Shown: one piece after another, positions 1 through 64,000 of the stretch | Numbering within the stretch: the stretch's first letter is position 1 | Layout of the letters: every line of letters starts with the position of its first letter | NCBI GenBank assembly: GCA_013334395.1 | Contig: JAAXXS010000002.1 | Location: forward strand, 38,227 to 102,226 | Direction of reading: 5' to 3' | DNA: 64,000 nucleotides | DNA from: Holophagaceae bacterium | Lineage (GTDB): Bacteria; Acidobacteriota; Holophagae; Holophagales; Holophagaceae | Translations under genes and position numbers: made by a program | The notes under the pieces: generated by a model | The model's database searches: none | Told to the model about the DNA's origin: nothing | Seen by the model: the letters and a program-made list of their open reading frames with translations, nothing else

Positions 1-1024
1 CATGGCTCACCCCGCTGGAGAGCTCGATGGGCTGGCCGTCCTGGAGAGATCCCGGCTGGTCGATGACCTTCTCACCGGCCTTCAGGCCGGACCGCACGGA
101 CAGGTAGCTGCCGCTGCCCTCACCCAGGGACAACCAGCGCAGCTCGGCGTGGCCCTCCTTGGCGATGAACACGCCCGTCAGCTCCCCGCGCTGCACCAGC
201 GCCGTGCGGGGCACGGACAGCCCCGGGGCGGCCTGGAGGCCGGGCACCAATAGGCGGGCGAAGGAGCCCTGCCGGAGACCCTTGGGCTTGAGCACCTTGG
301 CCCGCACGGTCCCCTTGTGGCTGGTGGCGTCGCCACCGGGGGCCAGCGCGGTGATCTGGGCCTCGCCCTGGACCCCCTCGCTCTCGAACTTCAGCCTGGA
401 GCCGGTCTTCAGGCCCTTGGCCTCATCCTCCGACAGGCTCGCGACCAGCTCCTGCTCGCCGTCGCCCACCAGCTCCAGCAGGGGCATGCCGGGGCCGACA
501 AAGTCACCTTCATTCACCTTGCGGGACTGCACAACGCCCGAGAAGGGCGCCCGGATCTGCGTGTAGGCGATGTTGGCCTTCAGGGCGGTGACGCCGGCCT
601 GAGCCTGGGCCACCTGGGCCTGGGCCTGCTCCAGCTCCGAGAGGGTGCTGGCCTTCTGGGCCTGCAGGGCCAGGATGCGCCGGTGATGGGCCTCCACGAC
701 GGCCAGGCCGGTCTCGGCGGCCTTGAGCTGTCCCTGGAGGTCCTCGTCGCCCAGGGCGACCAGGAGGGCCCCTGCGGTCACGCGCTGACCCTCCTGGACC
801 GGGACCCGCTTCACCTGGGCGGCCATGCGGGTGGCGATCATGGCCGTGCGGGTGGACTGGAGGGTGCCGGCCACCCAGGCGCCTCCCTCGGGCGAGCCCT
901 GGGCCACCAGCGCGACCGCCACCTTGGGCAGCACCTTCGCTTCAACCTGGGCCTCCTTGTGGCCGCAGGCGAGGGTCCCCAGGAGCATGCCGGTCATGGC
1001 CAGTGCGGAAAGGGCGGTCTTCAT
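1..1024 (-). CDS. Efflux RND transporter periplasmic adaptor subunit (HlyD/MFP family), 3' part cut by window start
   Basis: Reverse-strand reading from ATG at 1024 gives MKTALSALAMTGMLLGTLACGHKEAQVEAKVLPKVAV... with lipobox, coiled-coil AQAQ region and IRAPFSGVVQSRKVNEGDFV lipoyl-like motif; start overlaps TolC stop. Confidence 0.9.
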   Translation of the reverse strand, partial: MKTALSALAMTGMLLGTLACGHKEAQVEAKVLPKVAVALVAQGSPEGGAWVAGTLQSTRTAMIATRMAAQVKRVPVQEGQRVTAGALLVALGDEDLQGQLKAAETGLAVVEAHHRRILALQAQKASTLSELEQAQAQVAQAQAGVTALKANIAYTQIRAPFSGVVQSRKVNEGDFVGPGMPLLELVGDGEQELVASLSEDEAKGLKTGSRLKFESEGVQGEAQITALAPGGDATSHKGTVRAKVLKPKGLRQGSFARLLVPGLQAAPGLSVPRTALVQRGELTGVFIAKEGHAELRWLSLGEGSGSYLSVRSGLKAGEKVIDQPGSLQDGQPIELSSGVSH

Positions 1025-2340
1025 GGCTTCACTCCTTCGATGGGATTGCCGGTGGCCAGATCGAGGCCGGCGTGGCTGGTGCGAAGTTCGAACAGGCTTT
1101 GGAGGAGCAGCGTCCGGGCGCCCTGGATGGCCGCGTCCGCATCGAGCACCTCGATCAGGGGCGTGAGGCCCTCACGGTGGCGGGCCTCCCGGAGCCGCTT
1201 GGACTCCTCGGCGGCGGTCAGGGCGGCCTTGGCGGCGAGGATCCGGGCCTCGGCGGCCTTGACGGACTCGCGCGCCACACGGACCTGATGCTCCGCCTGC
1301 TGCTGCTTGAAGGTGCGGAGGTCGGTCGCGGCCCGCTCCTGGGCCCTGGCCGCCTTGGCCCGGGCCGCGTCCGGCGCCGAGAAGACCTTCCACTTCACCC
1401 CGACCGAGGCATAGGTCCAGTTGCCCTTGTCCGACCAGGAGTGATGCAGCGTGCCGACACCCAGCTCCAGCCCGACTTCGGGAAGGGTGTTGCCTCGGGC
1501 CGCCAGGGCGCCCTCATGGGCGGCCTTGGCCTGGAGGTCCGCGGCGACGAGGTCACCGCGGTAGGCGGTACCCCTGTCGGCGGAGGCCGCCGGGCTGGAC
1601 TCCAGGGGCGTGGCCAGGGGGCCTTCCACGGGACCCGTCCCCGTGAGCAGTCCCAGTCCGGACCGGGCCGAGCGGACCTGCTTGAAGACCTCGGCCCGTT
1701 GGGCGTCCGCCTGGGCGTGGAAGGCCTTGAGGCGCTGGAGCTCGGACTCGAGCATGAGCCCTTGATTGACCCGGGCTCCCACGAAGTCCTCCATGCCCTG
1801 GATCCAGGCGCGGGTGTCGTCCACCCACTTCAGGGCCTGCTCCGCCACCTGGGTGCCGAAGTAGGCCTCCACGACCAGTTGGGCGGTCTCCTGCTTGCGG
1901 CGCTCCTGGCTGGCCTGCTCGGCCTGGGCCAGATACTCCCCAGCGCGCTTCGCGGCGGTCAGGCGGCCGCCGGTGTAGAGGGGCTGCTGTACCACGGCCG
2001 AGCCGCCATAGGCACCAATGGGATCCGGGTGGTTGAGCGCCAGGGGGTTGAAGTCCGCCGCCCCGATCCGGGCCTGGTTCAGCTTGATGCCGAAGGCCAT
2101 CATGGGCTCGTCCGTGCGCGTCCCGTAGGCGTTCAGCGTGAGGGAGGGCAGGCGAAGGTCCCGGTTGGCCTCAGCCTCGGCCAGGCGGCTGTCCACCATG
2201 GCCTGGCCCGCCCGCAGGCCCGCCTGGTCCGTCCAGGCCTTCCGGATGGACTGGGCCACGGTCAGAGCTTCCTGAGCCATGCCAAATCCCGCGCCAGCCG
2301 CCAGCAGTCCCACCAGAGTTGTCATTCTTTTAATACTCAT
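1021..2340 (-). CDS. TolC family outer membrane efflux protein
   Basis: 439 aa, signal peptide, TolC-like repeats (ALTVAQSIRKAW..., PLYTGGRLTAAKRAGEYLAQAEQA). Confidence 0.88.
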   Translation of the reverse strand: MSIKRMTTLVGLLAAGAGFGMAQEALTVAQSIRKAWTDQAGLRAGQAMVDSRLAEAEANRDLRLPSLTLNAYGTRTDEPMMAFGIKLNQARIGAADFNPLALNHPDPIGAYGGSAVVQQPLYTGGRLTAAKRAGEYLAQAEQASQERRKQETAQLVVEAYFGTQVAEQALKWVDDTRAWIQGMEDFVGARVNQGLMLESELQRLKAFHAQADAQRAEVFKQVRSARSGLGLLTGTGPVEGPLATPLESSPAASADRGTAYRGDLVAADLQAKAAHEGALAARGNTLPEVGLELGVGTLHHSWSDKGNWTYASVGVKWKVFSAPDAARAKAARAQERAATDLRTFKQQQAEHQVRVARESVKAAEARILAAKAALTAAEESKRLREARHREGLTPLIEVLDADAAIQGARTLLLQSLFELRTSHAGLDLATGNPIEGVKP

Positions 2341-2390
2341 AAAGGAATACTCCTGGATAAAAAAAACGGGGCCGAAGCCAGCGGTCTTCC

Positions 2391-2720
2391 CTACTTCAAG
2401 GCCTTGTAGATCACCCGCGCCCGGTCGCTCACATGGCCGCAGACCAGCTCGCAGAGGTCTCCGACCAGGGGCATGACCGGTGCGAAGTAGACGGCGTTGC
2501 CCTCGGGTTCCCGGCTCACCAGACCCACCCGCACCAGGCAGGCCAGGTGCTTGGACGCATTGGCCTGGGAGAGCCCGGCGGACTCTGCCACAGCCCCCTG
2601 GCTGAGTGGCTCCTTCGAGTCCAGCAGGGACCGCAGGATCTTCAGGCGGGAGGCGTCCCCCAGCGCGCTGAAGAGCCCGCTGACTTCATCGATCATGGGA
2701 TTGCTGAGCTGGTGATTCAT
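2391..2720 (-). CDS. ArsR family winged-helix transcriptional regulator
   Basis: 109 aa, FSALGDASRLKILRSLLDSKEPLSQGAVAESAGLSQANASKHLACLVRVGLVSREPEG. Confidence 0.9.
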   Translation of the reverse strand: MNHQLSNPMIDEVSGLFSALGDASRLKILRSLLDSKEPLSQGAVAESAGLSQANASKHLACLVRVGLVSREPEGNAVYFAPVMPLVGDLCELVCGHVSDRARVIYKALK

Positions 2721-2754
2721 GGAATCAACTCCATGCGACTATATTCATTCAGTT

Positions 2755-2770
2755 TTGACTTTTGTCAAGT
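2755..2770. promoter_or_regulatory. Candidate operator/promoter of arsR-tolC operon
   Basis: Perfect inverted repeat TTGAC-TTTT-GTCAA, nested GACTT..AAGTC; contains a TTGACA -35-like box on the minus strand with AATATA/TATAGT downstream. Confidence 0.5.
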
Positions 2771-2898
2771 CAAAAAAACCAGCTCCCATGAAGAACTGTA
2801 TACCCATCGGATCATCCAGCCACCAAGCATTCCACAGCACTGGCAATTCCAGGGGGAACGTGACGGAGGTCATCCCCTGCCAGAGACTTGCTAGTCTG

Positions 2899-3438
2899 AT
2901 GGTGGAGATTCCCGTGGACGACCTGGACCTGCGCGCTGCCAAGATCCGCCTGCTCTGCACCGACATCGACGGCGTGCTCACCACGGGCGCCCTGCACTAT
3001 GGCCTGGAAGCAGGCCATTCCAAGGCCTTCAACGTGCGCGACGGCGCCGCCACCAAGTGGCTGCAGCGGGCCGGCATTCCCGTGGCCTTCATCTCCGGCC
3101 TGGACGCCGCGGCCACCCGGCACCGGGCCCAGGACCTGGGGGTGGAGGACTGCTTCGCGGGGCACCTGAACAAGCTCCCGGTGCTGGACCAGCTCTGCGC
3201 GAAATACGGGCTGGCCTATGACCAAGTGGCGCACCTGGGCGATGACCTGCCGGACCTGCCCCTGCTCTCCCGGGTGGGCCTGGCCTGCTGCCCTTCGGAT
3301 GCCGCACCCGAGGTGAAGGAAGCCTGTCACTGGGTGACCGAGGTGCCCGGTGGCCTGGGCCTGCTGCGGCTGGTGGCCGAGCGGATACTCAAGGCCCAGG
3401 GCCGCTGGGCCGACACCGTGGGCAAGTACGGGGCCTGA
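2899..3438 (+). CDS. HAD family phosphatase, KdsC-like (3-deoxy-D-manno-octulosonate 8-phosphate phosphatase type)
   Basis: IRLLCTDIDGVLTTGALHYG, AFISGLDAAATRHRAQDLGV, VAHLGDDLPDLPLLSRVGLACCPSDA. Confidence 0.85.
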   Translation: MVEIPVDDLDLRAAKIRLLCTDIDGVLTTGALHYGLEAGHSKAFNVRDGAATKWLQRAGIPVAFISGLDAAATRHRAQDLGVEDCFAGHLNKLPVLDQLCAKYGLAYDQVAHLGDDLPDLPLLSRVGLACCPSDAAPEVKEACHWVTEVPGGLGLLRLVAERILKAQGRWADTVGKYGA

Positions 3439-3439
3439 G

Positions 3440-3970
3440 ATGAAACCGATTGCCGTCCTGCTCATCACCGCAGCCCTCAGCCTCTCGGGCCAGGACGCCG
3501 CCTTCGGGGTTCGCGTCCACGGCCTGCAGCCCATGGGCGACCTGAAGGATCTGACCAACAACCAGGTCGGGCTGGGAGCCGCAGTCTTCATCTCCATCCC
3601 CCACAGCGGCGGACTGGTGCTCCGCCCCGTGCTGGGCATGCAGTACATTCCCCAGGGCAACACGACGGGCCTGCCCGGCACCAAGACCGCAGTGACGTCC
3701 GTGGACCTCATGCTGGACCTGCTGTGGTTCCCCAACGAGGACCCGGACCACGGCCCCTACCTCGTCGGTTCCGTGGGCGGCCAGCAGTGGCGGCTGACCG
3801 CCAACGGCACCGCCCCTTCGACCCAGTCCGCGACCCGCCTGGGCCTCGGCGGAGGTCTGGGCTACCAGCTCTCGCCCCGGCTGGGGGTCGAGGCCCGAGG
3901 CTTCTGGAGCCCAGTGGAACAGAACCTCAAGGCCACGGGGCTCATCATCGGCGCCACCCTGAGGTTCTGA
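3440..3970 (+). CDS. Small outer-membrane beta-barrel-like protein
   Basis: Signal peptide MKPIAVLLITAALSLSGQ, alternating beta pattern, ends in aromatic-type barrel C-terminus ...GLIIGATLRF. Confidence 0.65.
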   Translation: MKPIAVLLITAALSLSGQDAAFGVRVHGLQPMGDLKDLTNNQVGLGAAVFISIPHSGGLVLRPVLGMQYIPQGNTTGLPGTKTAVTSVDLMLDLLWFPNEDPDHGPYLVGSVGGQQWRLTANGTAPSTQSATRLGLGGGLGYQLSPRLGVEARGFWSPVEQNLKATGLIIGATLRF

Positions 3971-3974
3971 ACCC

Positions 3975-4175
3975 TCAGCGGCTCGCGTGGGCGTTGAACC
4001 CCGCGGTGCGCAGCTTCTGACCCTGGTTTTCGTCATCCGGGATGATGTAGTCCACCTCGGCCGGGGTGTAGAGCCGGCGGTGGAGGTCCATGACCAGGGC
4101 GGGCCCCCCGGACTGTGTGATCAGTCGGCCGGGCAAAAGGTAGACACTACCTTGAGGCTGAAACAACATGGCCAC
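3975..4175 (-). CDS. Small hypothetical protein, N-terminus resembles DUF2158/YodC-like (SGGPA)
   Basis: 66 aa, PGRLITQSGGPALVMDLHRRLYTPAEVDYIIPDDENQG; AT-rich upstream region. Confidence 0.5.
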   Translation of the reverse strand: MAMLFQPQGSVYLLPGRLITQSGGPALVMDLHRRLYTPAEVDYIIPDDENQGQKLRTAGFNAHASR

Positions 4176-4269
4176 TCCAATAGGCCATTAGATAAAAATA
4201 TGCAGGCAAGCGATATACGCTTGATTGATTACCAACTTCCAGGTAGTCCAACCCGGAATCCAGCCCCCA

Positions 4270-5676
4270 TCACCGGGCCGAGTTCGCCACCAGCAAGGCC
4301 GCAAGCTCATTGTGGCGACACTGAACCGGTTCAAGCTCGAAGGCCACAAGCCGCCCCTCCCGCACCCGCAGCACCCCATCCACGATGGTGTAGGCCGCCT
4401 GGGCGGGGGCGCAGAGCAGCAGGGCGCCCACGGGGTCGTGGACCGCGCCGCCGGCGTAGCCCAGGGCCGAGAGATCGAAGAGGGCCAGGTCCGCGCACAT
4501 GCCCGGCGCCAGGTGCCCGATGTCGCTGCGCCCCAGGACGCGCGCGCCGCCCCGAGTGGCGAGTCGGAGCGTGTCTCGCACGGTCATGGCGCCCGGTCCC
4601 CGGTCGCAGCCGTAGGGCTCCGCGGCGATGCCCACCCGCTGCAGCAGCATGGCCATGCGCGCCTCGGCCACCATGTGCGCGGCATCATTGCTGGCGCTGC
4701 CGTCCACGCCGAGGCCCACGGGCACGCCCGCGTCGAGCATGGCGCGCACCGGGGCGATGCCCGAGGCCAGGCGCATGTTGGACGAGGGGCAGTGGGCCAC
4801 GCCGGTGCCCGTGGCGGCAAAGCAGGCCTGACCCGCCGCATCGAGCTTCACGCAGTGGGCGTGCCACACATCCGCGCCCACCCAGCCGAGTTCCTCCGCG
4901 TACTGCGCGGGCGTGCAGCCGAACTTCTCCCGGGAGTAGGCCACGTCGTGGTCGTTCTCGGCCAGGTGCGTGTGCAGCCGCACGCCGCGCTGCCTCGCGA
5001 GCAGGGCCGTCTCGCGCATGAGCTCGCGGCTCACGGAGAAGGGCGAGCAGGGCGCCAGCGAGATCTGCAGCATGGAGCCCGGCGCGGGGTCGTGGTAGCG
5101 CGCGACCAGCCGGTCCATGTCGGCGAGGATGTCGGCTTCACGCTCCACCACCGAGTCCGGCGGCAGGCCACCAGCGCTCTGGCCTACGCTCATGGCCCCG
5201 CGGGTGGCGGTGAAGCGCATGCCGGCGAGGCGGGCGCCATCGATGCTGTCGTCCAGGCGGCAGCCATTGGGGAACAGGTAGAGGTGATCGCTGGTGGTGG
5301 TGCAGCCGGACAGCAGCAGCTCCGCCATGGCCACCTGGGTGGACACCCGGAGCATCTCCGGCGTGAGCCCCGCCCAGATGGGGTACAGGCCCCGCAGCCA
5401 GGTGAACAGCTCCGCATCCTGCACCGCCGGGACCGCCCGCGTCAGGGACTGGAACATGTGGTGGTGGGTGTTCACCAGCCCCGGCAGCACCAGGTGGCCC
5501 CGGGCGTCGATGACCTCGTCGGCGGTTGCGGGGAGCGCAACGGCGGGGCCAATGGCCTCGATACGATTGCCGCGGATGAACACGGAGGCCCCGTGCAACT
5601 CCCGTCCCGCATCGTCCATGGTGGCCACGCAGGTGGCGTCACGGAGCAGGAGGGTGCGGCCGCCGGACTCGGACAT
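4270..5676 (-). CDS. Amidohydrolase, 8-oxoguanine deaminase-like
   Basis: GLVNTHHHMFQSLTRAVPAVQDAELFTWLRGLYPIW, HTHLAEN, GLGVDGSASND motifs of the COG0402 family. Confidence 0.85.
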   Translation of the reverse strand: MSESGGRTLLLRDATCVATMDDAGRELHGASVFIRGNRIEAIGPAVALPATADEVIDARGHLVLPGLVNTHHHMFQSLTRAVPAVQDAELFTWLRGLYPIWAGLTPEMLRVSTQVAMAELLLSGCTTTSDHLYLFPNGCRLDDSIDGARLAGMRFTATRGAMSVGQSAGGLPPDSVVEREADILADMDRLVARYHDPAPGSMLQISLAPCSPFSVSRELMRETALLARQRGVRLHTHLAENDHDVAYSREKFGCTPAQYAEELGWVGADVWHAHCVKLDAAGQACFAATGTGVAHCPSSNMRLASGIAPVRAMLDAGVPVGLGVDGSASNDAAHMVAEARMAMLLQRVGIAAEPYGCDRGPGAMTVRDTLRLATRGGARVLGRSDIGHLAPGMCADLALFDLSALGYAGGAVHDPVGALLLCAPAQAAYTIVDGVLRVREGRLVAFELEPVQCRHNELAALLVANSAR

Positions 5677-5679
5677 GGG

Positions 5680-6534
5680 CTACTCGAACACCACGGTCTT
5701 GTTGGCGTAGGTGAGCACCCGGTGGTTCAGGTGCAGACGCACGGCCCGAGCCAGGGCGAGACGCTCCATGTCCTTGCCCTTGCGCACCAGATCCTCGGCG
5801 GTGTCGCGGTGGCTGACCCGCACCACGTCCTGCTCGATGATGGGACCCGCATCCAGGTCCTCGGTGACGAAGTGCGCCGAGGCGCCGATGATCTTCACGC
5901 CGCGGGCGTGGGCCTGATGGTAGGGCTGGGCCCCGGCGAAGGCGGGCAGGAAGCTGTGGTGGATGTTAATGACATCCGGGAAGGCCCGCAGGAAGTCCCC
6001 GCTGAGCACCTGCATGTACTTCGCCAGGATCACCAGGTCCACCCGCTCGCAGCGCAGCAGCTCCAGCTGCTTCTGCTCCTGTTCGGCCTTGGTGGCGGCC
6101 GTGACGGGGAAGACGTGGAAGGGCAGGCCCAGGGGCGCCACGTGGCGGCGGAGCAGGTCGTGGTTGCTGACCACGCAGGCGATTTCCGCCCCCAGCTCGC
6201 CAGCATGGTGGCGCCAGAGCAGGTCCAGCAGGCAGTGCTCCTGGCGGCTGCACCAGATGGCGATGCGCGGCACCACGTCCGAGAAGTGCAGCTCCCAGTG
6301 GCCACCCATGGGATCCGCCACGGCCGCCAGCTCCCGCCGGAGCAGCAACCTGCCTTCAGCGTCGGAGTCATCCTCCCACTCGATGCGCCCCAGGAAGCGA
6401 CCTGCCTGCAGGTCCGAGTGGTGGTCCGAGTCCACGATGTTGCCGCCGCGTTCGAAGACGAAGGTCGACAGACGCGCCACGATGCCCCTCTGGTCGGGGC
6501 AGGAGATGAGGAGGATGGCGGTGGGTTTGGACAT
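5680..6534 (-). CDS. purU: Formyltetrahydrofolate deformylase
   Basis: N-terminal ACT domain (ILLISCPDQRGIVARLSTFVFERGGNIVDSDHHSD) and formyltransferase-like C-terminus (INIHHSFLPAFAGAQPYHQAHARGVKIIGASAHFVTEDLDAGPIIEQDV). Confidence 0.95.
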   Translation of the reverse strand: MSKPTAILLISCPDQRGIVARLSTFVFERGGNIVDSDHHSDLQAGRFLGRIEWEDDSDAEGRLLLRRELAAVADPMGGHWELHFSDVVPRIAIWCSRQEHCLLDLLWRHHAGELGAEIACVVSNHDLLRRHVAPLGLPFHVFPVTAATKAEQEQKQLELLRCERVDLVILAKYMQVLSGDFLRAFPDVINIHHSFLPAFAGAQPYHQAHARGVKIIGASAHFVTEDLDAGPIIEQDVVRVSHRDTAEDLVRKGKDMERLALARAVRLHLNHRVLTYANKTVVFE

Positions 6535-6634
6535 GGTTCGCAGCCGGGGTGCCAGGGTAGAAGGACAGCCCCCCGCGGGAGGGCTGCCTCTCAGGTTACA
6601 CGGCTCGGCCTGCCACCCCGCCTAGGGGCTCATC

Positions 6635-9600
6635 CTAGTCCACGGTGCGCCAGACCCGCGGCCTCACGAAGCGCTGGGCGGGGTTGCCCTGGATGGTGAT
6701 GAGCCGCGCACCCGATTGGGTGCCGGTCTGGTTGTCGGTTCCCCCAGCCATGCCCCCCTGGAGGACGCCCCGGGTCCCCATGGGGATGAAATCCGAAGCC
6801 GCCCCGGGCCAGGTGAAGGAGAGGCCACTGCGTGCCGAAACCGTTGTCCGGGTGTCGGTCACGAGGGGTTTCAACACGTCCTGGATGAGCCAGCTCTGCG
6901 TGTTGCCAGCCCCGCCTGAGCAAATGTCCGAAGCGGTGGGCGTGAAGATGGCGTAGAACAGGCTCCCAGCCACCACCAGGGGTGGGTTGATGCCCTTGGG
7001 AACGAAGCCTCCGCTGGGCTCGGGAAAGTTGACGTAGTAGCCGAAGGCGGTATCACCTGTCTTGGGTGCCAGATAGTAGTCACTGCAGCCGGGCGTGATG
7101 ACACAGGGGAGGCTGCTCGTGCCGGACACCGAGTTGTCGGTGAAGTTCTTCAGCTGGTTGGTGCTTGAGGTAATGCCCGTGAGGTCGAGGTCGAAGAGGG
7201 AGCTGTCCTGGCGGTCGAACACCACGGTGAGCCGGTGCCGACTGGGCTTGTCCGTGCTGTAGGAACGATCCAGGGGGTTGTTGCGGTCGCCACTGACCAT
7301 GGCAATGCCCACGGCCGCGGGGACGGCGTGCTTGAGGTCGAAGGCTGCGCCGGGGAAGGAGCCCAGGCGGAAGGGGGCCGGCAGGGTGGTGTAGCGGGCG
7401 TTGTTCCCGCCGTCGTCCTGATAGACCTTGCGGAGCGTCCAGTCCGAAACCTTGGAGCTGTCCACGCGGAAGTTCTCGTAGGGCGAGGGTATTGACGAGG
7501 CTGGGGGCTTGAACAGTGCATTGGAACCCCAGGCCCAGAGGCCACCGCGGTAGTCCAGGAAGTAGGCGCGCTGGGCCAGGCCGGAGTTGAGGATGAACTC
7601 GAAGGGCACCACGCCGGCGCCCACAGGACCCACAGAGGCGCCGCCCCCAGTGGCAGCACTCAGGTCCGCGCTGGCCAGCACGTTGCCGGTGTAGACATCC
7701 AGGGCCATGACCGCGCGACCCAGGGGCGTCGGCTTGGAGGCCGCATTCAGGAAGTTATCCTCCACCTTCGAGGTGCTGAACCCACCCCCCAGAAAGACCG
7801 CGTCGCGCAGCTTGCCATCAGCATCCACGACCCGGCCGAGGGCCGGCGGCGAGGTGGAGAACCCGAACTTCCCGAGCAGGCTATCCGCCGCTGCCTCGTC
7901 CGGCACCAGCGCCCAGCGAAGGGTCGGCGTGAAGGGATCGCTGACATCCAGGGCGTAATAGCTGCGTCCCCCCTTCCCGAGGCCGAAGACGGCCACGGCG
8001 CGTTCCCCGCGGTCCACCACCCCGTTGCCGGCCCCGCCTCCGCTGGGCGGCAGGTCCAGGTGGTAGAGGGTGGGGCTGCCGTCCACCATGAACCGGTGGG
8101 TGAGGCTGGCATTGTTCAGGTAGTCCAGATACTTCAGGAAGTCCGTGGGCATGAAGCTCCAGAGCTCCTGGACCGCGGCCCCGGTGACCAGGCCGCTGGC
8201 GTCGGTCTTGGTGACCTCGCCGAAGGCGTGCAGCCAGCCCTGGTTGGTGCCCACCAGGATGAGGCGGAAGCGGCTCCCGCCCACGGCGGTCAGACTTGCG
8301 TAGTGGCTCAGCGACCTGCTCGGGCTGGAGCTCGACGCCCTGTTCACGTCGCTCCAGTTGTATTCCAGTGCCGCCGGGGCTGAGCCGATGATGTCTCCCA
8401 TGATGGTGGTACGGTTGGCCGAGGGCTTCCCGCCGCTGTAGGGCTTCATGATGTCGGCCCCTGCCGCGTGCTGGAGGATGGTCTTTTTCTGGCCATCGAT
8501 CGCCGCCTGTTGGGCGGCATTCGTCGGGTCCGCGGCCTTCAGGGATGTGGCCACGTAGCTCTTGAGGTTGCTGAAACCGTTGTCGGTATCCGAGTCGGTG
8601 AAAGCCTGCAAGGCTGTGCCCTTCGGGACACGGGTATAGAGGGTCCGGGCAGTGCCGATGGGGGCTTCCTTCTTCAGCAGGGCGGCGCTCGTGCTCCACA
8701 AGGCGGTGGCGGCACTCAGGTTGGTGGTGGGGATTCCCTTGTTGTCCAGGATCTTGACGGTACCGTTCACTTCCTGGGTCCCGAAGGACAGGAGGTCCCC
8801 GGGCCACAGGACTCCGCCGGAGGAGGGGGGATAGAACTGGCCCACGTAGAGCTGACGGCCCAGGCTGGCCCCGACGAAGGGGAGGGTTGGCGCGGCGGTG
8901 GCCTGGTTGCTGGTGGCATTGATGGCGATGAGGAAGGCGTGCTCCAGGCTGTTGGACAGCAGGTCCGGGTTCGTCGCGTCGAAGAAGTAGGCCGCGTTGT
9001 CCCTCGCCACGCCTTTGGCGGGATAGCTGGTAGGGTCCTTGGGATCGGGAATCCAGTCGTTGTTCGGATCGATGGTCGCGCCATAGGGCTGGTTCCAACC
9101 CCGGAAGGGGTGGAAGGTGCTGATGGCCCCGTTGGAGACCCCGTTCCGCCCCAGGACGGCGGCATAGAAGAGGCTGCGCTTGGGGCTCGTGTCATCCGTG
9201 ACCAGCCCGCCGAGGTTGACCCCGATGGTCATGGTCGTCACCCGGTGGTCCTGATTGAAGACCAACCCATTTCGCTTCTTGATGGCGAAGGGCAGGAAGT
9301 CGGAGGGGTATCCCGAGCTGGTGGAGGTGCCGGGATCTTTCGCCGCCAGGTAGTCCACGCCCAGGGTTCCCGAGCTGGGGTCGGAGAGGTGGGCCGCGAT
9401 GCCAGCCAGGGTGGGGACGTTCCAGTTGCTGCCGGACCGGTCGACGCTGTTCTTGTTGGCCAGGATCGCCTGGTTGCCCTTGAGGACGTCCAGGGTTGCG
9501 GACAGCCCCGAGCCGATGATGTAGGGCGTGGTGCTGTTTGTGTTGTTCACGCCCGTATGGCCGTTGTTGTCCACCCCATCGGTAAAGAGAAGCAGGAAGT

Positions 9601-11980
9601 GTTGGCCGCACTGGGAGACATCCGTGCCCACCACCCCATTGAACACGTTCTTGGGGTCCCCGAACTGGGCCAGCGACCGGGCCATGGCATAGGTCAGGGG
9701 CGTCTCGCCACTGGCGAACAGGCTGGCGATGCGGTTCATGCCCACCACCGAATTCCCCGTGGTCGACGCGATCCCCTGCGCCGCCGTGTTGTTCAGCACC
9801 GTCCAGCCGGAATCCGTACCGCTTATGTGGGTCGTGGTTGCATCGGCCTTCGTGAGGGTGCTTTGGCTATCGTTGTCGATGGTCGAGGCGGTCCCGCCCC
9901 CAGCCTCCGTGGTGGAATCCAGGCCGCGGAAGGCCCAATAGACATCGGCCTGATGGGAGATCCAGGTCTGGATGGCCGCTTTCTTGGTCGCCTGCAGGCG
10001 CGTCAAGGCAGGTGTCCGGTAGTTCGAGGCCTCATCCTGGATGGTGCCCAGGTAGCTGCCATCCTGGCCGTACTGGGGCACCTTGATCGTGCCCCAGGAC
10101 CCTGAAGGGCCATAGCCTTGGCCCCATTTCACGTCGAGCTGGCCTGGAACCAGGTCTTTGTTGAGGGCATCAAAGGCGATGAAATTCTTCCCTCCCACCA
10201 GCAGAGAAGAATCCGTCGTGTAGTTTGGCTTGCTTGCATCTGTGTTCTGGTATGTCGCCTTGAACAGCCAGTTGATGTACGTGGGTCGGTAACGTACGGT
10301 ATAGAGATTGACGGCCCACCAGCCAGAATTAGGCGCATGGTTTCCGCTGGGATTTGTTGTGAATACGCTCCCATCCTGATTTTCCAGTTTGTACGTCTGG
10401 TCAAGCTCGATCGGGAGGCCACTCCCATAGGGGATCCCGTCCTTGATCTGCCGGTCCAGCACGGTCTGGGAGCTGAGTGGATTGCCCGTGGAGGCTCCAT
10501 CCATGATCTTCCAGGGAATGGGAATATCGATGGTTCTATAACAGGGGTTAGACCCATTGAGGAACCCTCTGGTGATCCGGACATGGCTGGCCGCCCTGAT
10601 CCAGTTCCGGACGTCAGCTATGCCAGCGCTTGATCCGTACAAGCCTGCAGCTGCGGCCTTGACATCGGCGAGCGTGACGGCAGACCCATCCGGTTTCCGG
10701 AGGGCCGATGTGTTCGCGTCCGCCCCTGTGTAGGCCCGCATGAAACCGTCCCAGCCGAGATCCCAGAGGTTGGGAGGACCGCCTGGGGAAGGGCTGTACA
10801 ATTGGACATCCAGCACGACCGACACGTAGGGAGCATCGGGGGGGGGAGGCGGGCAGTAGGGCGGAATGGTCCAGGATACGGAACCGCCGGGTCCGGTGGT
10901 CGTGTTGCCGGTGGTCCTGGTCGAACTCAGGGGCGCGTAGGTGGGACACTGGTAGACATAGGCGATGCCACCAACACTCCAGTCCAGATCACCGCTGGTC
11001 GCGCCACCGTGGATCCGAGAAAAGTAGGTGCTGAACCGGACCACATCCCCGGACTTCCACTTGGGACCAGGCGCGGGAGTGATGTCGTAAAGCGAGGTCG
11101 CGTCCCCCGTTGTGTCCGGTGTCGGTGTGAAGCCATCATTGACCCAGGTCGTTTCGGATTTGTAGAGCCCCGGTGACACTTCGGTAGTCTCGGGAACTCT
11201 GATCCATTGCCATCCACCAGCCTTCATGGCGGACCAAATGATGTTTTTCGCATTGAGCGGATCCCCTTCGCGGAGATCATGTTTCAAGTAGGCCGTGAGC
11301 TTTACCGTCGTACCCACCCCGTATGGACCGGTAGCCGGACTCAGTTCGATGGTGGGCGCCGGCGTGATGGAGCCATTGGCATGGGTTATGGTGTAAGTTC
11401 CGCCGGTGCCGCCGTTGGAACTGTTGACCACGCTATAATCCGGGTCCTTGCCGGAGGCCGTCGGACTCAAGTCCAGGGTCGCCTGCACCCCGGTATTTCC
11501 GGCTGCTTGGGCGAAGATGGTCCACGAAGGGGCGAGGTTCTGCCCAACCTGCCCACCGCACCCATCGCCTCCCCAATAGGGGCTTCCCGTTGCTACTCCG
11601 GTGGCGTCAACGACTATCTTGTAATTCCGATAGGTTCCGCACACGGGATCCCGGACCCCGATTAGATACGTGTTCGTTTCCGGGGCCGCTGGCGGAACGG
11701 TCACGGAGAATGACATGTTTCGGTAGTCCTCCTGGTCCCCCTTGTCATCATTCCGGTACAGCGGGTGGGACATGAGAGAGGCCATGGACCCGGAATAGTC
11801 AAAGACCGACAGGATCTCCGGCTTGGGCCGGAAGGTGCTGGACGGCTGGAAGAGATCCAGGAAATCCGTCGTGCCGGCCTGGAGCCTGGGATCCAGCTGG
11901 GCCCGCGCCGGGACCGCAGCCAGCAGGCCCAGGAGCAGCGCCAGGAGGGGACGGAAGAAGAGTGGGTGGCAACTGGTCAT
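6635..11980 (-). CDS. PilC/PilY family type IV pilus tip-associated protein (PilY1-like)
   Basis: 1781 aa, signal peptide, MIDAS-like DYSGSM, C-terminal PilY1 propeller (VFGLGKGGRSYYALDVSDP), position at the end of the minor pilin operon. Confidence 0.9.
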   Translation of the reverse strand: MTSCHPLFFRPLLALLLGLLAAVPARAQLDPRLQAGTTDFLDLFQPSSTFRPKPEILSVFDYSGSMASLMSHPLYRNDDKGDQEDYRNMSFSVTVPPAAPETNTYLIGVRDPVCGTYRNYKIVVDATGVATGSPYWGGDGCGGQVGQNLAPSWTIFAQAAGNTGVQATLDLSPTASGKDPDYSVVNSSNGGTGGTYTITHANGSITPAPTIELSPATGPYGVGTTVKLTAYLKHDLREGDPLNAKNIIWSAMKAGGWQWIRVPETTEVSPGLYKSETTWVNDGFTPTPDTTGDATSLYDITPAPGPKWKSGDVVRFSTYFSRIHGGATSGDLDWSVGGIAYVYQCPTYAPLSSTRTTGNTTTGPGGSVSWTIPPYCPPPPPDAPYVSVVLDVQLYSPSPGGPPNLWDLGWDGFMRAYTGADANTSALRKPDGSAVTLADVKAAAAGLYGSSAGIADVRNWIRAASHVRITRGFLNGSNPCYRTIDIPIPWKIMDGASTGNPLSSQTVLDRQIKDGIPYGSGLPIELDQTYKLENQDGSVFTTNPSGNHAPNSGWWAVNLYTVRYRPTYINWLFKATYQNTDASKPNYTTDSSLLVGGKNFIAFDALNKDLVPGQLDVKWGQGYGPSGSWGTIKVPQYGQDGSYLGTIQDEASNYRTPALTRLQATKKAAIQTWISHQADVYWAFRGLDSTTEAGGGTASTIDNDSQSTLTKADATTTHISGTDSGWTVLNNTAAQGIASTTGNSVVGMNRIASLFASGETPLTYAMARSLAQFGDPKNVFNGVVGTDVSQCGQHFLLLFTDGVDNNGHTGVNNTNSTTPYIIGSGLSATLDVLKGNQAILANKNSVDRSGSNWNVPTLAGIAAHLSDPSSGTLGVDYLAAKDPGTSTSSGYPSDFLPFAIKKRNGLVFNQDHRVTTMTIGVNLGGLVTDDTSPKRSLFYAAVLGRNGVSNGAISTFHPFRGWNQPYGATIDPNNDWIPDPKDPTSYPAKGVARDNAAYFFDATNPDLLSNSLEHAFLIAINATSNQATAAPTLPFVGASLGRQLYVGQFYPPSSGGVLWPGDLLSFGTQEVNGTVKILDNKGIPTTNLSAATALWSTSAALLKKEAPIGTARTLYTRVPKGTALQAFTDSDTDNGFSNLKSYVATSLKAADPTNAAQQAAIDGQKKTILQHAAGADIMKPYSGGKPSANRTTIMGDIIGSAPAALEYNWSDVNRASSSSPSRSLSHYASLTAVGGSRFRLILVGTNQGWLHAFGEVTKTDASGLVTGAAVQELWSFMPTDFLKYLDYLNNASLTHRFMVDGSPTLYHLDLPPSGGGAGNGVVDRGERAVAVFGLGKGGRSYYALDVSDPFTPTLRWALVPDEAAADSLLGKFGFSTSPPALGRVVDADGKLRDAVFLGGGFSTSKVEDNFLNAASKPTPLGRAVMALDVYTGNVLASADLSAATGGGASVGPVGAGVVPFEFILNSGLAQRAYFLDYRGGLWAWGSNALFKPPASSIPSPYENFRVDSSKVSDWTLRKVYQDDGGNNARYTTLPAPFRLGSFPGAAFDLKHAVPAAVGIAMVSGDRNNPLDRSYSTDKPSRHRLTVVFDRQDSSLFDLDLTGITSSTNQLKNFTDNSVSGTSSLPCVITPGCSDYYLAPKTGDTAFGYYVNFPEPSGGFVPKGINPPLVVAGSLFYAIFTPTASDICSGGAGNTQSWLIQDVLKPLVTDTRTTVSARSGLSFTWPGAASDFIPMGTRGVLQGGMAGGTDNQTGTQSGARLITIQGNPAQRFVRPRVWRTVD

Positions 11981-11995
11981 GATCCTGCTCCTGGA

Positions 11996-12610
11996 CTACT
12001 GGATGGGCGTCGAAATCCAGAGTTCCCTGGCGTGGACAAAGGTGACGGGGCCTTGGGTGACCTGCGCGTCCGAGCGGACGGCCCAGAGATCCGGGGCCAG
12101 CTGCTGCAACCCACCCGCGGCGGGCCGGAAGGTCCCCGTGCTCGCACCTTGGCTCATGAGGACGATGGGCAGCTTGCCCATGCAGGTCAGGCCCAGGGTG
12201 TAGCCTTGGGTGGTCCCCGTCGGCGAGCTGAGCCTCAAGTCCGTCGGTGGCGTGCCGCCGGGCGAATAGTTGGTGGGATTACCTGCCTGGACGGCCTTGG
12301 CCACGCCCGCCAAGGTGAGGTCCTGGAGCAGCGCCGCCTTGAGGTTCGTGAGATGAAGGGCCGAACCCTCATTCGCCACTTTCCCGTTTTCGGGATCGAG
12401 CCAGTGGATGGCCCACTCCAGGCCGGAGTCGGCCACGTTGCGCGCCATGGCCCCCTGGCGGCCGAAGCCCACGGCGGTGATGTCCCGCAGGGCGTTCCGG
12501 GACATGCCCACGGCGGCGACCGTCAGGAGCACCAGCAGCATGAGAGCCAGGATGATGGTGATGCCCCCGGCCTCGGAGGGCCGTCGGTAGGTGGGACCTG
12601 CATATGGCAT
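11996..12610 (-). CDS. PilX-like pilus assembly protein
   Basis: GGITIILALMLLVLLTVAAVGMSRNALRDITAVGFGRQGAMARNVADSGLEWAIHWL. Confidence 0.75.
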   Translation of the reverse strand: MPYAGPTYRRPSEAGGITIILALMLLVLLTVAAVGMSRNALRDITAVGFGRQGAMARNVADSGLEWAIHWLDPENGKVANEGSALHLTNLKAALLQDLTLAGVAKAVQAGNPTNYSPGGTPPTDLRLSSPTGTTQGYTLGLTCMGKLPIVLMSQGASTGTFRPAAGGLQQLAPDLWAVRSDAQVTQGPVTFVHARELWISTPIQ

Positions 12611-12620
12611 GGCGTTCCTC

Positions 12621-13817
12621 TCAGTTCATGGACAAACCCGAGTGCCGGGGCAAGAGGACCAGGCTCTGGGTGAAGGTCCGGAAGGCCAGGGCATCACCCG
12701 CCGCCGAGTACTCAGACCGCCGGGTGGCGGTGCGGGTGGTCACATCCAGGCGGACCAGGATCGGGGTGGACCGGAACCAGTGCGCGGTGCCGCGAGTGCT
12801 CGTGAAATCGGGCCGACCCGAGGCGAGAAGCTGCGCGTCCAGTGCGGTCCGGATCCCAAGGTTCCAGCCCGCGTCTAGGCCGATGTCGCCAGCCTTTGAC
12901 CCTGACGAGGCGAGCCCCGCCCAGCTGGCGCCGCCGTTGGCACTCAGGTAGACGCTTAATTCCGTCACGTTCTCGGCGAGGATCTGCTGGGGCTGGGTGG
13001 GAGTAAAGGCGGTGCGGGAGTAGTCGCCCTGGTCCCGCACCAGACACGGAATGCCATTGCCACTGCCGGGATCCAGGTTGAGGTACTCGATCCGGTAGCG
13101 GACCATCTGATTCCACTGGACGAAGAGCGCTCTGCTGCCATTCAGATGCCGCTTCGCCAGCGCGTTGCCCGGGTTCCCGCTGCCGGTGATGGCCGCAGAG
13201 GCCGGGTCCGAGGTCGCCACCGTCACCGTGACGGTCTTTCCGGATCGGGTCGGCGCTGCGGTGATGGGCGCCGCCTCCCAAGCATCCTTGAAGAGGAGCC
13301 AGTGGCCCTGCCTGACCTGGCCCGCGTAGGTGTCGCTGCCACAATCGAGGGTGAAGGTCTTATCTGCGATAGCCGGGACTGTATCCGCGAAGACCAGCTG
13401 GCCGGCCGAGTTGTGAGTCTCGGAGCCGGTCGGAGCGTTGAGCGTCGCCTCGAAGGGCAGGGGCTGGTCGAGGCAGAAGTAGAGCTCGTCCGTGGTCTGG
13501 GGAGTCTCGGTGCCCCGCCCCTGGATGTCCATGTTGGGCAGGATGAGGAAGGGTGGCCAGGTCTCGCTGGTACTGGGCGGCTGGACAAGGTCCGTCAGGT
13601 AAAGGCAGGCCTGGTTCAGGTCGTCCAGCAGCACCTCCAGCGACATGCGGTTCCGTCGTGCGCTGGAGAGGGACTCGCCCGATGTGTAGAAGCTGGAGAG
13701 GCTGGCCCGGTACACGCTGGCCATGCCCGCCATGAGGACCATGGTGAACACCAGGGCCACCAGGAGCTCGACCAGGGAGAAGCCTGCCACGCCCCTGGAG
13801 TGACGCACCTCAGCCAT
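12621..13817 (-). CDS. PilW-like type IV pilus minor pilin (prepilin N-methylation motif)
   Basis: GFSLVELLVALVFTMVLMAGMASVYRASL near N-terminus; overlaps preceding pilV-like gene. Confidence 0.85.
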   Translation of the reverse strand: MAEVRHSRGVAGFSLVELLVALVFTMVLMAGMASVYRASLSSFYTSGESLSSARRNRMSLEVLLDDLNQACLYLTDLVQPPSTSETWPPFLILPNMDIQGRGTETPQTTDELYFCLDQPLPFEATLNAPTGSETHNSAGQLVFADTVPAIADKTFTLDCGSDTYAGQVRQGHWLLFKDAWEAAPITAAPTRSGKTVTVTVATSDPASAAITGSGNPGNALAKRHLNGSRALFVQWNQMVRYRIEYLNLDPGSGNGIPCLVRDQGDYSRTAFTPTQPQQILAENVTELSVYLSANGGASWAGLASSGSKAGDIGLDAGWNLGIRTALDAQLLASGRPDFTSTRGTAHWFRSTPILVRLDVTTRTATRRSEYSAAGDALAFRTFTQSLVLLPRHSGLSMN

Positions 13818-14352
13818 GGGAAACCATCCGGGTGAGCCGGACGGTGCGCGGAATCGCCACCCCGGCAGCGGTGGCTTCATCCGTGAAGGTAACCACGACC
13901 GTCAGTGCGGACAGGTGGCCTGTGACGGAAACGGTGTCCGAGACCGGCTGGGCACGGGTGGTAGTGGCCGTGAAGTAGATCTCCATCGAATCATTGGGGA
14001 CACCGACACCCCTGACGTCGAACGAGTTCACGGCTTCACCGCTATCCTCCAGGCCGACATACCTCAGACCGGTCAGGGGCGTCGGAGTGCCGACGTTGCT
14101 GTCTGCAATATTGAGCCTGCTCAGGCGTCCCTCCAACTCGGCCTGATCCAGCACCTGCTCGGCCACGAGAATGGCGGTCCCAAGCCTCCTGCTCCCCGCG
14201 ATGGCCCTCAGGGACATCACCATAAGCGCCGTGAGGCCCATGATGCCGATAGCCATGATGAAGGCTGTCATGAGCATCTCGACCATGCTGAAGCCCGCCT
14301 GGCGGCGCCTCCCGAATGCCGCCCCGCCCGCCAACATCAGATCCGCCGCCAT
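13810..14352 (-). CDS. PilV-like type IV pilus minor pilin
   Basis: GFSMVEMLMTAFIMAIGIMGLTALMVMSLRA; start chosen at 14352. Confidence 0.85.
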   Translation of the reverse strand: MAADLMLAGGAAFGRRRQAGFSMVEMLMTAFIMAIGIMGLTALMVMSLRAIAGSRRLGTAILVAEQVLDQAELEGRLSRLNIADSNVGTPTPLTGLRYVGLEDSGEAVNSFDVRGVGVPNDSMEIYFTATTTRAQPVSDTVSVTGHLSALTVVVTFTDEATAAGVAIPRTVRLTRMVSHG

Positions 14353-15119
14353 GCCCCGTCGCCATCTCGGGCACCGGGATTGTAGAACTTGAAGATCGAG
14401 GCCCCGTTGTCCAGCACCACGATGAGCCCCATGGGCGCCCCGGGCACCGCGCCGCCGGAAGACGTGGTGCCAACGATGGGAATGATGAAGGAGGACATGA
14501 AGCGCTTGCTGCTGCCGTTGACCACCACGCGGTGGGGGTCCGCGGCCTCGGGGAAGAGCCGGTTCCCATCGACCACCAGGCCATTCATGAGGCCGGTTGC
14601 TCCACCGGCGGAAGAGGCGTCCGCGAAGGGCTGCACGTCGGTGATCTTCACATTCTGGCGGCCATTGAATGCCTGCATGGCATTCCCCCACTGACCCGAA
14701 CCGAGTGCCACGATGCGCGCCCCGGCCTGGGCCCGGTCTCCGGGCAGGCACCGGAACGCGGTCGCCACGCTGCTGAGTTGGGCGGCGGAGAGGGCGGAGC
14801 CCGAAGGAGTAGACCCGTTGGCCAGCGTCTGGATGTTTGCATCGCTGATGGTGGCGTCCCCATGGGCCATGCGCAGGGTGCCCTCGGCCCAGGTTCCCCA
14901 GGTGACGATGGCCGTGTCCCGGCCTGTGGCGGCGGCGGCCCGATGGGCATTGCCCAGGGCGCCTTCGACCTCATCCATGAGGGTGCGCACGGCGCTGGCA
15001 CTGCGCGGTGCCAGCTGGGAAACACCCACCGCCGACAGGATCCCGACAATGGACAGGACAAGCATCACTTCCAGCACGGAGTAACCGCCTGAAGGCCTGT
15101 CCATTTTGTGAGCAACCAT
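14337..15119 (-). CDS. GspH/FimT family pseudopilin
   Basis: GGYSVLEVMLVLSIVGILSAVGVSQLAPRSASAVRTLMDEVEGALGNAHRAAA. Confidence 0.85.
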   Translation of the reverse strand: MVAHKMDRPSGGYSVLEVMLVLSIVGILSAVGVSQLAPRSASAVRTLMDEVEGALGNAHRAAAATGRDTAIVTWGTWAEGTLRMAHGDATISDANIQTLANGSTPSGSALSAAQLSSVATAFRCLPGDRAQAGARIVALGSGQWGNAMQAFNGRQNVKITDVQPFADASSAGGATGLMNGLVVDGNRLFPEAADPHRVVVNGSSKRFMSSFIIPIVGTTSSGGAVPGAPMGLIVVLDNGASIFKFYNPGARDGDGAWRRI

Positions 15120-15502
15120 CGCTTCCGCCTTTCGGGAGAATCATTGACCGGACCACCGGGGTTTCCACTCCGACCGCACGCCGGGGGGGGTGGGCACCCG
15201 GCAGGCACCTCCTGGCTCACGTTGTTCGATCCAGGGGCCTGCAATGTTTCAATGTTGCGTGGCCCTTGACCCTGTCAACCCGCAGGAGAGCGGACTCTCG
15301 GGTCACCTGTCGTTCGAGTTCCGGGGCCACGGCAAGAAGAGCAATCATTCCATCCAGCTACACCTCTGCAAGGGCTGGAGACCCTCCCTCGACAAAATTC
15401 TAGACACCGCTTAGCTCGGCATCATGGGTGCCGCAACCGGGGCCGAGGCTTACCCTCGAGGTGCGTGATCAGGGCACTGCCAGACGAAGCCAAGAGCCCC
15501 AT

Positions 15503-15907
15503 TCAGGTCCAGAAGCTGATGACCTTGGCGGCTCGGGTGAGATGGCTGATCTGATCCTCTGGATCCTGAAAGGGCTGGTGGGCGGAATCGATCGATGGCA
15601 GGTGACGCGTACGGGCATCCCACAGGACGGTGCCTGAGTCCGCATCACAGACCATCTCAAGGCGGGTGGCGTCCTCCAGGTCATCGCGCTCGATGAGATC
15701 AATGCGGCGCACCATCAGAGAGGATGCCAGCAGGACTTCGGTGACGAGATCCTGCTCCGCCTGATACCGCTCCCGCCGAGTGCTGCCGGGTCGGGTGCTC
15801 ATGCGGATGACAACGATCACCGCACGCCCAGCATGCTGCTGGGCCACGTCCCGGAGCTCCGCCACGGTGGCGTTCACCCTTCCGATGCTTTCGGGGGAGA
15901 TTTGCAT
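15503..15907 (-). CDS. Hypothetical protein
   Basis: 134 aa ORF with coding-like composition between pilus operon and DUF5131-like ORF; no family recognised. Confidence 0.5.
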   Translation of the reverse strand: MQISPESIGRVNATVAELRDVAQQHAGRAVIVVIRMSTRPGSTRRERYQAEQDLVTEVLLASSLMVRRIDLIERDDLEDATRLEMVCDADSGTVLWDARTRHLPSIDSAHQPFQDPEDQISHLTRAAKVISFWT

Positions 15908-15925
15908 CGACTCCTCCCATCGCCT

Positions 15926-16573
15926 CTAGTTCGAGGCCGTAGGCCGCAATCTCTGAGACACGCCCTCCCTCAGGGCACAGCATCCATGCTCAGGTCCGTA
16001 CAGAAGCTGAGGGCAACAGAGGTCGCAGGAGAGGAAACGTTTCGTTGCCGGGACGGTGAGCAGTTCGGTCACCCGATGCGCTGCCCCGTCCTGACCTTCC
16101 ATGGTGGTGCCGAGCCAGATGTTTTCAGGGGCCTCGCCATCAAGCCAGGCTTGCAGCCACTGGATGAACTTGCGCCCGGACTCGTTGGGTTCTCGGGCGT
16201 ATTCCTCCATGGCCAGTTTGAGGCTGGTCTCCAGACTGTCCAGAATCCTTTCTGGCTGTCGCGTGAGGACCATCCAAACCAGATGGGACGTCTGGCGCAT
16301 GGTGTCCAGGGCGACCCGCCGGGCTTCGTCATGCTCCGGTCCATCTCCCCAGAAGTCGCTCATGGAATTCGTGTAGACCTTGTAGCGGTCGCCCTGTCGA
16401 AGCGCCATGGTCTCGTAATGAAATGCCTCTCTCTGGGTGGAGAGGTGGTGGATGTGGGGCCAGTTGGGGCGGAGGCCTCCCCGTTCCGGCATGTTCGCGC
16501 AGGTGGGCCAGCGCCCCGACCAGCCGCGCCAGAAGTTTAGGGTGATGGGCGCGGTGATGGGACTCATGAACAT
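15926..16573 (-). CDS. Phage Gp37/Gp68-like (DUF5131) family protein, probably degenerate
   Basis: YKVYTNSMSDFWGDGPEHDEAR, HLVWMVLTRQPERI, NIWLGTTMEGQDGAAHRVTELLTVPATKRFLSC typical of the family; N-terminal Cys motif altered and C-terminus short. Confidence 0.6.
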   Translation of the reverse strand: MFMSPITAPITLNFWRGWSGRWPTCANMPERGGLRPNWPHIHHLSTQREAFHYETMALRQGDRYKVYTNSMSDFWGDGPEHDEARRVALDTMRQTSHLVWMVLTRQPERILDSLETSLKLAMEEYAREPNESGRKFIQWLQAWLDGEAPENIWLGTTMEGQDGAAHRVTELLTVPATKRFLSCDLCCPQLLYGPEHGCCALREGVSQRLRPTASN

Positions 16574-16896
16574 GGCTGGGATCCGATGGGCTGCGAAGTC
16601 GAAGGGAAGACCGTCATGCTGAAACCTGGAGGGGCCCCCGCCTGACGGTCCGGTGCTGTTTGGCCTAACTTGGACCGCCCCGAAGGGGTGTCAAGGGCAA
16701 GGAGAGCCCACCCCAACGTCGCAAGAGGCGAGAGGTTGGCGGGCCCGGGCGCCGAAGTCAGGGTATTGCTTGTGCATCGGAGTCCGCAGCGGGTTCGCGT
16801 GGCCCGCTTACAAAATCCTGGACAGGTAAAAGGACTACCCGCCATCCAAAAAAAAACGATGAACTTCTCGATGCGCCCATGGACAATTGTCCGGAA

Positions 16897-18975
16897 TTAT
16901 TTCTTAGCTGGACTCGGGAACACGTGATTCCGAATCAGATCCTCGGTCTTCCACGGGGCGGCGTCACCGCCCAGGTATTTCTGGAACCACTCCAGGTGGG
17001 CGTTGTAGTAGACGGGCATGGACTTCAGGGGGTCGGGCCAGTGCCCGTCGTTCTTGAAGACGATGAGGCGGCTGGGCACACCCATCTCCTGGAGGCCCGT
17101 GAAGAACTGGAGGCTCTGGGTGTAGGGCACTCGGTAGTCGCGCTCTCCCGTGATGACGAGGCAGGGTGTCTTGAAGGCCTTCACCTGGCTGCTGGGGTTC
17201 ATGCGCTCGTAGGCCCGGGCCTTGTCCCAGGGCGTGCCCGTGAGGTCGTGCTCCGGGAACCACAGCTCTTCGGTGGCGCCGTGCATGGAGCGCAGGTCGT
17301 AGACGCCCATCATGGCCGCGAGGGCCTTGAAGCGCGTGGTGCGCCCCTCCAGCCACATCATGGCGTAGCCGCCCCAGCTCCAGCCCATGGCACCCATGCG
17401 GTCCTGGTCCACGTAGGGCAACCTGGAGAGGTGGTCGGCCACCTTCTCGATGTCTGTCATCACCTTGCCGTCCCAGTCCCCGCTGATGGCATCCGTGAAG
17501 GCCTGCCCGTAGCCCGTGGAGCCATGCGGATTCGGAAACGCCACGATGTAGCCCGCGCCGGGATAGACCTGCCAGTCGCCCCGCAGGGTGTCGGACCACA
17601 TCATCTGCGGCCCGCCGTGGACGTTCAGGATCAGCGGATACTTCTTCGCAGGATCAAAGCCGTGGGGCTTCACCAGGAAGACGTGAATGGGCTTGCCATC
17701 GGCGCCCTTGACCCACTGCTCCTCAGCAGGCCGGAAGTCCACCTCGGTGGCCAGCGCCTGGTTGAAGTCCGTGACCCGCCTGGTCTCGCCCGAGGCGAAG
17801 GTGTGGCGCCAGACCTCCACCGGTTCCCCCACACGGGTCTTGGTGAGGAAGACCGCCTTCTGATCGGGACATACGGCGAACTCCTTGATGCTGAGACCCT
17901 CCAGCATGCGTGTGACCTTGCCGCTGCCGACCTCGATCCGGAACAGAGGCCACCGGCCCTTCTCCTGCACCGTGAACCAGAGGGCCTTGCCGTCGGCGGA
18001 CCACTGGAAGGCGTCCACCCAGTTGTCGATGGCTTCGGTGAGCACCTGCCGCGTGCCCTTGGCGCGGTCATAGACGGCCAGGCGGAAGCGGTCGGACTCA
18101 TGCCCCGGTTTGGTCTGCAGCTTGTAGGCGATGAAGCGTCCATCGGGCGAGTATTTGGGGCCGCTGTCCGAGGCGGGGTTGTCGCCGGTGATGCGGCGGG
18201 GGGTGCGGTCGCCATCGAGGGTGATGAGGAAGAGGTCGTTGTTGGTGCTGCGGGCGGGAACGGGATCGGTGTTGGTGGTGACACAGACCTCCTTACCGTC
18301 GGGACTCAGGTCCCAGCTCTCCCCGAAGCCCGGGTAGTCCTGCTTGCCGGCGGTGAGGGCCTTCACCTTGCCTTCGGAGGTGTTTCTGAACAGGTGCGAA
18401 AACTGGAAGTCCCGCCACTCGGTCCAGTGCCGGTAGAGCAGCGAGTCCGCCAGGTGGGCCTGCACAGGTCCTTTCTCCAACTTTGAGCTGAGGTCCTGGT
18501 TCTTCGCGCCATCCGCCAGGGCCTCAGGGAACACCGAGGCTTCGAACACCACGCCGCCGTCAGGGCACAGCTTCGGCGCAGCAACCCCTGGCTCGAAGGC
18601 CATGACCTTGCGGGCCTCGCCGCCACTGGCGTCCAGGGCCCAGAGCTGGCTGCCGCCCTCTCGGGTGGACAGGAAGCAGAGCGTCTTGCCGTCCTTCGAC
18701 CACTGCGGGAAGGTGTCGGCCTTGCCGGAGAAGGTGAGCTGCTTCGCGGCCCCGGTCGCGGTCTCCAGCACCCAGAGCTGGGTATCCCGCGTGGAGGCCT
18801 TCAGGTCCTGGCTGGACACCTCGAAGGCCAGCCTGGACCCATCCGGGCTCAGGGCCAGGTGCTGGACGCTCTTCAGCCGGTAGAGGTCCTCGATCTGGAA
18901 GGCCCGCTTCTCGGCCGAGAAGCCAGGGACCGCGAGGATGAGCAGGGGCAGCAGGAAGCGGCTGAGCGGGGACAT
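16897..18975 (-). CDS. S9 family peptidase (prolyl oligopeptidase / dipeptidyl aminopeptidase-like)
   Basis: WD40-like N-terminal repeats; C-terminal GHSXG-like MGWSWGGYAMMW, ITGERDYRVPYTQSLQFFTGL, FKNDGHWP. Confidence 0.92.
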   Translation of the reverse strand: MSPLSRFLLPLLILAVPGFSAEKRAFQIEDLYRLKSVQHLALSPDGSRLAFEVSSQDLKASTRDTQLWVLETATGAAKQLTFSGKADTFPQWSKDGKTLCFLSTREGGSQLWALDASGGEARKVMAFEPGVAAPKLCPDGGVVFEASVFPEALADGAKNQDLSSKLEKGPVQAHLADSLLYRHWTEWRDFQFSHLFRNTSEGKVKALTAGKQDYPGFGESWDLSPDGKEVCVTTNTDPVPARSTNNDLFLITLDGDRTPRRITGDNPASDSGPKYSPDGRFIAYKLQTKPGHESDRFRLAVYDRAKGTRQVLTEAIDNWVDAFQWSADGKALWFTVQEKGRWPLFRIEVGSGKVTRMLEGLSIKEFAVCPDQKAVFLTKTRVGEPVEVWRHTFASGETRRVTDFNQALATEVDFRPAEEQWVKGADGKPIHVFLVKPHGFDPAKKYPLILNVHGGPQMMWSDTLRGDWQVYPGAGYIVAFPNPHGSTGYGQAFTDAISGDWDGKVMTDIEKVADHLSRLPYVDQDRMGAMGWSWGGYAMMWLEGRTTRFKALAAMMGVYDLRSMHGATEELWFPEHDLTGTPWDKARAYERMNPSSQVKAFKTPCLVITGERDYRVPYTQSLQFFTGLQEMGVPSRLIVFKNDGHWPDPLKSMPVYYNAHLEWFQKYLGGDAAPWKTEDLIRNHVFPSPAKK

Positions 18976-19033
18976 GGAACCTCCAAACGGGGACAGAATC
19001 GCACGGCCCAGGGGCGCCTTGGTATCCTGGACC

Positions 19034-20476
19034 ATGACGAACGCAGACCTCTCCGAAGCCCCCCGCCACCGCGGGATCTTCTGCAACCGGACCCTGAACC
19101 TGCGGTCGGTGCGCGCCATCGGCTACGACATGGACTACACCCTGGTGGACTACCGGGTGGATGCCTTCGAACAGATGGTCTACGCCCAGGCGCGGGAGCG
19201 GCTGGTCTCCGAGGCCTGGCCCATGGATGGGCTCGCCTTCGACGGCCGGATGGTGACGCGGGGTCTGGTGATCGACACGGAGCTGGGGAACCTGGTCAAG
19301 GCCAACCGCTTCGGCTTCGTGAAGCGGGCCATGCATGGCACCCGGATGCTCGGCTACGCGGAGCAGCGGAAGGCCTACAGCCAGGTGCTTGTCGATCTGA
19401 GCGACCCCCGCTGGGTCTTCCTCAACACCCTCTTCTCCCTGTCCGAGGGCTGCCTCTACGCCCAGGCCGTGGACCTGCTGGACGGGGGTGCCCTGCCCCG
19501 CCCCTTCGAATACGCCAGCCTCTACCGCCACATCCGGGCCCGGGTAGACGCCCAGCACCTCGAGGGCCACCTCAAGGCCGCCATCGCCGCGGACCCCGAC
19601 AGCTTCGTGGTGCAGGATCCCGAGGCCGCCCTGGCCCTGCTGGACCAGAAGATCGCGGGCAAGAAGCTGCTGCTGATCACGAACTCGGAGTGGAGCTTCA
19701 CGGCGAAGATGATGGCTCACGCCTACGACCGCCACCTGCCCGCGGGCATGACCTGGCGCGACCTCTTCGAGGCCGTGGTGGTCAGTGCCCGCAAGCCCGC
19801 CTTCTTCACCGAATCCGGCCCCTTCTTCGAGGTGGTGGACGAGGCTGGCCTGCTGCGCCCCCTGGTGGGTCCCCTTCGCTCCGGCGGCCTCTACCTGGGT
19901 GGCTCCGCTGCGCAGGTCGAGCGCGACTTCGGCATCTCCGGCGACGAGATCCTCTACGTGGGCGACCACATGTTCGGGGATGTCCACGTGAGCAAGCGCA
20001 CCCTCAGCTGGCGCACGGCCCTGGTGCTGCGGGAGATGGAGGCCGAGGTCGAGGCCCTGGAAGCCTACCGGGCCACGGACTTGCAGCTGATGCGCCTCAT
20101 GGAAGACAAGTCGTCCCTGGAGGCCCGCCTCTCCCAGACCCGCCTGGCCCTGCAGCGCCTGCACGCGGGCTACGGCCCCGCCCCCGAGGCCGGTGGTCCC
20201 GAGCTGGAATCCCAGGTCCAGGCGCTCCGGGGACAACTGCTGGTCCTGGACGCCGAGATCGCGCCACTGGCCCAGGGGGGCACCGAGCTGACCAACCCGC
20301 GCTGGGGTCTGCTGACCCGCGCCGGCAATGACAAGAGCCACCTCACCCGGCAGATCGAGCGCTATGCGGACATCTACACCAGCCGGGTGTCGAACTTCCT
20401 CCACGCCACGCCCTACGCCTACTTCCGCTCCCCCCGGGGGCGCCTGCCCCACGATCCGGACGGCACCCATGCCTGA
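19034..20476 (+). CDS. HAD-IG family 5'-nucleotidase
   Basis: IGYDMDYTLVDYRVDAFEQMVYA, LLITNSEWSFTAKMMAHAY, EILYVGDHMFGDVHVSKRTLSWRTALV. Confidence 0.92.
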   Translation: MTNADLSEAPRHRGIFCNRTLNLRSVRAIGYDMDYTLVDYRVDAFEQMVYAQARERLVSEAWPMDGLAFDGRMVTRGLVIDTELGNLVKANRFGFVKRAMHGTRMLGYAEQRKAYSQVLVDLSDPRWVFLNTLFSLSEGCLYAQAVDLLDGGALPRPFEYASLYRHIRARVDAQHLEGHLKAAIAADPDSFVVQDPEAALALLDQKIAGKKLLLITNSEWSFTAKMMAHAYDRHLPAGMTWRDLFEAVVVSARKPAFFTESGPFFEVVDEAGLLRPLVGPLRSGGLYLGGSAAQVERDFGISGDEILYVGDHMFGDVHVSKRTLSWRTALVLREMEAEVEALEAYRATDLQLMRLMEDKSSLEARLSQTRLALQRLHAGYGPAPEAGGPELESQVQALRGQLLVLDAEIAPLAQGGTELTNPRWGLLTRAGNDKSHLTRQIERYADIYTSRVSNFLHATPYAYFRSPRGRLPHDPDGTHA

Positions 20477-20606
20477 GTCCACCGGTGGCGCCGCGCTGCG
20501 CGGGCTCTTCCAGCAGACCTTCACGGTCCCGGAGGTAGCCATCGACGGCAACGGGCATGTCAACAACCTGGATTACCTGCGTTCAGGGCCTCACTTGACC
20601 CCGTAG
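20469..20606 (+). pseudogene. Truncated acyl-CoA thioesterase (4HBT/hot-dog) N-terminal fragment
   Basis: MPESTGGAALRGLFQQTFTVPEVAIDGNGHVNNLDYLR then abrupt stop (SGPHLTP*); the hot-dog family start motif DxxGHVNNxxYLR lacks its ~100-aa continuation. Confidence 0.65.
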
Positions 20607-21991
20607 ACCGTTGCGCCGTAGTGCTCGGGATCTCGGGGGGGACGGCTGTTCCAGTCACCATAGGCGTGGCTCTCGTCCGTCTTCACGTGCAGCGTGTAGC
20701 GGCCCTTCGGCAGGGTCACCAGTTCGTCGGCACAGCGGTTCTTGCTGGCGCCGCCCGCCGGGTGGGTCTGCGCCTTGACCATCTCCCAGACCCGCTTGCC
20801 CGAGGCGTCCTCGATCCAGGCCGTGTCCGCCATTTCGGACTCCCCGGCTTCGCCGATGGCGTAGACCCGCACCGGGCGGTCCGAGGCGAGGCTGAAGGGG
20901 GCGCTTCGGGCTTGGCTGTTTCCCACCCGCACCAGCTCCGCCAACAGGGGGCCCGGCTCCGGCAGGGCGCGCAGGCTGAAGGCGCTGACGTCCCCGGGCT
21001 TCGGCAACGAGAGGGTCAGGCCGTAGAGACCCGGATCGCAGGAGGGCGCCGAGGTCCAGTCCGCAGGGGAGTGGCTGTCATCCGTGACGAAGGTCGCCAC
21101 GTAGTCGCCCGCCGGGAGCTGGACGGTCTCCACCTGGCGCCGGTTGCGCGTGGCGCCGCCAGCATACTGGGCCAGGTCGGGTGTCATCTCCCACACCCGC
21201 TTCCGCGTCCGGACATCCAGGATCCAGCCATAGTCGCTCATGCGCCGCTTCGAGCCCTCGCCCAGGGCGTAGACGTGCAGGGCCACCGGGCGCTGGAGGT
21301 GGAAGGCCTGCTGCCACTCGCCCTGATCCCGGTTGGCCGCCAGCGAGATGACCCCGCCGGCCCAGCGCAGCGGCGCCTCGAAGAGTCCCACCTCGCTCAG
21401 GTCGCCCCCGGGCAGATAGAGCTCCATGCCGTAGCTCCCCACCTGTCTCCGCCACTGGCGCAGCAGACTGGCCTCGTCCGCGCCAAAGGCGGCCAGGAAC
21501 CCCTTGGGTCGCTCCGACAGCTTGGTGGTGAGGTCGCGCCGATCGATGTTCCGGGTCCACTGGGCCAGGAAGAGTCCCTGACCGTAGGCGTGGTTGGCAT
21601 AGTAGGCCTCGTAGCTGCCCGCAGGCAGGTCCAGGTACTGGTCCGCGATGAGGAAGTCCCGGTCACGGTGGCTGTTGGCGACATCCATCTGCCAGACCAC
21701 CTCGCGGGTGGCGGCGTTGAGGAGCCAGCCCGAGGCAAAGAGGGGGCTCTCCCCCCGGTTGGGACCCAGGCGCCGCAGGCCCGCACCCCGGGCGTAGACG
21801 TGGACCTGCATGGGCCGAGGCAGGGTGAAGCCCTGGCTGCGCACTTCCGCGGTCTCGAGGCCGTGCAGCGCCACGATACGCGGTTCCTCCGCGCGCAGGG
21901 GCAATCCCCAGGTGGCCAGCGCCAGGAACAGGGCTGCGGCATGGAGCGCCAGCAAGCAGGCGGAGGCCTTGGATTTCAGGAGCAGCGGCAT
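20591..21991 (-). CDS. Exported protein with three tandem unknown beta-rich repeats
   Basis: Signal peptide; recurring (R)PVxVYAxGE...W(I/L)xD..(K/R)xVWxM...LPxGxYxxxxxTDxSH segments. Confidence 0.75.
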   Translation of the reverse strand: MPLLLKSKASACLLALHAAALFLALATWGLPLRAEEPRIVALHGLETAEVRSQGFTLPRPMQVHVYARGAGLRRLGPNRGESPLFASGWLLNAATREVVWQMDVANSHRDRDFLIADQYLDLPAGSYEAYYANHAYGQGLFLAQWTRNIDRRDLTTKLSERPKGFLAAFGADEASLLRQWRRQVGSYGMELYLPGGDLSEVGLFEAPLRWAGGVISLAANRDQGEWQQAFHLQRPVALHVYALGEGSKRRMSDYGWILDVRTRKRVWEMTPDLAQYAGGATRNRRQVETVQLPAGDYVATFVTDDSHSPADWTSAPSCDPGLYGLTLSLPKPGDVSAFSLRALPEPGPLLAELVRVGNSQARSAPFSLASDRPVRVYAIGEAGESEMADTAWIEDASGKRVWEMVKAQTHPAGGASKNRCADELVTLPKGRYTLHVKTDESHAYGDWNSRPPRDPEHYGATVYGVK

Positions 21992-22092
21992 GGGAATCCC
22001 CTTGGCTCTCTCCAGGGTAGTCCTCCTGCCTCGGGCTACCGAGCCGGATCGGCGAGCGGCGGGCTCCCACCGGCGAACGGCCCTGACCGGCG

Positions 22093-23568
22093 CTACCACT
22101 GCTCTAGAAAGGCCTGGGCCTCGGCCACGGCTGGGGGCGACAGGTGGGCAAACCGCATGAGCCGGTCGTTGAATTCATAGTGCAGCTCCCGATTGTCCTC
22201 CAGGAGCATCTCCAGCTGCTCGCGGTGGATGGCCTCATCCGTCAGGAAGCGCCAGTAGATGGCCTCGGAGACCTCCTTGAGCCCTCGGCTCCGGGCCTCC
22301 CAGTGGGTGCGGAGGATGGCGCGCCAGCCGGCCTTCCGGGGGCCCCCGTCCTGGGTGATGCACTCCTGCCAGACCGGACCAGCCCAGGCTTGGATCAGCT
22401 CCACGGCCCCTTCTTCCTGGGCACCGCCCAGGCTGAGCACCAGCTCCCCCAGGTCATACACGACGGTCTCGAAGGCGAAGGTCAGCCCCTGGCGGGAGGC
22501 GAGCCGAGCGTAGTGCAGCAGGTGCCGCGCCGCGTCGTGCATCCGCTCGGGACTGCGCTGCAGGGTCCCGATGAGCAGGCGGTAGTGGTAGGAGAGGTTC
22601 TGGAACCGCCGCAGGTCCCGTTCATCCAGGGCGTCCCGCATCAGGGTGTTGAGGGACATGACGTGCAGCTCGATGACGGGGTCCACACCGACGTCGCATG
22701 CGAGGCGGGCCGTGTCCACCAGCTGACCCGCCAGCTCCGAAAGCAGCTCGTGCTGCCGGCGGGTGGCCATCTCCGCCACCTTCAGGGTCTGCGCCAGGAC
22801 GTAGGCCTCGGGCCAGGCCTGCTCCCGCGTCAGGTAGTCCTGTCCCTCCTTGGCCAGGCCCGGCACGAACCAAGGGCGGGAGGCCCGCCAGGCTCCGGTC
22901 TCCAGGCCGGTGTACCCGATGATCCCCGTGAGGATCGCGTGGAGGGACTTCAGGGCCAGCAGCACCAGCTGCCGGTCCCCCCGCGCCATGCCGGTCAGGG
23001 CCACGTTGGTCACCACGTCCACGATCTCGAAGAGGTTGTCCTTGTTGGCCTCGAGGCCCCGTCCCTGGGCCAGCTCCTCCAGGCTGCGGAGCCCCTTCCG
23101 GGTGAGCATGGGCATGAAGTAGCTGGGGCGCAGGAAGCGGCTGATGCCGAACAGGTAGGGCAGGATGCCTGCCAGCACCACCAGATAGATGCTGGCGACA
23201 GCCCAGATGCCGAAGCGCGCGAAGGGATGCCCGGCCGGGAAGAAGTGCAGAGCCATCACCAGCAGGTTGCCGACGATGAAAACCGACAACCCGCCCACGA
23301 TCAGGGGGTGCGAGACGTAGAGCTTCACCAGCCGCGGCGTGTAGAGGTTAGAGGTGAGGGGCAGGATCAGGGCGATGCTGGTCATCACCACGGCCATGAT
23401 CTGGTTCAGGGTCCGGCTGGCGGTGGCGAAGCCCATGGGCTCGAAGTCCCGGGTGCCGCCGTAGTGGGCCGTAACCAGTCCCAGTCCCGCCGCCGCCAGA
23501 AAACAGGCGGAAGTCACCACCGCGGGCCGGTGGCCGCTCCAGATGCCTGCGATCCGTCCCTGAGCCAT
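22093..23568 (-). CDS. Integral membrane protein, DUF2254-like
   Basis: 491 aa, four predicted TM helices in the N-terminal third followed by soluble domain. Confidence 0.6.
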   Translation of the reverse strand: MAQGRIAGIWSGHRPAVVTSACFLAAAGLGLVTAHYGGTRDFEPMGFATASRTLNQIMAVVMTSIALILPLTSNLYTPRLVKLYVSHPLIVGGLSVFIVGNLLVMALHFFPAGHPFARFGIWAVASIYLVVLAGILPYLFGISRFLRPSYFMPMLTRKGLRSLEELAQGRGLEANKDNLFEIVDVVTNVALTGMARGDRQLVLLALKSLHAILTGIIGYTGLETGAWRASRPWFVPGLAKEGQDYLTREQAWPEAYVLAQTLKVAEMATRRQHELLSELAGQLVDTARLACDVGVDPVIELHVMSLNTLMRDALDERDLRRFQNLSYHYRLLIGTLQRSPERMHDAARHLLHYARLASRQGLTFAFETVVYDLGELVLSLGGAQEEGAVELIQAWAGPVWQECITQDGGPRKAGWRAILRTHWEARSRGLKEVSEAIYWRFLTDEAIHREQLEMLLEDNRELHYEFNDRLMRFAHLSPPAVAEAQAFLEQW

Positions 23569-23613
23569 GGCTCTCTTTCGGCGGGAGGCCAGGGCAGGCT
23601 GACTTATGGAGCG

Positions 23614-26600
23614 CTAAAGCCCCGTCCACTCCGCGAGCACCCGCTGGGCCTGGAGGATGGGGCCTTCCTGGCTGCCGAGCACCGGCAGCCGCACGGCGCC
23701 GTCGGGGCTCAGGCTCGCGCCCCTCTGGGCGCCCACCCAGGCCATGAGCTTCACGGGATCCACCGGGGTCTGGGGACTCAGGCGCAGCTTGAGCTGGCCC
23801 TTCTCCACGGCCACCTCGGACACCGCCAGCGCCTGGGCCCGCAGCTTCACCTTGAGCAGCTCGAAGAAGCGCAGGGTGTCCGCGTCGTCGTCGGTGATGC
23901 GGCCGAAGCGGTCCTCCAGGTCCAGCCGATAGAACTCCAAGTCACGTTCCTCCCGGAGCCTGGAAATGCGTTTGTAGGCCACCAGGCGCTCGCTGGCCTG
24001 GTCGATCCAGCGGCGGCTCAGCTGGGCGCCGGGGGCCAGGCCGTCGAGTTTCACGTCGAAGGTGCCGCTGGGCTGACCCTGCAGCTCCTGGAGGGTCTCC
24101 TCCAGCAGCTTCACGTAGAGCTCGAAGCCGATGTCGTGGATGTGCCCGGACTGCTCGCCGCCCAGGAGGTTGCCCGCGCCGCGCAGCTCGAGGTCCATGG
24201 CCGCCACGCGGAAGCCCGAGCCCAGCTCGGAGAAGTCCTCCAGGGCCTGCAGGCGGCGGCGGGCGTCCTCGCTGATCTCGTGCTTGGGCGGGATGAGCAG
24301 GTAGGCGTAGGCCGGCACGTCGCTGCGGCCCACGCGGCCCCGCAATTGGTACAGCTGGCTGAGGCCGAAGGCATCCGCCCGGTGGACGATGAGCGTGTTG
24401 GCGTTGGGCACATCAAGGCCGTTCTCCACGATGGTGGTGGCCACCAGCACGTCCACGCGGCCCTCCATGAAGGCCAGCATCACCTGCTCCAGCCCCTCGT
24501 CGCTGAGCTGCCCGTGGCCCACGGCCACCCGGGCATCCGGCACCAGCTCGCGGACCCGCGCGGCGATGGCCACAATGGACTCCACGCGGTTGTGGACGAG
24601 GTAGACCTGGCCGCCGCGGCGCAGCTCGAACTGGATGGCGGTCTGCACCAGCTCGTCGCTCCAGGGCGCCACCACGGTCTCGATGGCGAGGCGGTCCTTG
24701 GGGGGCGTCTCGATGAGGCTGATCTCGCGCAGGCCCGTGAGGCTCATGTGCAGCGTGCGGGGAATGGGCGTGGCGCTGAGGGCGAGCTGGTCCACGTTGA
24801 GCCGCAGCTTCTTCAGCTTCTCCTTGTGGCCCACGCCGAAGCGCTGTTCCTCGTCGATCACCACGAGACCCAGGTCCCCGAACTTCACCCGGGCCCCCAG
24901 CAGCTGGTGGGTGCCGATGACGATGTCCACCTTGCCATCGCCGAGGTCCTGCAGGATCTGCTTCTGCTCCACGGGATCCACGAAGCGGTTGAGCATCTCG
25001 ATCCGGATCGGGAAGCCCGCGAAGCGCTCCTTGAAGGTCCGGAAGTGCTGGAAGCAGAGCACGGTCGTCGGGCACAGCACCGCAACCTGGCGGCACTCCA
25101 GGGCCACCTTGGCCGCGGCCCGCATGGCGACCTCGGTCTTGCCGAAGCCCACGTCGCCCACCAGCAGCCGGTCCATGGGCCGGGGCGACTCCAGGTCGGC
25201 CTTGACCGCCTCGCTGGCCTCGATCTGGTCAGGCGTGGGCGTGAAGGGGAAGTTGGCCTCGAAGGCCGCCATCTCCGGCCCGTCCGGCGGGTAAGCGTGG
25301 CCCTTCTCGAGCTTGCGCTGGGCGTAGAGCTTGAGCAGCTCGTCGGCCATGTCGCGGATGGCCTTCTTGGCCTTCCGCTTGACCTTGGCCCAGCTGGCGC
25401 CGCCCAGCTTGTCCAGGGGCGGCAGGTGGCCCTCGGCGCCGGTATAGCGCTGCACGAGGTCGGCCCGCTCGAGGCTGACGTTCAGCTGGCCGCCGTCGGA
25501 GTAGCGCAGCTGCAGGACCTCCTGCTCCTCGCCCCCGGCCGTGAGGGTGGCGAAGCCGATGAACTCGCCAATGCCGTGGTCCATGTGCACCACGCGGTCC
25601 CCGGGCTTGAGGTCGCGGAAGTCAGACAGGAAGGCTGCGCTGCGGGACTTCTTGGGAGCGGACTGGGCCACCTTGCGCCCGAAGATCTCCCGCTCGGTGA
25701 AGACGACGATGCCCGGTTCCCGCAGGTGGAGGCCGGCGCTCAGGGCCAGGTGGATCGCGCGGCAGCCGGCCTCGGTGCCGTAGGCCTGGGGCAGCTCGTG
25801 CTCGCGGAGGAACTCCTGGAAGCGGTCCCGCATGCCAGAGGTCGAGCCCGCCAGGAAGACCCGGTGGCCAGTGAGGGACAGCTCCTGCAGGTGCTCGGCC
25901 AGCTCCGCCAGGCGGCCCTGGAACTCCCGGGGCGGCAGGGCCACCAGGGGCACCGTGGCCTCGCTCTGCCACTCGGTCAGGTGCAGCGTGGCCCGGCTGG
26001 GATCGACGTCCTGGAAGCGGTCCTCGAAGTCCGGGCAGACCACGCCGCCGCGGCGGAGCACCGCGAGCCCCTCTTGGATGCGGGCCCGCTCGGCGTCCCG
26101 CAGGGCCTCTTCCCAGGCCGCGTCCAGCCGGATCCGCAGGCAGGGGGGCATCCAGTGGATGAGCTGCCCCTTGGGCTGGGCCAGCAGGGGATGGAACAGC
26201 TCCTCGCCGGGGAAGTGCCCGTGGGTCGCCAGGCGCGCGCGGCGGAAGGCGAGGTCGTCCTCGGGCTCCGGGGTGCGGTCCGCCCGGGAGGCCACGGCCC
26301 CCAGCAGCGCCTGACCGTCGCCGCGGTCACCCTCGAAGCGCGGATACAGCATCAGCGCCTCCAGGGCCTCCCCGGTGCGGCGCTGGGTGTCGGGATCGAA
26401 GGGGCTGAGGCGCTCCAGTTCATCGCCGAAGGTCTCCAGGCGCAGGGGCTGGTCCAGGTGGTCCGGCCACAGGTCCACGACCATGCCCCGGGAGCTGAAC
26501 TCACCGGGGGCCGAGGCCAATTCCGCACGGCGGTAGCCCAGGGCCACCAGGGTCTCCAGCAGCAGCTCCCGGGGCACCTCAGCGCCCTTGCGCAGCTCCA

Positions 26601-27021
26601 GACGCTGCTTCTGGAACCAGGTGGGGTGCGGCAGCCGCTCGCAGGCCGTGAGGGGCCCGGTGACCAGCACCTGCACCCGGCGCTCCAGCAGGCCCACCAG
26701 GGCCGAGAGCCGCTCCCGCAGCACCATGCCCGGAGGGCTGCTCTCGCCCCCGGCGTAGGCCGCGAAGCCCGGGAAGTGGGTGACGCCGACGCCCGGCAGG
26801 AGGGCCTGCAGGTCCTGGGCCAGGCTCCGGGCCTCGGCCTCGGAGGGCGCATCCACCCAGAGGGACTGGACCCGGCCCTCGCGGCTGATCCACCGCGCCA
26901 GCACCAGCGCCAGGGCCGGCGGTGAAGCCCAGCGCAACCGGGCTCCAGACGCAGTGAACCCTTCAGCAGGCGCATCCGCCAGGCACAGGAGTTCCTTCAG
27001 GTCTTGGGGCGAAGCAGTCAT
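23614..27021 (-). CDS. mfd: Transcription-repair coupling factor
   Basis: DRVVHMDHGIGEFIGF, DRLLVGDVGFGKTEVAMRAAAK, DEEQRFGVGHKEKLKKLR, SATPIPRTLHMSLTGLRE, GRVGRSDVPAYAYLL. Confidence 0.97.
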   Translation of the reverse strand: MTASPQDLKELLCLADAPAEGFTASGARLRWASPPALALVLARWISREGRVQSLWVDAPSEAEARSLAQDLQALLPGVGVTHFPGFAAYAGGESSPPGMVLRERLSALVGLLERRVQVLVTGPLTACERLPHPTWFQKQRLELRKGAEVPRELLLETLVALGYRRAELASAPGEFSSRGMVVDLWPDHLDQPLRLETFGDELERLSPFDPDTQRRTGEALEALMLYPRFEGDRGDGQALLGAVASRADRTPEPEDDLAFRRARLATHGHFPGEELFHPLLAQPKGQLIHWMPPCLRIRLDAAWEEALRDAERARIQEGLAVLRRGGVVCPDFEDRFQDVDPSRATLHLTEWQSEATVPLVALPPREFQGRLAELAEHLQELSLTGHRVFLAGSTSGMRDRFQEFLREHELPQAYGTEAGCRAIHLALSAGLHLREPGIVVFTEREIFGRKVAQSAPKKSRSAAFLSDFRDLKPGDRVVHMDHGIGEFIGFATLTAGGEEQEVLQLRYSDGGQLNVSLERADLVQRYTGAEGHLPPLDKLGGASWAKVKRKAKKAIRDMADELLKLYAQRKLEKGHAYPPDGPEMAAFEANFPFTPTPDQIEASEAVKADLESPRPMDRLLVGDVGFGKTEVAMRAAAKVALECRQVAVLCPTTVLCFQHFRTFKERFAGFPIRIEMLNRFVDPVEQKQILQDLGDGKVDIVIGTHQLLGARVKFGDLGLVVIDEEQRFGVGHKEKLKKLRLNVDQLALSATPIPRTLHMSLTGLREISLIETPPKDRLAIETVVAPWSDELVQTAIQFELRRGGQVYLVHNRVESIVAIAARVRELVPDARVAVGHGQLSDEGLEQVMLAFMEGRVDVLVATTIVENGLDVPNANTLIVHRADAFGLSQLYQLRGRVGRSDVPAYAYLLIPPKHEISEDARRRLQALEDFSELGSGFRVAAMDLELRGAGNLLGGEQSGHIHDIGFELYVKLLEETLQELQGQPSGTFDVKLDGLAPGAQLSRRWIDQASERLVAYKRISRLREERDLEFYRLDLEDRFGRITDDDADTLRFFELLKVKLRAQALAVSEVAVEKGQLKLRLSPQTPVDPVKLMAWVGAQRGASLSPDGAVRLPVLGSQEGPILQAQRVLAEWTGL

Positions 27022-27063
27022 GGACCTTTCAGAGTGCCTCAATCAGCGCCTGGAGACGAGCGC

Positions 27064-27768
27064 TCAGATCTCGCGCACGGCCCAGTCCCGGGGCATGAGC
27101 ACCCGGTCCCACCAGACGCCCTTGTCGTCCCGCCTGCCCACGGCCAGGAACATGCAGACCTCGGCCCCCCGGGGCAGGTCCAGCAGGGCCTTGGCCCGCC
27201 AGGGGTCGAAGCCCTCCATGGGGCAGCTGTCGTAGCCCTCGGCTCGCAGCGCGAGCATGAAAGTGGCGGCGGCCAGGGCCGTGCTCTTGTGGGCCACGAT
27301 GCGCTGGTCCGTGCGGGAGCCGAAGCTGGGCACGGCCCGGAACAGGGAGAGAACGCGCGCAAGCCCCCGCTTCAGCGGCCCCAGGAGACCGAAGGGCCCC
27401 GTGGTGTAGATGGTGGGGATGAGCTTCCTGTAGTAGGTCACCTGGCTCGGCCGCAGGGCTCCCCGTGACTCAAAGACGCGCAGGATCTCGTCCCGGTTCC
27501 GCCGCCAGGTCTCCCGGTGGCTGATCAGGGCGATGAGCAGCGGGGCGGTCTTGGCCGGGAGCTGGTCCAGGCAGATCGTGTTGGCGGCCTCGCGGACCCT
27601 GGGATCCCGGAGGATCACGAACTCCCAGGGCTGGAGGTTGCTGGAGCTGGGCGCCAGGCGGGCGGCATCCAGGGCCCGGTTCAGCACCTCCTGAGGCACG
27701 GGATCCGGCAGGAAGCTGCGGACAGTGCGCCGGGCCTCCACCGTGGCGTAGAAGGCGGGATCAGACAT
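27064..27768 (-). CDS. Nitroreductase family protein
   Basis: RRTVRSFLPDPVPQEVLNRALDAARLAPSSSNLQPWEFVILRDP; PMEGFDPWRAKALLDLPRGAEVCMFLAVGRRDD. Confidence 0.9.
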   Translation of the reverse strand: MSDPAFYATVEARRTVRSFLPDPVPQEVLNRALDAARLAPSSSNLQPWEFVILRDPRVREAANTICLDQLPAKTAPLLIALISHRETWRRNRDEILRVFESRGALRPSQVTYYRKLIPTIYTTGPFGLLGPLKRGLARVLSLFRAVPSFGSRTDQRIVAHKSTALAAATFMLALRAEGYDSCPMEGFDPWRAKALLDLPRGAEVCMFLAVGRRDDKGVWWDRVLMPRDWAVREI

Positions 27769-30700
27769 CGGGTGCCTCCGCCAGGGGGGGCTCGATGGCT
27801 GGCGCCTCGGCCAGACCCAGACGCCGGCGGGCCCAGGCCAGTCCCCTGGCGAGGGTCAGCTCCTCGACGATCTCGAAGAACACGGGCACCACGATGAGGG
27901 TGAGCAGGGTGGAGGTGATGAGCCCCCCCACCACGGCCCGGGCCATGGGGGCGCGCATCTCCGCACCCGCCCCCAGGGCCAGGAACAGGGGCAGCATGCC
28001 GCCGATCATCGCAAAGCTGGTCATGAGGATGGGCCGCAGCCGCACGGTGCCGGCTTGGATGATGGCCTGGCGCCGGGAGATGCCCTCCTCGCGCTCCAGG
28101 TGCAGGGCGTGGTCCACCAGCAGGATCGCGTTCTTGGTCACGAGCCCCATGAGCAGGATCATGCCGATGCTGGTCATCATGGACATGTTGTCGCCGGTGA
28201 CCAGCAGCATCATGACCATGCCCACCATGGACAGCGGCAGGCTGGCCATGATGGCGATGGGCAGCTTGAAGCTCTCGAACTGGCTGGCCAGCACAAAGTA
28301 GATGAAGAACACAGCCAGCAGCAGCGAGGTGCCCATGTAGCCGGCGGTCTCCTTGCTGTCCCGGGTCTGGCCCAGGAACTCCACCCGCAGGCCCTCGGGC
28401 AGCTTCCCGCTGGCCTTGAGAGCCTCGACCTTCTTGGCCGCGTCGGCGCTCACTTCGCCGAGGGTGGCCCCCTCGAAGTTGGCGTTGACCTCCACCTCCT
28501 CCATGAGGTCGTGCCGCTGCAGCTTGGCAGGGGCGATGCCCTCCTCAAAGCGCACCACCTGGTTCAGGCGGATCAGGGGATGTTTCCCGCCACCCAGGTC
28601 CTTGGTGCTCTCTACGGTCAGGTTGGCCAGCTGGGTCGAGAGGCGCCGCTCCTGCTCGGCGAGGCGCACGCGCACATCCCGCTGCTCGCCGGTCTCGTCC
28701 TCGTACTTGGCCACCTTCTCGCCATCCACGAGGGGACGCACCATCCGGGCCACGGCGGAGGGGCTCACGCCCAGGTCCGAGGCGGCCTTGCGGTCCACCA
28801 CCAGCCGCAGTTCAGGCTTGCCGCTGTCCAGGCTCGTGCTGATGTCCACAGCCCCGGGCACGGACCGCAGGGCCTCCTTCACCAGGGGAACGGCGCGGAT
28901 CACGGACTCCCGGTCCGGGGCCTGCACGGCAATCATGATGGGGGACTGCTGACCGAAGTCGTTGACGGTGCCCACGGTGGTCTCGACCCCGGGGAGGCTC
29001 CGGAAAGCTTCCCGGAGCTGGCGCCGGATCGGGATGTGGTGGGGTCGGCGGCCCTCCTTCAGCTTCACGTAGATGTTGCCGGAGTTGATGGTCCCATTGA
29101 GACCCGTGCCGATCGTGGTGTATGCCAGCTCCACGCCTGGGGTGGCCTTGATGATGGCCTCGATGGCCTCGGCCTTCTGCCGGGTGGTCTGGAGGCTGGA
29201 GCCTGGCTCGGCCTTGAAGGTCACCGCCAGGTCGCCGCGGTCATAGTCGGGCATGAAGTTGTTGCCGAGCAATCCGATGAGCGACATGGCCAGCACCCAG
29301 CTGCCGAAACCGATCCCCATGACGGCCCAGCGGTGCCCCAGGGCCCACTCGATGGCAGCCTTGTAGAAGACTTCCCAGCTGTCCAGCATGCGGCTGAAGG
29401 CCTCTACGCTGCGCATGATCAGGTTCCTGCCCTTGTAGTGCACATGGGCATCGGCGCTCTTCTCGTGCTCGGGATCGGGCCAGACGGCGCTGAGCATGGG
29501 ATCCAGGGTGAAGCTCACGAAGAGCGAGATCGCCACGGCGAAGGCCACCACGATTCCGAAGGGGAAGAAGAACTTGCCCACGATGCCGCCCATGAAGGCC
29601 ACGGGCACGAACACTGCCAGGATCGACAGGGTGGTGGCGATGACTGCGGGGCCGATCTCGGCCGTGCCGTCCCGGGCGGCGGAGACATGGTCCTTGCCCA
29701 TCTCGGCGTGCCGGGTGATGTTTTCCCGGACCACGATGGCGTCATCGATGAGGATGCCGATGGCCAGGCTGAGGCCCATCAGCGTCATGGTGTTCAGGGT
29801 GAAGTTCAGGGCCTTCATAATGATGAAGGTGGAGATCACGGACACCGGCAGGGTGAGGCTGGTGATGAGGGTGGAGCGCCAGCTCTTCAGGAAGTAGAAG
29901 ACGATGATCACCGTCAGCAGGCCGCCCAGGTAGATAGACATCTTCACGTCCTCCACGCTGTCAGAAATGAAGCGGGCGTTGTCGCGGGCCGTCACCACCT
30001 CCACGCCCTGCTTTTCCAGCTCGGGCTGCAGGCTGGAGAGGGTCGCTCGCACCGCGGTCACCATGGCCACCGTGTTGCCACCGGTCTGCCGCTGCAGCTC
30101 CAGGGCCACCACGTCCCGGCCATCCAGTCGGGCCAGGCTTCTGCGCTCCTTCACGCCGTCGACCACGGTGGCCACTTCCTGCAGCTCGATGGGTCGGCCC
30201 AGCTTGTTGCCCACCACCACGTGGCGGAAGTCATCCACGGATCTGGCCTTGGCATCCACCTTCACGGATACCTCGCGCCGGCCCTGAAGCAGGCTCCCGC
30301 TGGGGATGGCCGTCGTGTCGTTGCCCAGGGTGCTCATGACCGCGTTCAACGAGAGTCCGCGGGATTCCAGGGCCTGGGGATCCACCTGAACGAGGATCTC
30401 CCGGGTGCTGCCGCCCGCCAGCTCCACCTTGCCGACGCCGTTCACGTTCTCGAGACGGCGCTTCAGGAAGTCATCGGCGATGCGGGTCAACTCTCGGTCA
30501 TTCATGGTCGTGTGCTTGGCATCCGGCTTCAACACCAGCGAGAGCACCGGAAGCTGCGCCGGGTCGAATTTCGAGATGACGGGCTCTTCGATGTTGTTCG
30601 GGAGGGTGCGCCGGATCTGACCGATCTTGGTGCGCACGTCATCCAAAGCCCTGTCGATGTTTCGGCCGAGCTGGAACTGGATCAGGAGCGTCCCCTGACT

Positions 30701-30958
30701 CTCCTGGCTGGTCGAGCTGATCTCCTTGATCGCCTCCAGGGGATTGACCGCTTCTTCCACCAGCTTGACCACGTCCTGCTTGACGGACTCGGGGCTGGCG
30801 CCGGGATAGATGATGGAGACCGTGATGATGGGAAGGTCGGTATTGGGGAACTGCTCGATGCCCAGGCCCTTCACGGAGAAAAGGCCGAGCACCACCAGCG
30901 CCAGCATGATGCAGACAGTGAAGACGGGCCGTCGGATGGAGAAATCAGAAAGGAACAT
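27761..30958 (-). CDS. Efflux RND transporter permease subunit (AcrB/HAE1-type)
   Basis: 1065 aa; SIRRPVFTVCIMLALVVLG, GLSLAIGILIDDAIVVRENI, LLMGLVTKNAILLVDHA. Confidence 0.96.
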   Translation of the reverse strand: MFLSDFSIRRPVFTVCIMLALVVLGLFSVKGLGIEQFPNTDLPIITVSIIYPGASPESVKQDVVKLVEEAVNPLEAIKEISSTSQESQGTLLIQFQLGRNIDRALDDVRTKIGQIRRTLPNNIEEPVISKFDPAQLPVLSLVLKPDAKHTTMNDRELTRIADDFLKRRLENVNGVGKVELAGGSTREILVQVDPQALESRGLSLNAVMSTLGNDTTAIPSGSLLQGRREVSVKVDAKARSVDDFRHVVVGNKLGRPIELQEVATVVDGVKERRSLARLDGRDVVALELQRQTGGNTVAMVTAVRATLSSLQPELEKQGVEVVTARDNARFISDSVEDVKMSIYLGGLLTVIIVFYFLKSWRSTLITSLTLPVSVISTFIIMKALNFTLNTMTLMGLSLAIGILIDDAIVVRENITRHAEMGKDHVSAARDGTAEIGPAVIATTLSILAVFVPVAFMGGIVGKFFFPFGIVVAFAVAISLFVSFTLDPMLSAVWPDPEHEKSADAHVHYKGRNLIMRSVEAFSRMLDSWEVFYKAAIEWALGHRWAVMGIGFGSWVLAMSLIGLLGNNFMPDYDRGDLAVTFKAEPGSSLQTTRQKAEAIEAIIKATPGVELAYTTIGTGLNGTINSGNIYVKLKEGRRPHHIPIRRQLREAFRSLPGVETTVGTVNDFGQQSPIMIAVQAPDRESVIRAVPLVKEALRSVPGAVDISTSLDSGKPELRLVVDRKAASDLGVSPSAVARMVRPLVDGEKVAKYEDETGEQRDVRVRLAEQERRLSTQLANLTVESTKDLGGGKHPLIRLNQVVRFEEGIAPAKLQRHDLMEEVEVNANFEGATLGEVSADAAKKVEALKASGKLPEGLRVEFLGQTRDSKETAGYMGTSLLLAVFFIYFVLASQFESFKLPIAIMASLPLSMVGMVMMLLVTGDNMSMMTSIGMILLMGLVTKNAILLVDHALHLEREEGISRRQAIIQAGTVRLRPILMTSFAMIGGMLPLFLALGAGAEMRAPMARAVVGGLITSTLLTLIVVPVFFEIVEELTLARGLAWARRRLGLAEAPAIEPPLAEAPDV

Positions 30959-30959
30959 C

Positions 30960-32072
30960 TCACTTCCCTCCGGCAGGGGCGGTCAGGACCTGCAGACGTG
31001 TGCCTTCGCCCACCAGGTCCTTGCCGCCGTCGATGACCATATCCTTCAGGGCCAGGCCCTGGACGGGGCGAAAGCCGTTCTGCTCGATCCCCAGGGACAC
31101 CTTCCGGCGATGGGCCACGCTCTCCTGGGCCACGAACAGATCGGCGTCGCCGCTCTTGGCCTTGAGGAGGGTGGCCGGGAGGGCGGGCAACTTCACCTCG
31201 CCCTCGCCGAGGATGACGCCCTCCACGAAGAGACCGCCCTTGAGCTGGCCGTCGGGATTCGGCACCTCGATGCGGACGCGCAGGGTGCGCCCGTCCGCCG
31301 ACAGGGAGGGGCTCACCTGGGTGAGGGTGCCCGCCACCGCGCGGCCGATGCCGACCGTGTGGAAGGTGACCGAGAGCCCGGGCCTCACGAGCCCCATGAC
31401 CTCGGCCGACAGGTTGGCCTGGATCTCCAGCTTGCGGTTGTCCACCACCTCGAAGGCGGCCTGGCCGGGGTTGAGCATCTCGCCGGGCTGGACCAGCCGC
31501 CGGGCCACCTGGCCCGCGAAGGGTGCCACGATGCGGGCCTTCTTCAGGCGGAGGCGGGCGAGGCCCAGGTTGCTCTCCGCCGCCTGGACGGCGGCCCGGG
31601 TGGCGTTGGAGGCGGTCTCGGCCTGCTGGGCGGACTGCTTGGTGATGCTGCGCTTCTCCAGCAGGGAGATGGCGCGGTCATTGTCCCGCTGGGCCTGGAG
31701 GGCCTGGGCCCTGGCCTGGGCCAGCTGGGCCTCGGCGGCCTGCACCCCCAGCAGGTAGTCGTCCTCGTCCTGGGCGCCCAGGAGGGCGCCGGCGGCCACC
31801 GTGTCGCCCTCCTGGACGGCCACGCGCGTCATGCGCCCCGTGACCTCACCCTTGAGCTCGGCGCGGTTCACGGCAAACAGGTTGCCGGTGAAGGGCACGG
31901 CGGGACGAAAAGTGTGTTCCTCCACCGGCACCAGCGTCACCGCCAGCAGACCCTCGGCCTTGACCTTGGTCTGGTGGTTCAGCTCGGCGTTGCGCTGGGT
32001 GCGGTGGTAGGTGGCGGCGCCGGCGATGAGGACCACCGGAATCAGGACGTAGAGGAGGGTGTTGGGGCGCAT
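30960..32072 (-). CDS. Efflux RND transporter periplasmic adaptor subunit
   Basis: 370 aa MFP fold; KARIVAPFAGQVARRLVQPGEMLNPGQAAFEVVD. Confidence 0.93.
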   Translation of the reverse strand: MRPNTLLYVLIPVVLIAGAATYHRTQRNAELNHQTKVKAEGLLAVTLVPVEEHTFRPAVPFTGNLFAVNRAELKGEVTGRMTRVAVQEGDTVAAGALLGAQDEDDYLLGVQAAEAQLAQARAQALQAQRDNDRAISLLEKRSITKQSAQQAETASNATRAAVQAAESNLGLARLRLKKARIVAPFAGQVARRLVQPGEMLNPGQAAFEVVDNRKLEIQANLSAEVMGLVRPGLSVTFHTVGIGRAVAGTLTQVSPSLSADGRTLRVRIEVPNPDGQLKGGLFVEGVILGEGEVKLPALPATLLKAKSGDADLFVAQESVAHRRKVSLGIEQNGFRPVQGLALKDMVIDGGKDLVGEGTRLQVLTAPAGGK

Positions 32073-32115
32073 ATCGTGGTTCCTTATTCAGAGTCTTGAG
32101 AACGATGGCCAGGGA

Positions 32116-33411
32116 TCAGAGCGGGGGCAAACCGAGGGCGCGGCGCTGGTCGAAGCGGGCGGACCAGAGGCCCAGCTCGGCGCGGCGGCGCTGGCTCTCG
32201 GCCTGTCGCTCCGCGCGTTCCGCCTGCAGGAGATCGAGGGACGTGATGAGGCCCTGGTCGAAGGACTCCCGGCTCATGCGCAGGGCCTCCATCGTGGCGT
32301 CGTGGGCGCGGCGGGCCGCCTCGTCCATGGCCGCGGCCTTCTCCAGCTCGCGGTCGGCGCTGCTCTGCTCGATGGCGATGGTCCGCTCGCGGTCGATGCG
32401 GACCTGCTTCACCTGCTCGAGCTGAGCCGTGTTCTGGGCGCGCTTGCCAGAGCTGCGCAGCCCATCGAAGACCGGGAACTTCATGGTGACGCTCACCCGC
32501 CAGGTGTCGTAGGGCTCCTTGAACAGGTTGTCGGTCTTGCCGGCCTGGTAGCCGTAGGTGGCGTTGAGGTCGAACTTCGGGCGCAGGTCCGAGGTGATGA
32601 TTTTCTCGTTGGCGCGGTACATCGCCTCCTGCTGACGCAGCTGGGCCAGCTCGCTGCGCCCGGCGCCTGTGGGCCGGGCGGCGGCCTCGGGCCGACCCAG
32701 CTCCACCAGGCTGAGGGGAGCCTTGGGATCCATGCCCAGCTGGCCGTTTAGCACTTCCAGAGCCCGTTGCAGGTTGGCCTCGGCCTGGAGCGCCTCGGGG
32801 ATCACGGCCAGGAACTCGCTCTCGGCGCGGATGCGGTCCAGCTCCGTGGCGGTCTGGGCCTCGAGCTTGGCCTTCACGTCCATCACGAACTGCTCGGCGG
32901 TGCGGCGGCGGCTGGCGATGACCTCGCGCTCGGCCCGGGCCACCAGCACGCCCAGGTAGGCCTTGGCCACCCCGTGCAGCACATCCAGCTCCGACGTCGT
33001 GTAGGCCAGGGTCGCTTCGGTCTCGCCCATGCGGGCGATATCCACGGCGGTACCCAGCTTGCCCCAATAGAAGAGGGGTTGCGTCAGGCTGGCCTGGCTG
33101 GTGTAGACGCTGCGGGTGCCGATCAGGCTGGCCAGGGGCAACCCGATCTGGGGCGCCAGGTCCGCGAAGCCGCTGTTCAGCATGGAGACGTCCCGGGTGC
33201 GGGTGAAGTCTCCGAGGAGCGATAGCTGCGGCAGGGCGTCGGCGCGGGTGGTGGTGATGAGGCCCCGACGCTCCTCCACCCGGGCCTTCGCGGCACGGAG
33301 CAGCGGGTTCTCTTCCCGGGCGCGGCCGAGGGCGGCGGACAGGTCCAGGGAAACAGGTGGGGCGCCAGCCGGTGGCGGCGCCTGGAGGGTGGGTAGGGAG
33401 AGCAGGAGCAT
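32116..33411 (-). CDS. TolC family protein
   Basis: SLDLSAALGRAREENPLLRAAKARVEERRGLITTTRADALPQLSL; tandem TolC repeats. Confidence 0.92.
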   Translation of the reverse strand: MLLLSLPTLQAPPPAGAPPVSLDLSAALGRAREENPLLRAAKARVEERRGLITTTRADALPQLSLLGDFTRTRDVSMLNSGFADLAPQIGLPLASLIGTRSVYTSQASLTQPLFYWGKLGTAVDIARMGETEATLAYTTSELDVLHGVAKAYLGVLVARAEREVIASRRRTAEQFVMDVKAKLEAQTATELDRIRAESEFLAVIPEALQAEANLQRALEVLNGQLGMDPKAPLSLVELGRPEAAARPTGAGRSELAQLRQQEAMYRANEKIITSDLRPKFDLNATYGYQAGKTDNLFKEPYDTWRVSVTMKFPVFDGLRSSGKRAQNTAQLEQVKQVRIDRERTIAIEQSSADRELEKAAAMDEAARRAHDATMEALRMSRESFDQGLITSLDLLQAERAERQAESQRRRAELGLWSARFDQRRALGLPPL

Positions 33412-33412
33412 G

Positions 33413-34087
33413 TCAGTTCCTCGGCTGCGGAAAGGCCTCAGGGACGCCGAGTCCCCGCAGGCTGAAACCAATGAAGTGCTGGATGAGCTTTTCCAGGTCC
33501 TCGGGAAAGGCCGGGTTGCCTCGGAGCAGCCGGATGATCCCCAGGGAGTTCCGGAAGTGCAGGACCTGCCCCTGGATGCTGTTCCCCATGAGGAAGAGCG
33601 CCTCCTCGTCCAGGTCCGGACGCAGCAGCGACAGGCAGGCCATGAGGTAGGTCACGTAGGGCTCGATGTGGGCCATGAGCACCGGCGCCGCAGCCTCGCT
33701 GGGGGACTGCATCTCCCGGGCCATGAGCACCATGGCGGCCTCATCCAGGGGATCCCTGGCATCACAGAACATCAGCTCGGTGATGAAGGCCCGGAGGTAG
33801 GCTCGCAGCCCTTCCAGGGCCGCCTGCCTGGCCCCGGGGGCGTCCGCCGGGAGGGGGGGCTGCAGGCCGGTCAGGGGCGAGGTCTTGCGGGAGAACACGG
33901 CCTTGAGGGCTTCCAGGAAGAGGCCCTCCTTGCCGCAGAAGTGGTAGGTCACCAGGGCCGAGTTGGCCTTGGCTCCCTTGGCGATCTCGCGGATGCCGGT
34001 CCCGTCGTAGCCCTTGGCGGCGAAGTGGAGGATGGCGGATTCGATGAGCCGGGAGCGGGTGTCTTGGTGGGGAGGGGAGGGAGCCAT
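33413..34087 (-). CDS. TetR/AcrR family transcriptional regulator
   Basis: TRSRLIESAILHFAAKGYDGTGIREIAKGAKANSALVTYHFCGKEGLFLEALKAV; internal start at 34087 favoured by operator position. Confidence 0.92.
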   Translation of the reverse strand: MAPSPPHQDTRSRLIESAILHFAAKGYDGTGIREIAKGAKANSALVTYHFCGKEGLFLEALKAVFSRKTSPLTGLQPPLPADAPGARQAALEGLRAYLRAFITELMFCDARDPLDEAAMVLMAREMQSPSEAAAPVLMAHIEPYVTYLMACLSLLRPDLDEEALFLMGNSIQGQVLHFRNSLGIIRLLRGNPAFPEDLEKLIQHFIGFSLRGLGVPEAFPQPRN

Positions 34088-34110
34088 GAAGACCTCAAGG
34101 GCGATAACTA

Positions 34111-34150
34111 ATCGAGTGATCAATCCTTCATCAAGGGTTAATCACTCGTT
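34111..34150. promoter_or_regulatory. Candidate TetR operator
   Basis: Inverted repeat CGAGTGAT (34113-34120) / ATCACTCG (34141-34148) with partial extension, between divergent tetR and small membrane protein gene. Confidence 0.55.
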
Positions 34151-34193
34151 TGAATTGGTCAAGTCCCGGATTTCAGAAGCGGCTTCTGATCCC

Positions 34194-34583
34194 ATGGAAC
34201 CAGCATTCATGCGATCCTGGAGCCTCTGGAGACCGCCCATGATCTTCCTGGTGTTCTACTTCATCCTCTTTGCCGTCCTGCTATTCCAGGGCACCCACGT
34301 GGCAGGGGAAGTGAAGAACCCCCTCGGCACCCTGCCCGAGGAGATTGCCCAGAATCCCGTGGCCGCAAGCCGGTGGGGCCTACTGCTGATCCTGGTGGGG
34401 CTCTTTGGCGCGGCCCTGGGCCTGCTCAGCTTCCGGAACCCGGGCCTGGCCAAGGCCCTGCCTGGCTTCTTCGCCGTCGGCGTGGCCAGCCTGGTCGGCT
34501 ACGGTCTCTGGGTCATCTTCCTGGGTCGGAAGGCCGAGTTCATCGGCAAGGCGGCCCCGGTGGACAACCACGGGCACCACTAG
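34194..34583 (+). CDS. Small membrane protein
   Basis: ~129 aa, three hydrophobic helices, divergent from tetR. Confidence 0.6.
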   Translation: MEPAFMRSWSLWRPPMIFLVFYFILFAVLLFQGTHVAGEVKNPLGTLPEEIAQNPVAASRWGLLLILVGLFGAALGLLSFRNPGLAKALPGFFAVGVASLVGYGLWVIFLGRKAEFIGKAAPVDNHGHH

Positions 34584-34603
34584 CCTCCCTGGCGGTTTCC
34601 TTG

Positions 34604-34637
34604 ACAAAAAAAAGGCGGCCCGAAGGCCGCCTTTTTA
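34604..34637. terminator. Bidirectional rho-independent terminator
   Basis: AAAAAAAAGGCGGCC-CGAA-GGCCGCCTTTTT between convergent genes. Confidence 0.9.
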
Positions 34638-34653
34638 ATGGATTGCAGAGGCT

Positions 34654-34857
34654 CTAGAGCTTCTGGACGTTGGTGGCCTGGGGGCCCTTCTGGCCCTGGG
34701 CGACTTCAAAGCTGACGCGCTGGTTCTCGTCCAGCGTGCGGAAGCCACCACCCTGAATGGCGGTGTGATGGACGAAGAGATCAGCGCCGCCCTCATCGGG
34801 GGTGATGAAACCAAAGCCCTTCTCGGCGTTGAACCACTTGACAGTGCCTTGAGCCAT
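34654..34857 (-). CDS. Cold-shock protein
   Basis: [67 protein letters not shown]. Confidence 0.97.
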
Positions 34858-35016
34858 GACGGTATTCCTGCAGATAGTCTGGTGATGATGATGCGATGAC
34901 TTTCCCCAGACAAGGCCGTCAAAGCGTATATGTGAGGTCCGCCCTTGGCGGGTCACGGGGATCAGCATGACAGAATTGGCTTCGTCTATCTCTTTTTTTA
35001 GGAAAGTTCAGACTTT

Positions 35017-35823
35017 TTAAAACCGCACCACGGCGCCGAGTCCGACGCCCTTGCAGTCCAGCACGAATTCCAGGTCATCCTTCACGGAACCCTTGGGCAC
35101 ATCGAACTTGCCGCCCTCGTAGAAGGCCCGAAGCCCGAACCACTTGACGGGGAACACCCGGACGTCCGCGCCGATCAGCGTGTACTTGGCCTGCTTGTAG
35201 GCCAGGTAATGCACATAGGCCTTGGCTTCCACCGCGCCGTTGTAGCCGCGGGTGCCACCAGACAGACCGATCTGCGGGATGGGCGCCGTCACGCGGGTGC
35301 TGGCCGTGGTGGGGGTCTGGGAGGCGGGCAGCGGCAGGGTGCCCGCCGCGTCCATGTCGAGGGTCCAGGACTTGACCCCGAGGTCCAGACCCAGCCAGCC
35401 CGAGGGGTCGCTGACGAACTTGATAGTCCAGGTGCCGTCGACAGCGGCGAGCTTGACGCGGGACTGGACCCGACTGCCCACGGAGTAGGCGACTCCATTG
35501 ATGGTCACGATCCGGTTCACCACCCGGTCGCCCTTGTATTCGGTAGTGCCGCTGGACACCTGGAAGGCGAAGCGGGGGCCCTGGTAGTCCAGAAAGAAGC
35601 CGGGCGTAGCCTTGTCCTTGCCCAGGCCCAGGTCCGCATCCAGGTCCACCACGATGTCCTTGCCATCCTGCTTGCCCAGGAAGTGGCCCGTCAGCGTGGG
35701 CCCGAAGGTCTGGGCCCCCAGGGTCCAGGTCCGCTCCGGCCCCGCCGAGGCTTTGTAAGGTGCCCCCAGCTGGGCGAAAGCCGCGCTGGCGGTTAGGAAG
35801 AGGGCGATCGGCAGAACTCTCAT
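35017..35823 (-). CDS. Outer membrane beta-barrel protein, hypothetical
   Basis: Signal peptide MRVLPIALFLTASAAFAQ, barrel-like strands, terminal VGLGAVVRF. Confidence 0.65.
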   Translation of the reverse strand: MRVLPIALFLTASAAFAQLGAPYKASAGPERTWTLGAQTFGPTLTGHFLGKQDGKDIVVDLDADLGLGKDKATPGFFLDYQGPRFAFQVSSGTTEYKGDRVVNRIVTINGVAYSVGSRVQSRVKLAAVDGTWTIKFVSDPSGWLGLDLGVKSWTLDMDAAGTLPLPASQTPTTASTRVTAPIPQIGLSGGTRGYNGAVEAKAYVHYLAYKQAKYTLIGADVRVFPVKWFGLRAFYEGGKFDVPKGSVKDDLEFVLDCKGVGLGAVVRF

Positions 35824-35882
35824 GAGACCTCCGGGTGGTGATACGGAGGATATCGGCCCGGATGGACTATCCAGTAAATTTT

Positions 35883-38108
35883 CTAGACAATCGCCAGCCT
35901 GCGGTAGGCCTCCAGGAAGTCCTTGGGCTGGGGCAGGATCTCGTCTTCCAGGGCGGGGTTGTAGGCCACCCAGGTGTCCTTGGCCGCCAGGCGCCGCACG
36001 GGGGCGTCCAGGTGGAAGAACAGCTCGTCGGCGATGCGGGCGGCCAGCTCGGCGCCGTAGCCCCAGGCCAGGGTGTCCTCGTGGGCCACCAGCACCCGGT
36101 GCGTCTTCTTCACGGTGCGTTCGATGGCCTCCCAGTCGTAGGGATTGAGGGAGCGGAGGTCGATGATCTCCACGGAGAGTCCCTCCTTCTCGGCCTCGCG
36201 GGCGGCCTGGACGGCCCGGTGGACGGTGTTTCCGAAGGTGATGACGGACAGGTCCGACCCCTCGCGCACGGTGCGGGCCTTGCCGAAGGGGATCATGAAG
36301 TCCGGGCCTGGGTCATTGCCCTTGTTGTGGGTCTGCCGGTAGAGGTGCTTGGGCTCCAGGAACAGCACGGGATCCTCGCAGCGGATCGCGGTCCGCAGCA
36401 GCCCGGCCGCGTCCAGCGCGGTGCTGGGGCAGATCACCCGCAGGCCCGGGATGTGCGTGAAGATGCTCTCCCCGCACTGGCTGTGGTAGGTGCCGCCCCC
36501 CATGAGGTAGCCGGCGATGGGCACGCGGACCACCATGGGCGACGCGAACGCGCCGTTGGAGCGCCACCGGATGTTGGCCAGCTCGTCGCGCAGCTGCTGC
36601 ATGGCTGGCCAGATGTAGTCGAAGAACTGGATCTCCACCACGGGTTTGAAGCCGCGCACGGCGAGGCCGATGGCCCGGCCCACGATGGTGGCCTCGGCGA
36701 GGGGGGTGTTGAAGACGCGATCCGGGCCGAACCGCTTCTGCAGGCCGTGGGTCGCCTTGAAGACGCCGCCCTTGCCCTTGAGCTCGTCGGCGTTGTCGTC
36801 ATGGCTGGCACTGACATCAGCCACGTCCTCGCCGAACACCAGGATGCGGGGATCCCGCGCCATCTCATGCTTCAGCGTGGCATTGATCAGGTCGATCATG
36901 GTCTTGGCGCCGGTGACCTGGTCCCCGGCGGCAGGCTCAGTGTCGAAGGCCGGGGCCGTGGGATCCACTGACTCGCTGTAGAGGTGCCGGTAGTAGCTGC
37001 CGGAGGCAGGGCCCGGCGCGGTCTCGGCACCCTCCCAGGCGGTGTTGATCTCGGCCTGGACCTCTTCCTTGAGGGCGGCGAGCTCCGCCTCGGAGAGGTC
37101 CCCCCAGGCCACCAGCTGCTGGGCGTAGTTGGTCACGGGATCACGAAGGGCCTCGGCCTCCCGCAGCGCCTTGGACTTGTAGGCCTGCTCGTCATCGGAG
37201 AGCGAGTGGCTGTAGGGGCGGATCGTCTTGGCCCGCACCAGGGCTGGGCCCCGGCGGGCGCGGGCGTGGTCCACGGCAGTCTGCAGCGCCGCGTGGCTGG
37301 CCAGGGGATCACAGCCATCGACCTCATCCAGGATCAGGAGGCCCTGGGCCGCGTAGCCCTGCAGCAGGGCGGCCACGTTGCCGCCGGAGTACTGCACCTC
37401 GGTGGGGGTGCTGATGGCGTAGCCGTTGTCCTCCACCAGGAAGACCACCGGCGCCTTCAGATTCACGGCATTGCTGACGGCCTCCCAGAACTCACCCTGG
37501 CTGCAGGTGCCGTCCCCGGTGCAGGTGAGCACCACTTCGTCCGAGTGGATGCCCAGGCGCTCGAGCAGACCGATCCGCTCGGCCCGCAGCACCGCCTCCG
37601 CCGCGCCCACGGCCTGGAGCAGCTGGCTGCCGGTGGGGCTGGAGGTGGTGAAGATGTTCAGGTCCTTGTGCCCCCAGTGGCTGGGCATCTGGCGGCCGCC
37701 GCTGGCGGGGTCTGCGCCCGCGCCGACGGAGCCCAGGAACATCTCCCGGGCCGTGTAGCCCAGGCCGTAAGCCAGCGCGCGATCGCGATAGTAGAAGAAG
37801 AACCAGTCGCGCCCCGGGCGGAACACCATGGCGGCCGCGGCCTGCACGGCCTCGTGGCCCACGCCGTTGATCTGGAAGAAGACCTTGTTCTGGCGCTTCC
37901 CGAGGATCTCCTTGTCGTCGATACGGCGAGCGGCGTAGATGTTCCGGTACAGCCGGATCCGCTGTTCGCGGGACAAGGCGGTGACGGGCGCGGACGGGTC
38001 GGGACAAGCGGCCAAAGGCACTCCTGGCGGGGTCTGCGTGGGGAAGAATCCAAATCTAGCACGCAGGCATCCAGGTTCCGCCAGCCCCCATTCTTTTTCA
38101 CAGACCAA
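35883..38108 (-). CDS. Thiamine-diphosphate 2-oxoacid dehydrogenase E1, alpha and beta subunits fused
   Basis: N-half E1alpha ([35 protein letters not shown]..., [41 protein letters not shown]); C-half E1beta ([10 protein letters not shown]...[60 protein letters not shown]). Confidence 0.93.
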
Positions 38109-38153
38109 GTCCAGGAACGGGGGTTTCTGGGACTAGTCCACAGACCGCTGCAG

Positions 38154-38350
38154 ATGAATTACGATGCCCAGGTCACCTACTTAGGCGCCGCCTTGGCACG
38201 TTATTACAATCCCCGGGGATCGGCCTCTTCGCCCTGCAGGACCTCATCCAGACCCGTCACCCCGGCGGCGAAGGCAACACCCACGACCTGCGCATCTTCA
38301 TGGGCACACTGCGGCGGAAGCCGAGCCGGACGCCGCCCGACCCTGCCTCC
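38154..38350 (+). pseudogene. Frameshifted short gene remnant
   Basis: MNYDAQVTYLGAALARYYNPRG continues in the shifted frame as GIGLFALQDLIQTRHPGGEGNTHDLRIFMGTLRRKP with strongly GC3-biased codons. Confidence 0.35.
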
Positions 38351-38438
38351 CGCTCACGGAGCCCAAGGGGGGCTGCCGCCGCAACCTGGATCGAGAGGGG
38401 CCGGGTCCGGGGTAGAATGGGCCCTTTGCGAGCGCCCC

Positions 38439-39389
38439 ATGTCCCAGTCTGCTGCTGCCATCCGAGCCATCCACGACCTGCCTGTGCCGGAGCTGCTCTA
38501 CCGGGCGGCCACGGCCCACCGGCTGCACTGGAACGCGGAAGAGATCCAGTTCTGCACCCTGGACTCGATCAAGACCGGCGCCTGCCCCGAGGACTGCGCC
38601 TACTGCCCCCAGAGCGCCCGCTACCAGACCGCCCTCAAGGTCGAGCCCCTCAAGGACGTCGCCAAGGTGCTGGCCGGCGCCGCCGAGGCCAAGGCTGCGG
38701 GCTCCACGCGCTACTGCATGGGCGCCGCCTGGCGCGAGGTGAAGGACGATGCCAACTTCGATGCGGTCCTGGAGATGGTGCAGGGCGTCTCGGGCCTGGG
38801 CATGGAGGTCTGCGTCACCCTTGGCATGCTCAACGAGCCCCAGGCCAAGCGCCTCAAGGCCGCCGGCTGCCAGGTCTACAACCACAACATCGACTCCAGC
38901 AGGGACTTCTACGAGACCATCATCTCCACCCGCAAGTTCGACGAGCGCCTGGAGACCATCGCCGCCGTGCGCGCCGCGGGCCTGGAGGTCTGCTCCGGGG
39001 GCATCGTGGGCATGGGCGAGACCGTCGACCAGCGCATCCACTTCCTCCAGGAGCTCACGGAGCTGGAACCCGCGCCCGAGAGCATTCCCATCAACCAGTT
39101 CGTGGCCGTGGACGGCACGCCCCTGGCGGACGTGGACCCCCTGCCCCCCCTCGAGCTGGTGCGGATGATCGCCACGGCCCGGATCCTGTTTCCCAAGAGC
39201 CGCATCCGGCTCAGCGCCGGGCGCGCCCAGATGAGCGACGAGCTGCAGGCCCTCTGTTTCTTCGCGGGCGCCAACAGCATCTTCACCGGCGAGAAGCTGC
39301 TCACCACCCCCGGCCCCGGCCTGGACCATGACCAGTGGCTGCTCCAGTCCCTGGGGATGCGGGTGGAAGGCGCGGCGGTCAGGGCCTGA
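38439..39389 (+). CDS. bioB: Biotin synthase
   Basis: FCTLDSIKTGACPEDCAYCPQSARYQ radical SAM motif; ICSGGIVGMGE-like; RIRLSAGRAQMSDELQALCFFAGANSIFTGEKLLTT. Confidence 0.96.
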   Translation: MSQSAAAIRAIHDLPVPELLYRAATAHRLHWNAEEIQFCTLDSIKTGACPEDCAYCPQSARYQTALKVEPLKDVAKVLAGAAEAKAAGSTRYCMGAAWREVKDDANFDAVLEMVQGVSGLGMEVCVTLGMLNEPQAKRLKAAGCQVYNHNIDSSRDFYETIISTRKFDERLETIAAVRAAGLEVCSGGIVGMGETVDQRIHFLQELTELEPAPESIPINQFVAVDGTPLADVDPLPPLELVRMIATARILFPKSRIRLSAGRAQMSDELQALCFFAGANSIFTGEKLLTTPGPGLDHDQWLLQSLGMRVEGAAVRA

Positions 39390-39391
39390 GC

Positions 39392-40054
39392 ATGCAGCTG
39401 ATCGACGACCTCCACGCCGAACATGACCTCATCGAGCAGGTGCTGGGTTCCCTCCGCGCCTTCGTGACCGCCCGCCTGGCCGGCGGCGGCGATACCGCCG
39501 ATGGCGCGCGGTTCCTGGCTTTCTTCCGCCACTACGCCGGCACCTTCCACCATGACAAGGAGGAGGCTGTCCTCTTCCGGGCCCTGGTGGAGCGGGCCGA
39601 GCTGCCTGCGGAGCGCGGCCCCATCCCCGCCCTCACCGGCGAGCACCACCGCATGGGCGGCCTGCTGGATGGGCTGGCCGAGCTGCTGGACAGCCCCCTG
39701 GCCGCCGAGGCCGACCGGCTGCGCCTGCAGGAACTCGCGGTGGCCTACAGCCGCTCCCTCTGGCAGCACATTGACGCCGAGAACTCCGTCATGTTCCCCG
39801 AGAGCCAGGAGCGGCTGCGGCGCTTCCACGTCCCGGACCTGCCCAGCCGGCCCATGACCGAAACCGAGCAGGCGGCCCGGGAAGCGGGCCTGGACCTGGT
39901 CCAGCGCTACCCCCCGGAACATGACGCCGAGGTCCACCGGGGCGACGGCTGCATCGCCTGTCCCTCCTACGGCAAGACCTGCGACGGCCTCGAGATGGAG
40001 TGGTGGACGGACCTGGAGTGGGAAGAGGTGTGGGAGCGCAGCGACGGCGACTAG
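39392..40054 (+). CDS. Hemerythrin domain-containing protein
   Basis: HAEHDLIEQVL, YAGTFHHDKEEAVLF, EHHRMGGLLDGL, LWQHIDAENSVMFPESQE. Confidence 0.88.
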   Translation: MQLIDDLHAEHDLIEQVLGSLRAFVTARLAGGGDTADGARFLAFFRHYAGTFHHDKEEAVLFRALVERAELPAERGPIPALTGEHHRMGGLLDGLAELLDSPLAAEADRLRLQELAVAYSRSLWQHIDAENSVMFPESQERLRRFHVPDLPSRPMTETEQAAREAGLDLVQRYPPEHDAEVHRGDGCIACPSYGKTCDGLEMEWWTDLEWEEVWERSDGD

Positions 40055-40764
40055 GGTAATTCCACCTGGGCCCGCAGGCCCGGGCGGAGGCGGCGCTCGG
40101 GGTTCTCCACCACCACTTTCACCTGCACCTTGCCCTCGCTGTCCGCGCAGGCGGCGACGAGGACCACCTCGCCCTCGAAGCTGCCGGTGGATCTCAACGG
40201 CAGCAGCTGCACCTTGAGCTTCTGCCCAGGCTTCAGGACTCCGAGGGCCTCCGGCGCCACGGCACACTGCACCAGCACCCGGCGGAGGTCCTGGATGCGG
40301 AACAGCGGCTGGGCCGTTGACACGGACTCGCCCACTTCCCGGCTGCGGGCCACCACCACGCCATCCAGGGGGGCCAGGATCGTGCGCAGATGGACCTGCT
40401 GGACGGCCGTCTCGTAGTGCAGCCGCGCCAGCTCCAGCTCGATGCGCGACTCCAGGGCCTTGGCCTCGGGGAGGATCCTGCTGTCGTAGAGCCGCTGGGT
40501 GCTCTTGGCCTCGAACTCCCGCCGCTCCAGCAGCAGCTTGGCCCGCTTCATCTCCAGCTCTTCCAGCCTGCCGTCGAGCAGGGCCAAGGTCTGCCCGGCC
40601 TTGACGCCCTCACCCTCGCCCACCTTCAGCTCCAGGATGCGGCTGGCCACGGGGGCGCAGACCTCCGACTGCCGGATGGGCAGGATCAGGCCCTCGATGG
40701 GCACCGCGGCGGCCACCGGCCAGACCGGCAGCAGCGAGGCAAGGGCGAGGGCTCGGAGGGTCAT
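40051..40764 (-). CDS. HlyD-like periplasmic adaptor (orphan)
   Basis: Signal peptide; SEVCAPVASRILELKVGEGEGVKAGQTLALLD and LAPLDGVVVARSREVGESV lipoyl-like motifs. Confidence 0.8.
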   Translation of the reverse strand: MTLRALALASLLPVWPVAAAVPIEGLILPIRQSEVCAPVASRILELKVGEGEGVKAGQTLALLDGRLEELEMKRAKLLLERREFEAKSTQRLYDSRILPEAKALESRIELELARLHYETAVQQVHLRTILAPLDGVVVARSREVGESVSTAQPLFRIQDLRRVLVQCAVAPEALGVLKPGQKLKVQLLPLRSTGSFEGEVVLVAACADSEGKVQVKVVVENPERRLRPGLRAQVELP

Positions 40765-40970
40765 GGGGGCTCACCTGGGACCCCTCCATCCTGTCAGATT
40801 CCAGGGCCTCCAGGCGCCCCCTGCTGGAAGCGGTCTGACTCCACAGGTAGACTGGTAGCTTCGGGACCAAGAGCTCGCCGGTTGGCCGGGTTCCTTGGTG
40901 TCTTCTGTCTTCCGGGTCGGCCTTCCCGACCCAGAGCCCGGCCCGGCCCCCAAGGATTCCTATGCGCGAG

Positions 40971-43580
40971 ATGGACAAGGCATTCGACTTCAAGACCGCC
41001 CAGGAGCGCTGGTATGCGGTGTGGGAGGAGGCCCGGGCCTTCGAGGCGGCCCCGGAGAGCGGCAAGGAGCCCTGGTCCATCGTCATCCCGCCACCGAACA
41101 TCACCGGCAACCTGCACATGGGTCACGCCCTGGTGAACACCCTCCACGACGTGCTGACCCGCTTCAAGCGCGCCCAGGGCTTCGACGCCCTCTGGGTGCC
41201 CGGCACGGACCACGCGGGCATCGCCACCCAGATGATGGTGGAGCGCCAGCTCAAGGCCGAGGGCACCGACCGCCACAAGCTGGGCCGCGCTGCCTTTGAG
41301 CAGCGGATCTGGGACTGGAAGGACAAGAACCAGGGCGCCATCGAGCACCAGCTGAAGCGCCTGGGCTGCTCCGTGGACTGGACCCGCAACCGCTTCACCC
41401 TGGACCCGGCCCTGAACAAGGCCGTGCGCCACGTCTTCGTGGAGAGCTACAAGGCCGGCCGCATCTACCGCGGCCCCCGCATGATCCAGTGGGACCCCGC
41501 CCTGCAGACCGCCCTGAGCGACCTGGAAGTGAAATACGAAGAGCGCAAGGGCAAGCTCTGGCACCTGCGCTACCCCCTGGCGGACGGCAGCGGCGACATG
41601 ATCGTGGCCACCACCCGCCCTGAGACAATGCTGGGCGATACGGCTGTGGCGGTGCATCCGGACGACGAGCGCTACGGCAGCCTGGTGGGCAAGTTCCTGA
41701 ACCTGCCCCTCACGGGCCGCCAGATCCCAGTGGTGGCCGACAGCTTCGTGGACCCCGCCTTCGGCACCGGCTGCGTGAAGGTCACGCCGGCCCACGACCC
41801 CAATGACTTCGCCGCTGGCCAGCGCCTGAACCTGGACTCCATCACCGTCATCGGCTTCGACGCCAAGATGACCGCCGCGGCGGGCGCCTACGCTGGCCTG
41901 GACCGCTTCGAGGCCCGCAAGCGCGTGCTGGCGGATCTGGAGGAGCAGGGCTTCCTGGCCAAGGTGGAGGACTACGTCCACAAGATCAGCCTCAGCGACC
42001 GCAGCGGCGCGGCCCTGGAGCCCCTGGTGAGCGAGCAGTGGTTCATGGACGTGAAGGAGGCCGCGGCCAAGGCCCTGGCCGCCGTCCAGACCGGCGCCAT
42101 CCAGTTCACGCCCGAGCACCACGCCGCCGTCTGGCAGCACTGGCTCACCAACATCCAGGACTGGTGCATCAGCCGCCAGCTGGTCTGGGGCCACCGCATT
42201 CCCGCCTGGACCTGCGGGACCTGCGGGGAGCTTCATGTGGAGATGGAGGCGCCCTCCGCCTGCTGCGCATGCGGAGCCAAGGAACTGATACAAGACCCGG
42301 ACACGCTTGATACTTGGTTCTCTTCGGCGCTGTGGCCGTTCAGCGTGTTCGGGTGGCCAGAGCAGACCACCGAGCTGGCGCGCTACTACCCCACCAGCGT
42401 CCTCATCACGGGCTACGACATCCTGTTCTTCTGGGTGGCGCGCATGGCCATGGCGGGCCTCACCTGGATGGGGGAGGTGCCCTTCCGGAAGGTCTACTTC
42501 AACAGCCTGGTGCGCGATGCCAGCGGCCAGAAGATGAGCAAGACCAAGGGCAATGTCATCGACCCCCTGGAAGTCATGGAGGAGTACGGCACGGATGCGC
42601 TGCGCTTCTCGCTGGCCATCATGGCCGCGCCGGGCACGGACATCGCCATGAGCACCGCGCGCCTGGAGGCCTCCCGCAACTTCTGCAACAAGCTCTGGAA
42701 CGCATCGCGGTTCGTGCAGATGAATCTCGATGAGTCCATCACGCTTTCCACACAGCCCGAATTCGGCGAAGCCGAGTTCTGGCTCATCGGCAAGATGCGG
42801 GACGGGCTGAACGCCGTCACCAAGGCCCTGGAGGAGTTCCGCTTCCACGAGGCCTCGGACCTGCTCTACCACCTGGTCTGGGACGATTTCTGCGCCACCT
42901 ACATCGAGCTGGCCAAGGTGCAGCTCGTGAGCGGCACGCCGGGCCAGAAGGCCGCCATCCTGTGCTTCCTGGACATCCTGCTGCGGGCCCTGCATCCCTT
43001 CGTACCGTTCCTCACTGAGGAGATTCATGAGCAGGTAATCGCTGCGCGATTACCTCGGGGTGAAAATCCGCTGCTGGCGTTGCGGAGCTGGCCCGTGGAC
43101 GAGCCCATTCTCCAAACGCAGGGTGGTGATAGTACCCTCATCCCGCGCTTCCAGGAGCTGCTGTCGGCCTTCCTGCGGCTCAAGGCGGACCAGGGCGTGG
43201 ATCCGGCCAAGCGGGTGCCGGCCTTCACCACGCTGGTGGAGCTGGAGCCCTTCACCGAAGCCCTGAAGTCCATCGCCCGCCTGGAGTCCGTCACCTTCAC
43301 CCAGGGCGACCTCAGCTCGCCCACCCGCAGCGTCGCCGTTCTGGCGGGCGGCACCGTGGCCCTGGAGCTGGCGGGGCTCAAGGATCCTGCCGCCGAGCAG
43401 GCCAAGCTCGAGAAGGAGCTGATCAAGCTGGAGAAGGAGCTGGAGCCCCTCCGCGCCCGCCTGGCGGACGACAGCTTCATCACCAAGGCCCCCGAGGCCG
43501 CCGTGAGCAAGCTGCGCGGCCAGGCTGAAGACCGGGAACAGCGGCTGGCCCACGTGAAGGCACTGCTGCAGGGACAGTGA
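40971..43580 (+). CDS. valS: Valine--tRNA ligase
   Basis: PPPNITGNLHMGHALVNTLHDVLTRFKR (HIGH), QKMSKTKGNVIDPLEVMEEYGTDALRF (KMSKS), C-terminal coiled coil. Confidence 0.97.
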   Translation: MDKAFDFKTAQERWYAVWEEARAFEAAPESGKEPWSIVIPPPNITGNLHMGHALVNTLHDVLTRFKRAQGFDALWVPGTDHAGIATQMMVERQLKAEGTDRHKLGRAAFEQRIWDWKDKNQGAIEHQLKRLGCSVDWTRNRFTLDPALNKAVRHVFVESYKAGRIYRGPRMIQWDPALQTALSDLEVKYEERKGKLWHLRYPLADGSGDMIVATTRPETMLGDTAVAVHPDDERYGSLVGKFLNLPLTGRQIPVVADSFVDPAFGTGCVKVTPAHDPNDFAAGQRLNLDSITVIGFDAKMTAAAGAYAGLDRFEARKRVLADLEEQGFLAKVEDYVHKISLSDRSGAALEPLVSEQWFMDVKEAAAKALAAVQTGAIQFTPEHHAAVWQHWLTNIQDWCISRQLVWGHRIPAWTCGTCGELHVEMEAPSACCACGAKELIQDPDTLDTWFSSALWPFSVFGWPEQTTELARYYPTSVLITGYDILFFWVARMAMAGLTWMGEVPFRKVYFNSLVRDASGQKMSKTKGNVIDPLEVMEEYGTDALRFSLAIMAAPGTDIAMSTARLEASRNFCNKLWNASRFVQMNLDESITLSTQPEFGEAEFWLIGKMRDGLNAVTKALEEFRFHEASDLLYHLVWDDFCATYIELAKVQLVSGTPGQKAAILCFLDILLRALHPFVPFLTEEIHEQVIAARLPRGENPLLALRSWPVDEPILQTQGGDSTLIPRFQELLSAFLRLKADQGVDPAKRVPAFTTLVELEPFTEALKSIARLESVTFTQGDLSSPTRSVAVLAGGTVALELAGLKDPAAEQAKLEKELIKLEKELEPLRARLADDSFITKAPEAAVSKLRGQAEDREQRLAHVKALLQGQ

Positions 43581-43607
43581 GGGCCTGCAGGCCTCACTGT
43601 CCCTGCA
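43567..43607. repeat. 41-nt near-perfect palindrome covering valS stop codon
   Basis: TGCAGGGACAGTGAGG-GCCTGCAGG-CCTCACTGTCCCTGCA-type arms (16-bp perfect arms). Confidence 0.8.
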
Positions 43608-43620
43608 ACAAGCCTTGCCC

Positions 43621-45108
43621 TCAGGGCGCGAGCGGAGCTACGCCCGTAGGGAGCGGCCCCAGGAAGAGGCCGGGCACGGTTGTCGGCGTGGGGCGGTCCG
43701 TGGAGGTGCCATCGCCCAGGCGGCCGTTGCTGTTGTAGCCCCAGGCCTTCACGGTGAGGTCCGGCAGCAGCGCGTGGGTGGACATGGAGCCTGCGCTGAG
43801 GGCCACTGCCTTCAGGCCCGGGAGCACCTGGGGAGCTGTGGTGGAGGTCGTAGTGGCGGAGCCCAGCCCCAGCTGGCCATACCAGTTGTAACCGGTGCTG
43901 GCCACGCTTCCATCCGCCGCGAGCAGGTGGGTGTGGTACTGGCCCGGGACCACCGAGTCCAGGCTGCCCCCCGTCGTCAGGCCGGCGGTGCCCATGGCCA
44001 CGAAACCGAAGCGGGTCGTGAGGCTCCCGTCGCCCAGCTGGCCGTAGACGTTCTCCCCGCTGGCGTAGGGCAGGCCATTGGTGCCGAGGTAGGTGCTATA
44101 CAGCGAGAAGGCGCGGGCAGACTTGACCCCGCTGGAGACCAGGGTGGTGAAGGTCAGGTATTCGACCAGCGGCGAGGAGGGGCGGCCCAGCTGGCCGTAC
44201 CCGTTGTCACCGCAGCCCACGAGAGACCCGTCCCGGGCCACCAGGAGGGTGTGCAACTCACCCAGGGCCACGTCGTCCAGGGCCAGGGCGGAGATGGCCG
44301 TCAGGGTCGGCGAGGTCCGGTTGGCCTTGTCGCCCAGGCCCAGCTGGCCGTGGGAGTTGTAGCCCCAGACCCAGATGGTGTTGTCGGCCTTCACGGCCAG
44401 GTTGTGGTTGTAGCCGCAGGCGGCGTAGATGACCCCGCTGAGGCCGGGCACCGCCGCCGGTGCATTCCGCATGGTGGAGGTGCCATCGCCCAGCTGCCCC
44501 GTGGTGTTGGTGCCCCAGGCGAAGACGCGGCCGTCCGCCAGCACGGCCAGTGAGTGGCCCCAGCCCGAGGCAACCTGCACCGCTGGCCCCGGAAGGGTCA
44601 CAGGCGTGGGCACGCTGCGGGCCTGATAGTCACCGCCCCCCAGCTGACCGTTGGCGCCCACGCCCCAGGCGTAGACCTTGCCCTTGGTGCTGATGGCCAG
44701 GGTGTGGTCGTGGCCCGCCGAGATCGCGGGATCTGCGTAGAGCACGTCCAGCAGCACCTCGGGGCTGACGGTCACTCCTCCCGTTGTGGCCGTGACACGG
44801 ACACTGTAGTGGGCCTGGTCATCGGCGGCCAGCACCGTCAGTGGATACGAATCGGTGGTGGCGCCGCCGATGGCCGTGCCGTTCCGCAGCCACTGGTAGG
44901 TGTTCCCGGTGCCTGCGGCCAGGACCCGGAAGGTGACCAGATCACCTCGGTAGCCGGCCTGGGCCTTGGGCGGGGTGGTCAGGCTGGGGCCTGCCGATGG
45001 GAGCGGCGCAGGAGTGCTGCCAGAGCTGCCCCCCCCGCAGGCGAGAAGGACGGCGAGGGCCGCACTGGCCAGGCAGGGACGGAGGGTCCAAGAGGCGGAT
45101 CGGATCAT
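43621..45108 (-). CDS. RCC1-repeat domain lipoprotein with N-terminal Ig-like segment
   Basis: Lipobox LAVLLACGGGSSG; repeated VYAWGVGANGQLGGGD..., VFAWGTNTTGQLGDGTSTMRNAPAAVPGLSGV. Confidence 0.9.
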   Translation of the reverse strand: MIRSASWTLRPCLASAALAVLLACGGGSSGSTPAPLPSAGPSLTTPPKAQAGYRGDLVTFRVLAAGTGNTYQWLRNGTAIGGATTDSYPLTVLAADDQAHYSVRVTATTGGVTVSPEVLLDVLYADPAISAGHDHTLAISTKGKVYAWGVGANGQLGGGDYQARSVPTPVTLPGPAVQVASGWGHSLAVLADGRVFAWGTNTTGQLGDGTSTMRNAPAAVPGLSGVIYAACGYNHNLAVKADNTIWVWGYNSHGQLGLGDKANRTSPTLTAISALALDDVALGELHTLLVARDGSLVGCGDNGYGQLGRPSSPLVEYLTFTTLVSSGVKSARAFSLYSTYLGTNGLPYASGENVYGQLGDGSLTTRFGFVAMGTAGLTTGGSLDSVVPGQYHTHLLAADGSVASTGYNWYGQLGLGSATTTSTTAPQVLPGLKAVALSAGSMSTHALLPDLTVKAWGYNSNGRLGDGTSTDRPTPTTVPGLFLGPLPTGVAPLAP

Positions 45109-45182
45109 TCGGGGCTCCAGAAAATGGCTATAGGGTGAGAGGACGGACGAGCTGAAGGGATCGGGCCAGGCGTGGGCCCGCG

Positions 45183-48100
45183 CTACTGCAAGGTGGCTGT
45201 GGTCGCGAGCCCCATGGGACTGCTGGCCCCGGACACCGCGAAGGGAGAGCCCGTCACTGGGGACAAGCTCCCACTCGCCGGATCCAGCCGGAACACGGAC
45301 ACGGAGTTGCTGCCGTAGTTCGCCACGAAGACGAACCGGCCTGACGCCTCCACGGTCACGACCCGCGGGACGGAGGCCGTGGCCACCAGGTTGCCGGTGC
45401 TGGTCATGCCCCCCGATTCAGGGTCCAGGGCATAGACCGCCACGCGGTTGAACCCACCTGATTGGACCACATAGGCGAACCGGCCCGAGGGCTCGATGGC
45501 CACCGCATAGGGACGACTGGAGGCCACATTCTGCACGCCGGCAGTCCCAGGATCGGCATCAACCCGCGTGAGGAAGCCCGTGGTGGTCTCGATCGAGAAG
45601 GCGGCGATGCCGCTGCCGTCATGGCCCACATAGACGAACCGGCCGTTGGGCGCCACGGCCACGCTGGACGGGTACGAGTCCCCGGTGGCGAAGTCCTGCG
45701 CCCCCGCGGTGCCGGTGTCCCCATCGAGCCGGAACAGAACCCCGGTGGTCGGCTGGACGGCATAGGCGGAGAGGCTCGCCCCGAAGCTGTTGACGACATA
45801 GACGAAGCGCCCCGTGGGATCCACGGTGAGGGCGGTGGGTCCATTCCCGGCCGGGAACGGCGAGCCGGCCATGGCCGTCAGGGACCCGCTGGCGGGGTCG
45901 ATGGTGAAGCCGGAAACGCTGCCCGCGCCACCATTGTTGTAGTTGGCGTAGTAGACGAAGCGCCCGGAGGGATCCACCGCCGAGCCCCAGGCTGAGTGGC
46001 TTGTCGGCGCGGCGAAGGGCGAGCCTGGCAGGGCTGAAGGGGCGCCGTCTGCCCCGAGGGCGAAGCCGGTCAGGCTGGAACTGTAGTTGGCGATGTAGGC
46101 CCGGGCGCCAAGGGGGTCCACGGACACGCCCTGGGTGTTCCAGCCACTCGGCACGGGCGTGCCGGGGAGCGCAGCCAGCGCGCCGCTCACCGCATCCACG
46201 GTGAAGCCGGACAAGGCGCCGGTGGTGTTGCCGCCGTTCGTGCTGGCGACGTAGAGCGCCTTGGGCTTGAGGGTGAGCGGGGCGCTCCCCGAGTTGAAGG
46301 CCAGGCCGGACAGGCCCCGGCCACCCCGGGTCAGTGGGCCTGGAGTCAGGGCCCCGTTCGCAAAGGCGAGGCTGAAGGCCTGGATCTCGTCCACGTTGGG
46401 GTAGGTCACGTAGGCGAATGAGCCGGAAGGATCCACCCGGATGGCGCCGGGCACGCGGCTGCCGGTGGAGATGGGGCCGCTGGCCAGGGGTGTGAGCCCA
46501 CCGGAGGCGGGATGGATGGCGAAGACCGAGATGGCCTTCGATCCGCTGCAGGCGATGAAGGCGAAGCGACCGGCAGGATCGATCGCCACCGAGCTCGGCA
46601 CCGAGCCGGTGGGATAGGGGCTCCCGGACGAAGGGATGAGGGTGCCAAGGCTGGGATCGATGCCGAACACCGTCACGGTGTCGGAGAGCCGATTGGGCAC
46701 CAGGAGAAACTGCCCGGAGGGATCAACCGCCAAAGCGCTGGGGCCGTTGCCTGCGGGGAAGGGACTTCCGGAGAGGGGGGTGAGAGCCCCGCTGGCGCCG
46801 ACGAGGAACCCGGCCACGCCGCTTCCGGCATGGCCCACATAGGCGAACTTCCCGCTGGGATCCACCACGATGGCGGTGGGGCTGGCGACTCCCGTGGCGA
46901 AGGGGCTTCCGGCCACCGGCGCTAGGCTGCCGGTAGCAGCGTCCAGAGTGAAGGCCGAGATGAGCCCATTGGCAGAGCCCAGGTTCGCCACGAATACAAA
47001 GCGACCGGCGGGGTCGAAGGCGAGCGTCACCGGGCTCGTACCCGTGGGGAAGGGACCGGACGGCAGCGGCGTCAAGGCCCCCGTGACCGGATTGAGCGCG
47101 TAGCCGGACACCGTGGAGGCACCGTAGTTCACGGCGTAGGCGAAGCGCCCGCCGGGTGCGATCTCCAGATCCTGCGGGATGGAACCCGCCGGGAGGGAGC
47201 CCTGGGCCCAGAGCTGCCCGGTAGCTGCATCCACCGCATAGCTGGTGAGGGTGTCGTTCGAGCGGTTCGCGGTGAAGGCATAGCGCGGCTGAGGTGGCAC
47301 CACCACGGCCAGGAGCGCGGCCACGCTGCCCGTGGGGTTCGAGGCGGTAATCCGGTACTTGGCCCTGGGCGTGGGTGTCGTTGGCGTGCCCGTGATCACG
47401 CCACTGGCGGGATCCAGCAGCAGTCCAGGGGGCAGGGGCGGGCTCACCTGGTAGGTGGTGGGCGCGCCCCCGTAGACGATGGGGGCATTGGCGGGGATGG
47501 CTCTCCCCGGCACGTAGGACACGGGATTCACCGAGTAGCCCAAGGCCGTCGGAGCCTGATCATTCACCGTGATGCTGAGGGCCACCGTGGCCAGCCCCCC
47601 GCTGTTGGTGGCCGTGACGGTGTAGGTGCTGGTGGCCGTCTGCCGGGAGGGACTGCCCGAGATGACGCCGGTGGCCGAATCCAGCGCCAGCCCAGGGGGA
47701 AGGGCCGGGGTCACGTCATAGGAGATGATCGCTCCGCCGGTGGCCGTGGGGACGTTGGACACGATGGTCTGGCCCACCACGTAGACGGCAGCGCTGGTGG
47801 TGTAGGAGAGGCCACTCGGAGCTGGTGCCTTCACGGCCAGGGAGAGCAGGGTGGTGGTGCCACCGGCAGCGTTGCTGGCCGTGACCGTATAGGTGGCAGC
47901 GGGAGCAAGCACCGTGGGGGTCCCGGAAAGGGCTCCCGTCGCCGTGGCCAGCACCAGGCCCCCGGGGAGGGCTGGTGCCACCGCGTAGCTGCCCACGGGG
48001 CCGCCCCCGACGGTGGGCGTGTTCGCGGGGATGGCCTGGCCAAGCGTGTAGGTGGCGGGATTGACCGGATACTGCAGGCCGGTCGGCGCCGCCAGGGGCA

Positions 48101-48194
48101 GGGAGCCACCCCCGCCCCCACCCCCGCAGGCGGTGAACAGGAATACCAAGCCCGGGAGCAGGCGCTGGCAGGAGCGGGGCAGGAACATCGGCAT
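45183..48194 (-). CDS. Putative Ig-domain + lactonase-like (YVTN/NHL-type) beta-propeller lipoprotein
   Basis: Lipobox FLFTACGGGGGGGS; three LPPGLxLDxATGVISGTP repeats; >10 VDPSGRFAYV repeats. Confidence 0.88.
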   Translation of the reverse strand: MPMFLPRSCQRLLPGLVFLFTACGGGGGGGSLPLAAPTGLQYPVNPATYTLGQAIPANTPTVGGGPVGSYAVAPALPGGLVLATATGALSGTPTVLAPAATYTVTASNAAGGTTTLLSLAVKAPAPSGLSYTTSAAVYVVGQTIVSNVPTATGGAIISYDVTPALPPGLALDSATGVISGSPSRQTATSTYTVTATNSGGLATVALSITVNDQAPTALGYSVNPVSYVPGRAIPANAPIVYGGAPTTYQVSPPLPPGLLLDPASGVITGTPTTPTPRAKYRITASNPTGSVAALLAVVVPPQPRYAFTANRSNDTLTSYAVDAATGQLWAQGSLPAGSIPQDLEIAPGGRFAYAVNYGASTVSGYALNPVTGALTPLPSGPFPTGTSPVTLAFDPAGRFVFVANLGSANGLISAFTLDAATGSLAPVAGSPFATGVASPTAIVVDPSGKFAYVGHAGSGVAGFLVGASGALTPLSGSPFPAGNGPSALAVDPSGQFLLVPNRLSDTVTVFGIDPSLGTLIPSSGSPYPTGSVPSSVAIDPAGRFAFIACSGSKAISVFAIHPASGGLTPLASGPISTGSRVPGAIRVDPSGSFAYVTYPNVDEIQAFSLAFANGALTPGPLTRGGRGLSGLAFNSGSAPLTLKPKALYVASTNGGNTTGALSGFTVDAVSGALAALPGTPVPSGWNTQGVSVDPLGARAYIANYSSSLTGFALGADGAPSALPGSPFAAPTSHSAWGSAVDPSGRFVYYANYNNGGAGSVSGFTIDPASGSLTAMAGSPFPAGNGPTALTVDPTGRFVYVVNSFGASLSAYAVQPTTGVLFRLDGDTGTAGAQDFATGDSYPSSVAVAPNGRFVYVGHDGSGIAAFSIETTTGFLTRVDADPGTAGVQNVASSRPYAVAIEPSGRFAYVVQSGGFNRVAVYALDPESGGMTSTGNLVATASVPRVVTVEASGRFVFVANYGSNSVSVFRLDPASGSLSPVTGSPFAVSGASSPMGLATTATLQ

Positions 48195-48240
48195 GACAAA
48201 CCTCACGGGAGAAGGACAGGCTGCGGTCACCAGGGAGCCG

Positions 48241-48279
48241 GGCCCAGGCACACTTCCGGAAAAGGGCCTGGGCCACCCC
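48241..48279 (-). promoter_or_regulatory. Copy A of repeated upstream element
   Basis: Minus strand GGGGTGGCCCAGGCCCTTTTCCGGAAGTGTGCCTGGGCC, directly after upstream gene's TGA, ~75 nt before ATG at 48194. Confidence 0.65.
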
Positions 48280-50400
48280 TCAGGGACGCGGGCCCAGTCT
48301 GCGGAGTTCCCCGCGAATCGCATCCAGCTCGGCCCTCAGCCCCTGAAGCTCCCGACGCTGCTTCTGCACCTCGTTGAGCAGCAGGGGAGCCAGCTCGTGG
48401 TAGGCCACGGTCTCGATCTGGCCGTCCTTCCCGTGCACCACCAGCTCCGGCAGCACCTCGGCCACTTCCTCGGCGATGAGGCCGAAGTGGAGGGGACCCT
48501 CCGGCTGCGCCTTGTAGCGGAAGGACACCGGCCGGAGGTCGAAGAGCCGGTCCGTGCTGGCCCCGAGATCCTGGATGTCCTCCTTGTAGCGGCGGGAGGA
48601 GGAGACCGTTCCCAGCTGGCCATTGAGGTCCACCACCACCGGCACAGCGGAGAATTGCGTGGTGGCACTCCAGACCCCGGCGACAAAGATCTTCGACTGG
48701 TGGGAGTTGGAGCCGATGCGGATGGTGGCGTTCTCGGCGGAGGCGCCCCCGGGATGGCCCAGGTAGATGTTGTGCTGCCCCACCTGGAGGGTCTGCCCCG
48801 CATCCAGGCCGATGGCGATGTTGGCATCCCCGGCGTTCAGGTTGTAAAGCGCCCCCTGCCCCAGGCCCACATTCCAGGAGCCCGTGGAAAGGTTCAGCGC
48901 GGAATCTCCGAGCGCCGTGTTGCCATGGCCCAGGTCGTTGTAGCGGAGGCTCATGTGGCCCACGGCGGTGTTCTGTCCTCCCAGGGAGTTCGTGGCCAGG
49001 GCGTAGGCGCCCAGGGCGGTGTTGGCCCCGGGGGTGGTGTTGCCCTTGAGGCTCTCGAACCCCACGGCCGTGTTGCCGGTCCCCGTGGTGTTCCAGTACA
49101 GACTGTCCACCCCCACCGCCGTGTTGATGCGGCCTGTGGTGTTGCTGCGCAGGGCGACCGCACCCAGGGCCGTGTTGCGGTCCCCCGTGGCGATCGCGGT
49201 AGGCTGGTTCGAGTAGAGGGCCTCGAAACCCACCGCGGTGTTCCATGCGTCCCAGGGCTGGGCCGTGTTGCTGTAGGACTGCAGGAAGAGCGAGTAGGCG
49301 CCGAGGGCGGTGTTCTTTCCGGCGGTGGAGTTGGCCCACAGGCTGCCGTAGCCCACGGCGGAGTTGAGGTTCCCGGCGGTGACGGCCCGCAAGGACTCGG
49401 CCCCGACGGCCGTATTCCGGGAACCGCTCTCCAGGGCGGCCAGGGCCCGGGTGCCCAGGCCGGTGTTCCAGGAGCTCAGCTGGTCGAAGGTCTGGTCGGC
49501 GAACTGGAGGCGCCCGGCCTCCATGCCGAGGAAGGTGTTCTCGCCGGAGGTGCCGTAGGCCTCGGTCCTGTGCAGGAAGGGGATCCCCTTGAGCCAGAGC
49601 ATGCCGGCCAGGTTCGCGTCCCCCTGCACATCCAGGAGCTGGGAGGGATTGGTGGTGCCGAGGCCGACCCTTCCGGTCGTGAACACCGCATTCGCGCCGC
49701 TCAGGCTAAAAGGGCTTGCCCCGGTGGGGCCGGCTGGTCCCGTGGCGCCGACCGGTCCCGTCGCCCCGGGCAAGCCCACCGCGCCAGGCAGTCCGGTGGG
49801 TCCAGCGGGTCCCATCGGACCGGTGGCCCCCGCCGGACCCTGGGGGCCCGCAGGCCCTGTGGCACCTCCGATGGTGCCCGGCGCCCACTTGGTCCCGGTG
49901 TAGACGAGGCCCTGGCCCGAGGTCGGCGGCGCGGTGGTCAGATCCAGGGGGATGCCCTGCAGGTGCAGCAGGATGGTGGCGTTCTGAGTGCCACCCAGAT
50001 CCCCGGCGAAGGCGCCGCTCACCTCGAAGGCAGAGCGCGCCTGGAGGGCAGGGACCAGGTCCACGTCGGGACTCAGGCTCAAGCCCCCCACGCTGACCTT
50101 CAGCTTCAGGGCCGCCCGGCCCAGCACACTGGCGGGGATAGGCGGCATGCCGCTGCCCCCCAGCAGGGCGCTGTAGAGACCACTGGTGACACTGAGCCCC
50201 TGGACCCCGGAGGTCCACAGCTCGACATTCCCCGCATCCAGGAGGGCGAAAGTGAAGTCGCGGGTGCCTGTGACGGGCAGGCCCGCCTCCTGCAGTCGGC
50301 CCTGGTAGGCCAGCACGGGGGCCGGTGGCGCCTCCGGGGCCAGGGCGAACAGCGCGGGGGTGGCGGCAAGCCACAGAGAAAGGGCGGTCATCGGGCGCAT
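48280..50400 (-). CDS. Collagen-like / tail-fibre-like exported protein with C-terminal S74-type intramolecular chaperone domain
   Basis: Signal peptide; [22 protein letters not shown] Gly-X-Y run; NTAVG/NTALG repeats; C-terminal [30 protein letters not shown]...[17 protein letters not shown]. Confidence 0.9.
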
Positions 50401-50430
50401 GAGGTCTCCTGGGAGGGGCGGAAACAGACT

Positions 50431-51015
50431 TCAGGGTTTCTGGGGGGAGCCGGTGGGCAGGAAGCCATGGCGCACCTGCACCGATCCGGCAGCACTGACA
50501 GCGGACAGGGCCCGGAGGGGCTCCTGAACCACAACCAGGTTCTCGAGGGAGCCGACCTGCTGATGTCCACCGGGTGCCTGGAGGGCGTCCGCAGTGCCCT
50601 GAGCCAGGGACACGGGCGCCCGGACCAGCAGGGTGAAGGCGGCCACCTGGACCACCCCGCCGGCCCGCCCCTCGATGTGGAGGTCCGGAAAGGTGGCCTG
50701 CGCGGCGCCGGTCCCCACCTGGACCGTGAGTGGATGGGTCAGGGCACCGTCGGGCACGAGCCCCGAGGCCGTGACGCCCGCCGGGAGGCCGAGCCCCGCG
50801 AGGGCAATGTCCCCCTTGAACCCGTTGAGGCGCGATACGGTCACCGTCACCACCGCGCTGCTGCCCGCGGGGACCTGCAGGCTGGCGGGGCTCAGGGCCA
50901 AAGCGAAGGAGGGCATGGCAGGCGGCGCAGCCGTGGTGCCCCCGCCCCCTCCGCCACAGGCGAACAGGGTTGCCAGCAGGACGATGGCTAAGCTGGGGCG
51001 CGGTTGCAGCAACAT
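50431..51015 (-). CDS. Hypothetical lipoprotein
   Basis: Lipobox ATLFACGGGGGGTTAA; Ig-like segment with LPAGVTASG. Confidence 0.75.
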   Translation of the reverse strand: MLLQPRPSLAIVLLATLFACGGGGGGTTAAPPAMPSFALALSPASLQVPAGSSAVVTVTVSRLNGFKGDIALAGLGLPAGVTASGLVPDGALTHPLTVQVGTGAAQATFPDLHIEGRAGGVVQVAAFTLLVRAPVSLAQGTADALQAPGGHQQVGSLENLVVVQEPLRALSAVSAAGSVQVRHGFLPTGSPQKP

Positions 51016-51057
51016 GGGAACTCCCGGATGAACCAGCGTCGGCGGACGGGGCGTTGA

Positions 51058-51095
51058 CCCCCAGACACACTTCGGGGAAAGAACCTGGGCCACCC
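51058..51095 (-). promoter_or_regulatory. Copy B of repeated upstream element
   Basis: Minus strand GGGTGGCCCAGGTTCTTTCCCCGAAGTGTGTCTGGGGG, directly after upstream gene's TGA, ~75 nt before ATG at 51015. Confidence 0.65.
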
Positions 51096-52490
51096 TCATT
51101 TCCAGAGGGCCGTGCGGAACAGGAGGACCCGGTCCCCCACCTCCACCCAGGCGGCGAGGAGCCCCCCAGGACCCGCCACAGTGAGGAGCCGCTGGATGCC
51201 CTTGCCGGCGGTGCCGGGCAGGATCGCTGGCGTGGTCCAGGCGGTCCCATCCCACCGGGAGAACCCGAGGCCTTCGCCGATGCCGGCGACGCCGCGCTGG
51301 ATCCAGAGCAGGGCCGGTCGCCCGGTGGCGTCCCGGACCGCGACCAGGACTTCCGTCGTGGTGGTCGGCGGCAGCAGGGTCTTTGGTGCGCCTGGCGTCA
51401 GGCCGTTCAGCGGGGCGACCCAGAGGCCCGCAGAGCCCAGGCCGGCCACCCACCCCCCGCTGCTGCCCTCCCGGAAGAGGGCCAGGCTGCTGGCCGGGAG
51501 GGGCAGCAGCACCTTGTCCCGTGCGGTCCAGGTGCCTGCGGCGGTCCGGGTCCGGGGCCAGGCTTGGCGCTGGGCATCCTCCACGCCGCCCTGGGCGAAG
51601 AGCAGCCAGGCCTCCTGGTTGCCCTGGGCATCCGTATCCCAGGCGGACTGGTAGACCGCCGGCAGGCCGACCTGGGACAGGGGCTGCCAGCCGTCCACCC
51701 CGACCGGGGTCCCCGTCCCCGGTGTGAGAGCCACGGCCTGGGCTTCCAGCACGGTGTCGTCACCGGTGCCGAACTCCAGCAGGAAACCGCCGAGCCGGTC
51801 CCCGGTCACCACCTGGATCCCCTGCGCGGCCAGGGGGGCCAGGGCGTAGGTGGTCTGGACACCCCAGCCCGCACCCGGCGCCAGGCGGGCCGACTGCACC
51901 GTGGGGAAGTCCGTCACCAGCGAAGTGGTCCGCAGACCCTGCCAGGCGGCAAGGGCGCTGCCGTCCGAGCCTACAGCCAGCCGCAGTCCCGAGGGGCTCT
52001 TGAGCTCCAGTGACAGAGGACTCGCCTGGGGGCCCAAGGCCGCAGCCGCCGCGAGGTCCACCGGCACCCGGCGGAGCACGGTGGTGCTGCTCCTGGGCAG
52101 GACACTCAGCCAGCCGACCTGGCCCTTTCCTTGGGCATCCAGCGCCACCACCGGGTCCTGGAGGCTGTTGGTGAGGTTGGTGGACTCCAGGACCTGGGTC
52201 GGCTCCCAGGTGCCATCGGCCCGCAGCCTGGCCGCCACCTGTTCCCGGTAGATGGCGCCGCTGGCATCTGTGCCAAACCGGGTCCAGGCGGCCAGGGCCC
52301 CGCCCTTGCCATCCCCAGCCAGGCTGGCCCCACTGAGATAGCCACTGGCCGCGAGATCCACGGGGGCCTGCCAGGTGGCGGGTACTGCGGGTTGGGCGGA
52401 GTTCACCGGGGAGACCGCCGACCCGCCCCCGCAGGCGAGCAGGAAACCGAGGCCGAGGCCGAGGGCCGGTGCGAGGAGGCCGAGGTCCAA
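51096..52490 (-). CDS. Hypothetical lipoprotein (TTG start proposed)
   Basis: GLLAPALGLGLGFLLACGGGSAVSP lipobox; only upstream ATG is far upstream with non-coding-like sequence, TTG at 52490 fits signal peptide. Confidence 0.65.
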   Translation of the reverse strand: MDLGLLAPALGLGLGFLLACGGGSAVSPVNSAQPAVPATWQAPVDLAASGYLSGASLAGDGKGGALAAWTRFGTDASGAIYREQVAARLRADGTWEPTQVLESTNLTNSLQDPVVALDAQGKGQVGWLSVLPRSSTTVLRRVPVDLAAAAALGPQASPLSLELKSPSGLRLAVGSDGSALAAWQGLRTTSLVTDFPTVQSARLAPGAGWGVQTTYALAPLAAQGIQVVTGDRLGGFLLEFGTGDDTVLEAQAVALTPGTGTPVGVDGWQPLSQVGLPAVYQSAWDTDAQGNQEAWLLFAQGGVEDAQRQAWPRTRTAAGTWTARDKVLLPLPASSLALFREGSSGGWVAGLGSAGLWVAPLNGLTPGAPKTLLPPTTTTEVLVAVRDATGRPALLWIQRGVAGIGEGLGFSRWDGTAWTTPAILPGTAGKGIQRLLTVAGPGGLLAAWVEVGDRVLLFRTALWK

Positions 52491-52501
52491 CGCGGTGGGC
52501 C

Positions 52502-52573
52502 TCAAAGGTAGTAGCCGTGCAGGACGATGCGGGCCATGCCCAGGCAGGCGAGGAGGGTGAGGGCTTTGAGCAC
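52502..52573 (-). CDS. Candidate 23-24 aa hydrophobic mini-protein (GTG start)
   Basis: (V/M)LKALTLLACLGMARIVLHGYYL* between element C and the lipoprotein gene. Confidence 0.3.
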   Translation of the reverse strand: MLKALTLLACLGMARIVLHGYYL

Positions 52574-52633
52574 GATGACTCCACAGAGGGCGGCGGGGGC
52601 CGCAGGACCCCAGGCTCACGCTTCCGCGCCGGA

Positions 52634-52676
52634 CCACCCAGGCACGCTTTCCCGAAAGGCCCTGGGCCACCCCCCG
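52634..52676 (-). promoter_or_regulatory. Copy C of repeated upstream element
   Basis: Minus strand GGGGGTGGCCCAGGGCCTTTCGGGAAAGCGTGCCTGGGTGG upstream of mini-ORF/lipoprotein. Confidence 0.65.
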
Positions 52677-52707
52677 CCGAGGCAAGCTCTCGCTGGGGCG
52701 GTTGCCT

Positions 52708-55700
52708 TCAGGGCCTGGCGATGAACCCCAGGATCGCGTGGCCCCCCAGCAGCGGCTGTCGCGCCAGGGCCTGGGCCTTCAGCTGCTGCGCCTCCTGGGT
52801 CCTGCCCTGATCCGAAAGGAGCAGGGCGCGATGCAGGGCCAGCTCGGCGTCGTCACCGGCGGCGGTCTGAAGGGGCTGCAGTGCTACCAAGGCCAGGGCG
52901 AGATCCCCAGGCCGCCCCCGCCGACGCAGGGCCCGGGCCAGACCCAGGCGCGGGTCCCGCGAGCCCGGGTCCAGCTTGATCACCGCCTGGAAATCCGCGC
53001 AGGCCTTCGGAGCCGCCTCTGCGATGCCCGCCTCGGCCCGGGCCAGGTGGATCCAGGCCCGGATCTCCAGCACGCCGGGATTCTTCATGGCAGCCTGGGC
53101 CAGACTGAAGGCGACCAGCGCCTCCCGGAAGCTGGCCTCGTCCCGGGCCCGGGTCTGGCCCATCTGCCCATCGAAGAGGGCCAGTGCCTTCAGCCAGGCC
53201 TGGTAGTAGAGCAGCAGGGACTGTCCGGGCCAGCGGCTCAGGCCCGCCTCAAGCCCTGGCGCTACCCGCTTCGCCACCTCGCTCACGGAGCGACCCGAGG
53301 CCAGCCGGGCCTGGGCCCAGGCCACCGCGCTGTAGCCCAGGTCCGTGGTGCGGTTCAGGCGCGTGGGCTCCTGGGCCAGGAGCGCCTCGTATTGGGCGTG
53401 GCCATCGGCCTGGAGGGCATCGGGATCCCGCCCATGGTTCCAGGCATCCTGAGCCTGCAGGCTGCGGAGGTCCGCGTGGTTGGGCCCCACGAAGCGGAAG
53501 GAGATCCCCCGCATGCTCTTGAGCCGGTTCAAGAGGCCCTCGGCAACGCCCAGGGGCTCAGCCGGATCCTGGTTGTGGACGAGGAGGTAGCGGGCCTCAT
53601 CCAGCGAATTGACCACGGCCAGGTGGGGGCCGCTTGGATGCCAGGGCTCCAGCTGCTCGGCGGCCAGGGCACTGCTGCGCCCTTCCCGGAGGCTCTCGAG
53701 GGGATCCTGCTGGGAGAGGGACTTGGCGTGGCCCAGGGTGTAGAGGGCCTTGGCCAGGGCCCGCAGGGCATCCGCGTCCCGGGGCCTCAGGGCCACGGCG
53801 CGCCGGCTTGCCTCGACCTGCAGCTGGCCCAGGGAGATGCCCTTCACCCCGCCCACCAGGGAGGACTCTTTGGCGCCGGCCTCCAGCAGGATGCCCCGCA
53901 CCTTCCAAGCCTCCGCCCAGTCCGGGTCCAGGGCCAGAGCCCGGTCCGCCCAGGCCAGACCGGCCAGGAAGGGGGCCTTGATGGGCCGCCCCTGCCACAG
54001 CTCCGTGCTGGCCTCCATGTCCTTGAAGTGGGCCATCAGAAGGGGCACCTCGGGGTCGCTGCGCAGGTCCGCCAGCAGGGCCTCCCCGACCCGCAGGCCC
54101 GCCTCAACGCAGGCCTTGGTCTTGGCGTGGTCGCTCTCCAGGTGCGCCTCGGAGCCCTCCTGGGCCCAGGCTTGGAGCTCCAGCAAGGTGGACTCGAACC
54201 GCTCGGGATCTTCGGCCCGGGACTGCCGGGCCAGGTTCCGGGCCTCCGGAAAGCGCTTCTCCACCAGGGCCATGAAGGCCCGCTGGTGCAGGGTGTTCCC
54301 GGCGAGCCCCAGGTGTTCCAGGGCCGGCGCCTTGAGCTCCTTGTCCAGGGCCTGGCGTCGCTGGGCGCGCAGCTCAGGATCTTTCAGGCCCTCCACGGCG
54401 GGAAGTGCCCGCAGGTAGCGTCGGCCGTAGACGAACCCCAGGGCCTCGTCCAGCTCCGGTCCCCGGAAGCCCTTGGCCTCGGCGGACTCCAGGGCCGCCA
54501 GGGAGGCCTCCAGTTCGTCGAGCAGGAAGTGGACCTTGCCCCGCGCATAGTCGGCCGCCGCACTCCCGGGGCCCCGATGCGCGGCCAGCCGGGCCAGCCC
54601 GGCCCGGAGCTCGGCCTTCATGGGCCGCAGGTCGTGGGGCGGCGCCAGGTGGGCCATCTTCAGGCGCAGCTCCAGGGCCTTGGCCTCGCCCCCCAGCTGA
54701 GCCGCACTCAGAGTCTCCAGGGTAGCGCGGCGGCTGTTCCAGCCCGCGAAGGCGCCCGCGACCAGCAAGGCCAGGAGGCCCACGCCCAGCACCCGGGCCG
54801 GCAGCGGGTTGCGCCGGGCCCAGCGCCCGCCGCGCTCCAGCAGGTTCAGGGAGCGTGCCAGGATGGGCTCCCCACTGAGCACCCGGTCCAAGTCCGCAGC
54901 AAAGGCCTCCGCCGTGGGATAGCGCTGGGCGGGCTCCTTCTCCATGGCCTTGGCGACCACCACTCCCAGGTCCCGGGGAAGCCCGTCCACCTGGCTGACC
55001 AATGGCCGGGGCTCCTCCTCGAGGAGGCGGCGCAGCAGGTCCCCGGGGCGCTCCTCCCCTTCGGGCGTGGGACCCTCCAAGTCGCCGAGGCCCGGGACGG
55101 CGGCGGTGAGGGCAGGCGTGCTTCGGAACGGGGCCCGGCCCACGAGCACCGCGTAGAGGGTGGCGCCCAGGCCGTAGATGTCCGACCGGGAGTCCACGGG
55201 CGAGGCTCCGGTCACCTGCTCAGGGGCCATGTAGTCCACGGTGCCCATAAGCAGTCCCGAGCGGGTGAGGCCGCCCTCCTCGTCCCGGGCCAAGCCGAAA
55301 TCCGAGAGCCGGGCCTGGGGGCCCTCTGCGGTGTCCTCCACGAGGATGTTGGCAGGCTTGATGTCCCGGTGGACCAGGCCCATGCGGTGGGCGGCCCCCA
55401 GGCCCCGGGCGGCCTGGGCGGCCAGGGTCACCTTGGTGCGCCAGGTGGCGCCAGCCTCCAGGTCGCCCAGGGTCCGGCCCTCCACCAGCTGGAAGAGGAT
55501 GCACGGGCGCCCATCCAGGGTGCCCGTGTCAAAGACGCTCACCACATTCGGGTGCTCCACCCGGGACTGGAGGCGCGCCTCGAGAAGCAGCCGGTCCGCC
55601 TCCTTGGGGTCACTCCCGCGCACAAACTTCACGGCCAGGGGCCGCTCCAGGGCCCGATCCCAGGCCCGGTACACCTCGCCCATGCCGCCCGCGCCCAGCA

Positions 55701-55749
55701 GGCCCTTCAGGGTGATGCGGCTGTCCAGAGCCGGCAGAAGCAGGCTCAT
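52708..55749 (-). CDS. Serine/threonine protein kinase with C-terminal TPR-like region
   Basis: LLGAGGMGEVYRAWDRALERPLAVKFV, LVHRDIKPANILVED, LSDFGLARDEEGG, MGTVDYMAPEQV; TM segment then helical repeats. Confidence 0.95.
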   Translation of the reverse strand: MSLLLPALDSRITLKGLLGAGGMGEVYRAWDRALERPLAVKFVRGSDPKEADRLLLEARLQSRVEHPNVVSVFDTGTLDGRPCILFQLVEGRTLGDLEAGATWRTKVTLAAQAARGLGAAHRMGLVHRDIKPANILVEDTAEGPQARLSDFGLARDEEGGLTRSGLLMGTVDYMAPEQVTGASPVDSRSDIYGLGATLYAVLVGRAPFRSTPALTAAVPGLGDLEGPTPEGEERPGDLLRRLLEEEPRPLVSQVDGLPRDLGVVVAKAMEKEPAQRYPTAEAFAADLDRVLSGEPILARSLNLLERGGRWARRNPLPARVLGVGLLALLVAGAFAGWNSRRATLETLSAAQLGGEAKALELRLKMAHLAPPHDLRPMKAELRAGLARLAAHRGPGSAAADYARGKVHFLLDELEASLAALESAEAKGFRGPELDEALGFVYGRRYLRALPAVEGLKDPELRAQRRQALDKELKAPALEHLGLAGNTLHQRAFMALVEKRFPEARNLARQSRAEDPERFESTLLELQAWAQEGSEAHLESDHAKTKACVEAGLRVGEALLADLRSDPEVPLLMAHFKDMEASTELWQGRPIKAPFLAGLAWADRALALDPDWAEAWKVRGILLEAGAKESSLVGGVKGISLGQLQVEASRRAVALRPRDADALRALAKALYTLGHAKSLSQQDPLESLREGRSSALAAEQLEPWHPSGPHLAVVNSLDEARYLLVHNQDPAEPLGVAEGLLNRLKSMRGISFRFVGPNHADLRSLQAQDAWNHGRDPDALQADGHAQYEALLAQEPTRLNRTTDLGYSAVAWAQARLASGRSVSEVAKRVAPGLEAGLSRWPGQSLLLYYQAWLKALALFDGQMGQTRARDEASFREALVAFSLAQAAMKNPGVLEIRAWIHLARAEAGIAEAAPKACADFQAVIKLDPGSRDPRLGLARALRRRGRPGDLALALVALQPLQTAAGDDAELALHRALLLSDQGRTQEAQQLKAQALARQPLLGGHAILGFIARP

Positions 55750-57254
55750 CGGCCCTCTTCCAGGGAGGCCCACATGCGGTGGGCCACCTCTTTCAGGTCG
55801 GTCTCGGGGTAGTTGGAGAAACCCAGGCGGAGGCCCTGCACGGGGCCCCCGTCAAAGGAGAAGCGCCGCCCCGGCTGGAAGGCCACGCCCCGCTCCAGGG
55901 CCCGGGCCGCCCAGCGGTCGACATCCACGCCCTCGGCCACCTGGGCCCAGAGGGCCAGCCCCCCCTCGGGCACCTGGAACTGGAGCTGATCCCCCAGGGT
56001 CTGGCTAAGGGCCTGGCAGAGAGCGTCCCGGCGCACCCGGTAGGTCTGGTGCATGCGGTTGAGGTGGCGGTGGATGTCGCCGTCATCCAGCAGCTCGGCG
56101 AAGGCCCGCTCCAGCACCATGTCCCCCTGCCGATCCAGGGCCTGGCGGAGGGCCCGCAGGAGGGCGATGAGGGGGGCGGGTCCATAGACATAGCCCAGGC
56201 GCAGGTTGGGGCTGAAGATCTTGCTGAGGGTGCCCACATGAATCACCACGCCCGCGCGGTCCTCGGCGGCGAGGGGGGCCCGGGGGCGCCCCTCGAAGAG
56301 GAACTCGCTGTCCTGGTCGTTCTCGATGATGGCGAACCGATGTTCCCGGGCCAATTCGGTGAGCCGCGCACGGCGCTCGATGCTGAGGGGCACCAGGGTC
56401 GGATACTGGCGCAGGGGGGTCACATAGACGGCCCGCAGGCGCTCGGACTCCGCCAGCTGGGCCAGGGCACCCACGCGCATGCCCTCGGCATCCACGGGCA
56501 CGGGCAGGCAGCGGGCGCCCGCCCGGGCAAAGGCCTCCCAGACGCCCGGGTGGCCCAGGGCCTCCACGGCCACCGCTTCGCCTCCTGAGATCAGGGCCTG
56601 CCCCACCAGGAACAGCGCCATCTGGCTGCCCCGGGTCACCAGGATGTTGTCCGGGGAGGCGGCGATGCCCCGGGATTCACTGAGCATCCGAGCCAGGGAC
56701 TGGCGGAGCATGGGGTGCCCCTGGGGGTCCTCCAGCTCGAGGTTCTGCTGGCGGTTCAGCACCAGGGCCCGACGGTAGGCCCGGGCCAGCTCCGCCCCGG
56801 GCAGGAGGCGGGGATCCGGCAGGCCGCTGGCCACCTTCAGGAGCCCCGGCGACCCTTTGGGCACCTCCTCAAGCCGCGCCGTGGCCAGGTCGAAGCCCAT
56901 GGCCGGCCCCTCAGGAACCGGCACCGTGGACGCGGCCTGCCCCGGCAGGCGCAGGGGTGGATCGGGCGCCACCGCGCTGCCTTCTCCAGGCGTGGAGATG
57001 ACCCACCCCTCCGCCTGCAACTCCCGGTAGGCGGCCATGACCGTGTTGCGGCTGATGCCCAGACGCTCTCCGAGGGTCCGGTAGCCGGGCAGGGCATCCC
57101 CGGGATGCAGGCGCCCCCGGTGGATCTCCCGCATGAGGGAGTGCGCGATCTGGAGGTAGACCGGCTCCTTGCTCTCGCGGTCAAGAAATACGGCGGGCGT
57201 CCGTGCGCTCAGGGCTGTCTCCGGGGGAAGAGCAAGTCTAAGGGGAATCAGCAA
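55746..57254 (-). CDS. PLP-dependent MocR-type (GntR-aminotransferase) regulator
   Basis: EPVYLQIAHSLMREIHRGRLHPGDALPGYRTLGERLGISRNTVMAAYRELQAEGWV plus aminotransferase fold; exact start uncertain (TTG at 57254 proposed). Confidence 0.88.
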   Translation of the reverse strand: MLIPLRLALPPETALSARTPAVFLDRESKEPVYLQIAHSLMREIHRGRLHPGDALPGYRTLGERLGISRNTVMAAYRELQAEGWVISTPGEGSAVAPDPPLRLPGQAASTVPVPEGPAMGFDLATARLEEVPKGSPGLLKVASGLPDPRLLPGAELARAYRRALVLNRQQNLELEDPQGHPMLRQSLARMLSESRGIAASPDNILVTRGSQMALFLVGQALISGGEAVAVEALGHPGVWEAFARAGARCLPVPVDAEGMRVGALAQLAESERLRAVYVTPLRQYPTLVPLSIERRARLTELAREHRFAIIENDQDSEFLFEGRPRAPLAAEDRAGVVIHVGTLSKIFSPNLRLGYVYGPAPLIALLRALRQALDRQGDMVLERAFAELLDDGDIHRHLNRMHQTYRVRRDALCQALSQTLGDQLQFQVPEGGLALWAQVAEGVDVDRWAARALERGVAFQPGRRFSFDGGPVQGLRLGFSNYPETDLKEVAHRMWASLEEGR

Positions 57255-57268
57255 AATTCCGCAATCGA

Positions 57269-57308
57269 AGGTGGCCCAGCCTGCTTCTTGAAAGCGTCCC
57301 TCCCTGCG
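57269..57308 (+). promoter_or_regulatory. Copy D of repeated upstream element
   Basis: Plus strand AGGTGGCCCAGCCTGCTTCTTGAAAGCGTCCCTCCCTGCG, ~80 nt before ATG at 57355. Confidence 0.55.
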
Positions 57309-57354
57309 GCCCGTCGCCCCTCCGATCCTGAGCCATCCCCTCAGGAGCAGCCCC

Positions 57355-59421
57355 ATGCCAACCGTCCTGCCGCAAACACCCTCCTTCCCCCTTCGAGGCC
57401 TCCTCGTGGGGGCCCTCGCTCTGCTGGTCACCGCCTGCGGCGGTGGGGGCGGCTCGGCCGCCACCCCGGCCCCGCCTGCGGCCACGGCCACCCTGCTCAG
57501 CCTCTCCCTCAGCCCAGCCGCACCCAGCCTGGCTCCGGGAGGCACTCGGCAGATGACGGCGACGGGCGCCTACTCCGATGGCGCGAGCAAAGACCTGACC
57601 GCCACCGTGAGCTGGACCTCCTCGGCTTCCAGCGTCGCGACCCTCAGCACCGGTGGCATGGCCACCGCCATCGCCGCCGGCTCAGCCACCCTGACCGCCA
57701 CCGCCAGCGGCATCCAGGGCAGCACGCTGTTGACCGTCAGCGCCCAGCCCTCCAGCCTCGTCTCCCTGGCGATCACCCCGGCCTCTTCCAGCCTCGTGAT
57801 GGGCGGGACCCGCCACCTGCTGGCCACGGGTTCCTATTCGGACGGCACCAGCCGGGACCTGACGACCAGCGTGACCTGGACCAGCGCCACACCTGCGGTG
57901 GCGGCCGTGAACAGCGCCGGACAGGTCGTCGGCATCGCCGTGGGCAGCGCCACCATCGCCGCCACGGCCGGCAGCCTGACGACCCAGGCGCAGGTCGCCG
58001 TGACCGCCGCCACGCTCAAGGCCATCGACGTCACCCCGGCCAACATGAGCCTGACCAAGGGCGAGACCAAGGCCTACTTCGCCACCGGCACCTTCAGCGA
58101 CGGCAGCACCGGGCCTGCGGCCGTGAGCTGGAGTTCCTCCAACCCGGCCGTGGCCTCCGTCGCCAGCACGGGGGTGGTCACCGCGCTGGGCACCGGCACC
58201 ACCACCATCACCGCCACCTCGGGCAACCTGACCGGCAGCGGCACCCTGGCGGTGACCGCCGCCACCCTCCGCAGCCTGCAGGTCACGCCCGCGTCGTCCT
58301 CGTTCAGCACGGGTGCCACGGTGGCCCTGAGTGCCACGGGGACCTACACGGACGGCAGCACCGCGAACCTCAGCGCCAGCGCGACCTGGACGTCTTCAAC
58401 TCCGGCGGTGGCCACGGTCAGCGCCAGCGGCGTGGCCACCGGTGTCAGCGCCGGTTCCAGCACCGTCACCGCCACCTCCGGGGCCATCTCCGGCAGCGCC
58501 ACCCTGACGGTCACCCAGCCCACAGCCATCCTGACGAACATCTCCATCACGCCGCTCTCCCCGGTCCTGGTGAAGGGCAACACGCAGCAGCTGACTGCCA
58601 CGGGCGTCATGTCCTCGGGACCCTCCGTGAACCTGACCTCGCAGGTCCAGTGGTCCTCAGGCAACACCGCCGTGGCCCAGGTCAGCGCATTGGGCCTTGT
58701 CAGCGCGCTGAACGCGGGCACGGCGGTCATCGTGGCCCGCAGCGCCGATGGCGCCGTGTCGGGACAGACCACGGTGACGGTGACCACCCCCAGCCTGACC
58801 TCCATCACCCTGGACCCGCCCTCCGCCTCCCTCAGCATCGGCGGCACCGTGGACATCACGGCGATCGGGAACTTCTCGAATGGTGTCTCCACCAACCCCT
58901 ACGACACCCAGGTGACCTGGAGCTCCAGCAACCCCGCCGTGGCCACCGTGGAGTCCCACGGACTGGTGACGGCGGTCGGGGCCGGCACCACGAGCATCCG
59001 CGCCACCAGCGGCGGCGTCACCGCCAGCGCTGCGGTGACCGTGGCCGGAGCCAGCTTCGATCCCGCCCTGGTGGGCACCTGGAAGTTCATCGACATCACC
59101 GGGACCTACGGCAGCTTCTACACCTTCAACAGCAACGGCAGCTTCACCTACTCCCTGGTCTACCTCAACCACGGTGTCTGCATCAGCACCTCCCAGCACA
59201 CGGCCAACCGCTTCGGGACCTTCTCCAGCGCCCCTGGCAAGATCATCCTGAACGTCACCACGTCCTACGACGACGACTACAACTGCTCTGGAACCGGTTT
59301 CCGCACCACCTTCCAGCCCAGCATCCAGGAGCACCAGGCCGCCTTCCAGTCCGGCCAGCTCCTCACGAACAACCCGAACGATTTCTACCCCACTGGCTGG
59401 CTCGCTCACACCAAGCAGTAA
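57355..59421 (+). CDS. Bacterial Ig-like (BIG2) repeat lipoprotein
   Basis: Lipobox LLVTACGGGGGSAA; about seven ~85-aa repeats (LTxSVTWTSxxPAVAxVxxxGxVxGxxxGxxTITATxG). Confidence 0.92.
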   Translation: MPTVLPQTPSFPLRGLLVGALALLVTACGGGGGSAATPAPPAATATLLSLSLSPAAPSLAPGGTRQMTATGAYSDGASKDLTATVSWTSSASSVATLSTGGMATAIAAGSATLTATASGIQGSTLLTVSAQPSSLVSLAITPASSSLVMGGTRHLLATGSYSDGTSRDLTTSVTWTSATPAVAAVNSAGQVVGIAVGSATIAATAGSLTTQAQVAVTAATLKAIDVTPANMSLTKGETKAYFATGTFSDGSTGPAAVSWSSSNPAVASVASTGVVTALGTGTTTITATSGNLTGSGTLAVTAATLRSLQVTPASSSFSTGATVALSATGTYTDGSTANLSASATWTSSTPAVATVSASGVATGVSAGSSTVTATSGAISGSATLTVTQPTAILTNISITPLSPVLVKGNTQQLTATGVMSSGPSVNLTSQVQWSSGNTAVAQVSALGLVSALNAGTAVIVARSADGAVSGQTTVTVTTPSLTSITLDPPSASLSIGGTVDITAIGNFSNGVSTNPYDTQVTWSSSNPAVATVESHGLVTAVGAGTTSIRATSGGVTASAAVTVAGASFDPALVGTWKFIDITGTYGSFYTFNSNGSFTYSLVYLNHGVCISTSQHTANRFGTFSSAPGKIILNVTTSYDDDYNCSGTGFRTTFQPSIQEHQAAFQSGQLLTNNPNDFYPTGWLAHTKQ

Positions 59422-59438
59422 CCGGCTTCCAGGACGCA

Positions 59439-59476
59439 ACCCTCGACCATGAGCCTCGCTCTGGTCGAGGGTTTTT
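59439..59476 (+). terminator. Rho-independent terminator
   Basis: AACCCTCGACCA-loop-TGGTCGAGGGTTTTT downstream of BIG2 gene. Confidence 0.88.
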
Positions 59477-59539
59477 CCGGCGCCTCCCGTGAAGCCCGAA
59501 AGGGGGGCAGCCTCTGCGGACGGATGCTAATCTGTGCCT

Positions 59540-59971
59540 ATGACGAAAATCTACTATGCCGGCCAGGATGTGGATGCCCCCTGCGGCCGCTGCGGTGGGG
59601 AGACCCGCCATCAAGTACTGACCGCCACTGATGGGGTCCCCGACCGGCTCATCTGCGGCAACTGCAGGTCCGTGCACAAGTACCGCGCGGCCAAGCCCGA
59701 GCCGCTCGCCCGCAGTCCGCGCGTCCCGCGCCTTCCGGCCGCGGCGAAGACCGGCGGCGCCCGGCCCAACTCCCTGACCGCGCAGTTCCAGGAGACCCTG
59801 ATCCGGGAGCAAGGCGGGGCCCTGGCCCGGCCCTACCGCGTCTCCGAGGTCTGGGAAGAAGGCGCCTGGATGGACCACCCCACCTTTGGCCTGGGCCGCG
59901 TGCAGCGGCGCCTCGGCAAGAAGGTGGATGTCCTGTTCCAGTCCGGGCTGAAGACCCTGGTCAGCGCATGA
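59540..59971 (+). CDS. Zinc-ribbon protein with C-terminal CarD/Tudor-like basic beta module
   Basis: CGRCGGETRH...LICGNC and HPTFGLGRVQRRLGKKVDVLFQSGLKTLV. Confidence 0.65.
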   Translation: MTKIYYAGQDVDAPCGRCGGETRHQVLTATDGVPDRLICGNCRSVHKYRAAKPEPLARSPRVPRLPAAAKTGGARPNSLTAQFQETLIREQGGALARPYRVSEVWEEGAWMDHPTFGLGRVQRRLGKKVDVLFQSGLKTLVSA

Positions 59972-60606
59972 CCCAGGAACCGTTCCTCGAATCCAGCTCC
60001 CCGGCCCTGCGGGAGCTGAGCTTCGCGGTGATCGACCTGGAGACCACAGGCGGCAGCCCCAAGGCCCGCTGGGGCAAGGATGGCCGGTTCATCCAGCCCT
60101 CGGAGATCACGGAGGTGGGCCTGGTGCGGCTCTCCGGCCTGGTAGTCGAGGACCGCTTCTCCAGCCTGGCCTCCATCCAGGGGTTCCTGCCCGAAGAGAT
60201 CCAGAGGCTCACTGGCATCTCCCTGCCCATGCTGGCTGGCGCACCCCCCTGGGAGCAGGTGGCCCTGAAGCTCATGCCCCAGCTCGAGGGCCGCGTCTGG
60301 GTGGCCCACCACGCCCCCTACGACGGCAGCTTCCTGAAGGCCTGGCTGCCCGAGGGCGTCTGGCGCCGGCACCGCCTCATCTGCACCCGGCTGCTGGCCA
60401 AGCGGCTTATTCCCGAGCTGCCCCGGCGCAGCCTGGGTGAGCTCTGCGCCTTCCTGGGCATCACCAACACCCGCGCCCACCGCGCCCTGCAGGATGCCGA
60501 AGCCACCGCCGAGGCACTCCAGCACCTGATCAAGCGCGCCGAGGACCAGGGCCTGGACGGCGAGGCCTTCCTGGCGGCGGGGGAAGTGCCCTGGAGCAAG
60601 GTGTAG
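59968..60606 (+). CDS. 3'-5' exonuclease, DnaQ/DEDDh-like
   Basis: AVIDLETTGG, VWVAHHAPYDGSFL, HRALQDAEATAEAL. Confidence 0.9.
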   Translation: MTQEPFLESSSPALRELSFAVIDLETTGGSPKARWGKDGRFIQPSEITEVGLVRLSGLVVEDRFSSLASIQGFLPEEIQRLTGISLPMLAGAPPWEQVALKLMPQLEGRVWVAHHAPYDGSFLKAWLPEGVWRRHRLICTRLLAKRLIPELPRRSLGELCAFLGITNTRAHRALQDAEATAEALQHLIKRAEDQGLDGEAFLAAGEVPWSKV

Positions 60607-60630
60607 CAAGGTCCTGGGAGGTCCAGGGAT

Positions 60631-60804
60631 CTACTTGATCGCCTTCTTGGCCTTCTCGGCTGAGGCCTTGGAGTAGAAGGCGCAGACGCCCTTCTTGGCG
60701 TCGGGCTCGATGCCGGCGGCCTTGAGGGCATCCTTGAGCTTCTTTTCAGGAACGCCAAGGTCCTTGGCCCAGTTCGCCGCTGACTTCAGGTCTTCCGTGC
60801 CCAT
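60631..60804 (-). CDS. Small lysine-rich hypothetical protein
   Basis: MGTEDLKSAANWAKDLGVPEKKLKDALKAAGIEPDAKKGVCAFYSKASAEKAKKAIK. Confidence 0.7.
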   Translation of the reverse strand: MGTEDLKSAANWAKDLGVPEKKLKDALKAAGIEPDAKKGVCAFYSKASAEKAKKAIK

Positions 60805-60890
60805 GCGATCCTCCCGGGGTGGCAACCATCCAGCCCCGTCCAGGTTACATGGTTGGCGGCCCCTTTCAGCCCCTCGGCTAAACTGCCGGG

Positions 60891-61460
60891 ATGGATCTCA
60901 CCCGCTTCCTCGATCTCGTGCGCACCCAGGGCTGGCAGGGCATGTCCCTCTGGGTGGTGCTGCTCGCCCAGGCCCTGCTCTGGGTCGGGCTGGTGCGCCT
61001 GCACCTGTCGCTGCAGCGGGAGGAGGCCCCCTGGGAGGAGTGCATCGGCAAGATCCGCTCGGCCTTCCTGCGCAAGGTGAACGGCGAAGAGGAGCTCCAG
61101 GAGCTGAAGGCGCACCGCTACGCCCCCCTGGTGGACCAGCTGCTGGCCCTCCACTTCACAGAGGAGAAGACCGACCGCTTCGACCGCTGGCTGCTGCTGC
61201 GCTGGAAGGTAAAGGAAGGACTCCGGCCCTACTGGATCCGCTGGGGCTACCTGATCATCGCCTTCGGAGTGGTGGTCTGGTACCTCCAGGGCCTGCGCCT
61301 GGACCTGGGCACCGACGCCCTCAAGCGCACCCCGGTGGACCCCCGCCTCCTCTGGGTCTGGCTGGGCTACGCCATGGTCCTGGCCTGGAAGATCGTCCGC
61401 ATCCACGGCAACCTCGAGCGCGTCCAGCGCAGCCTGCTCCTGCCACGACGGGACGAGTAG
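60891..61460 (+). CDS. Hypothetical membrane protein
   Basis: Hydrophobic segments VVLLAQALLWVGLVRLHL, YLIIAFGVVVWYL, LLWVWLGYAMVLAW. Confidence 0.65.
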   Translation: MDLTRFLDLVRTQGWQGMSLWVVLLAQALLWVGLVRLHLSLQREEAPWEECIGKIRSAFLRKVNGEEELQELKAHRYAPLVDQLLALHFTEEKTDRFDRWLLLRWKVKEGLRPYWIRWGYLIIAFGVVVWYLQGLRLDLGTDALKRTPVDPRLLWVWLGYAMVLAWKIVRIHGNLERVQRSLLLPRRDE

Positions 61461-61489
61461 TTTCGATGGCAGCCGGGGAGCCTAAAGAT

Positions 61490-61571
61490 TCACCGCCAAG
61501 ACGCCAAGAGCGCCAAGAAAAACAGGTGAACCGGCCGGCCTTCCTTGGCGTCCTTGGCGTCTTGGCGGTGA
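61490..61571. repeat. Inverted repeat of CCAAGACGCC type (REP-like)
   Basis: TCACCGCCAAGACGCCAAGAGCGCCAAGAA ... TTCCTTGGCGTCCTTGGCGTCTTGGCGGTGA, ~30-bp arms. Confidence 0.85.
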
Positions 61572-61598
61572 TCAGTTTCTACCCTTGCGTGAACGGCC

Positions 61599-61982
61599 AT
61601 GAACCGCTCGCGGCGGGGTGAGGCGGCGCGGCGCCTGGGGGTGTGGTCGGAGCGGCTGACGCTCTGGCTGTTCTGGCTGCGGGGCTGGGACCTGGTGGCC
61701 TGGCGGCAGAAGCTGGGCCGCTGGGAGCTCGACCTGCTGCTCAGCCGGGGCTCCGAGCTGCGGCTGCTGGAGGTTAAGGCCCGCCGGGCGGGGGCCTGGG
61801 TGGGGGCCGACACGGCCCTGGAGCCTGAGCAGCGCCTGCGTCTCCAGCGGGCCCTGCAGTCCTGGCTGGACCGGGTGCCCTGGCCCGGGGAGGTGACCTT
61901 CCAGCGGGTGAGCTGGGCCGGCTGGCGGTGCCGGTGTCATCCACCTGAGCGCTGGGATGGGCTGAAGATCCAGCGCCCATAG
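61599..61982 (+). CDS. YraN/UPF0102 family protein (endonuclease-like fold)
   Basis: GEAARRLGVWSERLTLWLFWLRGWDLVAWRQKLGRWELDLLLSRGSELRLLEVKARR. Confidence 0.75.
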   Translation: MNRSRRGEAARRLGVWSERLTLWLFWLRGWDLVAWRQKLGRWELDLLLSRGSELRLLEVKARRAGAWVGADTALEPEQRLRLQRALQSWLDRVPWPGEVTFQRVSWAGWRCRCHPPERWDGLKIQRP

Positions 61983-62034
61983 CTGACAGCCACCCCTTGG
62001 CACGCCCCTCGCCCCTGACCCTGCGGGTGTCGGT

Positions 62035-64000
62035 ATGTTGACCTTTCTAGACCGTCTGCTTCCATTCATGGGCCGCCTTGGCCGGCGGTCGGACCTCGCC
62101 GCGCCCATTTTCGTCATGATCGTGCTGGTGGTGATGGTGCTGCCCCTGCCGGCGTTCATGCTTGATCTGCTGATCGTCCTGAACATCACCCTGAGCCTCG
62201 TGATCCTCATGGTGGGCATGTATGTGCCCCGCCCCAAGGAGTTCAGCTCCTATCCGTCGGTGCTGCTGGTGGTGACGCTTTTCCGTCTGGCCATCAACGT
62301 GGCCACCACCCGGCGAATTCTGCTCTATGCAGGCGACCAGGGCGCCGACGCCGCCGGTCACATGGTCAAGGCCTTCGGCCAGTTCGTGGTGGGCGGCAGC
62401 TATGTCATCGGCCTGGTGGTCTTCCTGATCCTGCTGGCCATCCAGTTCCTGGTCATCAACCACGGCGCGGGCCGCATCGCCGAGGTCACCGCCCGCTTCA
62501 CCCTGGATGCCCTGCCCGGCAAGCAGATGGCCATCGACGCCGATCTGAACGCGGGCTACATCGACGAGCAGGAGGCCCGCAAGCGCCGCAAGGACCTCCA
62601 GGAGGAGGCCGGGTTCTACGGGGCCATGGACGGCGCCGTGAAGTTCACCCAGCGCGACTCCGTGGCGGCCCTGATCATCCTGGCGGTCAACATCGTGGCG
62701 GGCATCATCCTGGGGGTGGTGCGCTACAACCTGCCCGTGATGCAGGCGCTCGAGGTCTACACCCTGTTGACGGTGGGCGACGGCCTGGTGACGGTGATCC
62801 CCAGCCTGCTCATCAGCGTGGGCGGTGCCATCCTGACCACCCGCAGCGGCAGCGACGCCACGGGGCTGGGCAGCCAGGTCCTGGGCCAGATGGGCGCGGA
62901 CCACCGGCCGCTGGCCATCGCCACGGCGGTGCTCTTCCTCTTCGGCGTCGTGCCGGGCCTGCCCCTCTTCCCCTTCTGGGTCATGGGTTCGATCTTCGGG
63001 GTCATGGCCTACGCGGCCTGGAAGCTGCCGCAGGGGCTCCCCGCAACCGAGGAAGACCAATTGGCGTCCGCCGAAAAGGCCAAGGCCGCCGCCGCCGAGT
63101 CCGCAGACAAGGTCGAAGGCCTCCTCAAGGTGGACCCCCTGGGCCTGGAGGTGGGCTACAGCCTCATCCCCCTGCTCGACGTGAACCAGGGCGGCACCGT
63201 GCTCGAGCGCATCAAGGGCGTCCGTCGCCAGATGGCCCAGGAGCTGGGCATCGTGGTGCCCCCCGTGCGCATCCGAGACAACCTGCAGCTGGCCCCCCAT
63301 GCCTACCGGATTCTGCTCCGGGGCGAAGAGGTGGCCCGGGCGGAGCTGCAGCCCGCCCAGTTCCTGGCCATGAACCCCGGCACCGCCACGGAGGAGCTCG
63401 CGGGCACCCCCACCTCCGAGCCCGCCTTCGGCCTGCCCGCCTACTGGATCCCCGACAACCTGCGGGACCGGGCCCAGATGCTGGGCTACACCGTGGTGGA
63501 GCCGGCCACAGTCTTGACCACTCACCTCTCGGAGCTGATCAAGCAGCATGCGCCCGAGCTGCTGGGGCGGCCCGAAGTCCAGCACCTGTTGGATAACCTG
63601 AAGGAAACGAGCCCCCGCCTGGTGGATGACCTCATCCCCAACGTGATCACCGTGACCACCCTGCAGAAGGTCATGCACAACCTGCTGCGCGAGCGGGTCC
63701 CCGTAAGGGATCTGGGCCGCATCCTGGAGGCCACCGCCGACGCCGCAGCCATGACGAAGGACATCGGCTTCATCACTGAGTACGTCCGCCAGGCCATGGG
63801 CCGGGTGCTGACCAGCCCCCACCTGTCCGACACCGGGGAGCTGGGCGTCCTCGTGCTGGATCCGAACCTGGAGCAGACCCTCCAGGGCGGCATCGAGCAG
63901 ACGGAGCGGGGCAGCTTCCTGGCCCTGGAGCCCGGCCGCACCCAGGAGCTGCTGAACCGCATCGCCAACGGCATCGCCGCCCTGCTGCCCGGGGCACAGC
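62035..64000 (+). CDS. flhA: Flagellar biosynthesis protein FlhA, truncated by window end
   Basis: YPSVLLVVTLFRLAINVATTRRILL, VINHGAGRIAEVTARFTLDALPGKQMAIDADLNAGYIDEQEARKRR, MDGAVKFTQRD; ORF open to the end. Confidence 0.97.
   Translation, partial: MLTFLDRLLPFMGRLGRRSDLAAPIFVMIVLVVMVLPLPAFMLDLLIVLNITLSLVILMVGMYVPRPKEFSSYPSVLLVVTLFRLAINVATTRRILLYAGDQGADAAGHMVKAFGQFVVGGSYVIGLVVFLILLAIQFLVINHGAGRIAEVTARFTLDALPGKQMAIDADLNAGYIDEQEARKRRKDLQEEAGFYGAMDGAVKFTQRDSVAALIILAVNIVAGIILGVVRYNLPVMQALEVYTLLTVGDGLVTVIPSLLISVGGAILTTRSGSDATGLGSQVLGQMGADHRPLAIATAVLFLFGVVPGLPLFPFWVMGSIFGVMAYAAWKLPQGLPATEEDQLASAEKAKAAAAESADKVEGLLKVDPLGLEVGYSLIPLLDVNQGGTVLERIKGVRRQMAQELGIVVPPVRIRDNLQLAPHAYRILLRGEEVARAELQPAQFLAMNPGTATEELAGTPTSEPAFGLPAYWIPDNLRDRAQMLGYTVVEPATVLTTHLSELIKQHAPELLGRPEVQHLLDNLKETSPRLVDDLIPNVITVTTLQKVMHNLLRERVPVRDLGRILEATADAAAMTKDIGFITEYVRQAMGRVLTSPHLSDTGELGVLVLDPNLEQTLQGGIEQTERGSFLALEPGRTQELLNRIANGIAALLPGAQ

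Follow-up and report, generated by a model that had tools for sequence, protein, structure and literature searches.

The window (the whole stretch of 64,000 nt that was analyzed) carries an island of genes for exported proteins, bordered by valS on one side and by a small conserved gene and then an exonuclease-like gene on the other, in which 4 copies (A to D) of a 63-bp element were identified. Copy A (48215..48277, minus strand) precedes a gene for a lipoprotein with He_PIG domains and a lactonase-like beta-propeller (45183..48194, minus strand), which is probably co-transcribed with the gene of an RCC1-repeat lipoprotein (43621..45108, minus strand) without an element of its own. Copy B (51032..51094, minus strand) lies before the gene of a small lipoprotein without a Pfam family (50431..51015, minus strand), probably co-transcribed with a gene for a Collagen-repeat/Peptidase_S74 exported protein (48280..50400, minus strand), also without its own element. 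Copy C (52609..52671, minus strand) is followed by a degraded 23-codon ORF with a GTG start and then by a lipoprotein gene without a Pfam family (51096..52506, minus strand), which begins from TTG at about +166. Copy D (57270..57332, plus strand) occupies the divergent gap between a gene for a MocR-type transcription factor (55746..57212, minus strand; start uncertain, as 57212 lacks a usual start codon) and the gene of a lipoprotein with six Big_2 domains (57355..59421, plus strand). The start of a Ser/Thr protein kinase gene (52708..55749, minus strand) overlaps the MocR stop by 4 bp.

The 23-codon ORF after copy C (52512-52584, minus strand) resembles the start of a signal-peptide gene that is intact in relatives (MLKPLALATLLL...), and it looks like the remnant of such a gene, its stop overlapping the TTG at which the following lipoprotein gene begins. 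Elsewhere in the window, at 6635-15119 on the minus strand, inspection by eye showed a long exported protein with small prepilin-like proteins behind it, possibly a type IV pilus tip cluster.

All 4 copies that the sequence-only reading had reported were recovered, in place and letter for letter. The pattern GGTGGCCCAG-N11-RAAGYGT has 4 exact matches in the 3.16-Mb draft genome, and these are copies A to D, the only strong matches, all inside 9 kb; with up to 3 mismatches, the remaining sites are at background (41+37 versus 35+33 for a reversed control pattern). A 65-position sequence model, partly built from copies A to D themselves, found A (G000:C18:86443-86504, E 4e-13), B (E 5.2e-10), C (E 1.4e-13), and D (E 3.7e-9) in the genome, the next matches being noise (E 0.03). 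The ten-mer GGTGGCCCAG alone occurs at 57 sites in the window with up to 1 mismatch, versus 22.75 expected, an excess that probably reflects codon usage; because it is so frequent in a window this rich in GC, the ten-mer carries little weight on its own. An exact 17-base pattern searched across all genome contigs gave, among the matches listed, mostly chance hits in unrelated phyla and was set aside. The regulon proposed in the sequence-only reading is supported by the many further copies found in relatives, which are oriented and lie nearly all before genes for exported proteins.

These relatives are Geothrix and other Holophagaceae. With up to 1 mismatch, GGTGGCCCAG-N11-RAAGYGT was present in 25 of 77 family genomes, some single matches among them being chance, and it often formed clusters of 2 to 6 per region; with a shuffled consensus as the control, about 1.8 matches per shuffle passed the lowest threshold and hardly any passed a higher one. 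We aligned 54 distinct copies from the window and 18 loci of relatives, and the alignment is free of gaps over about 63 bp (RGTGGCCCAGnCCCTTTCnnGAAAGCGTgCCTGgg-N20-AnnCTGR). Conserved positions are RGTGGCCCA (1-9), TTTC (15-18), AAAGYG(T) (22-28), and CCTG (30-33), along with A56 and C59-T60-G61 at a fixed distance, and there is little conservation upstream of -1 or at positions 37-55. The element is therefore longer than the approximately 40 nt first proposed, fixed-distance conservation reaching position 62; of the block layout proposed with it, the fixed CTT fails in copy D, which has GCT in register, and the conserved block is TTTC at 15-18. Weaker copies were also seen at 2 loci (L193 and L235) far from the MocR island, before genes whose exported products, about 350 aa long, belong to one family.

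The start codon usually lies 79-100 bp from the first base of the element, with 82-98 bp as the typical distance (median, 84). Counted from the first G, it is at +83 for copy A, +79 for copy B, and +85 for copy D. Copies A and B begin 1-3 bp past the stop codon of the preceding gene, and the 5' ends of back-to-back divergent copies are 13, 20, 21, 23, and 31 bp apart, with 65 bp in a sixth pair; these short distances require a promoter that is inside the element or overlaps it.

Products encoded behind the elements in the window and relatives include Cys-Gly-Gly-Gly lipoproteins with Ig-like, beta-propeller, or unknown domains, as well as small signal-peptide proteins and one membrane-anchored small protein. 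A lipobox was identified in 33 of 49 called genes with an element versus 34 of 305 without, counts that contain repeated orthologues and lipoprotein-rich islands, such that a p-value overstates independence. A stricter lipobox expression, applied to ORFs of which some frames are wrong, gave 37 of 70 element-linked ORFs versus 21 of 296 others. Nearly all of the remaining element-linked called genes encode a signal peptide or membrane anchor; the gene downstream of one copy (L237 in G027) does not look exported. In many unrelated exported proteins encoded between 43621 and 59421 in the window, and in relatives, a glycine run follows the lipobox (ACGGGGGG...) and may serve as a signature for sorting or as a linker.

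The MocR-type factor has a GntR HTH domain (PF00392, 4.8e-17) and a class I/II aminotransferase domain (PF00155, 1.7e-23), matches GabR chains in the PDB, and scores 353.5 bits against the NCBIfam PdxR model NF052282, above its cut-off of 320. Its PLP-lysine motif, GTLSK, aligns with the SK motif of solved aminotransferases and is kept in all F1 members examined except one divergent paralogue; this predicted motif would supply the PLP-binding lysine expected in the MocR subfamily. The adjoining kinase has Pfam Pkinase and TPR matches; HRDIKPAN, DFG, and APE motifs; one transmembrane helix predicted by hydropathy (residues ~316-334); and a TPR-like C-terminal part. A script placed the kinase gene directly after the MocR gene in 13 of 17 loci, the rest being contig or locus ends or a mis-called start. 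The MocR gene is divergent to, and beside, copy D, and its product, missed by the sequence-only reading, is likely the regulator of the element. Open-access papers on MocR with kinases, or on Acidobacteria or Geothrix regulons, yielded nothing relevant, and the tight pairing of a MocR factor with a membrane protein kinase looks new.

Among 47 Geothrix genomes, we found the element together with a MocR of this group (at least 64% identity) in 20, the element only in 1 (G045, in 530 contigs), the MocR only in 1 (G048), and neither in 25 (Fisher p 4e-11, the relatives not being independent). This table adds weaker copies and a MocR group at 64-68%. Strong copies (E < 1e-8) and a MocR at 78-100% identity each occur in 15 Geothrix genomes, and the two sets of genomes coincide completely; no other MocR paralogue exceeds 51% identity. 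Outside Geothrix, clear copies were identified only in G053 (best E 9e-11), where a 73% identical MocR with a kinase beside it lies on the same contig, 3-8 kb from 3 copies; G071 has one weak partial match, and in 18 other outside genomes of the family or class no MocR exceeded 49% identity.

Two genomes harbor separate MocR-kinase pairs (G041:C19 and G046:C1) with a 64-65% identical MocR and a copy in the divergent gap, as at D. In a further group, MocR2 (66-68%), the variant GGTGGCCTAGCCGGTATTTTGAAAGCGCACCTGT precedes a small exported protein gene directly after the kinase gene; the genome of the window also has a MocR2 gene (G000:C61), with no strong copy nearby on that short contig. A second type of MocR-kinase locus (L225, L226, L230 and L228, L229) combines a variant element with a gene for a small exported protein and adjoins a transporter-like gene, and some genomes have 2 tandem kinase genes. 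The kinase co-occurs with the element as well as MocR does, so the profile cannot separate the two, and MocR is preferred as the reader because only it has a DNA-binding domain. Because the elements, the MocR gene, and the target genes are generally passed on as a single island, a large part of the co-occurrence reflects shared inheritance.

Within the element, comparing positions 1-10 copy by copy with downstream sequence showed that an offset of 23 bp was the best of 39 (5.32/10 identities; mean 2.97, sd 0.80), a test that covered this one box position. The copy in G046:C1 reads AGTGGACCTG-N13-AGTGGACCTG, a perfect 10-bp repeat 23 bp apart. When PWM columns were permuted, neither direct nor inverted repeats at the 2 boxes were significant; the layout therefore depends on the copy-by-copy comparison and on the copy in G046:C1, and we regard a two-box operator as probable. 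MocR operators usually have direct boxes separated by two or three helical turns, and an inverted box is often present as well (PMC5320631); the 23-bp offset falls in this range.

Taken with the genomic association, these features make it likely that the element is an operator fused to a promoter, bound by the PdxR-like MocR of the island and switching on surface lipoprotein genes in Geothrix. A MocR dimer would bind direct-repeat boxes at 1-10 (RGTGGCC(C/T)AG) and 24-33 (AGYGKnCCTG), which at 23 bp apart would present nearly the same DNA face, and the CTTTC..GAAAG inverted repeat between them is a possible third box. The downstream box would abut a weak -35-like CTG at 31-33, and A56 and T60 are spaced like the A and T that are conserved in a -10 hexamer; spacing is the basis of both promoter assignments, which we infer from sequence. 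Bound MocR, perhaps responding to PLP or an amine as ligand, would recruit RNA polymerase, with transcription starting near 66-68, just before the ribosome-binding site. The 4 operators would then switch 4 transcription units for exported lipoproteins together, and copy D would also set the level of MocR itself. We suggest, more tentatively, that the transmembrane Ser/Thr kinase, whose translation is coupled to that of MocR, through its TPR-like C-terminal sensor, and the PLP-dependent MocR could jointly control this surface lipoprotein regulon, for example by phosphorylation of MocR.

The structured RNA envisaged in the sequence-only reading, a riboswitch or protein-binding leader acting in cis in the 5' UTR of the lipoprotein genes, might account for the fixed length, the constant sense orientation, and the good single hairpins of copies A and C (-25 and -28 kcal/mol). 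However, RNAalifold returned zero consensus pairs for 50 copies, no covariation was found, stem changes are uncompensated, and the CCCA/TGGG and CTTT/AAAG hairpins pair in 82.0% of cells versus 81.9% after shuffling, with one double change. D-type copies lack the outer stem and keep the sequence, and divergent back-to-back copies leave no room for separate promoters. Rfam gave no match at gathering or permissive thresholds, consistent with the earlier view that no known riboswitch family is involved. The element is a real DNA control site and not a structured RNA, a reading we consider very improbable. Least probable of all is a mobile or recombination repeat (REP-like) spreading between genes: several intergenic copies do share one island, some as inverted pairs, but they keep a fixed place and always a sense orientation before a start codon, their flanks are not shared, and no strong copies occur elsewhere in the genome.

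A sigma-54 promoter, already doubted from copies A to D, in which TT replaces the GC of GG-N10-GC, was rejected because the -12 position is wrong; across all copies, the position of the GC holds T16 in 46 of 54 and T17 in 53 of 54. The element could instead be the promoter of a dedicated alternative sigma factor, such as an ECF factor, with GTGGCCCA as -35 and AAAGCGT as -10 and with MocR a mere neighbor; the 2 conserved blocks about 15 bp apart and a promoter that must be inside the element fit this proposal. We nonetheless judge it improbable, as conservation over about 62 bp is more than a sigma factor would recognize, the island genes examined include none for a sigma factor, the blocks are arranged as a direct repeat, and MocR-linked variant loci have their own element versions. 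Somewhat less improbable, though still unlikely, is that MocR binds the element and represses the lipoprotein genes, since MocR factors can autorepress (PMC5320631) and the element overlaps or contains the promoter. Yet most of the characterized factors named in PMC5320631 are activators of their structural genes, the boxes are located at or upstream of the putative -35, and the promoter would appear too weak alone, all of which favors activation by MocR from its operator.

MocR regulators are known mainly for PLP, GABA, taurine, and ectoine metabolism, and their genes are often divergent from the genes that they activate (PMC5320631). The Geothrix factor resembles PdxR-type MocR proteins (PMC4494728, PMC5320631) in its GntR and aminotransferase domains and its score above the NCBIfam PdxR cut-off, and its element resembles PdxR operators, for which the published box is AAAGTGGW(-/T)CTA (PMC4494728), in having a direct repeat with AAAGYG-like boxes in the divergent gap beside the regulator gene. 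In contrast to PdxR, its targets are surface lipoproteins rather than PLP synthesis genes, there are several operators per genome, the spacing is 23 bp, and the regulator gene overlaps that of a membrane Ser/Thr kinase. No element was found at pdx genes in this genome, and because the 4 strong copies are all at lipoprotein genes, this is not the PdxR regulon arrangement of an operator at PLP synthesis or salvage genes. GabR and TauR share the MocR subfamily, direct repeats, and a regulator often divergent from its targets, but their boxes (ATACCA, CTGGACYTAA) and their metabolic targets (GABA, taurine) differ. A MocR linked to a family of membrane-protein genes (PMC4944035) is likewise tied to envelope genes rather than PLP metabolism, with a single membrane protein family there and many unrelated exported lipoproteins plus a kinase in Geothrix.

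The MocR factor here appears to govern a surface lipoprotein regulon through several operators, and its gene is joined to that of a membrane Ser/Thr kinase; this pairing is conserved at several separate loci and also in a second genus. The kinase partnership would be the new part of the system and may exemplify a PLP-dependent transcription factor that receives input from a kinase. The analysis gives a testable regulator, operator, and target set in Acidobacteriota, including several target families without a Pfam match, and if the MocR-kinase module is true, envelope sensing would be joined to a vitamin-B6-type regulator.
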